A DNA stretch of 64,000 nt from assembly GCF_040958095.1 (NCBI RefSeq), contig NC_091193.1, positions 24,184,401 to 24,248,400 on the forward strand, given 5' to 3'. This DNA comes from Procambarus clarkii. Taxonomy: Eukaryota > Arthropoda > Malacostraca > Decapoda > Cambaridae. A program made the translations under genes and the position numbers. Of the stretch, positions 1 to 64,000 are shown in pieces. Each line of letters starts with the position of its first letter. Position 1 is the stretch's first letter. Below the pieces are notes generated by a model, which was not told the DNA's origin, ran no database searches, and worked only from the letters and a program-made list of their open reading frames with translations.

Positions 1-3000
1 AGCATTAGCGTGAGACTTGCCTGAACATCAGCATGAAAGTCTTGCCTGAGCACCAGCTAAGACTTGCCTGAGCATCATCATGAGACTTGCCTGAGCATCA
101 GCCTGAGAGACTTGCCTGTTCATCAGCGTGAGAGACATGCCTGAGCATCAGCGTGAGAGACTTGCCTGGGCATCAGCGTGAGACTTGCCTGAGCATCAGC
201 GTGAGACTTGCCTGAGCATCAGCGTGAGACTTGCCTGAGCATCAGCTTGAGAAACACCTGAGCACCAGCGTGAGACTTGCCTAAGCACTAGAGTGAGAGA
301 CTTGCCTGAACATCAGCATGAGATTTGCCTCATCACCAGCGTGAGATACTTGCCTGAGCATCAGCGTGTGACCCGCATGAACATCAGCGTGAGACTTGAC
401 TGAGCATCAGTGTGTGAGACTTACCTGAGCACCAGCGTGAGAGACTTGCCTGAGCATCAGCGTGAGAAACTTGCCTGAGCATCAGCGTGTGAGACTTGCC
501 TGAGCACTAGCGTGAGACTTGCCTGAGCATCAGCGTGAGACTTGCCTGAGCATCATCGTGAGACTTGCCTGAGCATCATCGTGAGACTTGCCTGAGCATC
601 ATCGTGAGACTTGCCTGAGCATCAGCATGAGAGAGACTTGACTGAGCATCAGTGTGTGACTTTCCTGAGCATTAGCGTGAAAGACTTGCCTGAGCATCAG
701 CGTGAGACTTGACTGAGCATCAGTGTGTGACTTGCCTGAGCATCAGCGTGAGAGACTTGCCTGAGCATCAGCGTGAGACTTGACTGAGTAATAGTGTGTG
801 ACTTGCCTGAGCATTAGTGTGAGACTTGCCTGAGCATCAGCGTAAGACTTGACTGAGCATCAGCGTGAGAGACTTGCCTGTTCATCAGCGTGAGAGACAT
901 GCCTGAGCATCAGCGTGAGATACTTGCCTGAGCATCAGCGTGAGACCCGCATGAACATCAGCGTGAGACTTGCCTGAGCATCAGTGTGTGAGACTTACCT
1001 GAGCACCAGCGTGAGAGACTTGCCTGAGCATCAGCGTGAGAAACTTGCCTGAGCATCAGCGTGTGAGACTTGCCTGAGCACTAGCGTGAGACTTGCCTGA
1101 GCATCAGCGTGAGACTTGCCTGAGCATCATCGTGAGACTTGCCTGAGCATCATCGTGAGACTTGCCTGAGCATCAGCATGAGAGAGACTTGACTGAGCAT
1201 CAGTGTGTGACTTTCCTGAGCATTAGCGTGAAAGACTTGCCTGAGCATCAGCGTGAGACTTCACTGAGCATCAGTGTGTGACTTGCTTGAGCATCAGCGT
1301 GAGAGACTTGCCTGAGCATCAGCGTGAGACTTGACTGAGTAATAGTGTGTGACTTGCCTGAGCATTAGTGTGAGACTTGCCTGAGCATCAGCGTAAGACT
1401 TGACTGAGCATCAGCCTGAGAGACTTGCCTGAGCATTAGCGTGAGAGGCTTGCCTGAGCATCAGAGTGAGAGATTTGCCTGAGCACCAGCGTGAGAGACT
1501 TGCCTGAGCATCATCGTGAGACTTGCCTCAGCCTCATCGTGAGATTTGCCTGAACATCAGCATGAGAGACATGCCTGAGCATCAGCGTAAGAGACTTGCC
1601 TGAGCACCAGCGTGAGAGACTTGCCTGAGCTTCATCATGAGACTTACCTGAGCATTAGCGTGAGAGACTTGCCTGAGCATCATCATGAGACTTGCCTGAG
1701 CATCATGAGACTTGCCTGAGCATCAGCGTGAGACTTGCCTGAGCATCAGCGTGAGACAGGCCTAAGCATCAGCGTGAGACATGCCTGAGCATCAGCGTGA
1801 AAGACTTGCCTGAGCATGAGAGACTTGCCTGAGCATCAGCGTGAGAGACTTGAATGAGCATCAGCGTGAGAGACCCGCATGAGCATCAGCGTGAGAGACA
1901 CCTGAGCACCAGCGTGAGACTTGCCTGAGCATCAGCGTAAGAGACTTGCCTGAGCATCATCATGAGACTTGCCTGAGCATCAGCGTGAGAGACTTTCCTG
2001 AGCATCAGCGTGAGACATGCCTGAGCATCAGCGTGAAAGACTTGCCTGAGCATGAGAGACTTGCCTGAGCACTAGAGTGAGACTGGCCTGAGCATCAGCG
2101 TGAGACTTGCCTGAGCATCAGCGTGAGACACCTGAGCATCAGCGTGAGACTTGCCTGAGCATCAGCGTGAGACACCTGAGCACCAGCGTGAGAGATTTGC
2201 CTGAGCACCAGAGTGAGAGACTTGCCTGAGCATCAGCGTGAGACCCGCATGAACATCAGCGTGAGACTTGCCTGAGCATCAGCGTGTGAGACTTACCTGA
2301 GCACCGGCGTGAGAGACTTGCCTGAGCATCAGCATGAGAGACTTGCCTGAGCATCAGCGTGTGACTAACCTGAATATCAGCGTGAGAGACTTGCCTGAGC
2401 ACTAGCGTGAGACTTGCCTGAGCATCAGCGTGAGACTTGCCTGAGCATCAGCGTGAGAGACACCTGAGCACCAGCGTGAGACTTGCTTGAGCATCAGCAT
2501 GAGACTTGTCTCATCACCAGCGTGAGACACTTGCCTGAGCATCAGCGTGAGACCCGCATGAACATCAGCGTGAGTGCCGCATGAACATCAGCGTGAGACT
2601 TGCCTGAGCATCAGCGGTTGACTTACCTGAGTATCAGCGTGAGAGACTTGCCTGAGCACCAGCCTGAGGAATCAGCATGACAGACCCGCCTGAGCATCAG
2701 CGTGAGAGACCCGCCTGAGCATCAGCGTGAGGGACTTGCCTGAGCATCATCGTGAGACTTGCCTGAGCATCAGTGTGAGAGACTTGCCTGAGCATCAGCG
2801 TGAGAAACCCGCCTGAGCATCATCGTGAGAGACTTGCCTAAGCATCAGCCTGAGAGACTTGCCTGAGCATCAGCATGACAGACCCGCCTGAGCATCATCG
2901 TGAGAGACTTGCCTGAGCACCAGCGTGAGACTTGCCTGAGCATCAGCGTGAGAGACTTGCCTAAGCATCAGCCTGAGAGACTTGCCTGAGCATCAGCATG

Positions 3001-6000
3001 ACAGACCCGCCTGAGCATCATCGTGAGAGACTTGCCTGAGCACCAGCGTGAGACTTGCCTGAGCATCAGCGTGAGAGGCTTGAGTGAGCATCAGCGTGAG
3101 AGACTTGCCTGACCACCAGAGTGAGACTTGCCTGATCATCAGCGTGAGACTTGCCTGAGCACCAGAGTGAGAGACTTGCCTGAGCATCAGCATGAGACTT
3201 GCCTCATCACCAGCATGAGATACTTGCCTGAGCACCAGCGTGAGAGACTTGCCTGTGCATCATCGTGAGACTTGCCTGAGCATCATCGTGAGACTTACCT
3301 GGGTATCAGCTTGAGACCTGCCTAAGCATCAGCGTGAAAGACTTGACTGAGCATCCCTGTGTGACTTGCCTGAGCATTAGCGTGAGACTTGCCTGAGCAT
3401 CAGCATGAAAGTCTTGCCTGAGCACCAGCTAAGACTTGCCTGAGCATCATCATGAGACTTGCCTGAGCATCAGCCTGAGAGACTTGCCTGTTCATCAGCG
3501 TGAGAGACATGCTTGAGCATCAGCGTGAGAGACTTGCCTGGGCATGAGCGTGAGACTTGCCTGAGCATCAGCGTGAGAGTTGCCTGAGCATCAGCGTGAG
3601 AGGCTTGACCGAGCATCAGCGTGAGAGACTTGCCTGAGCACTAACGTGAGACTTGCCTGAGCACCAGCGTGAGACTTGCCTGAGCACCAGAGTGAGAGAC
3701 TTGCCTGAGCATCATCATGAGATTTGCCTCATCACCAGCGTGAGATACTTGCCTGAGCATCAGCGTGAGACCCGCATGAACATCAGCGTGACACTTGCCT
3801 GAGCATCAGTGTGTGAAACTTACCTGAGCACTAGCGTGAGACTTGCCTGAGCATCAGCGTGAGAGACGTGCCTGAGCATCAGCGTGAGAAACTTGCCTGA
3901 GCATCAGTGTGTGAGACTTGCCTGAGCACTAGCGTGAGACTTGCCTGAGCATCAGCGTGAGACTTGCCTGAGCATCAGCGTGAGAGACACCTGAGCACCA
4001 GCGTCAGAGACTTGCCTGAGCACCAGAGTGAGAGACTTGCCTGAGCATCAGCATGAGACTTGCCTCATCACCAGCATGAGATACTTGCCTGAGCATCAGC
4101 GTGAGACCCGCATGAACATCAGCGTGAGACCTGCTAAGCATCAGCGTGAGAGACTTGACTGAGCATCCGTGTGTAACTTGCCTGAGCATTAGCGTGAGAC
4201 TTGCTTGAGCATCAGCGTAAGAGACTTGCCTGAGCATCAGTCTGAGAGACTTGCCTGTTCATCAGCGTGGGAGACTTGCCTGGGCATCAGCGTGAGACTT
4301 GCCTGAGCATCAGCGTGAAAGACTTGCCTGAGCATGAGAGACTTGCCTGAGCATCAGCGTGAGAGACTTGAATGAGCATCAGCGTGGGAGACCCGCATGA
4401 GCATCAGCGTGAGAGACACCTGAGCACCAGCGTGAGACTTGCCTGAGCATCAGCGTAAGAGACTTGCCTGAGCATCATCATGAGACTTGCCTGAGCATCA
4501 GCGTGAGAGACTTTCCTGAGCATCAGCGTGAGACATGCCTGAGCATCAGCGTGAGACATGCCTGAGCATCAGCGTGAAAGACTTGCCTGAGCATGAGAGA
4601 CTTGCCTGAGCACTAGAGTGAGACTGGCCTGAGCATCAGCGTGAGACTTTCCTGAGCATCAGCGTGAGACACCTGAGCACCAGCGTGAGAGATTTGCCTG
4701 AGCACCAGAGTGAGAGACTTGCCTGAGCATCAGCATGAGACTTGTCTCATCACCAGCGTGAGATACTTGCCTAAGCATCAGCGTGAGACCCGCATGAACA
4801 TCAGCGTGAGACTTACCTGAGCACCGGCGTGAGAGACTTGCCTGAGCATCAGCATGAGAGACTTGCCTGAGCATCAGCGTGTGACTAACCTGAATATCAG
4901 CGTGAGAGACTTGCCTGAGCACTAGCGTGAGACTTGCCTGAGCATCAGCGTGAGACTTGCCTGAGCATCAGCGTGAGAGACACCTGAGCACCAGCGTGAG
5001 ACTTGCCTGAGCATCAGCATGAGACTTGTCTCATCACCAGCGTGAGACACTTGCCTGAGCATCAGCGTGAGACCCGCATGAACATCAGTGTGAGACCCGC
5101 ATGAACATCAGCGTGAGACTTGCCTGAGCATCAGCGGTTGACTTACCTGAGCATCAGCGTGAGAGACTTGCCTGAGCACCAGCCTGAGGAATCAGCATGA
5201 CAGACCCGCCTGAGCATCAGCGTGAGAGACCCGCCTGAGCATCAGCGTGAGGGACTTGCCTGAGCATCATCGTGAGACTTGCCTGAGCATCAGTGTGAGA
5301 GACTTGCCTGAGCATCAGCGTGAGAGACCCGCCTGAGCATCATCGTGAGAGACTTGCCTAAGCATCAGCCTGAGACACTTGCCTGAGCATCAGCATGACA
5401 GACCCGCCTGAGCATCATCGTGAGAGACTTGCCTGAGCACCAGCGTGAAACTTGCCTGAGCATCAGCGTGAGAGACTTGCCTAAGCATCAGCCTGAGAGA
5501 CTTGCCTGAGCATCAGCATGACAGACCCGCCTGAGCATCATCGTGAGAGACTTGCCTGAGCACCAGCGTGAGACTTGCCTGAGCATCAGCGTGAGAGGCT
5601 TGAGTGAGCATCAGCGTGAGAGACTTGCCTGACCACCAGAGTGAGACTTGCCTGATCATCAGCGTGAGACTTGCCTGAGCACCAGAGTGAGAGACTTGCC
5701 TGAGCATCAGCATGAGACTTGCCTCATCACCAGCATGAGATACTTGCCTGAGCACCAGCGTGAGAGACTTGCCTGTGCATCATCGTGAGACTTGCCTGAG
5801 CATCATCGTGAGACTTACCTGGGTATCAGCTTGAGACCTGCCTAAGCATCAGCGTGAAAGACTTGACTGAGCATCCCTGTGTGACTTGCCTGAGCATTAG
5901 CGTGAGACTTGCCTGAGCATCAGCATGAAAGTCTTGCCTGAGCACCAGCTAAGACTTGCCTGAGCATCATCATGAGACTTGCCTGAGCATCAGCCTGAGA

Positions 6001-9000
6001 GACTTGCCTGTTCATCAGCGTGAGAGACATGCCTGAGCATCAGCGTGAGAGACTTGCCTGGGCATCAGCGTGAGACTTGCCTGAGCATCAGCGTGAGACT
6101 TGCCTGAGCATCAGCGTGAGACTTGCCTGAGCATCAGCTTGAGAAACACCTGAGCACCAGCGTGAGACTTGCCTAAGCACTAGAGTGAGAGACTTGCCTG
6201 AACATCAGCATGAGATTTGCCTCATCACCAGCGTGAGATACTTGCCTGAGCATCAGCGTGAGACCCGCATGAACATCAGCGTGAGACTTGACTGAGCATC
6301 AGTGTGTGACTTACCTGAGCACCAGCGTGAGAGACTTGCCTGAGCATCAGCGTGAGAAACTTGCCTGAGCATCAGCGTGTGAGACTTGCCTGAGCACTAG
6401 CGTGAGACTTGCCTGAGCATCAGCGTGAGACTTGCCTGAGCATCATCGTGAGACTTGCCTGAGCATCATCGTGAGACTTGCCTGAGCATCATCGTGAGAC
6501 TTGCCTGAGCATCAGCATGAGAGAGACTTGACTGAGCATCAGTGTGTGACTTTCCTGAGCATTAGCGTGAAAGACTTGCCTGAGCATCAGCGTGAGACTT
6601 GACTGAGCATCAGTGTGTGACTTGCCTGAGCATCAGCGTGAGAGACTTGCCTGAGCATCAGCGTGAGACTTGACTGAGTAATAGTGTGTGACTTGCCTGA
6701 GCATTAGTGTGAGACTTGCCTGAGCATCAGCGTAAGACTTGACTGAGCATCAGCGTGAGAGACTTGCCTGTTCATCAGCGTGAGAGACATGCCTGAGCAT
6801 CAGCGTGAGATACTTGCCTGAGCATCAGCGTGAGACCCGCATGAACATCAGCGTGAGACTTGCCTGAGCATCAGTGTGTGAGACTTACCTGAGCACCAGC
6901 GTGAGAGACTTGCCTGAGCATCAGCGTGAGAAACTTGCCTGAGCATCAGCGTGTGAGACTTGCCTGAGCACTAGCGTGAGACTTGCCTGAGCATCAGCGT
7001 GAGACTTGACTGAGTAATAGTGTGTGACTTGCCTGAGCATTAGTGTGAGACTTGCCTGAGCATCAGCGTAAGACTTGACTGAGCATCAGCCTGAGAGACT
7101 TGCCTGAGCATTAGCGTGAGAGGCTTGCCTGAGCATCAGAGTGAGAGATTTGCCTGAGCACCAGCGTGAGAGACTTGCCTGAGCATCATCGTGAGACTTG
7201 CCTCAGCCTCAGCGTGAGATTTGCCTGAACATCAGCATGAGAGACATGCCTGAGCATCAGCGTAAGAGACTTGCCTGAGCACCAGCGTGAGAGACTTGCC
7301 TGAGCTTCATCATGAGACTTACCTGAGCATTAGCGTGAGAGACTTGCCTGAGCATCATCATGAGACTTGCCTGAGCATCATGAGACTTGCCTGAGCATCA
7401 GCGTGAGACTTGCCTGAGCATCAGCGTGAGACAGGCCTAAGCATCAGCGTGAGACATGCCTGAGCATCAGCGTGAAAGACTTGCCTGAGCATGAGAGACT
7501 TGCCTGAGCATCAGCGTGAGAGACTTGAATGAGCATCAGCGTGAGAGACCCGCATGAGCATCAGCGTGAGAGACACCTGAGCACCAGCGTGAGACTTGCC
7601 TGAGCATCAGCGTAAGAGACTTTCCTGAGCATCAGCGTGAGACATGCCTGAGCATCAGCGTGAAAGACTTGCCTGAGCATGAGAGACTTGCCTGAGCACT
7701 AGAGTGAGACTGGCCTGAGCATCAGCGTGAGACTTGCCTGAGCATCAGCGTGAGACACCTGAGCATCAGCGTGAGACTTGCCTGAGCATCAGCGTGAGAC
7801 ACCTGAGCACCAGCGTGAGAGATTTGCCTGAGCACCAGAGTGAGAGACTTGCCTGAGCATCAGCATGAGACTTGTCTCATCACCAGCGTGAGATACTTGC
7901 CTAAGCATCAGCGTGAGACCCGCATGAACATCAGCGTGAGACTTGCCTGAGCATCAGCGTGTGAGACTTACCTGAGCACCGGCGTGAGAGACTTGCCTGA
8001 GCATCAGCATGAGAGACTTGCCTGAGCATCAGCGTGTGACTAACCTGAATATCAGCGTGAGAGACTTGCCTGAGCACTAGCGTGAGACTTGCCTGAGCAT
8101 CAGCGTGAGACTTGCCTGAGCATCAGCGTGAGAGACACCTGAGCACCAGCGTGAGACTTGCTTGAGCATCAGCATGAGACTTGTCTCATCACCAGCGTGA
8201 GACACTTGCCTGAGCATCAGCGTGAGACCCGCATGAACATCAGCGTGAGTGCCGCATGAACATCAGCGTGAGACTTGCCTGAGCATCAGCGGTTGACTTA
8301 CCTGAGTATCAGCGTGAGAGACTTGCCTGAGCACCAGCCTGAGGAATCAGCATGACAGACCCGCCTGAGCATCAGCGTGAGAGACCCGCCTGAGCATCAG
8401 CGTGAGGGACTTGCCTGAGCATCATCGTGAGACTTGCCTGAGCATCAGTGTGAGAGACTTGCCTGAGCATCAGCGTGAGAAACCCGCCTGAGCATCATCG
8501 TGAGAGACTTGCCTAAGCATCAGCCTGAGAGACTTGCCTGAGCATCAGCATGACAGACCCGCCTGAGCATCATCGTGAGAGACTTGCCTGAGCACCAGCG
8601 TGAGACTTGCCTGAGCATCAGCGTGAGAGACTTGCCTAAGCATCAGCCTGAGAGACTTGCCTGAGCATCAGCATGACAGACCCGCCTGAGCATCATCGTG
8701 AGAGACTTGCCTGAGCACCAGCGTGAGACTTGCCTGAGCATCAGCGTGAGAGGCTTGAGTGAGCATCAGCGTGAGAGACTTGCCTGACCACCAGAGTGAG
8801 AGACTTGCCTGAGCATCAGCATGAGACTTGCCTCATCACCAGCATGAGATACTTGCCTGAGCACCAGCGTGAGAGACTTGCCTGTGCATCATCGTGAGAC
8901 TTGCCTGAGCATCATCGTGAGACTTACCTGGGTATCAGCTTGAGACCTGCCTAAGCATCAGCGTGAAAGACTTGACTGAGCATCCCTGTGTGACTTGCCT

Positions 9001-12000
9001 GAGCATTAGCGTGAGACTTGCCTGAGCATCAGCATGAAAGTCTTGCCTGAGCACCAGCTAAGACTTGCCTGAGCATCATCATGAGACTTGCCTGAGCATC
9101 AGCCTGAGAGACTTGCCTGTTCATCAGCGTGAGAGACATGCTTGAGCATCAGCGTGAGAGACTTGCCTGGGCATGAGCGTGAGACTTGCCTGAGCATCAG
9201 CGTGAGAGTTGCCTGAGCATCAGCGTGAGAGGCTTGACCGAGCATCAGCGTGAGAGACTTGCCTGAGCACTAACGTGAGACTTGCCTGAGCACCAGCGTG
9301 AGACTTGCCTGAGCACCAGAGTGAGAGACTTGCCTGAGCATCATCATGAGATTTGCCTCATCACCAGCGTGAGATACTTGCCTGAGCATCAGCGTGAGAC
9401 CCGCATGAACATCAGCGTGACACTTGCCTGAGCATCAGTGTGTGAAACTTACCTGAGCACTAGCGTGAGACTTGCCTGAGCATCAGCGTGAGAGACGTGC
9501 CTGAGCATCAGCGTGAGAAACTTGCCTGAGCATCAGTGTGTGAGACTTGCCTGAGCACTAGCGTGAGACTTGCCTGAGCATCAGCGTGAGACTTGCCTGA
9601 GCATCAGCGTGAGAGACACCTGAGCACCAGCGTCAGAGACTTGCCTGAGCACCAGAGTGAGAGACTTGCCTGAGCATCAGCATGAGACTTGCCTCATCAC
9701 CAGCATGAGATACTTGCCTGAGCATCAGCGTGAGACCCGCATGAACATCAGCGTGAGACCTGCTAAGCATCAGCGTGAGAGACTTGACTGAGCATCCGTG
9801 TGTAACTTGCCTGAGCATTAGCGTGAGACTTGCTTGAGCATCAGCGTAAGAGACTTGCCTGAGCATCAGTCTGAGAGACTTGCCTGTTCATCAGCGTGGG
9901 AGACTTGCCTGGGCATCAGCGTGAGACTTGCCTGAGCATCAGCGTGAAAGACTTGCCTGAGCATGAGAGACTTGCCTGAGCATCAGCGTGAGAGACTTGA
10001 ATGAGCATCAGCGTGGGAGACCCGCATGAGCATCAGCGTGAGAGACACCTGAGCACCAGCGTGAGACTTGCCTGAGCATCAGCGTAAGAGACTTGCCTGA
10101 GCATCATCATGAGACTTGCCTGAGCATCAGCGTGAGAGACTTTCCTGAGCATCAGCGTGAGACATGCCTGAGCATCAGCGTGAGACATGCCTGAGCATCA
10201 GCGTGAAAGACTTGCCTGAGCATGAGAGACTTGCCTGAGCACTAGAGTGAGACTGGCCTGAGCATCAGCGTGAGACTTGCCTGAGCATCAGCGTGAGACA
10301 CCTGAGCACCAGCGTGAGAGATTTGCCTGAGCACCAGAGTGAGAGACTTGCCTGAGCATCAGCATGAGACTTGTCTCATCACCAGCGTGAGATACTTGCC
10401 TAAGCATCAGCGTGAGACCCGCATGAACATCAGCGTGAGACTTACCTGAGCACCGGCGTGAGAGACTTGCCTGAGCATCAGCATGAGAGACTTGCCTGAG
10501 CATCAGCGTGTGACTAACCTGAATATCAGCGTGAGAGACTTGCCTGAGCACTAGCGTGAGACTTGCCTGAGCATCAGCGTGAGACTTGCCTGAGCATCAG
10601 CGTGAGAGACACCTGAGCACCAGCGTGAGACTTGCCTGAGCATCAGCATGAGACTTGTCTCATCACCAGCGTGAGACACTTGCCTGAGCATCAGCGTGAG
10701 ACCCGCATGAACATCAGTGTGAGACCCGCATGAACATCAGCGTGAGACTTGCCTGAGCATCAGCGGTTGACTTACCTGAGCATCAGCGTGAGAGACTTGC
10801 CTGAGCACCAGCCTGAGGAATCAGCATGACAGACCCGCCTGAGCATCAGCGTGAGAGACCCGCCTGAGCATCAGCGTGAGGGACTTGCCTGAGCATCATC
10901 GTAAGACTTGCCTGAGCATCAGTGTGAGAGACTTGCCTGAGCATCAGCGTGAGAGACCCGCCTGAGCATCATCGTGAGAGACTTGCCTAAGCATCAGCCT
11001 GAGACACTTGCCTGAGCATCAGCATGACAGACCCGCCTGAGCATCATCGTGAGAGACTTGCCTGAGCACCAGCGTGAAACTTGCCTGAGCATCAGCGTGA
11101 GAGACTTGCCTAAGCATCAGCCTGAGAGACTTGCCTGAGCATCAGCATGACAGACCCGCCTGAGCATCATCGTGAGAGACTTGCCTGAGCACCAGCGTGA
11201 GACTTGCCTGAGCATCAGCGTGAGAGGCTTGAGTGAGCATCAGCGTGAGAGACTTGCCTGACCACCAGAGTGAGACTTGCCTGATCATCAGCGTGAGACT
11301 TGCCTGAGCACCAGAGTGAGAGACTTGCCTGAGCATCAGCATGAGACTTGCCTCATCACCAGCATGAGATACTTGCCTGAGCACCAGCGTGAGAGACTTG
11401 CCTGTGCATCATCGTGAGACTTGCCTGAGCATCATCGTGAGACTTACCTGGGTATCAGCTTGAGACCTGCCTAAGCATCAGCGTGAAAGACTTGACTGAG
11501 CATCCCTGTGTGACTTGCCTGAGCATTAGCGTGAGACTTGCCTGAGCATCAGCATGAAAGTCTTGCCTGAGCACCAGCTAAGACTTGCCTGAGCATCATC
11601 ATGAGACTTGCCTGAGCATCAGCCTGAGAGACTTGCCTGTTCATCAGCGTGAGAGACATGCTTGAGCATCAGCGTGAGAGACTTGCCTGGGCATCAGCGT
11701 GAGACTTGCCTGAGCATCAGCGTGAGAGTTGCCTGAGCATCAGCGTGAGAGGCTTGACTGAGCATCAGCGTGAGAGACTTGCCTGAGCACTAACGTGAGA
11801 CTTGCCTGAGCACCAGCGTGAGACTTGCCTGAGCACCAGAGTGAGAGACTTGCCTGAGCATCATCATGAGATTTGCCTCATCACCAGCGTGAGATACTTG
11901 CCTGAGCATCAGCGTGAGACCCGCATGAACATCAGCGTGAGACTTGCCTGAGCATCAGTGTGTGAGACTTACCTGAGCACCAGCGTGAGAGACGTGCCTG

Positions 12001-15000
12001 AGCATCAGCGTGAGAAACTTGCCTGAGCATCAGTGTGTGAGACTTGCCTGAGCACTAGCGTGAGACTTGCCTGAGCATCAGCGTGAGACTTGCCTGAGCA
12101 TCAGCATGAGACTTGCCTCATCACCAGCATGAGATACTTGCCTGAGCATCAGCGTGAGACCCGCATGAACATCAGCGTGAGACCTGCCTAAGCATCAGCG
12201 TGAGAGACTTGACTGAGCATCCGTGTGTAACTTGCCTGAGGATTAGCGTGAGACTTGCTTGAGCATCAGCGTAAGAGACTTGCCTGAGCATCAGTCTGAG
12301 AGACTTGCCTGTTCATCAGCGTGGGAGACTTGCCTGGGCATCAGCGTGAGACTTGCCTGAGCATCAGCGTGAGAGACTTGCCTGAGCATCAGCGTGAGAG
12401 GCTTGACTGAGCATCAACGTGAGACTTGCCTGAGCATTTCCGTGAGACTTGCCTGAGCATCAGCGTGAGAGACCCGCCTGAGTATCAGCGTGAGACTTGC
12501 CTGAGCACTAACGTAAGACGTCCCTGAGCATCAGCGTGAGACTTGCCTGAGCATCAGCGAGAGAAACACCTGAGCACCAGCGTGAGTCTTGCCTGAGCAC
12601 CAGAGTGAGAGACTTGCCTGAGCACCAGAGTGAGAGACTTGCCTGAACATCAGCATGAGATTTGCCTGAGCATCAGTGTGTGAGACTTACCTGAGCACCA
12701 GCGTGAGAGACTTCCTGAGCATCAGCGTGATAGACTTGCCTGAGCATCAGCGTGTGACTTACCTGAGGATCAGCGTGAGAGACTTGCCTGAGCACCAGCC
12801 TGAGCATCAGCATGACAGACCTGCCTGAGCATCAACGTGAGAGACCCGCATGAGCATCAGCCTGAGACTTGCCTGAGCATCAGCGTGAGAGACTTGCCTG
12901 AGCATCAGTGTTAGAGACTTGCCTGAGCATCAGCGTTAGAGACTTGCCTGAGCATCAGCGTGAGACTTGCCTGAGCATCAGCGTGAGACCCGCATGAGCA
13001 TCAGCGTGAGACCCCCATGAGCATCAGCGTGAGAGGCTTGACAGAGCATCAGCGTGAGAGACTTGCCTGAGCATTTCCGTGAGACTTACCTGAGCATCAG
13101 CGTGAGAGACCCGCCTGAGTATCAGCGTGAGAGACTTGCCTGAGCACTAGCGTGAGACTTGCCTGAGCATCAGCGTGAGAGACACCTGAGCACCAGCGTG
13201 AGAGACTTGCCTGAGCACCAGAGTGAGAGACTTGCCTGAGCACCAGAGTGAGAGACTTGCCTGGGCATCAGCATAAGACCCGCATGAACATCAGCGTGAG
13301 ACTTGCCTGAGCATCAGCGTGTGAGACTTACCTGAGCACCAGCGTGAGATACTTGCCTGAGCATCGGCGTGTGAGACTTACTTGAGCACCAGCGTGAGAT
13401 ACTTGCCTGAGCATCAGCGTGGGAGACTTGCCTGGGCATCAGCGTGAGACTTGCCTGAGCATCAGCGTGAAAGACTTGCCTGAGCATGAGAGACTTGCCT
13501 GAGCATCAGCGTGAGAGACTTGAATGAGCATCAGCGTGGGAGACCCGCATGAGCATCAGCGTGAGAGACACCTGAGCACCAGCGTGAGACTTGCCTGAGC
13601 ATCAGCGTAAGAGACTTGCCTGAGCATCATCATGAGACTTGCCTGAGCATCAGCGTGAGAGACTTTCCTGAGCATCAGCGTGAGACATGCCTGAGCATCA
13701 GCGTGAGACATGCCTGAGCATCAGCGTGAAAGACTTGCCTGAGCATGAGAGACTTGCCTGAGCACTAGAGTGAGACTGGCCTGAGCATCAGCGTGAGACT
13801 TGCCTGAGCATCAGCGTGAGACACCTGAGCACCAGCGTGAGAGATTTGCCTGAGCACCAGAGTGAGAGACTTGCCTGAGCATCAGCATGAGACTTGTCTC
13901 ATCACCAGCGTGAGATACTTGCCTAAGCATCAGCGTGAGACCCGCATGAACATCAGCGTGAGACTTACCTGAGCACCGGCGTGAGAGACTTGCCTGAGCA
14001 TCAGCATGAGAGACTTGCCTGAGCATCAGCGTGTGACTAACCTGAATATCAGCGTGAGAGACTTGCCTGAGCACTAGCGTGAGACTTGCCTGAGCATCAG
14101 CGTGAGACTTGCCTGAGCATCAGCGTGAGAGACACCTGAGCACCAGCGTGAGACTTGCCTGAGCATCAGCATGAGACTTGTCTCATCACCAGCGTGAGAC
14201 ACTTGCCTGAGCATCAGCGTGAGACCCGCATGAACATCAGTGTGAGACCCGCATGAACATCAGCGTGAGACTTGCCTGAGCATCAGCGGTTGACTTACCT
14301 GAGCATCAGCGTGAGAGACTTGCCTGAGCACCAGCCTGAGGAATCAGCATGACAGACCCGCCTGAGCATCAGCGTGAGAGACCCGCCTGAGCATCAGCGT
14401 GAGGGACTTGCCTGAGCATCATCGTAAGACTTGCCTGAGCATCAGTGTGAGAGACTTGCCTGAGCATCAGCGTGAGAGACCCGCCTGAGCATCATCGTGA
14501 GAGACTTGCCTAAGCATCAGCCTGAGACACTTGCCTGAGCATCAGCATGACAGACCCGCCTGAGCATCATCGTGAGAGACTTGCCTGAGCACCAGCGTGA
14601 AACTTGCCTGAGCATCAGCGTGAGAGACTTGCCTAAGCATCAGCCTGAGAGACTTGCCTGAGCATCAGCATGACAGACCCGCCTGAGCATCATCGTGAGA
14701 GACTTGCCTGAGCACCAGCGTGAGACTTGCCTGAGCATCAGCGTGAGAGGCTTGAGTGAGCATCAGCGTGAGAGACTTGCCTGACCACCAGAGTGAGACT
14801 TGCCTGATCATCAGCGTGAGACTTGCCTGAGCACCAGAGTGAGAGACTTGCCTGAGCATCAGCATGAGACTTGCCTCATCACCAGCATGAGATACTTGCC
14901 TGAGCACCAGCGTGAGAGACTTGCCTGTGCATCATCGTGAGACTTGCCTGAGCATCATCGTGAGACTTACCTGGGTATCAGCTTGAGACCTGCCTAAGCA

Positions 15001-17091
15001 TCAGCGTGAAAGACTTGACTGAGCATCCCTGTGTGACTTGCCTGAGCATTAGCGTGAGACTTGCCTGAGCATCAGCATGAAAGTCTTGCCTGAGCACCAG
15101 CTAAGACTTGCCTGAGCATCATCATGAGACTTGCCTGAGCATCAGCCTGAGAGACTTGCCTGTTCATCAGCGTGAGAGACATGCTTGAGCATCAGCGTGA
15201 GAGACTTGCCTGGGCATCAGCGTGAGACTTGCCTGAGCATCAGCGTGAGAGTTGCCTGAGCATCAGCGTGAGAGGCTTGACTGAGCATCAGCGTGAGAGA
15301 CTTGCCTGAGCACTAACGTGAGACTTGCCTGAGCACCAGCGTGAGACTTGCCTGAGCACCAGAGTGAGAGACTTGCCTGAGCATCATCATGAGATTTGCC
15401 TCATCACCAGCGTGAGATACTTGCCTGAGCATCAGCGTGAGACCCGCATGAACATCAGCGTGAGACTTGCCTGAGCATCAGTGTGTGAGACTTACCTGAG
15501 CACCAGCGTGAGAGACGTGCCTGAGCATCAGCGTGAGAAACTTGCCTGAGCATCAGTGTGTGAGACTTGCCTGAGCACTAGCGTGAGACTTGCCTGAGCA
15601 TCAGCGTGAGACTTGCCTGAGCATCAGCATGAGACTTGCCTCATCACCAGCATGAGATACTTGCCTGAGCATCAGCGTGAGACCCGCATGAACATCAGCG
15701 TGAGACCTGCCTAAGCATCAGCGTGAGAGACTTGACTGAGCATCCGTGTGTAACTTGCCTGAGGATTAGCGTGAGACTTGCTTGAGCATCAGCGTAAGAG
15801 ACTTGCCTGAGCATCAGTCTGAGAGACTTGCCTGTTCATCAGCGTGGGAGACTTGCCTGGGCATCAGCGTGAGACTTGCCTGAGCATCAGCGTGAGAGAC
15901 TTGCCTGAGCATCAGCGTGAGAGGCTTGACTGAGCATCAACGTGAGACTTGCCTGAGCATTTCCGTGAGACTTGCCTGAGCATCAGCGTGAGAGACCCGC
16001 CTGAGTATCAGCGTGAGACTTGCCTGAGCACTAACGTAAGACGTCCCTGAGCATCAGCGTGAGACTTGCCTGAGCATCAGCGAGAGAAACACCTGAGCAC
16101 CAGCGTGAGTCTTGCCTGAGCACCAGAGTGAGAGACTTGCCTGAGCACCAGAGTGAGAGACTTGCCTGAACATCAGCATGAGATTTGCCTGAGCATCAGT
16201 GTGTGAGACTTACCTGAGCACCAGCGTGAGAGACTTCCTGAGCATCAGCGTGATAGACTTGCCTGAGCATCAGCGTGTGACTTACCTGAGGATCAGCGTG
16301 AGAGACTTGCCTGAGCACCAGCCTGAGCATCAGCATGACAGACCTGCCTGAGCATCAACGTGAGAGACCCGCATGAGCATCAGCCTGAGACTTGCCTGAG
16401 CATCAGCGTGAGAGACTTGCCTGAGCATCAGTGTTAGAGACTTGCCTGAGCATCAGCGTTAGAGACTTGCCTGAGCATCAGCGTGAGACTTGCCTGAGCA
16501 TCAGCGTGAGACCCGCATGAGCATCAGCGTGAGACCCCCATGAGCATCAGCGTGAGAGGCTTGACAGAGCATCAGCGTGAGAGACTTGCCTGAGCATTTC
16601 CGTGAGACTTACCTGAGCATCAGCGTGAGAGACCCGCCTGAGTATCAGCGTGAGAGACTTGCCTGAGCACTAGCGTGAGACTTGCCTGAGCATCAGCGTG
16701 AGAGACACCTGAGCACCAGCGTGAGAGACTTGCCTGAGCACCAGAGTGAGAGACTTGCCTGAGCACCAGAGTGAGAGACTTGCCTGGGCATCAGCATAAG
16801 ACCCGCATGAACATCAGCGTGAGACTTGCCTGAGCATCAGCGTGTGAGACTTACCTGAGCACCAGCGTGAGATACTTGCCTGAGCATCGGCGTGTGAGAC
16901 TTACTTGAGCACCAGCGTGAGATACTTGCCTGAGCATCAGCGTGTGAGACTTACCTGAGCACCAGCGTGAGATACTTGCCTGAGCACCAGCGTGAGAGAC
17001 TTGCCTGAGCATCATCGTGAGACTTGCCTGAGTATCATCTTGAGACCTGCCTAAGCATCAGCGTGAGAGACTTGACTGAGCATCATCAGTG
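1..17091. repeat. Satellite array of 23/25-bp units with higher-order structure
   Basis: The array is built from the core CTTGCCTGAGCATCAGCGTG followed by AGA or AGAGA, giving 23- and 25-bp units. Common variants are CACC for CATC, CCCGC for CTTGC, and CATCATCG. Higher-order blocks start at the same landmark (AGCATTAGCGTGAGACTTGC after a GTGTGACTTGCCTG motif) at 1, 3373, 5893, 9002, 11522 and 15045. Blocks at 1 and 5893 are one type, 3373 and 9002 (2,520 bp each) a second, and 11522 and 15045 a third. The third combines a private front half with the tail half of the second type. Short minus-strand ORFs (such as MLRQVSHADAQASL) recur only because blocks are duplicated, and unit length is not a multiple of three, so I treat the array as non-coding. 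The array continues beyond the left edge. Confidence 0.95.
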
Positions 17092-17097
17092 TGTGAC
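17092..17097. repeat. Left target-site duplication (TGTGAC) of the palindromic element
   Basis: TGTGAC directly precedes the first base of the inverted repeat and is repeated directly after its last base (30724-30729). Removing the element and one copy leaves CAGTGTGTGACTTGCCTGAG, a string present elsewhere in the array (for example near 722). This supports a clean insertion with a 6-bp duplication. Confidence 0.85.
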
Positions 17098-17460
17098 AGT
17101 AGTGGGATTTATGCCTACGACGTGCAATTTTCATTTTTTCCAATGCACGTCGTAGGCATAGGGGGTTTTTGATAGCTACGACGTGCAATTTTCATTTTTT
17201 CCAATGCACGTCGTAGGCATAGGGGGTTTTTGATAGCTACGACGTGCAATTTTCATTTTTTCCAATGCACGTCGTAGGCATAGGGGGTTTTTGATAGCTA
17301 CGACGTGCAATTTTCATTTTTTCCAATGCACGTCGTAGGCATAGGGGGTTTTTGATAGCTACGACGTGCAATTTTCATTTTTTCCTATGCACGTCGTAGG
17401 CATAGGGGGTTTTTGATAGCTACGACCGGCTTTTTTCATTTTTTCCAAAGCCGGTCGTAG
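17098..17460 (+). repeat. Left subterminal hairpin array (61-bp period)
   Basis: Units begin at 17115, 17176, 17237, 17298, 17359 and 17420. Each of the first five contains the inverted pair CTACGACGTGCA / TGCACGTCGTAG around a T-rich loop, then GGCATAGGGGGTTTTTGATAG. The sixth unit has a different but still perfect stem, CTACGACCGGCTTT / AAAGCCGGTCGTAG. The array begins 17 bp from the element end. Repeated subterminal motifs are typical transposase binding arrays, and the hairpins could also act as replication or resolution structures; both roles are inferred. Confidence 0.85.
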
Positions 17461-17800
17461 CATCTGGGGTTTTTCCTGTTTTTTTTCCCTATGTCTGTCG
17501 TAGCATCTGGGGTTTTTCCTAAGCCTGTCGTAGCATCATGGGTTTTTGTAAATTTTTTTGTTCCTATGCTGGTCTTAGCATCATAGTTTTTTGTTCCTAT
17601 GCCTGTCGTAGCATCATAGTTTTTTGTTCCTAGGGATTAAAAAGCTGGTCCCTGGCATCCCCAAATTTCGTTGGCTTAGTGACCCTGCACAGACATTGCT
17701 AATGGTCAATGACGTCACCAGGTAGCCGCTCAGCATTCCTGCACCGGCATGTTCGAGGAGATTAAAAAGCCTGTCGTAGCATCATGGGTTTTTCGATACA
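17461..17800 (+). repeat. Degenerate half-units of the subterminal repeat
   Basis: The right half-stem persists without a partner as repeated CCTGTCGTAGCATCATGGG-like strings (17505, 17526, 17600 and 17770 areas) separated by T runs and TTCCTATG. Between two copies of GATTAAAAAGC (about 17635 and 17759) lies a non-repetitive block with the palindrome TGACGTCA at 17710-17717. The mirror copy is at 30021-30360. Confidence 0.7.
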
Positions 17801-17924
17801 ACAGTATCCTTGAAACCTAATATAAAATACCATCATCCCTAGTCTATTTTTAATTTCATATTTACTTCCAACCATCGCCCATTATATTTATCAAAGGGGA
17901 ACAAGTATGTGAGGGAAGAACATA

Positions 17925-18425
17925 ACTTCAGCACTGCAAGAAGTTATGTGTGTATTTTTCAAGTTCGTCCCCTGCTGCCTGTATTTACCCAGGTCTTTTT
18001 CCTAAATATAAATATTTTTCGAGTTCTTCCCCTGTTACCTATATTCACCCAGGTCTTTTTCCTAAATATATAACTTATCCAATTCATTCCTGTTCTGTTT
18101 CATGTTGATACGTATAATGGGTCATTAATATTCCCCTTTACTATGACCATTCAGTCACACGTCTATCATGTCACCTCTATTTCTTCTTCATCATCGTCGT
18201 TCTAGAGAAGCACTGCAAGAAGTTATGTATGTATTTTCAAGTTCGTCCCCTGTTACCTATATTTACCCAGGTCTTTTTCCTAAATATAAAACTTATTCAA
18301 TTCATGCCTATTCTGTTTCATGTTGATACGTATAATAGGTTATTAATATTCCCCTTTACTATGACCATTCAGTCGCACCTCTATCATGTCACCCCTATTT
18401 CTTCTTCGTCATCTTCATTCTAGAG
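17925..18425 (-). repeat. LINE-derived 3' coding fragments, about 2.3 tandem copies
   Basis: The block AGCACTGCAAGAAGTTATGT ... CATCATCGTCGTTCTAGAGA occurs twice (about 17930-18205 and 18207-18425), with an extra partial duplication near 18000-18060. Segments such as TATTTACCCAGGTCTTTTTCC and AACTTATCCAATTCATTCC match the LINE 3' fragment at 50998-51345 (TATTTACCCAGATCTTTCC, AACTTATCCAATTTATACC). This is old LINE 3' sequence captured in the element and then duplicated. The mirror copy is at 29396-29896. Confidence 0.65.
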
Positions 18426-19311
18426 AATGTAATTTGAGCTTTGACAATCTTTCTTGAAGGATCGTTTTATTATGCATAGGGCAAAAAATAAAATGAAAAA
18501 AACTGCTATCATTCATTTATATGAAAAAACAGAGCCCTAGGCATTGGCGATTTCAATGCGTTTTCAGTAGTAACCAATATTGTCCTTAACCTCACACACG
18601 TCTCACATTCGCTCAAAACATACCTCCCACACCTTGCTATGGCATATAACAAATAAAAAAATCTCATTCAGTAAAAGCAAGCCTCTCATATTTTAAAATA
18701 AGGCCTTCTGCGGCGCAAGGCGCGCTAAATGCGGATCCCAGGAGGTTCACACATAAGTGTGAACTCTTAATCTGGCTTAATACCTCACCTATACTCTGTG
18801 CTTCATCAAAGTTGATATTCAGCTACAATAGCTCGTATTTTGGCTCATTGCTTATATTTTCTGTTATTCATAAACCCGATCAAACCTTCCTAACCTAACC
18901 TATCCTAACTTATTATATATAACAAACAAATACATCTTACAGAACAGTTATTGTTGTTGTTTAGTGACATCGTGAAAAGCGACCTCAGGTATAGGGATAT
19001 TGTATTGATGGTCATTAGCATATAGGTGTGAAGGTATTACAGTACCTTACTGGTCAACTATGTATGACGTCACCAGACAACCAATGCGACCTTTGGCGTC
19101 CTACTGGCATGAGTATTTGATGATATTATTCAAAAATGACTAGACTATCCATCCCCACCTAACCTAATCAGAGGTATAAGAATATACATTTTAGTCATCC
19201 ACAACTGTAATCATTATTCAGTGATAAGTTCAAAAGTATAACAGAATGCCAAATGTCATACTGCAATTTAAGCAGAATCGTACATCTGGCAGCATAGCAG
19301 GTGAGCTGAAC
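18426..19311. other. Left-arm stretch without genes
   Basis: No ORF or known repeat was recognised. Two small features stand out: a perfect 8-bp hairpin GTTCACAC-ATAA-GTGTGAAC at 18745-18764, and TGACGTCA at 19065-19072 next to CACCAG, matching the block at 17710. CCTAACCTAACC-type motifs appear near 18890. The mirror copy is at 28510-29395. Confidence 0.5.
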
Positions 19312-19440
19312 ATAAGAATAAAGGTGACTGCAGAGGTCCTATTGGCCCATACGAGGCAGCTCCTATATATTTCCACCCAATCTCATTCATGTCCACCCTA
19401 TGCTTAAAACAACCAAGGGATCCCACTTAATGTATTAGTT
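19312..19440 (-). repeat. LINE 3' fragment in left arm
   Basis: The sequence from GAACATAAGAATAAAGGTGA through CCTATTGGCCCATACGAGGC to CCAAGGGATCCCAC is homologous to 50998-51120 outside the element (GAACATAAGAATAAAAGTAA, CCTATTGGCCCATACGAGGC, TCAAGGGACCCCAC). That outside copy belongs to a minus-strand LINE 3' end. The mirror copy is at 28381-28509. Confidence 0.75.
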
Positions 19441-19539
19441 TACAATAATAGTTTTAATAAATAGCTCTTATTCTAGTTTTATACACAACAGCATTTATGA
19501 AAACCCTATATCTAGATATTCTACTATAATCCACAAGTA

Positions 19540-19705
19540 GTTACCACACATCTGGCAGTACAGCGGATTAGTGGCTGTGTTCATAGGCTAGTCAACTGTC
19601 CTCACATCCATCAAATAGATATCCAAATGTCGCACCTCAATTCATCCATCTAGCAACTCAGCTGGATGTTAGCCACTATATTCATAGGCTAATCATTTCT
19701 ACACC
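19540..19705 (+). repeat. Imperfect direct repeat pair
   Basis: CATCTGGCAGTACAGCGGAT ... TTCATAGGCTAGTCA and CATCTAGCAACTCAGCTGGA ... TTCATAGGCTAATCA are diverged direct copies about 95 bp apart. A third short copy of the head (CATCTGGCAGCATAGCAGGT) lies near 19273. The mirror copies are near 28116-28281. Confidence 0.6.
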
Positions 19706-19769
19706 TCAAAAAATCCTAGTCTTGCTGCGCAAATCAGCTAACTTGTTTCTAAACCAACACTCGCAAATA

Positions 19770-20960
19770 CAATCATGCATACCTACACATACTTCAAAAC
19801 CTATGCATTCATAGAGAATAGCCTAGTTTTTGCCACCATTTCCCAATTAATCAGATGTAATTTATGCCATACACACAGAAAATATAGCATTTACACACCA
19901 AATATGCCATTTATGCACAAAATATATTATTTACACTCAAAATATACCATCACATAAAAAAATATGAGATTTTCATACAAAATATGTCAGTTGCAAACAA
20001 AAATATACCATTTACACAATATTGCATGTACACTCAGAGTATGACATTTACAAAAAGTACGGTATTTTGCACAAATATATCAAAATGCTTATGCATTTAG
20101 ACAATAAAAAATGCACTTTAACTAAAATTACACAATTTCACAAACGTAATTTTCACAAAATACCCACACATTGTCTCATAAACCAAAATACACTTACACC
20201 ATAAAGATCTATTTTATCAAATTACAGAGCTTGCACAAAATACACAATTTTCACACACAAATACAGTTTCACCAGTTACACTTCAACATATTAAAAACAC
20301 AACTTGCATAAATGCACTATTATCGCAAAAATTATTACACAGTTTGTGTAATTATTTTACATCTTTGCACAATTAATACAAGAAAACTTGCTATATAATT
20401 ACTCAGCTTGCACAATGACAATCAATACCCAAAGGTATAAATAAACAATCCGTCCATATGCAATTACACAACATGCGCAATTAATACACAACTTATACAA
20501 TATTACACATCTTTCATAATTATTACACACAACTCGCACAAATGCATATCTAGCACAAAATACGTGCAATACATAACTACCCCAAATATGAAAATACACA
20601 ACTAGCATAAATACACGATTTACACAAATACAATTGTAACATTTACACAACTTGCTCAAAAATATAATCAATACACAACTTACCAAAATATGAACAATAC
20701 ATAACTAGCACATATTCATTAAATCCACAACTATGCAATTTCCGCAAATACACATACAAAAACATATACAATTAATACATACAACTTGCACAAAACAATA
20801 CACAATTTATAGAAATATAATCAATACATAATTTCAATAATCATACAACATATGCAAAATACATAATCTGCACAATTAATACACAAGTATATTAATTGTG
20901 CTATATATGTACAATCACAACCAACTGGGTCAAACAATACACAATTTGCATGATATTTTT
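19770..20960 (+). repeat. Degenerate CA-rich short tandem repeat
   Basis: This 1.2-kb stretch repeats variants of ACACAACTTGCACAAAATAC, AATACACAATTT and AAATATACCATTTACAC at irregular spacing of roughly 20-25 bp. The + strand is very poor in G. Short ORFs here (60-95 codons) are compositional. The mirror copy is at 26861-28051. Confidence 0.7.
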
Positions 20961-21538
20961 CTGGGTATATTTAGGACATTAATTATAATATGCTGAGTTT
21001 AACCAACTCCCCAAAAGTCAGAATTTCACATATAAAAATGTTTCTTATAACTTCCAATGAGCTCAATATATAACACATTCTTTTCCATTAAGATATCAAC
21101 ATTATTAGTGCTAAACTATTCATCTAACATATGTCCACTGTTTTTATGTCTTATTAATACCTTCCTTGTTACATCCTCTCCAATCAGACCACCATATTTA
21201 TGTATTTATTCAAACCATCTAACAGACTTATTTGTTCTAGTCTTAGTTATGTTAGGGCAGGTGGGGTTAGGTAGAGTCAGTATTTTCTATGATAATTTTA
21301 GACAAATTTGCTATATCTTATCAAAATGCATCCTGTTAAAACTTAAATTCATCTAAATCTATCAAAAATATACTTATACTACGCAAATTTGACTAAATTC
21401 TACCTAGCTAAACTTACTAAATATGAGCATCCCATATCCTCACATACAAGCCTATGTCCATACATTATATGAGTCTGCCATATAGCACGAACCCCAAATA
21501 GGAAAATTTACGCTATTTCATAAACATACTAGTTCATT
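20961..21538. other. Left-arm stretch without recognised features
   Basis: AT-rich sequence with no recognised gene or repeat. A 99-codon ORF at 21057-21356 starts inside it, but its composition is like the surrounding DNA, it has no recognised motif, and it is mirrored on the other arm at 26465-26764. Confidence 0.4.
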
Positions 21539-21539
21539 A

Positions 21540-23040
21540 CCCTAAGATATTATATATGTCCTTCCCTACACGACCTCACCAAACCTGACCTAGCATATCC
21601 AACCCTGGATTTGGTTAAAGTAGGCAAAATGTATGCTATGCCACCTAAATTTCACCAAATTTAAGGCAATTTCCACCAAATATACCCAAATGTTGTGTAT
21701 CATAGCATCGCCAAAGCCCATTTTCTCCTATTCCATACTACCCTACACAACCTCACCCAACCTGACCTAGCATATCCAAACCTGGATGTGGTTAAAGTCG
21801 GCGAAATTCATGCTATGCCACCTAAATTTGACCAAATATACCCAATGTTTCATATCACAGCACTGCCAAAGCCCATTTTTACCTACATTTTCTCCTATTC
21901 CATCCTACCCTATGCAACCTTACCTAACCTATCCTACCATATCAAAACAAAGATTTGGTTAAAGTCTGCGAAATTTAAGCTATCCCACCAAAATTCTATC
22001 TAATTTAAGGCAATTCCCACCAAATATATCCAAAGTGTTCTGTATCACAGCACTGCCAAAGCCCATTTTTACCTACATTTTCTCCTATTCCATCCTACCC
22101 TACGCAACCTTACCTAACCTATCCTAGCATATCCAAACCTAGATTTGGTTAAAGTCGGCGAAATTTAAGCTATCCCATCTAAATTCTATCTAATTTAAGG
22201 CAATTCCCACCAAATATATCCAAATGTTCTGTATCACAGCACTGCCAAAGCCCATTTTTACCTACATTTTCTCCTATTCCATCCTACCCTACGCAACCTT
22301 ACCTAACCTATCCTAGCATATCCAAACCTAGATTTGGTTAAAGTCGGCGAAATTTAAGCTATCCCATCTAAATTCTATCTAATTTAAGGCAATTCCCACC
22401 AAATATATCCAAATGTTCTGTATCACAGCACTGCCAAAGCCCATTTTTACCTACATTTTCTCCTATTCCATCCTACCCTACGCAACCGTACCTAACCTAT
22501 CCTAGCATATCCAAACCTAGATTTGGTTAAAGTAGGCGAAATTTAAGTTATCCCATATAAATTTGACCTAATTTAAGACAATTTCCACCAAATATACCCA
22601 AAAATGTTTTGGAACATAGCACGGCCAAAGCTCATTTTAGCTGAGTTTTCACCTATTCCAACCTGCCCTAGACAACCCTACCCATCCTCTCCTGGCATAT
22701 CCAAAGTCAGATTTGATTATAGTTGGGGAAATTTATGCCTTTCCAACCTAAATTTTACCTAATTTAAGCCAATTTCCACCGGATATACCCAAAATGTTTT
22801 GTTACATAGCTCAGCAAAAGACCATTTTAGCCGAGTTTTCACATATTCCAACCTACCCTACATAGCCTTACCTATCCCTGACCTAGCAGATTTTATTAAA
22901 GTTGGAGAAATTTAACCTATCGCCATGAAATTGGAGACAATTTCCACCAAATATGCCTAAATGTTGTGTATCATAGCACAGCCAAAAACCCATTTTACCC
23001 ACATTTTCACCCATTCCATCTAAACCTGGACCTAGCCTCT
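21540..23040 (+). repeat. Tandem repeat, about 189-bp units, inside left arm
   Basis: Landmark TGTATCACAGCACTGCCAAAG (or a variant) occurs near 21696, 21852, 22041, 22230, 22419, 22610, 22801 and 22968. The central three steps are exactly 189 bp with nearly identical units, while outer units are diverged. Each unit carries a CCTAACC-rich block and TTTGGTTAAAGTCGGCGAAA. The 102-codon ORF at 21695-22003 is a by-product. The mirror copy is at 24781-26281. Confidence 0.85.
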
Positions 23041-23610
23041 GATACTCAGAGAAGTGATGTTTTGGATATGAACCTAAATGCCCGTGCCTAACCTGCAAGA
23101 GTCTTGGAGCTTTGTTGAATATTTCTTCAAAAACTGAAGTTTTGGATATGAACCTATCCGCACTGTGCCTAACCTGCTAGGATCTTTGTTGAACATTGTA
23201 ACCATATTCATAGAAAAGTGATGTTTTGGATATGGACCTAACAGCCCCTCTTCTTTAAAACTTGGAACTGTGTTCAATATTGTAGATATAGTGTTGGGTG
23301 TGTATTTTGTTTTTACACATCAACCCAACAGTCCTGGACCTAACCTCCCTTCATCTAACTTCAAATTTATCGTAAATATGGAAGGACGTGTTGTTTGTGC
23401 ATCAACCCAATCGTTCTTGACCTAACCTCCATTTATCAAACTTCAAATTTATCATAAATATGGGAGGACCGTGTTATTTGTGCATCAACCCATCCTGGGC
23501 CTAACCTCCCTTTATCTAACTTCAAATTTATTGTATTTATGGGAAGAAGGTGTTGTTTATGCATCAACCCAACCGCCCTGGACCTAACCTCTGATACACA
23601 AATCTTGGTT
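23041..23610 (+). repeat. Tandem repeat, about 80-bp units, inside left arm
   Basis: There are two related sets. Three units share GATGTTTTGGATATGAACC and CCTAACCTGC (23050-23275). Four units share CATCAACCCA at 23318, 23400, 23483 and 23562, with GGACCTAACCTCC and ACTTCAAATTTAT. The mirror copy is at 24211-24780. Confidence 0.8.
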
Positions 23611-23875
23611 CAACATTGCATCATACTCGTAGCATATTTTTTTTCACATAATTCAACCATCCTCAACCTAACCTCTATTACCTGGGGGAGGGAGGTTAAT
23701 GGAAAATATGATAATAATGGGAATTTTCTCTACATCAGTTCAACCTAACCATCCTTAACCTAACCTTAGTTAGAAAGGGATATAACTCACCAAAACTGTT
23801 TAATTACCATTTACCTTATTTTCCTTATCCTAACCCATAACCAGAGGGTTTAGACCCCCCTTTACCTCGAAATTA

Positions 23876-23945
23876 GAGTACAGGGTTAAATTAGGGAATG
23901 TTAGGTTTATGTGTGAAAATATATTCCTACCTTAAATATATAGTA
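23876..23945. other. Central spacer of the palindrome
   Basis: These 70 bp between the arms are not self-complementary (GAGTACAGGGTTAAATTAGG ... TATATAG). The arms close at CCTCGAAATTA (23865-23875) and TAATTTCGAGG (23946-23956). A unique spacer argues against a sequencing-adapter foldback artefact, which would normally leave no spacer. Confidence 0.85.
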
Positions 23946-26900
23946 TAATTTCGAGGTAAAGGGGGGTCTAAACCCTCTGGTTATGGGTTAGGATAAGGAA
24001 AATAAGGTAAATGGTAATTAAACAGTTTTGGTGAGTTATATCCCTTTCTAACTAAGGTTAGGTTAAGGATGGTTAGGTTGAACTGATGTAGAGAAAATTC
24101 CCATTATTATCATATTTTCCATTAACCTCCCTCCCCCAGGTAATAGAGGTTAGGTTGAGGATGGTTGAATTATGTGAAAAAAAATATGCTACGAGTATGA
24201 TGCAATGTTGAACCAAGATTTGTGTATCAGAGGTTAGGTCCAGGGCGGTTGGGTTGATGCATAAACAACACCTTCTTCCCATAAATACAATAAATTTGAA
24301 GTTAGATAAAGGGAGGTTAGGCCCAGGATGGGTTGATGCACAAATAACACGGTCCTCCCATATTTATGATAAATTTGAAGTTTGATAAATGGAGGTTAGG
24401 TCAAGAACGATTGGGTTGATGCACAAACAACACGTCCTTCCATATTTACGATAAATTTGAAGTTAGATGAAGGGAGGTTAGGTCCAGGACTGTTGGGTTG
24501 ATGTGTAAAAACAAAATACACACCCAACACTATATCTACAATATTGAACACAGTTCCAAGTTTTAAAGAAGAGGGGCTGTTAGGTCCATATCCAAAACAT
24601 CACTTTTCTATGAATATGGTTACAATGTTCAACAAAGATCCTAGCAGGTTAGGCACAGTGCGGATAGGTTCATATCCAAAACTTCAGTTTTTGAAGAAAT
24701 ATTCAACAAAGCTCCAAGACTCTTGCAGGTTAGGCACGGGCATTTAGGTTCATATCCAAAACATCACTTCTCTGAGTATCAGAGGCTAGGTCCAGGTTTA
24801 GATGGAATGGGTGAAAATGTGGGTAAAATGGGTTTTTGGCTGTGCTATGATACACAACATTTAGGCATATTTGGTGGAAATTGTCTCCAATTTCATGGCG
24901 ATAGGTTAAATTTCTCCAACTTTAATAAAATCTGCTAGGTCAGGGATAGGTAAGGCTATGTAGGGTAGGTTGGAATATGTGAAAACTCGGCTAAAATGGT
25001 CTTTTGCTGAGCTATGTAACAAAACATTTTGGGTATATCCGGTGGAAATTGGCTTAAATTAGGTAAAATTTAGGTTGGAAAGGCATAAATTTCCCCAACT
25101 ATAATCAAATCTGACTTTGGATATGCCAGGAGAGGATGGGTAGGGTTGTCTAGGGCAGGTTGGAATAGGTGAAAACTCAGCTAAAATGAGCTTTGGCCGT
25201 GCTATGTTCCAAAACATTTTTGGGTATATTTGGTGGAAATTGTCTTAAATTAGGTCAAATTTATATGGGATAACTTAAATTTCGCCTACTTTAACCAAAT
25301 CTAGGTTTGGATATGCTAGGATAGGTTAGGTACGGTTGCGTAGGGTAGGATGGAATAGGAGAAAATGTAGGTAAAAATGGGCTTTGGCAGTGCTGTGATA
25401 CAGAACATTTGGATATATTTGGTGGGAATTGCCTTAAATTAGATAGAATTTAGATGGGATAGCTTAAATTTCGCCGACTTTAACCAAATCTAGGTTTGGA
25501 TATGCTAGGATAGGTTAGGTAAGGTTGCGTAGGGTAGGATGGAATAGGAGAAAATGTAGGTAAAAATGGGCTTTGGCAGTGCTGTGATACAGAACATTTG
25601 GATATATTTGGTGGGAATTGCCTTAAATTAGATAGAATTTAGATGGGATAGCTTAAATTTCGCCGACTTTAACCAAATCTAGGTTTGGATATGCTAGGAT
25701 AGGTTAGGTAAGGTTGCGTAGGGTAGGATGGAATAGGAGAAAATGTAGGTAAAAATGGGCTTTGGCAGTGCTGTGATACAGAACACTTTGGATATATTTG
25801 GTGGGAATTGCCTTAAATTAGATAGAATTTTGGTGGGATAGCTTAAATTTCGCAGACTTTAACCAAATCTTTGTTTTGATATGGTAGGATAGGTTAGGTA
25901 AGGTTGCATAGGGTAGGATGGAATAGGAGAAAATGTAGGTAAAAATGGGCTTTGGCAGTGCTGTGATATGAAACATTGGGTATATTTGGTCAAATTTAGG
26001 TGGCATAGCATGAATTTCGCCGACTTTAACCACATCCAGGTTTGGATATGCTAGGTCAGGTTGGGTGAGGTTGTGTAGGGTAGTATGGAATAGGAGAAAA
26101 TGGGCTTTGGCGATGCTATGATACACAACATTTGGGTATATTTGGTGGAAATTGCCTTAAATTTGGTGAAATTTAGGTGGCATAGCATACATTTTGCCTA
26201 CTTTAACCAAATCCAGGGTTGGATATGCTAGGTCAGGTTTGGTGAGGTCGTGTAGGGAAGGACATATATAATATCTTAGGGTAATGAACTAGTATGTTTA
26301 TGAAATAGCGTAAATTTTCCTATTTGGGGTTCGTGCTATATGGCAGACTCATATAATGTATGGACATAGGCTTGTATGTGAGGATATGGGATGCTCATAT
26401 TTAGTAAGTTTAGCTAGGTAGAATTTAGTCAAATTTGCGTAGTATAAGTATATTTTTGATAGATTTAGATGAATTTAAGTTTTAACAGGATGCATTTTGA
26501 TAAGATATAGCAAATTTGTCTAAAATTATCATAGAAAATACTGACTCTACCTAACCCCACCTGCCCTAACATAACTAAGACTAGAACAAATAAGTCTGTT
26601 AGATGGTTTGAATAAATACATAAATATGGTGGTCTGATTGGAGAGGATGTAACAAGGAAGGTATTAATAAGACATAAAAACAGTGGACATATGTTAGATG
26701 AATAGTTTAGCACTAATAATGTTGATATCTTAATGGAAAAGAATGTGTTATATATTGAGCTCATTGGAAGTTATAAGAAACATTTTTATATGTGAAATTC
26801 TGACTTTTGGGGAGTTGGTTAAACTCAGCATATTATAATTAATGTCCTAAATATACCCAGAAAAATATCATGCAAATTGTGTATTGTTTGACCCAGTTGG

Positions 26901-29900
26901 TTGTGATTGTACATATATAGCACAATTAATATACTTGTGTATTAATTGTGCAGATTATGTATTTTGCATATGTTGTATGATTATTGAAATTATGTATTGA
27001 TTATATTTCTATAAATTGTGTATTGTTTTGTGCAAGTTGTATGTATTAATTGTATATGTTTTTGTATGTGTATTTGCGGAAATTGCATAGTTGTGGATTT
27101 AATGAATATGTGCTAGTTATGTATTGTTCATATTTTGGTAAGTTGTGTATTGATTATATTTTTGAGCAAGTTGTGTAAATGTTACAATTGTATTTGTGTA
27201 AATCGTGTATTTATGCTAGTTGTGTATTTTCATATTTGGGGTAGTTATGTATTGCACGTATTTTGTGCTAGATATGCATTTGTGCGAGTTGTGTGTAATA
27301 ATTATGAAAGATGTGTAATATTGTATAAGTTGTGTATTAATTGCGCATGTTGTGTAATTGCATATGGACGGATTGTTTATTTATACCTTTGGGTATTGAT
27401 TGTCATTGTGCAAGCTGAGTAATTATATAGCAAGTTTTCTTGTATTAATTGTGCAAAGATGTAAAATAATTACACAAACTGTGTAATAATTTTTGCGATA
27501 ATAGTGCATTTATGCAAGTTGTGTTTTTAATATGTTGAAGTGTAACTGGTGAAACTGTATTTGTGTGTGAAAATTGTGTATTTTGTGCAAGCTCTGTAAT
27601 TTGATAAAATAGATCTTTATGGTGTAAGTGTATTTTGGTTTATGAGACAATGTGTGGGTATTTTGTGAAAATTACGTTTGTGAAATTGTGTAATTTTAGT
27701 TAAAGTGCATTTTTTATTGTCTAAATGCATAAGCATTTTGATATATTTGTGCAAAATACCGTACTTTTTGTAAATGTCATACTCTGAGTGTACATGCAAT
27801 ATTGTGTAAATGGTATATTTTTGTTTGCAACTGACATATTTTGTATGAAAATCTCATATTTTTTTATGTGATGGTATATTTTGAGTGTAAATAATATATT
27901 TTGTGCATAAATGGCATATTTGGTGTGTAAATGCTATATTTTCTGTGTGTATGGCATAAATTACATCTGATTAATTGGGAAATGGTGGCAAAAACTAGGC
28001 TATTCTCTATGAATGCATAGGTTTTGAAGTATGTGTAGGTATGCATGATTGTATTTGCGAGTGTTGGTTTAGAAACAAGTTAGCTGATTTGCGCAGCAAG
28101 ACTAGGATTTTTTGAGGTGTAGAAATGATTAGCCTATGAATATAGTGGCTAACATCCAGCTGAGTTGCTAGATGGATGAATTGAGGTGCGACATTTGGAT
28201 ATCTATTTGATGGATGTGAGGACAGTTGACTAGCCTATGAACACAGCCACTAATCCGCTGTACTGCCAGATGTGTGGTAACTACTTGTGGATTATAGTAG
28301 AATATCTAGATATAGGGTTTTCATAAATGCTGTTGTGTATAAAACTAGAATAAGAGCTATTTATTAAAACTATTATTGTAAACTAATACATTAAGTGGGA
28401 TCCCTTGGTTGTTTTAAGCATAGGGTGGACATGAATGAGATTGGGTGGAAATATATAGGAGCTGCCTCGTATGGGCCAATAGGACCTCTGCAGTCACCTT
28501 TATTCTTATGTTCAGCTCACCTGCTATGCTGCCAGATGTACGATTCTGCTTAAATTGCAGTATGACATTTGGCATTCTGTTATACTTTTGAACTTATCAC
28601 TGAATAATGATTACAGTTGTGGATGACTAAAATGTATATTCTTATACCTCTGATTAGGTTAGGTGGGGATGGATAGTCTAGTCATTTTTGAATAATATCA
28701 TCAAATACTCATGCCAGTAGGACGCCAAAGGTCGCATTGGTTGTCTGGTGACGTCATACATAGTTGACCAGTAAGGTACTGTAATACCTTCACACCTATA
28801 TGCTAATGACCATCAATACAATATCCCTATACCTGAGGTCGCTTTTCACGATGTCACTAAACAACAACAATAACTGTTCTGTAAGATGTATTTGTTTGTT
28901 ATATATAATAAGTTAGGATAGGTTAGGTTAGGAAGGTTTGATCGGGTTTATGAATAACAGAAAATATAAGCAATGAGCCAAAATACGAGCTATTGTAGCT
29001 GAATATCAACTTTGATGAAGCACAGAGTATAGGTGAGGTATTAAGCCAGATTAAGAGTTCACACTTATGTGTGAACCTCCTGGGATCCGCATTTAGCGCG
29101 CCTTGCGCCGCAGAAGGCCTTATTTTAAAATATGAGAGGCTTGCTTTTACTGAATGAGATTTTTTTATTTGTTATATGCCATAGCAAGGTGTGGGAGGTA
29201 TGTTTTGAGCGAATGTGAGACGTGTGTGAGGTTAAGGACAATATTGGTTACTACTGAAAACGCATTGAAATCGCCAATGCCTAGGGCTCTGTTTTTTCAT
29301 ATAAATGAATGATAGCAGTTTTTTTCATTTTATTTTTTGCCCTATGCATAATAAAACGATCCTTCAAGAAAGATTGTCAAAGCTCAAATTACATTCTCTA
29401 GAATGAAGATGACGAAGAAGAAATAGGGGTGACATGATAGAGGTGCGACTGAATGGTCATAGTAAAGGGGAATATTAATAACCTATTATACGTATCAACA
29501 TGAAACAGAATAGGCATGAATTGAATAAGTTTTATATTTAGGAAAAAGACCTGGGTAAATATAGGTAACAGGGGACGAACTTGAAAATACATACATAACT
29601 TCTTGCAGTGCTTCTCTAGAACGACGATGATGAAGAAGAAATAGAGGTGACATGATAGACGTGTGACTGAATGGTCATAGTAAAGGGGAATATTAATGAC
29701 CCATTATACGTATCAACATGAAACAGAACAGGAATGAATTGGATAAGTTATATATTTAGGAAAAAGACCTGGGTGAATATAGGTAACAGGGGAAGAACTC
29801 GAAAAATATTTATATTTAGGAAAAAGACCTGGGTAAATACAGGCAGCAGGGGACGAACTTGAAAAATACACACATAACTTCTTGCAGTGCTGAAGTTATG

Positions 29901-30723
29901 TTCTTCCCTCACATACTTGTTCCCCTTTGATAAATATAATGGGCGATGGTTGGAAGTAAATATGAAATTAAAAATAGACTAGGGATGATGGTATTTTATA
30001 TTAGGTTTCAAGGATACTGTTGTATCGAAAAACCCATGATGCTACGACAGGCTTTTTAATCTCCTCGAACATGCCGGTGCAGGAATGCTGAGCGGCTACC
30101 TGGTGACGTCATTGACCATTAGCAATGTCTGTGCAGGGTCACTAAGCCAACGAAATTTGGGGATGCCAGGGACCAGCTTTTTAATCCCTAGGAACAAAAA
30201 ACTATGATGCTACGACAGGCATAGGAACAAAAAACTATGATGCTAAGACCAGCATAGGAACAAAAAAATTTACAAAAACCCATGATGCTACGACAGGCTT
30301 AGGAAAAACCCCAGATGCTACGACAGACATAGGGAAAAAAAACAGGAAAAACCCCAGATGCTACGACCGGCTTTGGAAAAAATGAAAAAAGCCGGTCGTA
30401 GCTATCAAAAACCCCCTATGCCTACGACGTGCATAGGAAAAAATGAAAATTGCACGTCGTAGCTATCAAAAACCCCCTATGCCTACGACGTGCATTGGAA
30501 AAAATGAAAATTGCACGTCGTAGCTATCAAAAACCCCCTATGCCTACGACGTGCATTGGAAAAAATGAAAATTGCACGTCGTAGCTATCAAAAACCCCCT
30601 ATGCCTACGACGTGCATTGGAAAAAATGAAAATTGCACGTCGTAGCTATCAAAAACCCCCTATGCCTACGACGTGCATTGGAAAAAATGAAAATTGCACG
30701 TCGTAGGCATAAATCCCACTACT
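23946..30723 (-). repeat. Right arm of the palindrome
   Basis: This is the reverse complement of 17098-23875, base for base wherever I compared them, including the 80-bp, 189-bp and CA-rich repeats, the LINE fragments and the subterminal hairpins (30361-30723). Its + strand is correspondingly G-rich and C-poor. Confidence 0.9.
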
Positions 30724-30729
30724 TGTGAC
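30724..30729. repeat. Right target-site duplication (TGTGAC)
   Basis: Direct copy of 17092-17097, immediately after the terminal CCCACTACT, followed by TTGCCTGAGCACTAGCG, which is ordinary satellite. Confidence 0.85.
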
Positions 30730-32259
30730 TTGCCTGAGCACTAGCGTGAGAGACTTGCCTGAGCATCAGCGTGAGAGACTTGCCTGAGCATCATCATGAG
30801 AGACTTGCCTGGGCATCAGCGTGAGACTTGCCTGAGCATCAGCGTGAGAGACTTGCCTGAGCATCAGCGTGAGAGGCTTGACTGAGCATCAGCGTGAGAG
30901 ACTTGCCTGAGCATTTCCGTGAGACTTGCCTGAGCATCAGCGTGAGAGACCCGCCTGAGTATCAGCGTGAGAGACTTGCCTGAGCACTAACGTGAGACTT
31001 GCCTGAGCATCAGCGTGAGACTTGCCTGAGCATCAGCGTGAGAAACACCTGAGCACCAGCCTGAGACTTGCCTGAGCACCAGAGTGAGAGACTTGCCTGA
31101 GCATCAGCATGAGATTTGCCTCATCACCAGCGTGAGATACTTGCCTGAGCATCAGCTTGAGACCCGCATGAACATCATCGTGAGACTTGCCTGATCATCA
31201 TCGTGAGACTTGCCTGAGCATCAGCGTGAGACTTGCCTAAGAATCAGCGTGAGAGACCCGCCTGAGCATCAGCGTGAGAGACTTGGCTGAGCATCAGCGT
31301 GAGGGACTTGGCTGAGCATCAGCGTGAGACTTGCCTGAGCATCAGTGTGAGAGATTTGCCTGAGCATCATCGTGAGACTTGACTGATCATCAGCATGACA
31401 GACCCGCCTGAGCATGAGCGTGAGAGACTTGCCTGAGCACCAGCATGAGAGACTTGCCTGAGCATCATCCTGAGACTTGTCTGAGCATCAGCGTGGGAGA
31501 CTTGCCTGAGCATTAGCGTGAGAGACTTGCCTGAGCATCAGCGTGAGAGACTTGACTGAGCATCAGTGTGTGACTTGCCTGAGCATAAGCGTGAGAGACT
31601 TGCCTGAGCATCAGCGTGAGAGACTTGCCTGAGCATCAGCGTGAAAGACTTGCCTGAGCACGAGCGTGAGAGACTTGCCTGAGCATCATCGTGAGACTTG
31701 CCTGAGCATCAGCAAGAGACTTGCCTGAGCATCAGCGTGAGAGACATGCCTGAGCATCAGCGTGAGAGACATGCCTGAGCATCAGCGTGAGACATGCCTG
31801 AGCATAAGCGTGAGAGACTTGACTGAGCATCCGTGTGTGACTTGCCTGAGCATAAGCGTGAGACTTGCCTGAGCATCAGCGAGACTTGCCTGAGCATCAG
31901 CGTGAGAGACATGCCTGAGCTTCAGCGTGAGAGACATGCCTGAGCATAAGCGTGAGAGACTTGCCTGAGCATCAGCGTGAGAGACATGCTTGAGCATCAG
32001 CGTGAGACACATGCCTGAGCATAAGCGTGAGACACTTGCCTGAGCATCAGCGTGAGAGACTTGCCTGAGCATCAGCGTGAGAGACTTGACTGAGCATCAG
32101 TGTGAGATACACACCTGAGCATCACCGTGAGACACACCTGAGCACCACCCTGAGACACACACCTGAGCACCACCATGAGACACCTGAGCACCACAATGAG
32201 AGAGACACCTGAGCACCACCATGAGAGAGACACCTGAGCATCACCGTGAGACACACCTG
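30730..32259. repeat. Satellite array, continuation after the palindrome
   Basis: Same 23/25-bp unit and same orientation as 1-17091. From about 32100 it changes to a variant with ACACACCTGAGCACCACC in place of ACTTGCCTGAGCATCAGC. That variant resumes after LINE A. Confidence 0.93.
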
Positions 32260-32266
32260 AGCACCA
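32260..32266. repeat. Left target-site duplication of LINE A (AGCACCA)
   Basis: AGCACCA at 32260-32266 and again at 36133-36139 bracket LINE A. Joining the flanks gives CACCTGAGCACCACCGTGAG, which is canonical variant satellite. Confidence 0.7.
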
Positions 32267-33130
32267 TGCCTGAACTCTGAACACAACCCAGGGACTGAGA
32301 ATTTAGAGAGTCAAAGTAGCAATGTAGAAGGGTATAGTGTCGAGGTACACAAAAATGAAGGCAATAGTGTAGAGCACACTGGTGATATGAATAAGGAGAG
32401 AAAAAATGAGACGAATGAGAACACAAATGAGAAAGACGAAAGCAACAAGGAGAAAGATAAGGGCAATACCGAGAATGAATGCAGAAACGAGAAAGTTGGA
32501 ACAAAAAACACAGAGGTAGCCAAGTCGTGCACGGGTACAAACAAGAATAATACAATCACAGATGAAAATATTTGCTGGTATTATGCAAAAGGACAGTGTA
32601 GATATGGGCCCAGAGGCACGGAATGCTCATTCATGCACCCACGGAAATGCCGAAACTGGTTAGGGAAAGGCAGATGTCGTTTTGATACAGAGTGTAGATA
32701 TTTTCACCCTAAGCTATGCACACTCTCAGTCAATGGGAGGAAATGCTACGATCTTCACTGCCCCGATTTCCACGTCAGAGGTACACAGTGCCATATAAGA
32801 GAAGAAGTCCAACATAATAGCCCTGAAAATTTTTTAGAGGCAGGTACAAACAGAGGGAGAAACAGACAGGCAGAAACGTGGCAGGAGTACGGATGGAGAG
32901 GGGGAAATGCCCAAGACTGGACTACAGTTCGTCATCAAGCCCACACATACTACACCCCCCAACTACACAGAGACTACCACACTCCCCAGTATCACTTCCA
33001 AAACTGGACAAACCATTGCCACAACAACACACCCTGGGTCAGGGTAGAGAGGAGGGAGAACTACCAAAACCTTCCAGAAGTGACACACAATATGGACAAT
33101 CATTCATATTTGCAAACATTCAAGGTTTAA
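32267..33130 (+). CDS. LINE A ORF1, CCCH zinc-finger protein (5'-truncated)
   Basis: From the ATG at 32387 the product is 247 residues. The frame stays open upstream for 40 more codons to the element edge with similar composition, so the true start is probably lost. The first ~60 residues are rich in Asn, Glu and Lys and probably disordered. Three CCCH fingers follow: C63-C71-C80-H84 (C-x7-C-x8-C-x3-H), C88-C97-C103-H107 (C-x8-C-x5-C-x3-H) and C111-C120-C125-H129 (C-x8-C-x4-C-x3-H). CCCH fingers usually bind RNA, so the inferred role is packaging the element RNA as ORF1 proteins do. The C-terminal part is rich in His, Gln and Asn. Its last 253 bases overlap the ORF2 frame. Many LINE ORF1 proteins carry CCHC knuckles, so a triple CCCH array is notable. 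Confidence 0.8.
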   Translation, partial: CLNSEHNPGTENLESQSSNVEGYSVEVHKNEGNSVEHTGDMNKERKNETNENTNEKDESNKEKDKGNTENECRNEKVGTKNTEVAKSCTGTNKNNTITDENICWYYAKGQCRYGPRGTECSFMHPRKCRNWLGKGRCRFDTECRYFHPKLCTLSVNGRKCYDLHCPDFHVRGTQCHIREEVQHNSPENFLEAGTNRGRNRQAETWQEYGWRGGNAQDWTTVRHQAHTYYTPQLHRDYHTPQYHFQNWTNHCHNNTPWVRVERRENYQNLPEVTHNMDNHSYLQTFKV

Positions 33131-36085
33131 AGCCAAAGTCAAGAAATAAAGTTAAGTTCATAAATGGCCTTCTATTAGAGTCAAACTCAATATTTGGGGC
33201 ATTCACGGAAACTCATACAAAAGATTACATGGATGGTGAAATCTGGATTCCAAATTATAATCTATATAGATGTGATAGAAAAACTAGGTCAAATGGAGGA
33301 GTAGGTCTGTATATTAAAGAAGACCTGGTATGCACAGAACTACTAAATTCAACTAATGAGGTGGTAGAGGTACTTGGAATGAAGGTAGAGAAACTAAACT
33401 TAATTATTATTCTAATATATAAACCGCCAGATACAACGGTTGAGGAATTCACAGAGCAGATGCACAAAATAGAGAACATACTTGACAACCTAGCAAACCC
33501 AGCTCCAGATATTATCTTTCTTGGAGATTTCAATTTACCGAGTCTAAGATGGAGAACGGCAAACACAAATATCATAGCAGGGAATGACCCGGGAAATAAC
33601 CAACCACAGGTTAGAGAACTTTTGAGATTCTGTGACAAATTCTCGCTCAATCAACAGATTACAGAACCAACTAGGAACGAAAACACACTAGACTTGTTAT
33701 TCACAAACAATGATGAACTAATCAGGGATATCACAATCTCAGATACTTCATACTCAGACCATAAGCTCATTGAAGTGCGAACTAGCATAAATAACGGTAG
33801 TAGGTCTAAGAGACCAAACAAGCGAGAAGGAATATTCAATCAATTCAATTTCAACAATAAGAGGATTGACTGGGAAAAAATAAATGTAGACCTTGCAACC
33901 ATTCAATGGGAGACGGTCTTAAGCGACAAAACTCCCACACAGGGAATAGCTCAACTGACAGCTGAAGCTTACAAGGTCTGCTTGAAGCACGTGCCTGTGA
34001 GGAGGGGCAGAAAGAGGACCACTCTAGAAAGAGAACGGAGACGACTGTACAGGAGAAGGAAAAAAATAACGGAAATGCTTCGGCAGACACAACTATCACA
34101 AGCAAGGAAAACAAGCCTAAGCATGGAGATTGAGGAAATAGAACAAACGTTGAAGCGATCATATGAGTCTGAGGAAATGGAATTGGAACAGAAAGCTATA
34201 CAAGAGATAAGGAAAAATCCGAAATATTTTTTCACATACGCAAAATCAAAATCCAAAACCTCGACCAGTATTGGACCGTTAATTACAAATGAAGGTACGT
34301 ACACAGAGGACAACAAAGAGATTAGTGAAATTCTAAGAAGCCAGTATGAGGCTATGTTTAGCACACCAATAAACAACATGAAAGTTGATGACCCAGACAG
34401 CTTCTTTATGAATAACATTCAAGCTGCAGATAATATAACGGATATTACCACAAACTCGGAAGACTTTGAAAGAGAAATTGATAATATGCCTATGCACTCA
34501 GCTCCTGGGCCTGACTCATGGAATTAAATATTCATAAAGAAATGTAAAGTACCAGTAGCGAGAGCACTCAGCGTAATATGGAGAAAGAGCCTGGATACAG
34601 GGGAGATACCAGCAGCACTTAAATCTGCAGATATAGCTCCGTTGCACAAGGGGGGGGAGTAAAGCCTTGGCAAAAAATTATAGGCCAGTTGCACTAACAT
34701 CACACATAATAAAAGTGTTTGAAAGAGTGATTAGGAATCAAATTTCTAGTTTTATGGAAAACAATGAATTGCACAATCCAGGACAACATGGATTTAGAGC
34801 GGGAAGATCCTGTCTGTCACAGTTACTCAACCACTATGACAAAATCACAGAAGCCCTAGAAGAAAAGCAAAATGCAGATGTTGTATTCACAGACTTTGCA
34901 AAGGCGTTCGACAAATGTGACCATGGGGTGATAGCTCACAAAATGAGGTCAATGGGAATAACTGGAAAAGTAGGACGCTGGATACTCAATTTCCTGTCGA
35001 ACAGAACACAAAGAGTAACAGTCAACCAGATAAAATCGAGTCCAAGCGATGTTAAAAGCTCTGTACCTCAAGGTACAGTCCTTGCACCGCTACTGTTCCT
35101 TATTCTCATATCTGATATAGACAAAAATACACGCCACAGCTTCGTGTCGTCCTTTGCAGATGACACAAAAATCAGCATGAAAATTACCTCTGCTGAAGAC
35201 ATTGAAAAACTACAAGCAGATGTCAACAAAGTTTTTCATTGGGCAGCAGAAAATAACATGATGTTTAACAGTGATATATTTCAGGTACTCAGGTACGGCA
35301 AAAATGAGGATCTGAAACATAATACAGGGTACAAAACACAATCGAATCTTCCCATAGTAGAAAAACAGCATGTCAAGGATTTGGGAATAATGATGTCCGA
35401 CGACCTAACGTTTAGGGAGCATAACCAAGCAAATATCGCGTCAGCCAGAAAAATGATCGGATGGATTACGATAACTTTCAAATCCAGGGATCCCATCACA
35501 ATGGTTGTACTCTTCAAGTCACTTGTGCTGTCCCGTCTCGAGTACTGCTCAGTACTCACTTCCCCCTTCAGAGCAGGAGAGATTGCTGAAATAGAGGGAA
35601 TACAGAGAACATATACGGCACGCATAGACGAGATAAAACACCTAAATTATTGGGATCGTCTCAAAGCTCTCCAAATGTACTCTCTAGAAAGGAGACGAGA
35701 GAGATACCAAATAATATACACATGGAAAATACTGGAGGGTCAGGTCCCAAATCTACACAGTAAAATAACAACGTACTGGAGTGAACGATATGGAAGAAAA
35801 TGCAAGATTGAACCAGTGAAGAGCAGAGGTGCCATAGGCACAATCAGGGAGCACTGTATAAACATCAGGGGTCCGCGGTTGTTCAACGTCCTCCCAGCGA
35901 GCATAAGAAATATTGCCGGAACAACCGTGGACATCTTCAAGAGAAAACTGGACGGTTTTCTAAGAGAAGTTCCGGATCAGCCGGGCTGTGGTGGGTACGT
36001 GGCCCTGCGGGCCGCTCCAAGCAACAGCCTGGTGGACCAAACTCTCACAAGTCGAGCCTGGCCTCGGGCCGGGCTTGGGGAGTAG
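32878..36085 (+). pseudogene. LINE A ORF2: endonuclease-reverse transcriptase, broken
   Basis: The frame opens at 32878 inside ORF1, but recognisable protein starts near 33113. The APE-type endonuclease shows N80 (ANIQG), E111 (FTETHT), LGDFN at 215-219, LDLLFTN and SDH at 293-295. A linker rich in Arg, Glu and Lys follows. A TAA at 34525-34527 stops the frame after APGPDSWN, just before the reverse transcriptase core. The frame then continues until a run of eight G (34650-34657), where one extra base shifts it. The rest reads from 34667 to 36085: NYRPVAL, FTDFAKAFD (residues 74-82 of that segment), VPQGTVLAPLLF, and FADD at 163-166, the catalytic Asp pair. The C-terminus ends in RAAPSNSLVDQTLTS and WPRAGLGE. 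The product would be the enzyme of target-primed reverse transcription, but this copy cannot make it whole. Confidence 0.88.
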
Positions 36086-36132
36086 AAGAACTCCCAGAAC
36101 CCCATCAACCAGGTGTCAACCAGGTATCAACC

Positions 36133-36139
36133 AGCACCA
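36133..36139. repeat. Right target-site duplication of LINE A (AGCACCA)
   Basis: Direct copy of 32260-32266, following the 3' tail ...GTATCAACC; satellite resumes at once with CCGTGAGAGAC. Confidence 0.65.
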
Positions 36140-36852
36140 CCGTGAGAGACACACCTGAGAACCACCGTGAGAGACACACCTCAGTATCAGCGTGAGACAC
36201 ACACCTGAGCATCACCGTGAGACACACACCTGAGCATCACCGTGAGAGACCCACCTGAGCATCACCGTGAGACACACACCTGAGCATCACCGTGAGAGAC
36301 ACACCTCAGCATCACCGTGAGAGACCCACCTGAGCATCACCGTGAGACACACACCTGAGCATCACCATGAGAGACCCACCTGAGCATCAGCGTGAGACAC
36401 ACACCTGAGCATCACCGTGAGAGACACACCTGAGCATCAGCGTGAGACACACACCTGAGCATCACCGTGAGAGACACACCTCAGCATCACCGTGAGAGAC
36501 CCACCTGAGCATCACCGTGAGAGACACACCCGAGCATCACCATGAGAGACCCACCTGAGCATCAGCGTGAGACACACACCTGAGCATCATCGTGAGAGAC
36601 ACACCTGAGCATCAGCGTGAGACACACACCTGAGCATCACCGTGAGAGACCCACCTGAGCATCATCGTGAGACACACACCTGAGCATCACCGTGAGAGAC
36701 ACACCTGAGCATCACCGTGAGAGACCCACCTGAGCATCACCGTGAGAGACACACCTGAGCATCACCGTGAGAGACACACCTGAGCATCACCGTGAGAGAC
36801 ACACCTGAGCATCACCGTGAGAGACACACCTGAGCATCAGCGTGAGACACAA
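36140..36852. repeat. Satellite array, variant unit
   Basis: Units of about 24 bp with the core ACACACCTGAGCATCACCGTG, very homogeneous, in the same orientation as the main array. The array ends at GTGAGACACAAGGGG. 36853-37029 is non-repetitive, with a G run and no ORF I can support. Confidence 0.92.
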
Positions 36853-37029
36853 GGGGGGGAGGGGTGCCGGGTGAAGGCGCGGGTGTTCCGCAGCTGCTCA
36901 CGGTAACTGCTCCTCCTCACCAGCCACCACCACCCTCACTGAGTCACCTCACAAGGCGAGGCGTTACATGACGATTTGAGACACTCAATATACCAAGTCG
37001 TTTTAGGGAGACTTCGCTATGACTTCTCT

Positions 37030-39538
37030 CATGGGACGCTGGACGGTGATGGGTGGGGTACTGACTGACGCTGGACGGTGATGGGTGGGTACTGACTGAC
37101 GCTGGACGGTGATGGGTGGGTACTGACTGCCGCTGGACGGTGATGGGTGGGTACTGACTGACGCTGGACGGTGATGGGTGGGTACTGACTGACGCTGGAC
37201 GGTGATGGGTGGGTACTGACTGACGCTGGACGGTGATGGGTGGGTACTGACTGACGCTGGACGGTGATGGGTGGGTACTGACTGACGCTGGACGGTGATG
37301 GGTGGGTACTGACTGACGCTGGACGGTGATGGGTGGGGTACTGACTGACGCTGGACGGTGATGGGTGGGTACTGACTGACGCTGGACGGTGATGGGTGGG
37401 GTACTGACTGACGCTGGACGGTGATGGGTGGGTACTGACTGACGCTGGAAGGTGATGGGTGGGGTACTGACTGACGCTGGACGGTGATGGGTGGGTACTG
37501 ACTGACGCTGGACGGTGATGGGTGGGGTACTGACTGACGCTGGACGGTGATGGGTGGGGTACTGACTGACGCTGGACGGTGATGGTGGGGTACTGACTGA
37601 CGCTGGACGGTGATGGGTAGGGTACTGACTGACGCTGGACGGTGATGGGTGGGTACTGACTGACGCTGGACGGTGATGGGTGGGTACTGACTGACGCTGG
37701 ACGGTGATGGGTGGGGTACTGACTGACGCTGGACGGTGATGGGTGGGGTACTGACTGACGCTGGACGGTGATGGGTGGGTACTGACTGACGCTGGACGGT
37801 GATGGGTGGGTACTGACTGACGCTGGACGGTGATGGGTGGGTACTGACTGACGCTGGACGGTGATGGGTGGGGTACTGACTGACGCTGGACGGTGATGGG
37901 TGGGTACTGACTGACGCTGGACGGTGATGGGTGGGGTACTGACTGACGCTGGACGGTGATGGGTGGGTACTGACTGACGCTGGACGGTGATGGTGGGGTA
38001 CTGACTGACGCTGGACGGTGATGGGTGGGTACTGACTGACGCTGGACGGTGATGGGTGGGGTACTGACTGACGCTGGACGGTGATGGGTGGGTACTGACT
38101 GACGCTGGACGGTGATGGGTGGGGTACTGACTGACGCTGGACGGTGATGGGTGGGGTACTGACTGACGCTGGACGGTGATGGGTGGGTACTGACTGACGC
38201 TGGACGGTGATGGTGGTCACTCACTGACGCTGGACGGTGATGGTGGTCACTCACTGACGCTGGACGGTGATGGTGGTCACTCACTGACGATGGACGGTGA
38301 GGGTGGACACTCACTGACGCTGGACGGTGATGGTGGTCACTCACTGACGCCGGACGGTGAGGGTGGGCACTCAATGACGCTGGACGGTGATGGGTGGTCA
38401 CTCACTGACGCTGGACGGTGATGGTGGTCACTCACTGACGCTGGACGGTGATGGTGGACACTCCTGACGCTGGACGGTGATGGTGGTCACTCACTGACGC
38501 TGGACGGTGATGGGTGGTCACTCACTGACGCTGGACGGTGATGGTGGTCACTCACTGACGCTGGACGGTGATGGGTGGTCACTCACTGACGCTGGACGGT
38601 GAGGGTGGTCACTCACTGACGCTGGACGGTGATGGGTGGTCACTCACTGACGCTGGACGGTGATGGTGGTCACTCACTGACGCTGGACGGTGATGGGTGG
38701 TCACTCACTGACGCTGGACGGTGATGGTGGTCACTCACTGACGCTGGACGGTGAGGGTGGTCACTCACTGACGCTGGACGGTGAGGGTGGTCACTCACTG
38801 ACGCTGGACGGTGATGGGTGGTCACTCACTGACGCTGGACGGTGATGGGTGGTCACTCACTGACGCTGGACGGTGATGGTGGACACTCACTGACGCTGGA
38901 CGGTGAGGGTGGTCACTCACTGACGCTGGACGGTGATGGGTGGTCACTCACTGACGCTGGACGGTGATGGTGGTCACTCACTGACGGTGATGGTGGTCAC
39001 TCACTGACGCTGGACGGTGATGGGTGGTCACTCACTGACGCTGGACGGTGATGGTGGTCACTCACTGACGGTGATGGTGGTCACTCACTGACGGTGATGG
39101 TGGTCACTCACTGACGCTGGACGGTGATGGGTGGTCACTCACTGACGCTGGACGGTGATGGTGGACACTCACTGACGCTGGACGGTGAGGGTGGTCACTC
39201 ACTGACGCTGGACGGTGATGGGTGGTCACTCACTGACGCTGGACGGTGATGGGTGGTCACTCACTGACGCTGGACGGTGATGGGTGGTCACTCACTGACG
39301 GTGATGGTGGTCACTCACTGACGCTGGACGGTGATGGGTGGTCACTCACTGACGCTGGACGGTGATGGTGGACACTCACTGACGCTGGACGGTGAGGGTG
39401 GTCACTCACTGACGCTGGACGGTGATGGGTGGTCACTCACTGACGCTGGACGGTGATGGGTGGTCACTCACTGACGCTGGACGGTGATGGTGGTCACTCA
39501 CTGACGCTGGACGGTGATGGTGGTCACTCACTACCATC
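37030..39538 (+). repeat. Minisatellite, 30-32-bp units
   Basis: The core is ACGCTGGACGGTGATGG. From 37030 to about 38200 the unit ends GTGGGTACTGACTG (31-32 bp). From about 38200 to 39530 it ends TGGTCACTCACTG (30-31 bp), with several units lacking GCTGGACG. The change of unit type is abrupt. Minus-strand ORFs of 485 and 405 codons (repeated HHRPASVS) run through it, but they are a consequence of the repeat lacking stops and I do not call them genes. Confidence 0.95.
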
Positions 39539-39540
39539 AC

Positions 39541-40319
39541 CAGGTACTCACCTAGTTGTGTTTGCGGGGGTTGAGCTCTGGCTCTTTGGTCCCGCCTCTC
39601 AACTGTCAATCAACTGGTGTACAGATTCCTGAGCCTACTGGGCTCTATCATATCTACATTTGAAACTGTGTATGGAGTCAGCCTCCACCACATCACTTCC
39701 TAATGCATTCCACCTGTTAACTACTCTGATACGAAAAAATTCTTTCTAACGTCCCTGTGACTCATTTGGGTACTCAGTCTCCACCTGTGTCCCCTTGTTC
39801 GCGTCCCGCCAGTGTTAAACAGTTTATCTTTATCTACCCTGCCAATTCCTCTGAGAATTTTGTAGATGGAGATCATGTATTCCCTTACTCTTCTGTCTTC
39901 CAGTGTCGTGACGTGCGTTTCACGCAGCCTTTCCTCGTAACTCATGCCTCTTAGTTCTGGGACTAGTCTAGAGGGAAAAAGGTACCGCTGAACTTTTTCC
40001 AGCTTCGTCTTGTGCTTGACAAGGTACGGGCTCCATGCTGGGGCCGCATACTCCAGGATTGGTCTTACATATGTGGTGTACAAGATTCTGAATGATTCCT
40101 TACACAGGTTCCTGAACGCCGTTCTGATGTTAGCCAGCCTCGCATATGCCGCAGACGTTATTCTCTTTATGTGGGCTTCAGGAGACAGGTTTGGTGTGAT
40201 ATCAACTCCTAGATCTTTCTCTCTATCCGTTTCATTAAGTACTTAAGTACTTCATCTCCTATTCTGTATCCTGTGTCTGGCCTCTTGTTTCCACCGCCTA
40301 GTTTCATGACCTTGCATTT
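39541..40319 (-). mobile_element. LINE C: 5'-truncated LINE 3' end
   Basis: On the minus strand this encodes the C-terminal part of an ORF2: YVRPILEYAAPAWSP, LVPELRGMSYEERLRE, SIYKILRGI and STQMSHRDVRKNFF (39721-40083). It closely resembles the end of LINE B. A stop at 39721-39723 (FFVSE then TAG) follows a T/A run. Sequence beyond it reads on in another frame as RVVNRWNAL, so the copy is frameshifted. The 3' end is CACAACTAGGTGAGTACC on the minus strand. The 5' side breaks off near 40319, inside the region equivalent to KCKVM of the reverse transcriptase. Confidence 0.82.
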
Positions 40320-40388
40320 TACACACACTTTACCTTATATACCTTACCATTACCTTACATTTTACATATACACACACACACACTTACT

Positions 40389-40702
<314 letters not shown>

Positions 40703-40782
40703 CTCACCTATATGTACTCACCTATATGTGCTTGCAGGATCGAGCATTGACTCTTGGATCCCGCCTTTCGAGCATCGGTTGT

Positions 40783-43700
40783 TTACAGCAATGACTCCTG
40801 TCCCATTTCCCTATCATACCTGGTTTTAAAATTATGAATAGTATTTGCTTCCACAACCTGTTCCTGAAGTGCATTCCATTTCCCCACTACTCTCACGCTA
40901 AAAGAAAACTTCCTAACATCTCTGTGACTCATCTGAGTTTCAAGCTTCCATCCATGTCCTCTCGTTCTGTTACTATTCCGTGTGAACATTTCGTCTATGT
41001 CCACTCTGTCAATTCCTCTGAGTATCTTATACGTTCCTATCATGTCCCCCTCTCCCTTCTTCTTTCTAGTGTCGTAAGGCACAGTTCCCTCAGGCGCTCT
41101 TCATACCCCATCCCTCGTAGCTCTGGGACGAGTCTCGTTGCAAACCTCTGAACCTTTTCCAGTTTCATTATATGCTTCTTCAGATGGGGACTCCATGATG
41201 AGGCGGCATACTCTAAGACTGGCCTTACGTAGGCAGTGTAAAGCGCCCTAAATGCCTCCTTACTTAGGTTTCTGAATGATGTTCTAACTTTTGCCAGTGT
41301 AGAGTACGCTGCTGTCGTTATCCTATTAATATGTGCCTCAGGAGATAGATTAGGTGTTACGTCCACCCCCAGGTCTCTTTCACGCGTCGTTACAGGTAGG
41401 CTGTTCCCCTTCATTGTGTACTGTCCCTTTGGTCTCCTATCTCCTAGTCCCATTTCCATAACTTTACATTTGCTCGTGTTGAATTCTAGTAGCCATTTCT
41501 CTGACCATCTCTGCAATCTGTTCAGGTCCTCTTGGAGGATCCTGCAATCCTCATCTGTCACAACTCTTCTCATCAACTTTGCATCATCCGCAAACATCGA
41601 CATGTAGGACTCTACGCCTGTAAACATGTCGTTAACATATACAAGAAATAGAATTGGTCCCAGCACCGATCCTTGTGGTACTCCACTTGTTACTGTTCGC
41701 CAGTCCGACTTCTCGCCCCTTACCGTAACTCTTTGGCTCCTTCCTGTTAGGTAGTTCCTTATCCATTCTAGGACCTTTCCCCCCACCCCCGCCTGCCTCT
41801 CGAGCTTGAACAGCAGTCTCATGTGCGGTACTGTATCAAAGGCTTTTTGGCAGTCCAGAAATATGCAGTCTGCCCAACCATCTCTGTCCTGTCTTATCCT
41901 CGTTATTTTATCATAGAATTCCAGAAGGTTTGTTAGGCACGATTTCCCTGTCCAGAACCCATGTTGATGTTTGTTCACAAACCTAATGTTCTCCAGGTGT
42001 GCAACCAGTCGTAGCCTAATTATTCTTTCCAGTATTTTACAGGGGATGCTTGTCAGTGATACAGGTCTGTAGTTAAGTGCCTCCTCCCTATCTCCTTTCT
42101 TGAAGATCGGCACGACATTTGCCTTCTTCCAGCAACTGGGCAATTCTCCTGACATAAGTGACTCATTAAAGATCATTGCCAGAGGCACGCTGAGGGCCTG
42201 TGCTGCTTCTTTTAGTATCCACGGTGATACTTTGTCTGGTCCAACTGCTTTAGTTGCATCTAGAGTTGTCAACTGTTTCATTACCTCCTCTGCTGTCACC
42301 TCTATATCTGATAGTCTTTCATCTAGGGTAACCCCTTCCAACAATGGGAGCTGCTCAGGCTCGGTAGTGAACACTCCATGGAAACTGGCATTCAGTGCCT
42401 CGCAGATTTCCTTGTCACTTTCAGTATATGCCCCCTCTGTCTTCCTTAGTCTTGTCACTTGGTCGTTCACCGACATTTTTCTTCTTATATGACTGTGTAG
42501 TAACTTAGGTTGTTTTTTCGCTTTGATTGCAATATCGTTCTCATAGTCCCTTTCCGATGTTCGTCTTATGTTAATGTAATCGTTCCTAGCTCTGTTGTAT
42601 CTGCTTCTGTTGTCCTCTGTTCTTTGTCTTCTGTACTTCCTCCACTCCCGCCTGCTGGCCATTTTTGCTTCCTGACACTGTCTATTAAACCATGGGTTAT
42701 TATATTCCCTCTTATTTTTTCCCTTTACCGTTGGTATAAACTCTCTTCGGCCTCCTGGCATTTCTGTATGACTAGGTCCATCATATCTTGGACTGTTTTT
42801 CCTCTAATTTCTTCCTCCCACTGCACTTCACCCAGATAGTCCCTCATCCTCATATAGTCCCCTTTCCTGTAGTCAGCTCTCCTTTCCCAGATCTCTTGTC
42901 CCATGGTCATAAGTTTGAATTCCATCATGTAGTCAAAGACTAGGACACAATGGTCACTGGCCCCTAGAGGTATTTCATGCTCTAAATTCTCGATATCTTC
43001 TACGTTCTGGGTGAAAATCAGGTCTAATAGGCTCGGTGCATCTCCTCCTCTTTCCCTTGTGTCTTCCTTCACATGTTGTGTCAGGAAATTCCTGTCTATA
43101 ACATCTACTAATTTTGCTCCCCACGTTTCGTCCCCTCCATGGGGATTCCTTGATTCCCAATTTATCTCTCCATGATTTAGGTCCCCCATGATCAGCAGCT
43201 TCGCTCTCATTCTGTGGGCTAGTGTTGCTGCCTTCTGCAGTTCATCTATACATGCTTTGTTGTTGTCATCATACTCCTGCCTGGGTCTTCTACTGTTTGG
43301 TGGGGGATTGTAGATTACCAGGATCACAATCTTCCTCCCATCTACTGTCAGAGTTCCATGTATGAAGCTTGTGCACTCATTGGTAACTCGATTTCCCAGG
43401 TCTTCAAACTTCCATTTCCGCTTTATTAGGAGTGCTACTCCCCCTCCCTGTCTCTGTGTCCTCTCTTTTCGTATCACCTGGTACCCTTCAGGAAAGATTG
43501 CATCTGAGATGTCATTAATTTTAGTTTCCACAATTGCAACTATGTCAGGATCTGCTTCACTCACTCTTTCTTTTATCTCTTCTGCTTTATTAGATACCCC
43601 ATCAGCATTGGTGTACCAAACCTTGAGATTCTTCATGGAAACTCTTGTACCAGAGTTCTCCCTTTCTCTGGGGGTCTGGGGGGATCTGGGGGATGTCTGG

Positions 43701-44092
43701 GGGGTGACTGGGGGCAGAGGGGATCCGGGGGATCTGGGGGGTGTCTGGGGGATGACTGGGGGCGGGGAGGGTCCGGGGGATGTCCGGGGGGATCCGGGGG
43801 GTGTCTGGGGGGGTCCGGGGGGTGTATGGGGGGTGAAAGAGTTCAGGAGGGGTGCTTGGGGGGCTACTGGGGGCTGGGCTTCTAGGAAGGTAGGTAGGAG
43901 GGTCTGGGGTAGGGCCTGGGTAGGTAGGTCTGGAGTAGGAAGGGCATACTGGGTCTGAAGATTAGGGAGGGCATAGAGGGGTTGGGAGATAGCGTAAGGT
44001 TGGGAGACAGATAGAGGTTGAGAGGTTGGGAGGGGGTAGGATAGAGGGGGTGGGGGGGACCTCCCACCTCCCTCGCAAGGGTGGGGGGTCAC
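40783..44092 (-). pseudogene. LINE B ORF2: endonuclease-reverse transcriptase, frameshifted
   Basis: The first ~150 residues are low-complexity Pro-rich. The APE-type endonuclease follows from KVWYTNADG, with VETKIN, GGGVALLIK, LLIMGDLNHG (the conserved GDxN), LLDLIFTQ and GASDH. The frame shifts near 42730-42760. The next frame (42761-41040) carries a basic linker, AVGPDKVSPW, LNYRPVSLTS, CIFLDCQKAFDTV, GVPQGSVLGPILF and FADDAKL around residue 390, then YVRPVLEYAA and LVPELRGMGYEERLRE. A second shift near 41040-41080 moves the C-terminus (GTYKILRGI, RDVRKFSFSV, WNALQEQVVEANT) to a third frame ending at 40783. The open frame starts with GTG at 44092, within the overlap with ORF1, so ORF2 may have been made by reinitiation or frameshifting. 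All core motifs are present, so decay is recent. Confidence 0.85.
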
Positions 44093-45186
44093 ATGGAAGG
44101 AGAGGGGATGAGGAGGGGTGAGGGCAGGGTAGGCTTTGGGTGTTGAGGGGATGAGGTCTGGGTGGGTTCTTGGGGTTGAGGGGATGAGGTCTGGATGGGT
44201 TTTGGGGGTTGAGGGGATGAGAGCTGGGTGGGTTTTGGGGGTTGAGGGGATGAGGGCTGGACGGGTTTTGGGGGTTGAGGTGATGAGGGGGTCCTTGGAA
44301 TGTGGGATGAATTTGACTCCAGTGGGGTCAGAGGGGTCAAGGGATGTGCTGGGGAGATAAGCAGGGGCGGCTGATTTGGGGAAGGGGTGACCTGAGAAGC
44401 ACTTGTGAGCTGGTTAGCATGGGGTGGATTAGCACTGGGGTGTGTAGCTGCGCTCAAATGGGAAGAGTCGTATTGTTGTTTGCATGCTCTGTGGGCAATC
44501 TGTTCCTCCTTCGTCATGAATTTGTCAATAAATACGTTGTAGTAATTTTCGCTACCTCTGAGTAGGTGTTTGTGATGCAGTATGTAATCCACTGCCTCTT
44601 CGTTAGTGAACTGTACCAGGACAGGTCGTTTCCTGTTACAGTTGTATGGTCCAATGCGTCGGTGGACTTGCACCTCATTCCCTGCCATCTGGGCTCTCAT
44701 GTCTCTCAAGATCCCCTGTAGTTCCAAATCCTCAATCTCCATCCTTTCCTGCCTCGATGGTGCCCTGGCTTCAAGTAATCCATGGATTATGATTGTCCTC
44801 TTTCTCAGTTCAGGGTCATGCTGGTGGCCCTCTCCCTGGCTGACCCCCACCCCTCCTACACCCGCTACTCCACCTACTACTACTCCCCCTTCCCCTGCCA
44901 AGCTTCCCTTATTCCTGCCAAATTCATTAGTAAGCCTAGATATTTCTCCTTGCCATTCTACCCTGCTCTTCCTGATTTCCTCTTGAATATAATCCATAAA
45001 CTCTTGTTTGAGTCTTTGAACCTCGCCCTGTATCTTATTAAAGACTTCACTTTTAATCCCCTGGATTAGATCACCTATCCAAACATCCCTCTTCTCTACA
45101 AATTTCCCAATCATCTTCTCCACAAACCTATCTTCTTCCTCAATCATAATACTGTTGGACCTAGACACCCTTCCTGACCTAGTCAT
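44089..45186 (-). CDS. LINE B ORF1, RNA-binding type protein, intact frame
   Basis: 365 residues from an ATG at 45186. Residues ~15-95 are charged and heptad-like, probably a coiled coil for multimerisation. Residues ~95-120 are a Gly/Val linker. Residues ~130-205 resemble the RRM-like core of LINE ORF1 proteins: TIIIHGLLEA, VHRRIGPYNCNRKRPVLVQF and EEAVDYIL. Residues ~243-365 are Pro/Ser/Gln-rich with tandem copies of SSPQPPKPxQ. No zinc finger is visible, unlike ORF1 of LINE A. It probably coats element RNA as a chaperone. Its stop (TGA, 44091-44089) overlaps the opening of ORF2. The frame is undamaged although ORF2 is broken. Confidence 0.8.
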   Translation of the reverse strand: MTRSGRVSRSNSIMIEEEDRFVEKMIGKFVEKRDVWIGDLIQGIKSEVFNKIQGEVQRLKQEFMDYIQEEIRKSRVEWQGEISRLTNEFGRNKGSLAGEGGVVVGGVAGVGGVGVSQGEGHQHDPELRKRTIIIHGLLEARAPSRQERMEIEDLELQGILRDMRAQMAGNEVQVHRRIGPYNCNRKRPVLVQFTNEEAVDYILHHKHLLRGSENYYNVFIDKFMTKEEQIAHRACKQQYDSSHLSAATHPSANPPHANQLTSASQVTPSPNQPPLLISPAHPLTPLTPLESNSSHIPRTPSSPQPPKPVQPSSPQPPKPTQLSSPQPPKPIQTSSPQPQEPTQTSSPQHPKPTLPSPLLIPSPSM

Positions 45187-45556
45187 TGCTATAATGCAAC
45201 CTTACCCACAGGGGTTCCAAGTATCTTACCGTCCTGCCAACACAATAGGTGAGTGAATCTCCAAGCGTCGTCCCACGTGGTGGTAGGAGGGTTGCTGCCG
45301 GGGTGAGGTCACGCGGTCAGAGGTCGGTGAGGTCTGCTCCACACTACACACTGCCACAATACTTCCTCAACTATATTGAATTACGCTATTTAAACTGTTT
45401 TTCTTCACTACCTTATGGCTCTGGCCAAAACTCAAGTTTTTTTCATTCACTTGTACACACTTTTTCACTTCGAAGTTGCCTGATTACCCCTCCCACTCCA
45501 CTGGTGAACCAGGAGCTCCCAACCCACGTCTACCCAACACGATGGTCACAAGACAA
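45187..45556 (-). other. Probable LINE B 5' leader and flank
   Basis: Between the ORF1 start and the (TG)n run. On the minus strand it ends in TAATGCAACC... just before the ORF1 start. I cannot place the element's 5' end; ATTGAATTACGC/TATTTAAACTG and the CCACTCCACTGG area look single-copy. No ORF was recognised. Confidence 0.35.
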
Positions 45557-46025
<469 letters not shown>

Positions 46026-46061
46026 AGCATCAAGAATATAGCAAACATGAAAATAGGCATT

Positions 46062-46286
46062 GAGGCCTGACAGATGAGTGGACAGCGCTCGAGATTCGTA
46101 GTCCTAAGGTTCCGGGTTCGATCCCCGGTGGTGGCGGAATAGGCACCTAGCAGTAAATAGGTACCTGGGAATTAGACACCTGTTACGGGTTGCTTCTTGG
46201 GGATGTGTAACAAAACGGAGGCCGGGTCGAGGACCGGGCCGCGGGGACGCTAAGCCTCGAAATCACCTCAAGATAACCTCAAGATA
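46062..46286 (+). mobile_element. tRNA-derived SINE
   Basis: The head is tRNA-like: box A region near 46072-46090 (GATGAGTGGACAGCGCTC) and box B GGTTCGATCC at 46115-46124 within a CCGGG...CCCGG arm. The body contains CACCTAGCAGTAAATAGGTA and GGTCGAGGACCGGGCCGCGG. The tail is two copies of AACCTCAAGATA. It does not fold into a convincing functional tRNA. A second, inverted copy of the body and tail is at 48261-48403. After it, 46287-46540 holds three diverged copies of AGGCCTACTAATCA-like sequence and no gene. Confidence 0.85.
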
Positions 46287-46544
46287 GGCCTACTAATCAG
46301 AAAATATAAAGAACATGGAAGATAGGCCTATTAGTTATAAAATATAATAAGTGACATAAGCCTACTAGTCATAAAACAAGAGTATCGTGCTAAACAAAGC
46401 TGAGTTACTGTCATCAGTTGATGGACAATATACTCTCAACATGGGTACGTTTTCTGGAATAGAAACGACGTCAATATTGGTGTAGACTTACTCGCAGAAA
46501 ATAGTAAACACAACACAGTGATCACTGTGGAGGAGCATTATACA

Positions 46545-47724
46545 CACACGCTGCCCGTCACAAGCACCGTCACAAACGCTGTCCGTCACAAGCACCGTCA
46601 CAAACGCTGCCCGTCACAAACGCTGTCCGTCACAAGCACCGTCACACACGCTGTCCGTCACAAGCACCGTCACACACGCTGTCCGTCACAAGCACCGTCA
46701 CACACGCTGCCCGTCACAAGCACCGTCACACACGCTGCCCGTCACAAGCACCGTCACACACGCTGCCCATCACAAGCACCGTCACAAACGCTGTCCGTCA
46801 CACACGCTGCCCGTCACAAACGCTGCCCGTCACAAGCACCGTCACAAACGCTGCCCGTCACAAGCACCGTCACAAACGCTGCCCGTCACAAGCGCTGCCC
46901 GTCACAAACGCTGCCCGTCACACACGCTGCCCGTCACAAGCACCGTCACAAACGCTGCCCGTCACAAGCACCGTCACAAACGCTGCCCGTCACAAGCACC
47001 GTCACAAACGCTGCCCGTCACAAGCACCGTCACAAACGCTGCCCGTCACAAACGCTGCCCGTCACACACGCTGCCCGTCACAAGCACCGTCACAAACGCT
47101 GCCCGTCACAAGCACCGTCACAAACGCTGCCCGTCACAAGCACCGTCACAAACGCTGCCCGTCACAAACGCTGTCCGTCACACACGCTGCCCGTCACAAG
47201 CACCGTCACAAACGCTGCCCGTCACAAGCACCGTCACAAACGCTGTCCGTCATACACGCTGCCCGTCACAAGCACCGTCACAAACGCTGTCCGTCACAAG
47301 CACCGTCACAAACGCTGTCCGTCACAAACGCTGCCCGTCACAAACGCTGTCCGTCACAAACGCTGCCCGTCACAAACGCTGTCCGTCACAAGCACCGTCA
47401 CAAACGCTGTCCGTCACAAACGCTGCCCGTCACAAACGCTGTCCGTCACAAGCACCGTCACAAACGCTGCCCGTCACAAACACTGTCCGTCACACACGCT
47501 GCCCGTCACAAGCACCGTCACAAACGCTGTCCGTCACAAACGCTGCCCGTCACAAACGCTGTCCGTCACAAGCACCGTCACAAACGCTGCCCGTCACAAA
47601 CACTGTCCGTCACACACGCTGCCCGTCACAAGCACCGTCACAAACGCTGCCCGTCACAAACGCTGTCCGTCACAAGCACCGTCACAAACGCTGTCCGTCA
47701 CAAACGCTGGCCGTCACAAGCACC
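46545..47724 (+). repeat. Minisatellite of 15-bp and 12-bp modules
   Basis: Modules CCGTCACAAACGCTG (15 bp, with CACACG and CTGT variants) and CCGTCACAAGCA (12 bp) alternate in changing order. Both lengths are multiples of three, so a 405-codon + strand frame (repeated RHKHRHKRCPSQ) stays open by arithmetic. I do not consider it a gene: there is no flanking coding context and variation hits all codon positions. Confidence 0.93.
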
Positions 47725-48226
47725 AGGGAGCATGAGAGGCACAGTTACGACGTGTTCCCTCACGCGGCAGCGACGACCACTGTCAATACCACAACTATGG
47801 TGAGACCCACACTGTGACACGTCTACTTGTTGGTGTCAACTGTGTACCAGAGCAACAGTGACTCAAGTGATCGCTGCCTAATAGGCACGGCACTCTTCTC
47901 TCTTCTGTCCCATCCCCCTTCCTCCTCTCCCATCCCGCTCAACACTTCAATATCTGTGGAAGAAAGGAGGAAGAGAAGGGGAATTGTGGAGGAGAGAGGG
48001 GATATTTTCCCTGAGACAGAGGACATGTTGGGGAGGATGAGCACCTCTAACTAACCTCCATTGATTACCCCCCCCCCCCCCCCCCGCCCGCCCGCCATCC
48101 CACTCCCTCCCCTTCTTACCATATTGGCGCCACGCCCCTCCTGCTCCAGTACACACGCACACGCGCACACTACCCACACGCGCACACTACGCACACACGC
48201 GCATATACACACACACACCGCCTCGA
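47725..48226. other. Stretch without recognised genes
   Basis: Mostly single-copy-looking, with a C run (48068-48085) and CACACGCGCACAC low complexity (48152-48215). No ORF with supporting features. Confidence 0.4.
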
Positions 48227-48470
48227 GTCGGAGTGGACAGCGCTCTGTGGTCGTAGTCCTATCTTGAGGTTTTCTTGAGATGATTTCGGGGCTTAGCGTC
48301 CCCGCGGCCCGGTCCTCGACCTGGCCTCCTTTTTGTTACACACCCCAAGGAATCAGCCCGTAGCAGCTGTAACTCCCAGGTACTTATTTACTGCTAGGTA
48401 ACAGGGGCATCAGGGTGGAGGTGGAGCTAGGAGCCTAGCCTGACCCTGCAAGCACATCTAGGTGAGTACA
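48227..48470. mobile_element. Composite of SINE fragments
   Basis: 48227-48260 (AGTCGGAGTGGACAGCGCTC, TCGTAGTCCT) matches the head of the SINE at 46062 on the + strand, cut just before box B. 48261-48403 is the body and tail of the same family in reverse (TATCTTGAGG tail, then CGCGGCCCGGTCCTCGACC, ending TACTGCTAGGTAACA). 48404-48470 ends in ATCTAGGTGAGTACA on the + strand, the same 3' tail motif as LINES B and C. The block looks like a SINE head joined to an inverted SINE and a LINE-type tail. Confidence 0.7.
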
Positions 48471-48740
48471 CAGGTGTATTTCTTTATTATTTTCTACCAC
48501 AGACGTGGCCACACATTAATAATGCTAACCAGCATATATACAGTTTCTTCTGTCCTCCATGGACAGGGTGAGAGATCTGTTAAACATATAGTTCGGTGAT
48601 TTATTGAACAATCAACCGCACAAGGTGATTGTAGTGCATTCAAAACGCTAATCAAACCCACATACTTAAATACATACATTTACGTATGTTCTCCATAAAC
48701 AGTGTACGCGGTATGTTCTTTAATACATAATGTATTAGTG
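48471..48740. other. Stretch without recognised genes
   Basis: AT-rich, no supported ORF. It ends in the perfect short palindrome TAATACAT-A-ATGTATTA (48721-48737), next to the LINE 3' fragment. Confidence 0.35.
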
Positions 48741-48893
48741 TAGTACTTGGTTGATACCTGGTTGATGGGGTTCTGGGAGTTGTTCTACTCCCCAAGCCCG
48801 GCCCGAGGCCAGGCTTGACTTGTGAGAGTTTGGTCCACCAGGCTGTTGCTTGGAGCGGCCCGCAGGCCCACAGCCCGGTTGGTCCGGCACTCC
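48741..48893 (-). mobile_element. LINE A-type 3' end, 5'-truncated
   Basis: On the minus strand it reads CGGGCCGCTCCAAGCAACAG, GTGGACCAAACTCTCACAAG, GGCTTGGGGAGTAGAA and tail ACCCCATCAACCAGGTATCA. This is nearly identical to 35975-36132 of LINE A and encodes the same RAAPSNSLVDQTLTS end. It is either a truncated LINE or a SINE that borrowed the LINE tail. 48894-49138 shows no gene. Confidence 0.85.
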
Positions 48894-49138
48894 TTGGAGA
48901 TACTGGTATTGGTACAGTGGACCAGTACCAAAACTGTGAGGAAATACTGAAGGAGCAGAACCTCACCACACTTAAGACACAATCGAGGAGACACGGTAAC
49001 GATATGAGAGATTCTTAAGAAAATCGAAGAGGTGATAAAGAGGAAATGGTCACCATAAGGCAAGGAGTAGGAAAAAAGCTCCGGGTACAGATGCGTTACA
49101 ATGATACTGTGTTATGGAGGGAGTGAATATACGGAGTG

Positions 49139-49360
<222 letters not shown>

Positions 49361-49664
49361 GAGCACAAAAATCTATTAATGGAAGCCTCATGTTTTTACG
49401 AAACTGTTGCGTGGAATGCACGTGAAAAATTATTTTCATCTAAAAAGGGCATGAAAGGCAATTTTGGTGGGGGCATAAAATAAGATAAAGGCCGACGATT
49501 CAGAGGTGCGAGGAGAGGTGGGGAGGAGGGCAGCAGCTGCCAGCCTCACGCCACCAAATATGTCAACACACCTGACTACACTACAGGTCCACCACGACCA
49601 CCTGCCACCCACACCATCTGGGAGCCTGCACAACTGAGGTAAAAGTTTCGCCAACTTCCTCCAG
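49361..49664. other. Stretch without recognised genes
   Basis: Single-copy-looking DNA. CACAACTGAGGTAAAAG near 49630 resembles a splice donor, but I see no exon evidence. Confidence 0.3.
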
Positions 49665-49790
49665 GAATTTGGGCCCCAAGTTCATCAAAACAACAAGAGA
49701 CCCAAAGGCTGCCAACTACAATTGTTTAGCACAATAGGGTGGTGATCCAGAGAGGAAGAGCCAACCGCTGCTACCTTGCCTAACATGACA
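49665..49790 (+). pseudogene. Decayed retroelement protein C-terminus
   Basis: AATTTGGGCCCCAAGTTCAT, AAACAACAAGAGACCC, TGGTGATCCAGAGAGGAA match the better preserved copy at 52360-52460 (AGTTGGGGTCCAAGCTAAT, AAACAACTAGAGACCC, TGGCGATCCAGAGAGGAA). The frame is lost. Confidence 0.6.
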
Positions 49791-50075
49791 AGTGTATAAA
49801 TATGTGAAGCTCTATAACAAAGGGGACGTTAATACGTTGCTAAATATATAAACACAAAATATAGCACTTAATAATGTATATAAATTGGATAGGTTTAGAT
49901 TAAGGAAAGAGCTGGGAAGATAATTGCTTTTAAATAAGGTGATTAATCTATAAACAAAAATTACCGGGTAAAACAAATTAAAGATGTGAAAACCCATGAT
50001 TTTCTCTAGGGGAGGTTAAACCTATTTCTGAATGGGTTTGAGTTGATATAAGCAGGAGCTGCATCGTATAGTTTT

Positions 50076-50324
50076 CAGTTGCATATTGGCTTGGGGACCA
50101 TTCAACCTTGTTGGCATTTGTGTTGCTCGCGTGGCTCCACCAAGTGAGATGGTTCATGAAATATCTATGTCCAAGTTGGCCACCGAGCGCTGTCGGGTCT
50201 TGGATAAATAGTCTCACGACTACCAAGATTTTTGTAGTCATGTGGTCTAGCGGTTAAAGAACCAGATACGCCATAGTGCTGCTCCTGGCTGCCTGGGTTC
50301 GAATCCTTCTGGGGTGTGGAATTT

Positions 50325-50331
<7 letters not shown>
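50076..50331 (+). mobile_element. tRNA-like SINE family (AT-tailed), diverged
   Basis: 50076-50130 (TTTTCAGTTGCATATTGG, TTGGGGACCATTCAACC) matches the tail of the SINE pair at 53043-53567. 50225-50331 is a new tRNA-like head: GTGGTCTAGCGGTTAAAG (box A) and CTGGGTTCGAATCC (box B), then TCTGGGGTGTGGAATTTTCAG leading into (TA)n. Tail followed by head in the same order as the 53-kb copies suggests a tandem or dimeric family. Before it, 49791-50075 is AT-rich with no feature. Confidence 0.65.

Positions 50332-50420
<89 letters not shown>
50332..50420. repeat. (TA)n microsatellite
   Basis: Pure TA for about 88 bp, directly after the SINE tail, as with the other members of this family (52906-53042, 53536-53567). 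Confidence 0.97.
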
Positions 50421-50422
<2 letters not shown>

Positions 50423-50997
50423 CAAAAACACTGATCTAAGTATGCGGAAAAGTCACATTTGAAGAATTAGAGAATGCTGTAAGCGTTTTCAGCTCAATTG
50501 GCCTTCATCAGAGCAAGATAGTGGGGGGGGGGGGGGGAAGATGATTGATGAAGATTAAGCCACCCAAGAGGTAACACGGGCATGAATAGCCCGTAAAGGA
50601 GGGAAGGTTTAGTGGGCAAATCATACAGTCAGTCCCCAGTGGGAGACAGGTCACCTGACCACCAGGAAATGGGGATGAAACCATACTTTTATTAAGGAGA
50701 AAGGGGGCGGGGGGGGGGGGGGGGAAGAGAAAGAGGAAGGAAGAACAAAGAAAGGAAGATAGCGTGAACAAATGTTCTTTCCTCTCATCAAAAACACAAG
50801 AGAATATCGTTTAATATAAAAGTGCCGCCGGTCAAAAAAAACAAAAAACGTGGTAAATGAATGTTACATTGTACTGACGCGGTATATTGTAGTTTATATG
50901 GGGGTCTAGTCTGTATATGTCAGGGCTTACATTAGGGATGCTGTCACGTTGTTCACGGCTGACTCAATAAAATTTCGTTCAAAGAAACCCTTACTTA
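50421..50997. other. Unclassified sequence with two G runs
   Basis: Starts CACAAAAACACTGATCTAAG, contains GGCCTTCATCAGAGCAAG, and has G runs at 50522-50538 and about 50708-50723. It looks like an interspersed repeat body, but I cannot classify it. No supported ORF. Confidence 0.35.
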
Positions 50998-51345
50998 AGA
51001 ACATAAGAATAAAAGTAACTGCAGCAGGCCTATTGGCCCATACGAGGCAGCTCCCATTTATAACCACCCCATCCCACTCACGTACATGTCCAACCCACGC
51101 TTGAAACAATCAAGGGACCCCACCACGCTACGCGGTAATTGGTTCCACAAATAAACAACCCTGTTACCGAACCAGTATTTACCCAGATCTTTCCTAAATT
51201 TAAACTTATCCAATTTATACCCATTGTTTCGTGCCAAATGCATTACTTTTAACAATACATTTGGGCCCTCTGAAGTCGATAGAATGATCACATCAACTGG
51301 AATGTGAATACAATGCACTAGAGAGCTGGGCTGTACGAATAGCAT
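50998..51345 (-). pseudogene. LINE D: C-terminal fragment of a LINE ORF2
   Basis: The minus strand encodes NNGYKLDKFKFRKDLGKYWF, GNRVVYLWNQLPRSVV and CFKRGLDMYV, a pattern typical of the C-terminal end of jockey/CR1-like reverse transcriptases (NRVV..WN.LP..VV). The 3' side ends at TTACTTTTATTCTTATGTTC (minus strand). The same 3' sequence is inside both palindrome arms (19312-19440, 28381-28509), so this family predates or fed the palindromic element. No catalytic core is present. Confidence 0.75.
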
Positions 51346-51811
51346 AAGAGATGGTTTAAACGTGAGGAAAGATATTTACCAGTTTTGTTGATATAAACAA
51401 TACACCCGCCATGCCAGGGATGGAGCACACACAACCCGCTACAGATGGGGCACAGTTCTTAATTAAAATGTACTTAACTGTGTTATTATTTTTGAACACT
51501 GGGTTAACATTAAGGGTTGTAAGGGCTGGGGCAGGTTTTGGTAGTCCTTCAAAATACGATACAACCAGTTTTATTTTTTTAGTTCCGGTTTAAACTTGGG
51601 AGTACGTTTACAACACGTCCATTTAGCTCCCACAAACGCAACACCCAAGAAAGATTTGGGATATTTTAACTTCCTCCCAATTTCATATATTTTCGGTATT
51701 TCTTCATAACAAAATTCCGGGCTGCAAATTCTTAGAGCACTGAGAAACAATTTTTTTTTTCATGAGCCACAATCAGAGCAAGAGCCATACTTGGTGCACC
51801 GCGCCTGACCC
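51346..51811. other. Stretch without recognised genes
   Basis: No supported ORF or known repeat. A 60-codon ORF at 51411-51593 has no features. Confidence 0.35.
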
Positions 51812-51841
51812 CACAACACTCTTGTGGTCAAGAGTGTTGTG
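51812..51841. repeat. Perfect hairpin, 13-bp arms
   Basis: CACAACACTCTTG - TGGT - CAAGAGTGTTGTG. The first of several small perfect inverted repeats in 51.8-53.5 kb. Confidence 0.9.
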
Positions 51842-52037
51842 ATGCACGCTGGCGTGGGGAGTATTGAGCGTGGACACCTGTACAGCAGCACAGGTCACAG
51901 CACCGCTCCTGTGCCAGGTACGTCCACTACGGGCTCACCATATACTGCTACTTGGGGAATTTTGTTCCAAGAAGCTGAACCTAAAACAACATCCTGTATA
52001 CCAGACTGAAGGCTGATAGGCACGTACAGGTAAATAC

Positions 52038-52071
52038 AATAAGCACTACGTCTCACCACGTAGTGCTTATT
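52038..52071. repeat. Perfect hairpin, 14-bp arms
   Basis: AATAAGCACTACGT - CTCACC - ACGTAGTGCTTATT, directly before the (AT)n run at 52075-52152. Confidence 0.9.
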
Positions 52072-52072
52072 C

Positions 52073-52074
<2 letters not shown>

Positions 52075-52152
<78 letters not shown>
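52075..52152. repeat. (AT)n microsatellite
   Basis: About 78 bp of pure TA. Confidence 0.97.
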
Positions 52153-52154
<2 letters not shown>

Positions 52155-52516
52155 CGTTTCATCTTTAACCAACACCTATGTTGATTTCGGTGCCGCACAG
52201 GCAGGAGGTGCTGTGAATCACCGGGAAGCAGCCAAGTCACGTAAATACAGAGACCTTGATCAATACTACAATTTTGTCCCCATTGCCTCAGAGGCACCAA
52301 GGGGGACTTTTATCCCAGGCACCAAGTGCCTGGGATAAAAGTGCTGCTAGTTATTTTAAGGAGTTGGGGTCCAAGCTAATTGAAACAACTAGAGACCCTA
52401 GAGTCGCCAGTTTTCTCTTTCAGCGCCTTAGTGTGGCGATCCAGAGAGGAAATGCTCACTGCATCCATGGTTCCTGCCCGCCATCTGAGGAGCTAGAGGA
52501 GCTATACAACTTGTGA
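52153..52516 (+). pseudogene. C-terminal fragment of a retroelement polyprotein
   Basis: One frame reads VDFGAAQAGGAVNHREAAKS and YYNFVPIASEAP, then a shift within the hairpin at 52306-52342. The next frame reads SYFKELGSKLIETTRDPRV, FLFQRLSVAIQRGNAHC and stops at 52514-52516. The pattern (VPIA.E..., F..LG..L...T.DPR...FL.QRLS.AIQRGNA) resembles C-terminal ends of reverse-transcriptase ORFs I recall from marine invertebrates; the family is not certain. A polyadenylation signal AATAAA at 52580-52585 follows. Another decayed copy is at 49665-49790. Confidence 0.6.
52306..52342. repeat. Perfect hairpin, 17-bp arms, interrupting a coding remnant
   Basis: ACTTTTATCCCAGGCAC - CAA - GTGCCTGGGATAAAAGT. 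The right arm looks like an inverted copy of the left made in place, and the coding frame of the remnant changes across it. Confidence 0.9.
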
Positions 52517-52636
52517 CAAGCAGCCTTGTACCCTGCATGTAACCAATGTTGTAACCCTTTTTGTGTAATGAAATTTTAAAATAAAGTTAAATATCTATAC
52601 AGACATACAAAAAGAATAGGGGTGGTAGTAGAAGAA

Positions 52637-52745
52637 AATATCAAAGTTCCCGCAGCCTCTCCGAGACACAAACCAGGGTTTTACACAACTCCCCTATTGA
52701 CATAGCTCGAGTGCATGGGGGAGTTGTGTAAAACAATATCAAAGT
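52637..52745. repeat. Foldback segment flanked by 11-bp direct repeats
   Basis: AATATCAAAGT at 52637-52647 and 52735-52745 brackets 87 bp. Inside it GTTTTACACAACTCCCC (52678-52694) pairs perfectly with 52718-52734 across a 23-nt loop. The right arm abuts the right direct repeat. It may be a tiny insertion with target duplication, or a template-switch product. Confidence 0.75.
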
Positions 52746-52856
52746 GTTCAGTGAGGATCCACAAAGTCTTCTGAGTACTCTTTATTTTCTCCTCCGAGGC
52801 TATGGGTCCCTATACTTGCACCAGAGGTGGTACCCCTTATACATACATATTATATA

Positions 52857-53496
<640 letters not shown>

Positions 53497-53530
53497 TTGT
53501 ATATAGTCCTGGGGACCATTCAGGCTTGTT

Positions 53531-53567
<37 letters not shown>

Positions 53568-53571
<4 letters not shown>

Positions 53572-53802
53572 GATAAAATGGAAGGGAGGTGGAGATTGGG
53601 ATGAACACGAGGAAAGAGGAAACAGGTGTTGCGTGTAAGGTGAGAGAGTGGGAGGAACTAGAGGGGGAACACTGGAGGCTACACCAGCGGTGCTCTACAA
53701 CCTGCCTTCACCACAACCTTCCTGCTCCATCACAACCTTCCCTACAACATTATAGTAACTTCAGGTTTACTACCATGTGGTGCGGGCTGAAGGTCATGTT
53801 GA
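53568..53802. other. Flank before the minisatellite
   Basis: No gene supported. It ends at GAGTGGCCCACTCCCC, where the 15-bp repeat begins. Open frames crossing from here are the repeat's own. Confidence 0.35.
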
Positions 53803-56543
53803 GTGGCCCACTCCCCCGAGGCCACACTCTCCCGAGGCCACACTCCCCCGAGGCCACACTCCCCCGAGGCCACACTCCCCCGTGGCCACACTCCCCCGAG
53901 GCCACACTCCCCCGAGGCCACACTCCCCCGAGGCCACACTCCCCCGTGGCCACACTCCCCCGTGGCCACACTCCCCCGAGGCCACACTCCCCCGAGGCCA
54001 CACTCCCCCGTGGCCACACTCCCCCGAGGCCACACTCCCCCGAGGCCACACTCCCCCGAGGCCACACTCCCCCGTGGCCACACTCCCGCGAGGCCACACT
54101 CCCCCGTGGCCACACTCCCGAGGCCACACCCCCGTGGCCACACTCCCCGAGGCCACACTCCCCCGAGGCCACACTCCCCCGAGGCCACACTCCCCGAGGC
54201 CACACTCCCCCGAGGCCACACTCCCCCGAGGCCACACTCCCCCGTGGCCACACTCCCCCGAGGCCACACTCCCCCGTGGCCACACTCCCTCGAGGCCACA
54301 CTCCCCCGAGGCCACACTCCCGAGGCCACACTCCCCCGAGGCCACACTCCCGAGGCCACACTCCCCCGAGGCCACACCCCCGTGGCCACACTCCCCGAGG
54401 CCACACTCCCCCGTGGCCACACTCCCCCGAGGCCACACTCCCCCGAGGCCACACTCCCCCGAGGCCACACTCCCCCGAGGCTACACTCCCCCGAGGCCAC
54501 ACTCCCCCGTGGCCACACTCCCCCGTGGCCACACTCCCCCGAGGCCACACTCCCCCGAGGCCACACTCCCCCGTGGCCACACTCCCCCGAGGCCACACTC
54601 CCCCGAGGCCACACTCTCCCGAGGCCACACTCCCCCGAGGCCACACTCCCCCGTGGCCACACTCCCCCGTGGCCACACTCCCCCGAGGCCACACTCCCCC
54701 GTGGCCACACTCCCCCGAGGCCACACCCCCGTGGCCACACTCCCCGAGGCCACACTCCCCCGAGGCCACACTCCCCCGAGGCCACACTCTCCCGAGGCCA
54801 CACTCCCCCGAGGCCACACTCCCCCGAGGCCACACTCCCCCGAGACCACACCCCCGTGGCCACACTCCCCGAGGCCACACTCCCCCGAGGCCACACTCCC
54901 CCGAGGCCACACTCCCCCGTGGCCACACTCCCCCGAGGCCACACTCCCCCGAGGCCACACTCCCCCGTTGCCACACTCCCTCGAGGCCACACTCCCCCGA
55001 GGCCACACTCCCCCGAGGCCACACTCCCCCGTGGCCACACTCCCCCGAGGCCACACCCCCGTGGCCACACTCCCCGAGGCCACACTCCCCCGAGGCCACA
55101 CTCCCCCGAGGCCACACTCTCCCGAGGCCACACTCCCCCGAGGCCACACTCTCCCGAGGCCACACTCCCCCGAGGCCACACTCCCCCGAGGCCACACTCC
55201 CCCGTGGCCACACTCCCGAGGCCACACTCCCCCGTGGCCACAATCCCGAGGCCACACTCCCCCGAGGCCACACTCCCGAGGCCACACTCCCCGAGGCCAC
55301 ACTCCCCCGAGGCCACACTCTCCCGAGGCCACACTCCTTCGAGGCCACACTCTCCCGAGGCCACACTCCCCCGAGGCCACACTCCCCCGAGGCCACACTC
55401 CCCCGAGGCCACACTCCCCCGAGGCCACACTCCCCCGAGGCCACACTCTCCCGAGGCCACACTCCCCCGAGGCCACACTCCCCCGAGGCCACACTCCCCC
55501 GAGGCCACACTCCCCCGAGGCCACACTCCCCCGTGGCCACACTCCCGAGGCCACACTCCCCCGAGGCCACACCCCCGTGGCCACACTCCCCGAGGCCACA
55601 CTCCCCCGTGGCCACACTCCCGAGGCCACACTCCCCCGAGGCCACACCCCCGTGGCCACACTCCCCGAGGCCACACTCCCCCGAGGCCACACTCCCCCGT
55701 GGCCACACTCCCGAGGCCACACTCCCCCGAGGCCACACCCCCGTGGCCACACTCCCCGAGGCCACACTCCCCCGAGGCCACACTCCCCCGAGGCCACACT
55801 CCCCGAGGCCACACTCCCCGAGGCCACACTCCCCGAGGCCACACTCTCCCGAGGCCACACTCCCCCGAGGCCACACTCCCCCGAGGCCACACTCCCCCGA
55901 GGCCACACTCTCCCGAGACCACACTCTCCCGAGGCCACACTCCCCCGTGGCCACACTCCCGAGGCCACACTCCCCCGAGGCCACACCCCCGTGGCCACAC
56001 TCCCCGAGGCCACACTCCCCCGAGGCCACACTCCCCGAGGCCACACTCCCCGAGGCCACACTCCCCCGAGGCCACACTCCCCCGAGGCCACACTCCCCCG
56101 AGGCCACACTCCCCCGAGGCCACACTCCCCCGAGGCCACACTCTCCCGAGGCCACACTCTCCCGAGGCCACACTCCCCGAGGCCACACTCTCCCGAGGCC
56201 ACACTCCCCCGAGGCCACACTCCCTCGAGGCCACACTCCCCGAGGCCACACTCTCCCGAGGCCACACTCCCCCGAGGCCACACTCCCCCGAGGCCACACT
56301 CCCTCGAGGCCACACTCCCCCGAGGCCACACTCTCCCGAGGCCACACTCCCCCGAGGCCACACTCTCCCGAGGCCACACTCCCCCGAGGCCACACTCCCC
56401 CGAGACCACACTCCCTCGAGGCCACACTCCCCCGAGGCCACACTCTCCCGAGGCCACACTCCCCCGAGGCCACACTCCCCCGAGACCACACTCCCTCGAG
56501 GCCACACTCCCCCGAGGCCACACTCCCCCGAGGCCACACTCCG
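53803..56543 (+). repeat. GC-rich minisatellite, 15-bp units
   Basis: Unit CACTCCCCCGAGGCC with GTGGCC, TCTCCC and short 12- to 14-bp variants. Because 15 is a multiple of three and the unit has no stop in most frames, ORFs of up to 1,010 codons run on both strands (HSPEATLPRG and GECGLGGVWPRG repeats). I treat these as artefacts. The C/G strand asymmetry is strong. Confidence 0.95.
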
Positions 56544-56567
56544 CCAACAATATAATACATAGTTCAT

Positions 56568-56748
56568 GTTCCCCCCAGGTAACGTTCTCATGGGACAATA
56601 AACGTTCCACCCCAGATAACGGTCTCATGGGACAAAATAAACGTTCCACCCCAGATAACGTTCTCATGGGACAAAATAAACGTTCCTCCCCAGATAACGT
56701 TCTCATGGGACAAAATAAACGTTCCTCCCCAGATAACGTTCACGTGGG
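56568..56748 (+). repeat. Short tandem repeat, 37-39-bp units
   Basis: Units starting AACGTTCTCATGGGAC at 56581, 56618, 56657, 56696 and a partial at 56735. The first lacks two bases (37 bp). 56749-56953 has no supported feature. Confidence 0.92.
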
Positions 56749-56953
56749 CGAGATGTGTGAGCAAGGTGGGGAAGTGTTACTAAACAACACGTACTGTACA
56801 GTACAGTAATGAAGACGCTGGCCAGGAGCCCCCGAGACAGAGACAGACAGACACAGACACCATTGATGGCACCAACGCACCTTTAACCAGAGCGGCTCAG
56901 CGGAGCCGGTAAAATGCACCCTCATGGCTTCCTAAGAATCACCTCCATATTCC

Positions 56954-59458
56954 CATTCTTACTGGTCAAGGCGTTCCTGTGGCCCTTCTTACTGGTCAAG
57001 GTGTTCCTGCGGCCATTCTTGCTGGTCAAGGTGTTCCTGCGGCCATTCTTACTGGTCAAGGTGTTCCTGCGGCCATTCTTACTGGTCAAGGTGTTCCTGC
57101 AGCCATTCTTGCTGGTCAAGGTGTTCCTGCGGCCATTCTTGCTGGTCAAGGTGTTCCTGCGGCCATTCTTGCTGGTCAAGGTGTTCCTGCAGCCATTCTT
57201 GCTGGTCAAGGTGTTCCTGCGGCCATTCTTACTGGTCAAGGTGTTCCTGCAGCCATTCTTACTGGTCAAGGCGTTCCTGCGGCCATTCTTACTGGTCAAG
57301 GTGTTCCTGTGGCCATTCTTGCTGGTCAAGGCGTTCCTGCGGCCATTCTTACTGGTCAAGGCGTTCCTGCGGCCATTCTTACTGGTCAAGGCGTTCCTGC
57401 GGCCATTCTTACTGGTCAAGGCGTTCCTGCGGCCATTCTTACTGGTCAAGGTGTTCCTGCGGCCATTCTTACTGGTCAAGGCGTTCCTGCGGCCATTCTT
57501 GCTGGTCAAGGCGTTCCTGCGGCCATTCTTACTGGTCAAGGCGTTCCTGCGGCCATTCTTACTGGTCAAGGCGTTCCTGCGGCCATTCTTACTGGTCAAG
57601 GTGTTCCTGCGGCCATTCTTACTGGTCAAGGCGTTCCTGCGGCCATTCTTGCTGGTCAAGGCGTTCCTGCGGCCATTCTTACTGGTCAAGGCGTTCCTGC
57701 GGCCATTCTTACTGGTCAAGGTGTTCCTGCAGCCATTCTTACTGGTCAAGGCGTTCCTGCAGCAATTCTTACTGGTCAAGGCATTCCTTCGGCCATTCTT
57801 ACTGGTCAAGGCGTTCCTGCAGCCATTCTTACTGGTCAAGGCGTTCCTGCAGCCATTCTTACTGGTCAAGGTGTTCCTGTGGCCATTCTTACTGGTCAAG
57901 GCGTTCCTGCGGCCATTCTTACTGGTCAAGGCGTTCCTGCGGCCATTCTTACTGGTCAAGGTGTTCCTGTGGCCATTCTTGCTGGTCAAGGCGTTCCTGC
58001 AGCCAATCTTACTGGTCAAGGCGTTCCTGCGGCCATTCTTACTGGTCAAGGCGTTCCTGTGGCCATTCTTGCTGGTCAAGGTGTTCCTGCGGCCATTCTT
58101 ACTGGTCAAGGTGTTCCTGCGGCCATTCTTACTGGTCAAGGTGTTCCTGCGGCCATTCTTACTGGTCAAGGTGTTCCTGCGGCCATTCTTACTGGTCAAG
58201 GTGTTCCTGTGGCCATTCTTGCTGGTCAAGGCGTTCCTGCGGCCATTCTTACTGGTCAAGGCGTTCCTGCGGCCATTCTTACTGGTCAAGGCGTTCCTGC
58301 GGCCATTCTTACTGGTCAAGGCGTTCCTGCGGCCATTCTTACTGGTCAAGGTGTTCCTGCGGCCATTCTTACTGGTCAAGGCGTTCCTGCGGCCATTCTT
58401 GCTGGTCAAGGCGTTCCTGCGGCCATTCTTACTGGTCAAGGCGTTCCTGCGGCCATTCTTACTGGTCAAGGCGTTCCTGCGGCCATTCTTACTGGTCAAG
58501 GTGTTCCTGCGGCCATTCTTACTGGTCAAGGCGTTCCTGCGGCCATTCTTGCTGGTCAAGGCGTTCCTGCGGCCATTCTTACTGGTCAAGGCGTTCCTGC
58601 GGCCATTCTTACTGGTCAAGGTGTTCCTGCAGCCATTCTTACTGGTCAAGGCGTTCCTGCAGCAATTCTTACTGGTCAAGGCATTCCTTCGGCCATTCTT
58701 ACTGGTCAAGGCGTTCCTGCAGCCATTCTTACTGGTCAAGGCGTTCCTGCAGCCATTCTTACTGGTCAAGGTGTTCCTGTGGCCATTCTTACTGGTCAAG
58801 GCGTTCCTGCGGCCATTCTTACTGGTCAAGGCGTTCCTGCGGCCATTCTTACTGGTCAAGGTGTTCCTGTGGCCATTCTTGCTGGTCAAGGCGTTCCTGC
58901 AGCCAATCTTACTGGTCAAGGCGTTCCTGCGGCCATTCTTACTGGTCAAGGCGTTCCTGTGGCCATTCTTGCTGGTCAAGGTGTTCCTGCGGCCATTCTT
59001 ACTGGTCAAGGTGTTCCTGCGGCCATTCTTACTGGTCAAGGTGTTCCTGCGGCCATTCTTACTGGTCAAGGTGTTCCTGCGGCCATTCTTACTGGTCAAG
59101 GCGTTCCTGTGGCCATTCTTGCTGGTCAAGGTGTTCCTGCGGCCATTCTTACTGGTCAAGGTGTTCCTGCGGCCATTCTTACTGGTCAAGGTGTTCCTGC
59201 GGCCATTCTTACTGGTCAAGGTGTTCCTGCGGCCATTCTTGCTGGTCAAGGTGTTCCTGCGGCCATTCTTGCTGGTCAAGGTGTTCCTGCGGCCATTCTT
59301 ACTGGTCAAGGTGTTCCTGCGGCCATTCTTACTGGTCAAGGTGTTCCTGCGGCCATTCTTACTGGTCAAGGTGTTCCTGAGGCCATTCTTGCTGGTCAAG
59401 GTGTTCCTGCGGCCATTCTTACTGGTCAAGGTGTTCCTGAGGCCATTCTTGCTGGTCA
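56954..59458 (+). repeat. Minisatellite, exact 30-bp units with a 900-bp higher-order copy
   Basis: Unit core TTCTTACTGGTCAAGG then CGTTCCTGCGGCCA, varying at few sites (A/G in ACTGG, GCG/GTG, CGG/CAG/TGG). The block from about 57301 to 58200 is repeated at 58201-59100 with the same pattern of variants, including the rare AGCAATTC (57770, 58670), CATTCCTTC (57782, 58682) and CAATCTT units. All frames are open (LLVKVFLRPF, AILTGQGVPA, NGRRNTLTSK), which I regard as non-coding. Confidence 0.96.
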
Positions 59459-59959
59459 CAGCAAGAATGTCACAGTCTGTCTCTATTCTTACCATAACGC
59501 CCCAGTTTCTCTGACTCTTTAATTACATTATTACAAAGGAGAAAAGATTAAGATGAGAAGATATGAGAGAAACAGAGAGTTTGAGACTAAAAGAAGGAGA
59601 TAGAAAGAGAAAACACACTAAGACAGAAAATAAAGACTGCGACAGTAAAAAAAACCATTGCCAGAAAACAAAAGACAGTCGTTGACAGAAATAAAGACTA
59701 AGAAAGAGAAACAAAAGCTAAGACACTGAGAAACGACCGAAAAAGAGATGTAAAAGGCTAAGACATTGAAACTTAAAACATAGAGAGGATAAAGAAGGAG
59801 GAAAGGTAAGGTACAAGACTATACTAGATTAAGAGAAAAAAGGGAAGGATAAAAGAGAAGGTAAACCTAAATCAAATATTTAACACAACACACACGGAAA
59901 AATTGTATGAATTTATTTCAACAAAACTATATATGTAAGGTTAGGTTAAAGATCTTATA
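59459..59959. other. Purine-rich stretch
   Basis: AGA- and AAG-rich + strand (GAGAAAAGATTAAGATGAGA and similar), with no regular period and no ORF I can support. Confidence 0.4.
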
Positions 59960-60300
59960 TTCAACAATTATGGTCTAACACATACATAAACACCACAACT
60001 TTAACAAATACATGTTGAAATGGTTAAATACCTCATCTTAAAAAAAAAACACTTGAAATGCATAAACATCTTTCTTAAACAATATTCCTTGAAATGCATA
60101 AACACCTATTTGAGCAGTTAACCCTTCAAATGAATAAATTACCCATATATAACAAATATTGCTTGATAATGCTTAAATACCCTAATCTTAACCATATACC
60201 CCCCCTTGAAACGGATAAGCACCATATCTTTAACAAATACCCCTTGAAATGCATTCACACCATATATAACAATTAACCATTTAAAATGAAGCAAAATGTA
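59960..60300 (+). repeat. Degenerate tandem repeat, roughly 45-bp units
   Basis: Variants of CCTTGAAATGCATAAACACC followed by TCTTTAACAAATA recur about seven times (60010, 60052, 60090, 60125, 60160, 60205 and 60243 areas). Confidence 0.7.
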
Positions 60301-61650
60301 TATGAAACACATAAGGAAAACGTAAATGATCTGAAGAAAACGCATATGTATATGATTAGATGATAAAAGTAAAAATAAAGTGTATTAAGACTAGATGTTG
60401 TAAAATAGACTTTCCTATATATTATCTGAACAGAATGAGTAAATATATAATAAGTGAAGGTTATGTGTGGTGTGATAAGATAAGATGTACACAAAATGCT
60501 AGGTGGGAAGTGTACAAGTAAGATATATGGTGTGAAACATAGTCAAACACTGATAACATGCTGGTCTTAATATCCTTACATTGAGTTGATAGAACGTTTT
60601 ACTCATTTATACACGTTGCATAAGTTTATTACTACATAAAGTTGTATATGTTTAGGTTTATATAATACTTACAGTTGATTGTGACAAGACAATGACCTGT
60701 CTTTGTAAGTTTTATTACTACCTAAAAGCAATGATAAGTTTAAAATAGGAAAAAGGTTTAACTGACTTTTCATTTATTGAATGATTAACTATGTTAAGAG
60801 TGAGAGTTTATTTAATGCACCAAGAACATCTAAAGAGTAAATCTTTCATATAAAATGCTGTTAGAGAATGCAAAATGATAATTAAATTATAACAGTATTA
60901 TTATTGTCTTGGAGGGATTCTTTATGTGCACGAAGATGAGATGTGAGAAACATTTGAAGCATAAAGATGTCTTAGTAAGTACAAATGTTAATTAAAAGAT
61001 TTTGGAACGTGTTATTGCTGACTTGGAGAGAAACTTTAAATGCTGAAGATGGTAGAGTATCTTTTATAAGTAAATACATCACAGTGAGAGATTTCTTGGG
61101 CTTTAAAATTGTCTTTAATGATTCTGAGAATAGCTTTTGATAGTGTGAATAGTGTTTGTTGACTTTGTGTATATTCTTAATGTCTATGAAAATAACTTTT
61201 TATGACATGAATAGTATTTTGATGACTCTGAGCGTGACATTGGAGAATAAAGATGACATAAAAGTAACATTCAATGTGCAAAGATGTTTCAGAGATATAT
61301 TTTAGTTAAGAAATGATTCAAAGAAGAATTACCTATTTTCAGTAGTACGAAGTGAAATGATAATTAAGAAACATTGAGAAAAGATTGTCTTAGTAAATAT
61401 GTAACTGCATAAAGCATTCATTTGTTTAAGAACATAGATGGTATGAAATAATGAGTTGATAAGCGTAACATAGTTACAATAATGTACCTTGTCAATTTAA
61501 TTTTGGTGAATGGATAAATAAAATACTTTGCAACTAAAATATATACAATTTGAACTAACTAACAAAATCAATTTGATGATAAACAATAATGCTGCTGATA
61601 ATACGTAACAATGAACTAGTCACTGAATGGAAGAAACAACAAAAACTTGA
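60301..61650. other. AT-rich stretch without recognised features
   Basis: No ORF, known repeat or RNA signal could be supported. Composition suggests intergenic or intronic DNA. Confidence 0.4.
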
Positions 61651-61659
61651 CATTCTGAA

Positions 61660-61885
61660 AACGTGTCACTAAGCAAAAAAAAAAAAAAAAATCAAAATTG
61701 TCACTGCAAAAACTAAAGTCACTAAAAATATCTTGTTACTCTGGAAAAACTAAGTCACTGCAAAAACTGATTTTGCCAAAAAAAATTGTCACTGCAAACT
61801 CACTGCAAAAACTCGTTACTTTGCAAAAATAAGTTGCTATGCAAAAATACTTGTCACTGCAAAAACTAAGTCACTGCATGAACTA
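61660..61885 (+). repeat. Degenerate short repeat
   Basis: GTCACTGCAAAAACTAA-like strings recur about ten times at 18-35 bp spacing, with an A run at 61676-61691. Confidence 0.7.
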
Positions 61886-62871
61886 TGAAGATATGATAGA
61901 ATATAGTGTGCTCTAGGAAGATCGATATGATTAGACACTGATGTGAGTCAGTCTGCATACTACATAGTAGACTAAAAACAATAATAATAAGAATGGATGT
62001 ATACCTCACCAGTAAAAGCTTGAGAATTGTATGGAATGGGAACAGATTTTTTAGACCAGTATGCAATGTGAATGCCCCCATATGCGGGGATAGCCAAGTA
62101 CTGATAGGTCAGTACTCTCACTCATCTACGCTCACCCCACCGACTCATACATCTGCTCACTGCATTCCTGGTCAGTCTTGCACCACCCTCCATGACAGCC
62201 GCACGCTCGCTCACTCACTACACGCGAAATAAACGATCTTGAGCAATATGTTTGGAAAGCACAGACAGGCAAGTACACACAGATGAATGACACACTGCAC
62301 ACAGGCTCATCCACACTTATGTATGGGTGCTTGCACACTATTATCTCACTCTCGCGCTTATCTGTGCACTCTCCAATTTTTCTTCTCTCACACTCTTCAC
62401 ATGCAGAAATAGTCTGACTTATGCAAAATCAGCACATAACATGGAGTACAAACAGTGAATCTTTCATGCTTAAATATCAATGTTGAAAGATATAGAACAA
62501 TAGACTTTTGTAATATTTATAAGACATAAAATACAGCGACGGGTAGTGTTTGTCTTATGAGTAAGGTCTCGTAGATTATATGATACAATACAGATGGGTG
62601 GTTGTAGGATGGAGTAGTAAAGCCGATAAAGATGACTTAGTTGACTGATACTATATAAACAGTAAAGAGTCTGAAAGAATGAGATGTAATATTTATAACT
62701 CATAATACACAACGCTGAGTTGGAGATTTGTTTATAAAGATAACTGAGTTATTTCTCAGTAAAATGACTTGGTAAAATATTGATAATATGTCTCTGTTGA
62801 CTAATTATTACTCTTCCATTCAATTCCAATTTGAATGGAATGTATGGTTGGGAGGGGGGGGGGGGCGGAGG
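61886..62871. other. Stretch without recognised genes
   Basis: Mixed AT-rich DNA with ACTCACTC/CACAC patches (62115-62400) and a G run at 62854-62865. Short ORFs on both strands have no features. Confidence 0.35.
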
Positions 62872-62961
62872 TCAAGCGAGCTCATTTGCGGTGGAAGGTG
62901 AAGGCTGATTGGTGTCTGGGACATGGAGGCTGCGGCAGGTGGTGACTAGTAGAACTGGCAG

Positions 62962-63201
62962 GTGGTGCTGGTGGTAAGTGTCCATAGCAAACGAAAAAGA
63001 GTTTACTATATAAAAAATACCAAACCCGGGTTCTCTCTCATACCACCTGGTATGGAATATTATGATCCAGAATGTTCTATCTACACATGGGAGAGTGAGA
63101 GGTGGAACCACAGGTTGGGACCTGACCCAAGCACATGGTCGAATCCCCTGGGGGGATTGGCGGTGGAAATAACTGGCGCCTTTGTTCACAGTTTTGTATA
63201 A
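62962..63201 (+). CDS. Small ORF, unknown
   Basis: 79 codons with a GTG or upstream start. The part ending in TKPGFSLIPPGMEYYDPECS, YTWESERWNHRLGPD, STWSNPLGGLAVEI has an ordinary globular-protein composition, unlike the low-complexity ORFs elsewhere. I do not recognise it. Upstream GGTGGTAAGTGTCC resembles a splice donor and TTGTTCACAG near 63190 an acceptor. It could be an exon, or the end of a retroelement polyprotein next to an LTR-like region. An overlapping minus-strand frame (62872-63216) is less protein-like. Confidence 0.3.
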   Translation: MVLVVSVHSKRKRVYYIKNTKPGFSLIPPGMEYYDPECSIYTWESERWNHRLGPDPSTWSNPLGGLAVEITGAFVHSFV

Positions 63202-64000
63202 TGAATTATTCCACATTATTCAGTAATTTTGAGAAATTAGTCTTCATTCAAACTTTATAGTATTACTGTTTATAGTATCGAGAGGATCCTAATTGTCAGG
63301 ATAATGAGTTAAGTCACCATCAGTGACGTCACTAGCGGGACTAGTCTCTGCCGCGCAATCATTTGGCCGACCTGAGGTCACAAGGGTCACCAAAGCTCCA
63401 TATTTTTGGTATTTTCTCGAAGGTCAAATAGCCATTTTGTAATCGGAAATAGCTCTTCCCTAGATGCTTGTGTAATTAACTTCAGTTAAAAGAATTCAAC
63501 CAATCTGGGTCATTCAGTACAACAGAGATTAGTTGTTCAACTTAAACCCTACGAGTAACTTAGTAAACTAGGCAGAAGAATACCCTGCTCTGGCTTCTGT
63601 GTAGAGTAGAGCAAGGGAAAGACAGTGTGGTACAAGGAACGACTCGAGAAGGTGGCCACTCCACCTCTCCCCAAGATAAGCAGTCCACTGAGCTGGTCGC
63701 CTAAAAAGGTAGAGTTGTTAAGAGTTTGGTATAGGGAAATAGGTCATCTCATTGCCGGTTCATGTAGGAAGTGTTCAACCAGGGAGTGCTTTGATTTAGA
63801 TTTTGTTTAGTTTTGAATAAACTATTTAGCTAGTAAATTGTCTTTTTATTAATTTCCATTTTTTGTAAAATTTATTTACATTGTCCGAGACCACGTGGGG
63901 TCCAAGAGGCCGAGTTGAGTTGGGCCGCAGATTCTAACACCAAGTAAGAATTCATTGTCCCTTTGATTTCTAATAATTCCACACAACGTAAAATTCAACC
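63202..64000. other. Right-edge region, possibly LTR-like
   Basis: TGTATAATGAATTATTCCACA starts at about 63194, and TAATAATTCCACACAACG lies at about 63971. These similar edges would suit an LTR starting TG and ending CA. AATAAA occurs at 63817-63822, and TGACGTCA at 63324-63331. No second copy is in the window, so this is only a possibility. The 61-codon ORF at 63625 has no features. Confidence 0.2.

Follow-up and report, generated by a model that had tools for sequence, protein, structure and literature searches.

A long perfect palindrome would be expected to be unstable. The large palindromes of sex chromosomes have arms that are kept near-identical by gene conversion despite their old content. 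In protein-primed DNA viruses, snap-back or defective genomes carry one terminus duplicated in inverted orientation around a short loop and are helped in trans. Among transposons, vertebrate Mavericks have (AGT)2//(ACT)2 as one of their two end motifs and are flanked by 6-bp duplications, and the inverted repeats of the intact elements are 46-1447 bp long, with a mean of 402 bp (PMC8097293). The steps of Polinton replication and excision are presented mainly as models (PMC4046053). Galileo, an element with long inverted arms, is classed with the P elements by its transposase (PMC3573991). No report of palindromic or non-autonomous Polintons/Mavericks was found in the literature searched, a set that leaves most subscription journals, preprints and spelling variants outside.

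The window is the whole 64,000-nucleotide stretch of Procambarus clarkii DNA that was analysed, and it contains a palindromic element inserted in a satellite array (Table 1). The original prediction described two 6,778-bp arms with a mirror sum of 47821, a 70-bp spacer, defined ends and TGTGAC on both sides, and recomputation reproduced each of these. It had called the palindrome near-perfect; the arms are in fact perfect, with 0 mismatches in 6778 positions. The spacer is not mirrored (15/35 positions pair), and its symmetry is equalled in 4.3% of base shuffles when compared ungapped and in 48% when gapped. The ends of the element are AGTAGTGGG and CCCACTACT, and their terminal motif, AGTAGT..ACTACT, matches (AGT)2//(ACT)2. 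TGTGAC alone is found 24 times in the left satellite, so the duplication at this site is only moderately strong evidence by itself; it becomes strong because other copies carry exact 6-bp duplications at independent sites. The flanking satellite runs in the same orientation on both sides and is unmirrored, so the element is not a simple folded-back read, since that would mirror the flanks as well. As had been proposed, joining the flanks restores the satellite in one orientation: the joined sequence, CATCAGTGTGTGACTTGCCTGAGCA, is 25 bases that recur exactly elsewhere in the array.

Table 1. Features of the palindromic element and its flanks, in window coordinates
Feature	Position	Strand	Basis or remark
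Target duplication, left copy TGTGAC	17092..17097	.	Same length at 8/11 copies
Left arm, 6778 bp	17098..23875	+	6778/6778 mirror matches
Six 61-bp terminal iterons, hairpin-capable, stem at least 12 bp each	17115..17480	+	Predicted folds, 4/6 folded
Half-iterons GTCGTAGCATC, inward of the hairpin iterons	17497..17783	+	Mirror copy 30038-30324
Polinton-homologous part (arm bases 525-2212), in pieces	17622..19309	+	Compared with PolB-side end region of C79, C7, C16
LINE 3' region fragment, 81% like 50999-51123	19308..19426	.	Mirror copy 28395-28513
Inner arm	19427..23875	+	AT-rich degenerate repeats, 189-bp units, 80-bp repeats
Central non-palindromic spacer, 70 bp	23876..23945	.	38-mer crossing arm/spacer border at 521 genome places
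Right arm, exact reverse complement of left	23946..30723	-	Mirror comparison
Polinton-homologous part, mirror copy	28512..30199	-	Mirror symmetry and homology
Terminal iterons, mirror copy (six)	30341..30706	-	Mirror symmetry
Target duplication, right copy TGTGAC	30724..30729	.	Sequence reading

The outer end of each arm is built of iterons. Four were folded, and the remaining two are identical in sequence to the first. The sixth has another stem sequence in which pairing is retained (GACGTGCA to GACCGGCT). The LINE fragment sits at the point where the Polinton homology ends. Inward of it, the arm holds six to seven 189-bp units with CCTAACC-like motifs, and these inner 4.4 kb gave only weak short matches to the Polinton pieces read (best E 5.7e-4). 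The LINE fragments in the arm are ~80% alike and the internal 194-bp copies 92% alike, so the content of the arm is older than the identity between arms.

The prediction that the element lacks recognisable genes also stands. The longest stop-free frame is 112 aa, and none of 20 separate stop-free arm pieces of at least 60 aa matched Pfam at the cut-off (best E 0.0015). The matches to FLAD1_M (0.0015), Prominin (0.0018) and CDPF1 (0.023) fall under the cut-off and are taken as chance. An earlier six-frame Pfam scan of the arms was also negative; its format was weak, as it missed the 65-bit PolB domain of L041 in a control. With the scan repeated on the 20 stop-free pieces, a coding remnant in the arms is rejected, and neither PolB nor the rve integrase, both features of Polinton/Maverick elements, was found in these pieces of at least 60 aa. 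No capsid gene was found in the palindrome, and Rfam and tRNA scans of the 64-kb window returned nothing.

The element belongs to a large family. The 38-mer leading from the arm into the spacer was found at 521 sites across the 4.03-Gb assembly, and the element end pattern has 33 exact matches; the reversed control gave 0 for each. Among 11 copies read at both ends, the window copy included, 8 have exact 6-bp target duplications, and these fall at 7 independent sites with differing sequences. The hundreds of copies, the shared termini and the differing duplications support the claim that the element is mobile. The other three copies vary: the duplication of C27 matches at 5/6 positions, the two ends of C46 are of different types with an offset match of 5 bp only, and C77 lacks a target duplication and lies between satellite flanks that are inverted. 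The original prediction would have failed had all other copies been single-arm; instead, all ten regions compared with themselves are mirrored. Taking the first 100 of the 403 places listed for the arm, 78 lie in +..- pairs and 0 in -..+ pairs within 20 kb. In the nine copies with both sides of the centre located, the same spacer is present in either orientation; it is 70 bp long in eight copies and 77 bp in C27. Single ends and short relatives are also present in the genome. Solo ends of the GATTGACGCC/GATTGACGAC type were considered as an autonomous partner and rejected after three were read: L028 and L029 have iteron blocks followed by unrelated DNA, and L030 is a mini-palindrome of ~140 bp inside an AT repeat. 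The end patterns had 0 matches in viral contigs and 0 in bacterial genome contigs.

Eight copies were compared. They are 12-14 kb long, and the arms within one copy are near-identical, with 0-23 differences in 6149-7093 sites (0-0.33%), whereas different insertions differ by 0.79-7.29%. A tree of arms groups the two arms by copy. Arm identity is thus a property of each copy, much as LTR pairs are alike per copy, and the arms are homogenised copy by copy, at or after each insertion. The arms of C35 are separated by 32 small indels, and C22 and C35 share flanking DNA and the same three arm differences. The mutation rate is assumed to be 3e-9 per site per generation, at which 0 differences in 6778 bases give a 95% limit of ~74,000 generations. 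The original prediction took the identity to mean very recent insertion or continual conversion; the identity is real but holds per copy, and extreme youth is not forced by it.

The Polinton/Maverick family is very probably the source of the missing enzymes, judging by sequence comparison. The original prediction had left the enzyme unknown and had set Polintons aside as protein-coding, wrongly, as the outer arm is partly homologous to them. It had also proposed a search for enzyme-encoding relatives, and Polintons with PolB were found, although the homology is piecewise. The end region of C79, which encodes PolB (PF03175, 7.1e-18), shares four homologous pieces with the arm at 86-93%; those of C7 and C16 share five each at 71-89%, and PolB adjoins the homologous stretches of both. 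At offsets 17-57, as in the palindrome, Polintons C7 and C16 also have a terminal hairpin, whose stem is of another sequence. In C79 and Polinton A the first 75 bases of the end contain no such hairpin, so it occurs in two of the four Polinton ends read. The ends of Polinton A, in the same genome, read AGTAGTG and are flanked by 6-bp duplications (CCCGTC, ATGTAA); this element also has Pox_A32-type ATPase and rve integrase domains. Its inverted repeats are identical over 615/615 read bases at C24 and 99.8% identical over 544 at C10. The palindrome has the features of a non-autonomous Polinton derivative: a 6-bp duplication, the end motif, and end homology, in pieces, to a PolB element. In searches with PolB itself, the frame of L041 gave only weak endonuclease VII matches in PHROGs (0.0098), and the PolB piece had no match among phage records and nothing relevant in the PDB by sequence.

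Since the end motif, the 6-bp duplication, the terminal hairpin and pieces of ~1.7 kb of end region are shared with PolB-bearing Polintons, the element is likely a non-autonomous derivative of a Polinton/Maverick family resident in this genome, of which only a molecule made up of inverted repeat is left. Most plausibly, a Polinton end was being replicated when synthesis turned back on itself close to the present centre and ran along the arm again as far as its terminus, so that both ends became identical. As each end then bears terminal signals, PolB (with terminal protein) and integrase of autonomous Polintons could copy and insert the palindrome in trans, and it probably moves in this way. 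The displaced single strand would be expected to close on itself as a single hairpin of 6.8 kb whose loop is 70 nt, and mismatch repair in the hairpin stem, or later arm-to-arm conversion, would leave identical arms and keep the loop sequence. The centre is the same in 9/9 copies located, so fold-back would explain the origin only and would not be repeated at each move.

Two Polinton loci have PolB itself in mirror image. The pair in C79 has both sums at 21622006 and a gap of 4043 (PolB match positions and identity, arm 46-mers), and the pair in C50 at 23.28 Mb has sums of 46567968 and 46567959 and a gap of 4790 (PolB match positions); the 9-base offset of the latter is accounted for by one match lacking its first 3 residues. 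Palindrome formation therefore seems to recur in the Polinton family, at two loci with different gaps, and the loci suggest that fold-back replication occurs in it.

More tentatively, the palindromes may be selfish satellite genomes of a virus-like Polinton, born by fold-back and needing only termini. The displaced strand would self-anneal into a complete, origin-bearing hairpin. The element could then replicate with no need of a partner strand and mend one arm from the other in every cycle; it would remain close to the parent in genome size and spread to the parent's detriment. If true, defective interfering genomes would have an equivalent made of DNA, present in a germ line as hundreds of fixed copies.

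A rather doubtful alternative keeps the Polinton origin but has the arms held alike by continual chromosomal arm-to-arm gene conversion in place of a replication hairpin. In situ conversion would also account for arm identity, and a 70-bp spacer favours pairing of arms. Over an 871-bp stretch, the nearest other copy scored 1550 bits to the window copy against 1572 for its own arms; however, there may be a nearer neighbour, since scores cover only 40 of the 2211 candidates. Among the +/- pairs scored, 14/16 have arms within 5 bits, but two (C9:39.25 Mb and C41:9.47 Mb) differ by 20 bits. Nor have the three arm differences common to C22 and C35 been erased since those copies parted, though that time may be short. 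It is very unlikely that the mirror is an artefact in which an element with one arm was doubled by foldback reads or by an incorrect join. Palindromes of great length and perfect match are known to mislead assembly, and the inverted flanks of C77 and the arm indels of C35 fit such an artefact, but it is disfavoured by the recurrence of one centre at 521 places, the exact duplications in unmirrored flanks at 8/11 copies, the one-sided pairing of arm places, and copy-to-copy differences far exceeding those between arms. Least probable of all is that these are foldback elements belonging to a cut-and-paste superfamily with 6-bp duplications or related to Foldback and Galileo: IS3EU and GingerRoot make 6-bp duplications (PMC10045372) and long, internally repetitive arms recall Foldback and Galileo (PMC3573991), but IS3EU ends in TA..TA, as GingerRoot mostly does (PMC10045372), and not in AGTAGT..ACTACT, and the arm homology to PolB-bearing elements points to Polintons instead.

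For the derivation from Polintons that we favour, an element consisting entirely of terminal repeat isolates what the Polinton machinery needs in cis. The hundreds of places with one palindrome centre also offer a natural system for testing how palindromes remain stable and how inverted repeats are homogenised.

Compared with known systems, the element resembles Drosophila Foldback and Galileo in its long inverted arms, tandem sub-repeats and little or no coding sequence, but its arms are longer, its duplications are 6 bp rather than longer, and those elements lack the link to PolB. It shares near-identical arms and older content with sex-chromosome palindromes, but it is a mobile element, is flanked by target duplications and has a spacer of 70 bp. 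Like snap-back viral genomes, it has one terminus duplicated in inverted orientation around a short loop; unlike them, it is fixed in hundreds of chromosomal copies and is known here from assembled sequence. It differs from Polintons/Mavericks in that no PolB, integrase or capsid gene was found in it and in being all inverted repeat, with 6778 bp per arm against 46-1447 bp (PMC8097293). With them it shares AGTAGT..ACTACT ends, exact 6-bp duplications, piecewise end homology, the terminal hairpin (in 2/4 Polinton ends), a similar overall length and inverted repeats that are nearly identical inside one copy.

The palindrome of the window is mirror-symmetric as predicted, with all 6778 arm positions in agreement (mirror sum 47821). 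A 70-bp spacer separates the arms, and TGTGAC is present on either side of the element. Both flanks lie in one orientation and, as had been claimed, restore satellite when joined; the product is a natural satellite variant, and 25 junction-spanning bases recur elsewhere. TGTGAC is found 24 times in the left flank and precedes 11 of 460 TTGCC sites. Since it is not rare in the array, the window site taken by itself is insufficient to establish a target duplication. At offset 3523 the left satellite matches itself exactly over 3533 bp, and further long near-exact matches lie at offsets 5629 and 9152; the array itself has thus undergone recent block duplication. The two strands of the element are strongly asymmetric: within 18000-30000, GC skew reaches -0.46 in the left arm and +0.50 in the right arm. 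CCTAAC occurs 2.8 times per kb in the arm versus 0.06 in the remainder of the window. The window also holds two LINE-type elements, whose endonuclease and reverse transcriptase domains fall in several frames, and two long minisatellites (16-bp and 30-bp units) with several frames open along the whole length.

Further copies, which the original prediction proposed to seek with the element's terminus, are present in the assembly (4.03 Gb, 2308 contigs; window at C44:24184401-24248400). The first 500 bases give at least 69 matches, largely as +/- pairs with 12-19 kb between partners (40 of 192 candidates scored). An interior 871-bp stretch gives at least 43 (40 of 2211 scored) and an inner-arm stretch at least 40 (40 of 1504 scored), both mostly as +/- pairs. 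Across the whole genome, with up to 3 mismatches, an arm 46-mer is found at 403 places (214 + 189) and a 38-mer from the arm/spacer junction at 521 (256 + 265); the reversed controls give 0. The arm count takes in Polinton copies because its probe sits in a part shared with them, which makes the centre probe preferable for a census. The centre total is higher than half of the arm total, and perhaps diverged subfamilies escape the arm pattern. Of the arm places listed, the first 100 comprise 39 +..- pairs (78 places), spaced 7.0-10.7 kb (33 pairs) or 12.2-12.6 kb (6 pairs), and 22 single places; no -..+ pair lies within 20 kb. Two same-strand series suggest tandem arrays of half elements. Short relatives carry the terminal iterons only, and one is a mini-palindrome within an AT repeat.

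Both ends were read in eleven copies. Target duplications of differing sequence, which the prediction also proposed to look for, are exact in eight. The C22 and C35 copies have common flanking DNA in opposite orientation, mutually reverse-complementary duplications, and three arm differences in common. They are therefore either a duplicated insertion or two haplotypes, which leaves exact duplications at seven independent sites. The C46 copy, with its mismatched ends, is possibly a recombinant.

Palindrome copies and other features (plain positions are those of the window)
Feature	Position	Flanking duplication	Arm versus arm differences
Window copy (C44)	17098-30723	TGTGAC, exact	0/6778
C50 copy	17.32 Mb	CACTAG, exact	1/6504
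C80 copy		GTGGTA, exact	1/6764; two small indels
C15 copy		GACCCG, exact	1/6775
C22 copy		GCGGCG, exact	3/7093
C12 copy		CATAAG, exact	5/6149
C29 copy		CATGAC, exact	13/6986; two small indels
C35 copy		CGCCGC, exact	23/7083; 32 small indels
C27 copy		inexact, 5/6 positions agree
C46 copy	G000:C46:13879296-13893144	GAGAG only (5 bp), offset by one; ends of different subtypes
C77 copy (L022/L023)	C77:25162500-25180800	none; flanks are inverted satellite copies
Three arm matches, one strand, 6-8 kb apart	G000:C115:2414599-2429815
Three centre matches, one strand, 6-8 kb apart	G000:C3:52617250-52629934
Short relatives	L028:285-713; L029:287-898; L030:287-425
Exact satellite match	9889-13421 and 13412-16944
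LINE-type elements	32261-36085 (+); 41040-45201 (-)
Minisatellites	53805-56542; 56953-59458

The arms are nearly identical within each copy. Divergence between copies is 0.79-7.29%, with the exception of C22/C35 (0.01%). In the arm tree, the sister of every arm is the other arm of the same copy, and C22 and C35 group together. The two arms are thus not separate lineages, and something copies one onto the other. C27, which carries an insertion and a run of N, and C77, whose centre probe is missing on one side, were omitted from the arm comparison; their self-comparisons give 99.6% across a mirrored 12.5 kb and 97.3% across 5.8 kb. All nine copies with both centre sides located have the same spacer, which occurs in either orientation. 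LINE fragments in the arm (~80% like the LINE at 51 kb) and internal 194-bp copies (92% alike) are mirrored perfectly; the content of the arms is older than their identity.

PolB_2 is abundant in the genome (at least 95 matches; 91 of 1428 candidates scored). One Polinton family, Polinton A, has the terminus AGTAGTGAATAAGG, flanking duplications CCCGTC (C24) and ATGTAA (C10), and frames for an ATPase of the Pox_A32 type and a chromodomain-bearing rve integrase. A second PolB-bearing family (C79, C7, C16) appears to be the closer partner of the palindromes; it was read in part, and the integrase is known here from Polinton A. The prediction proposed to look for longer relatives with common termini and enzyme genes; these Polintons match the outer arm in pieces. 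Inward of the AGTAGTGTGG end of C79, arm bases 569-2212 are matched in four pieces (86-93%), up to the start of a LINE fragment, and a 473-aa open piece from this locus is PolB (PF03175, 7.1e-18). For C7 and C16 the matched stretch is arm bases 525-2212, each time in five pieces (71-89%). Their ends carry a hairpin, CTACGAAGGACCG/CGGTCCTTCGTAG, at offsets 17-57, where each of the 11 compared palindrome ends has CTACGACGTGCA/TGCACGTCGTAG; the stem sequence has changed and the pairing is kept. GGGTTTTT follows the hairpin in both Polintons and in 10 of the 11 palindrome ends. The hairpin is absent from the first 75 bases of the C79 and Polinton A ends.

At the sequence level, palindromes and Polintons have in common their ends, pieces of the end region, and the target duplication, and the hairpin with two Polintons. 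The palindrome was probably born by fold-back (snap-back) replication starting at a Polinton end. The product would have two intact termini and would depend on PolB and integrase solely in trans. The displaced strand of this product could self-anneal along the full length, and mismatch repair within that stem would hold the arms identical and spare the loop, which fits the conserved 70-bp centre. The main rival, for the arm-identity step alone, is in situ gene conversion between the arms in place of stem repair. In the Polinton/casposon model (PMC4046053), terminal repeats of excised single strands pair as panhandles serving as origins; the palindrome would be the limiting case, the whole molecule being panhandle. 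The eight copies with exact duplications are 12.4-14.3 kb and Polinton A is roughly 16 kb; speculatively, replication or packaging may impose a size limit that accounts for these similar lengths.

Palindromes seem to have arisen more than once in this Polinton family. The PolB piece gives at least 90 matches (90 of 3436 candidates scored), of which 41 were checked by script and the rest by eye. In single-PolB copies with arm 46-mers at both sides (C1, C16, C37, C60), PolB lies ~2.85-2.88 kb from the 46-mer on one side and 9.3-9.4 kb from that on the opposite side. C79 has two mirrored PolB copies, 2866 and 2865 bases from their own 46-mers (mirror sums both 21622006), and another mirrored pair lies on C50 at 23.28 Mb, distinct from the gene-less C50 copy. 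The gaps between mirrored copies are 4043 (C79) versus 4790 bases (C50), so the two centres differ, barring a subsequent insertion or deletion in one of them. Both loci appear to be palindromes that retain PolB, separate from the amplified type found in the window.

A phrase search of the accessible literature found no paper on non-autonomous or palindromic Polintons/Mavericks. Among intact vertebrate Mavericks, inverted repeats are reported to reach 1447 bp at most (PMC8097293), and the palindrome arms are 4.7 times that length. Foldback and Galileo are alike in build but differ in ends and partner. Because neither PolB nor integrase is found within it, in agreement with the prediction of an element without genes, the palindrome is not an autonomous Polinton. 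It behaves instead as a defective passenger, probably descended from Polintons for at least part of the outer arm.
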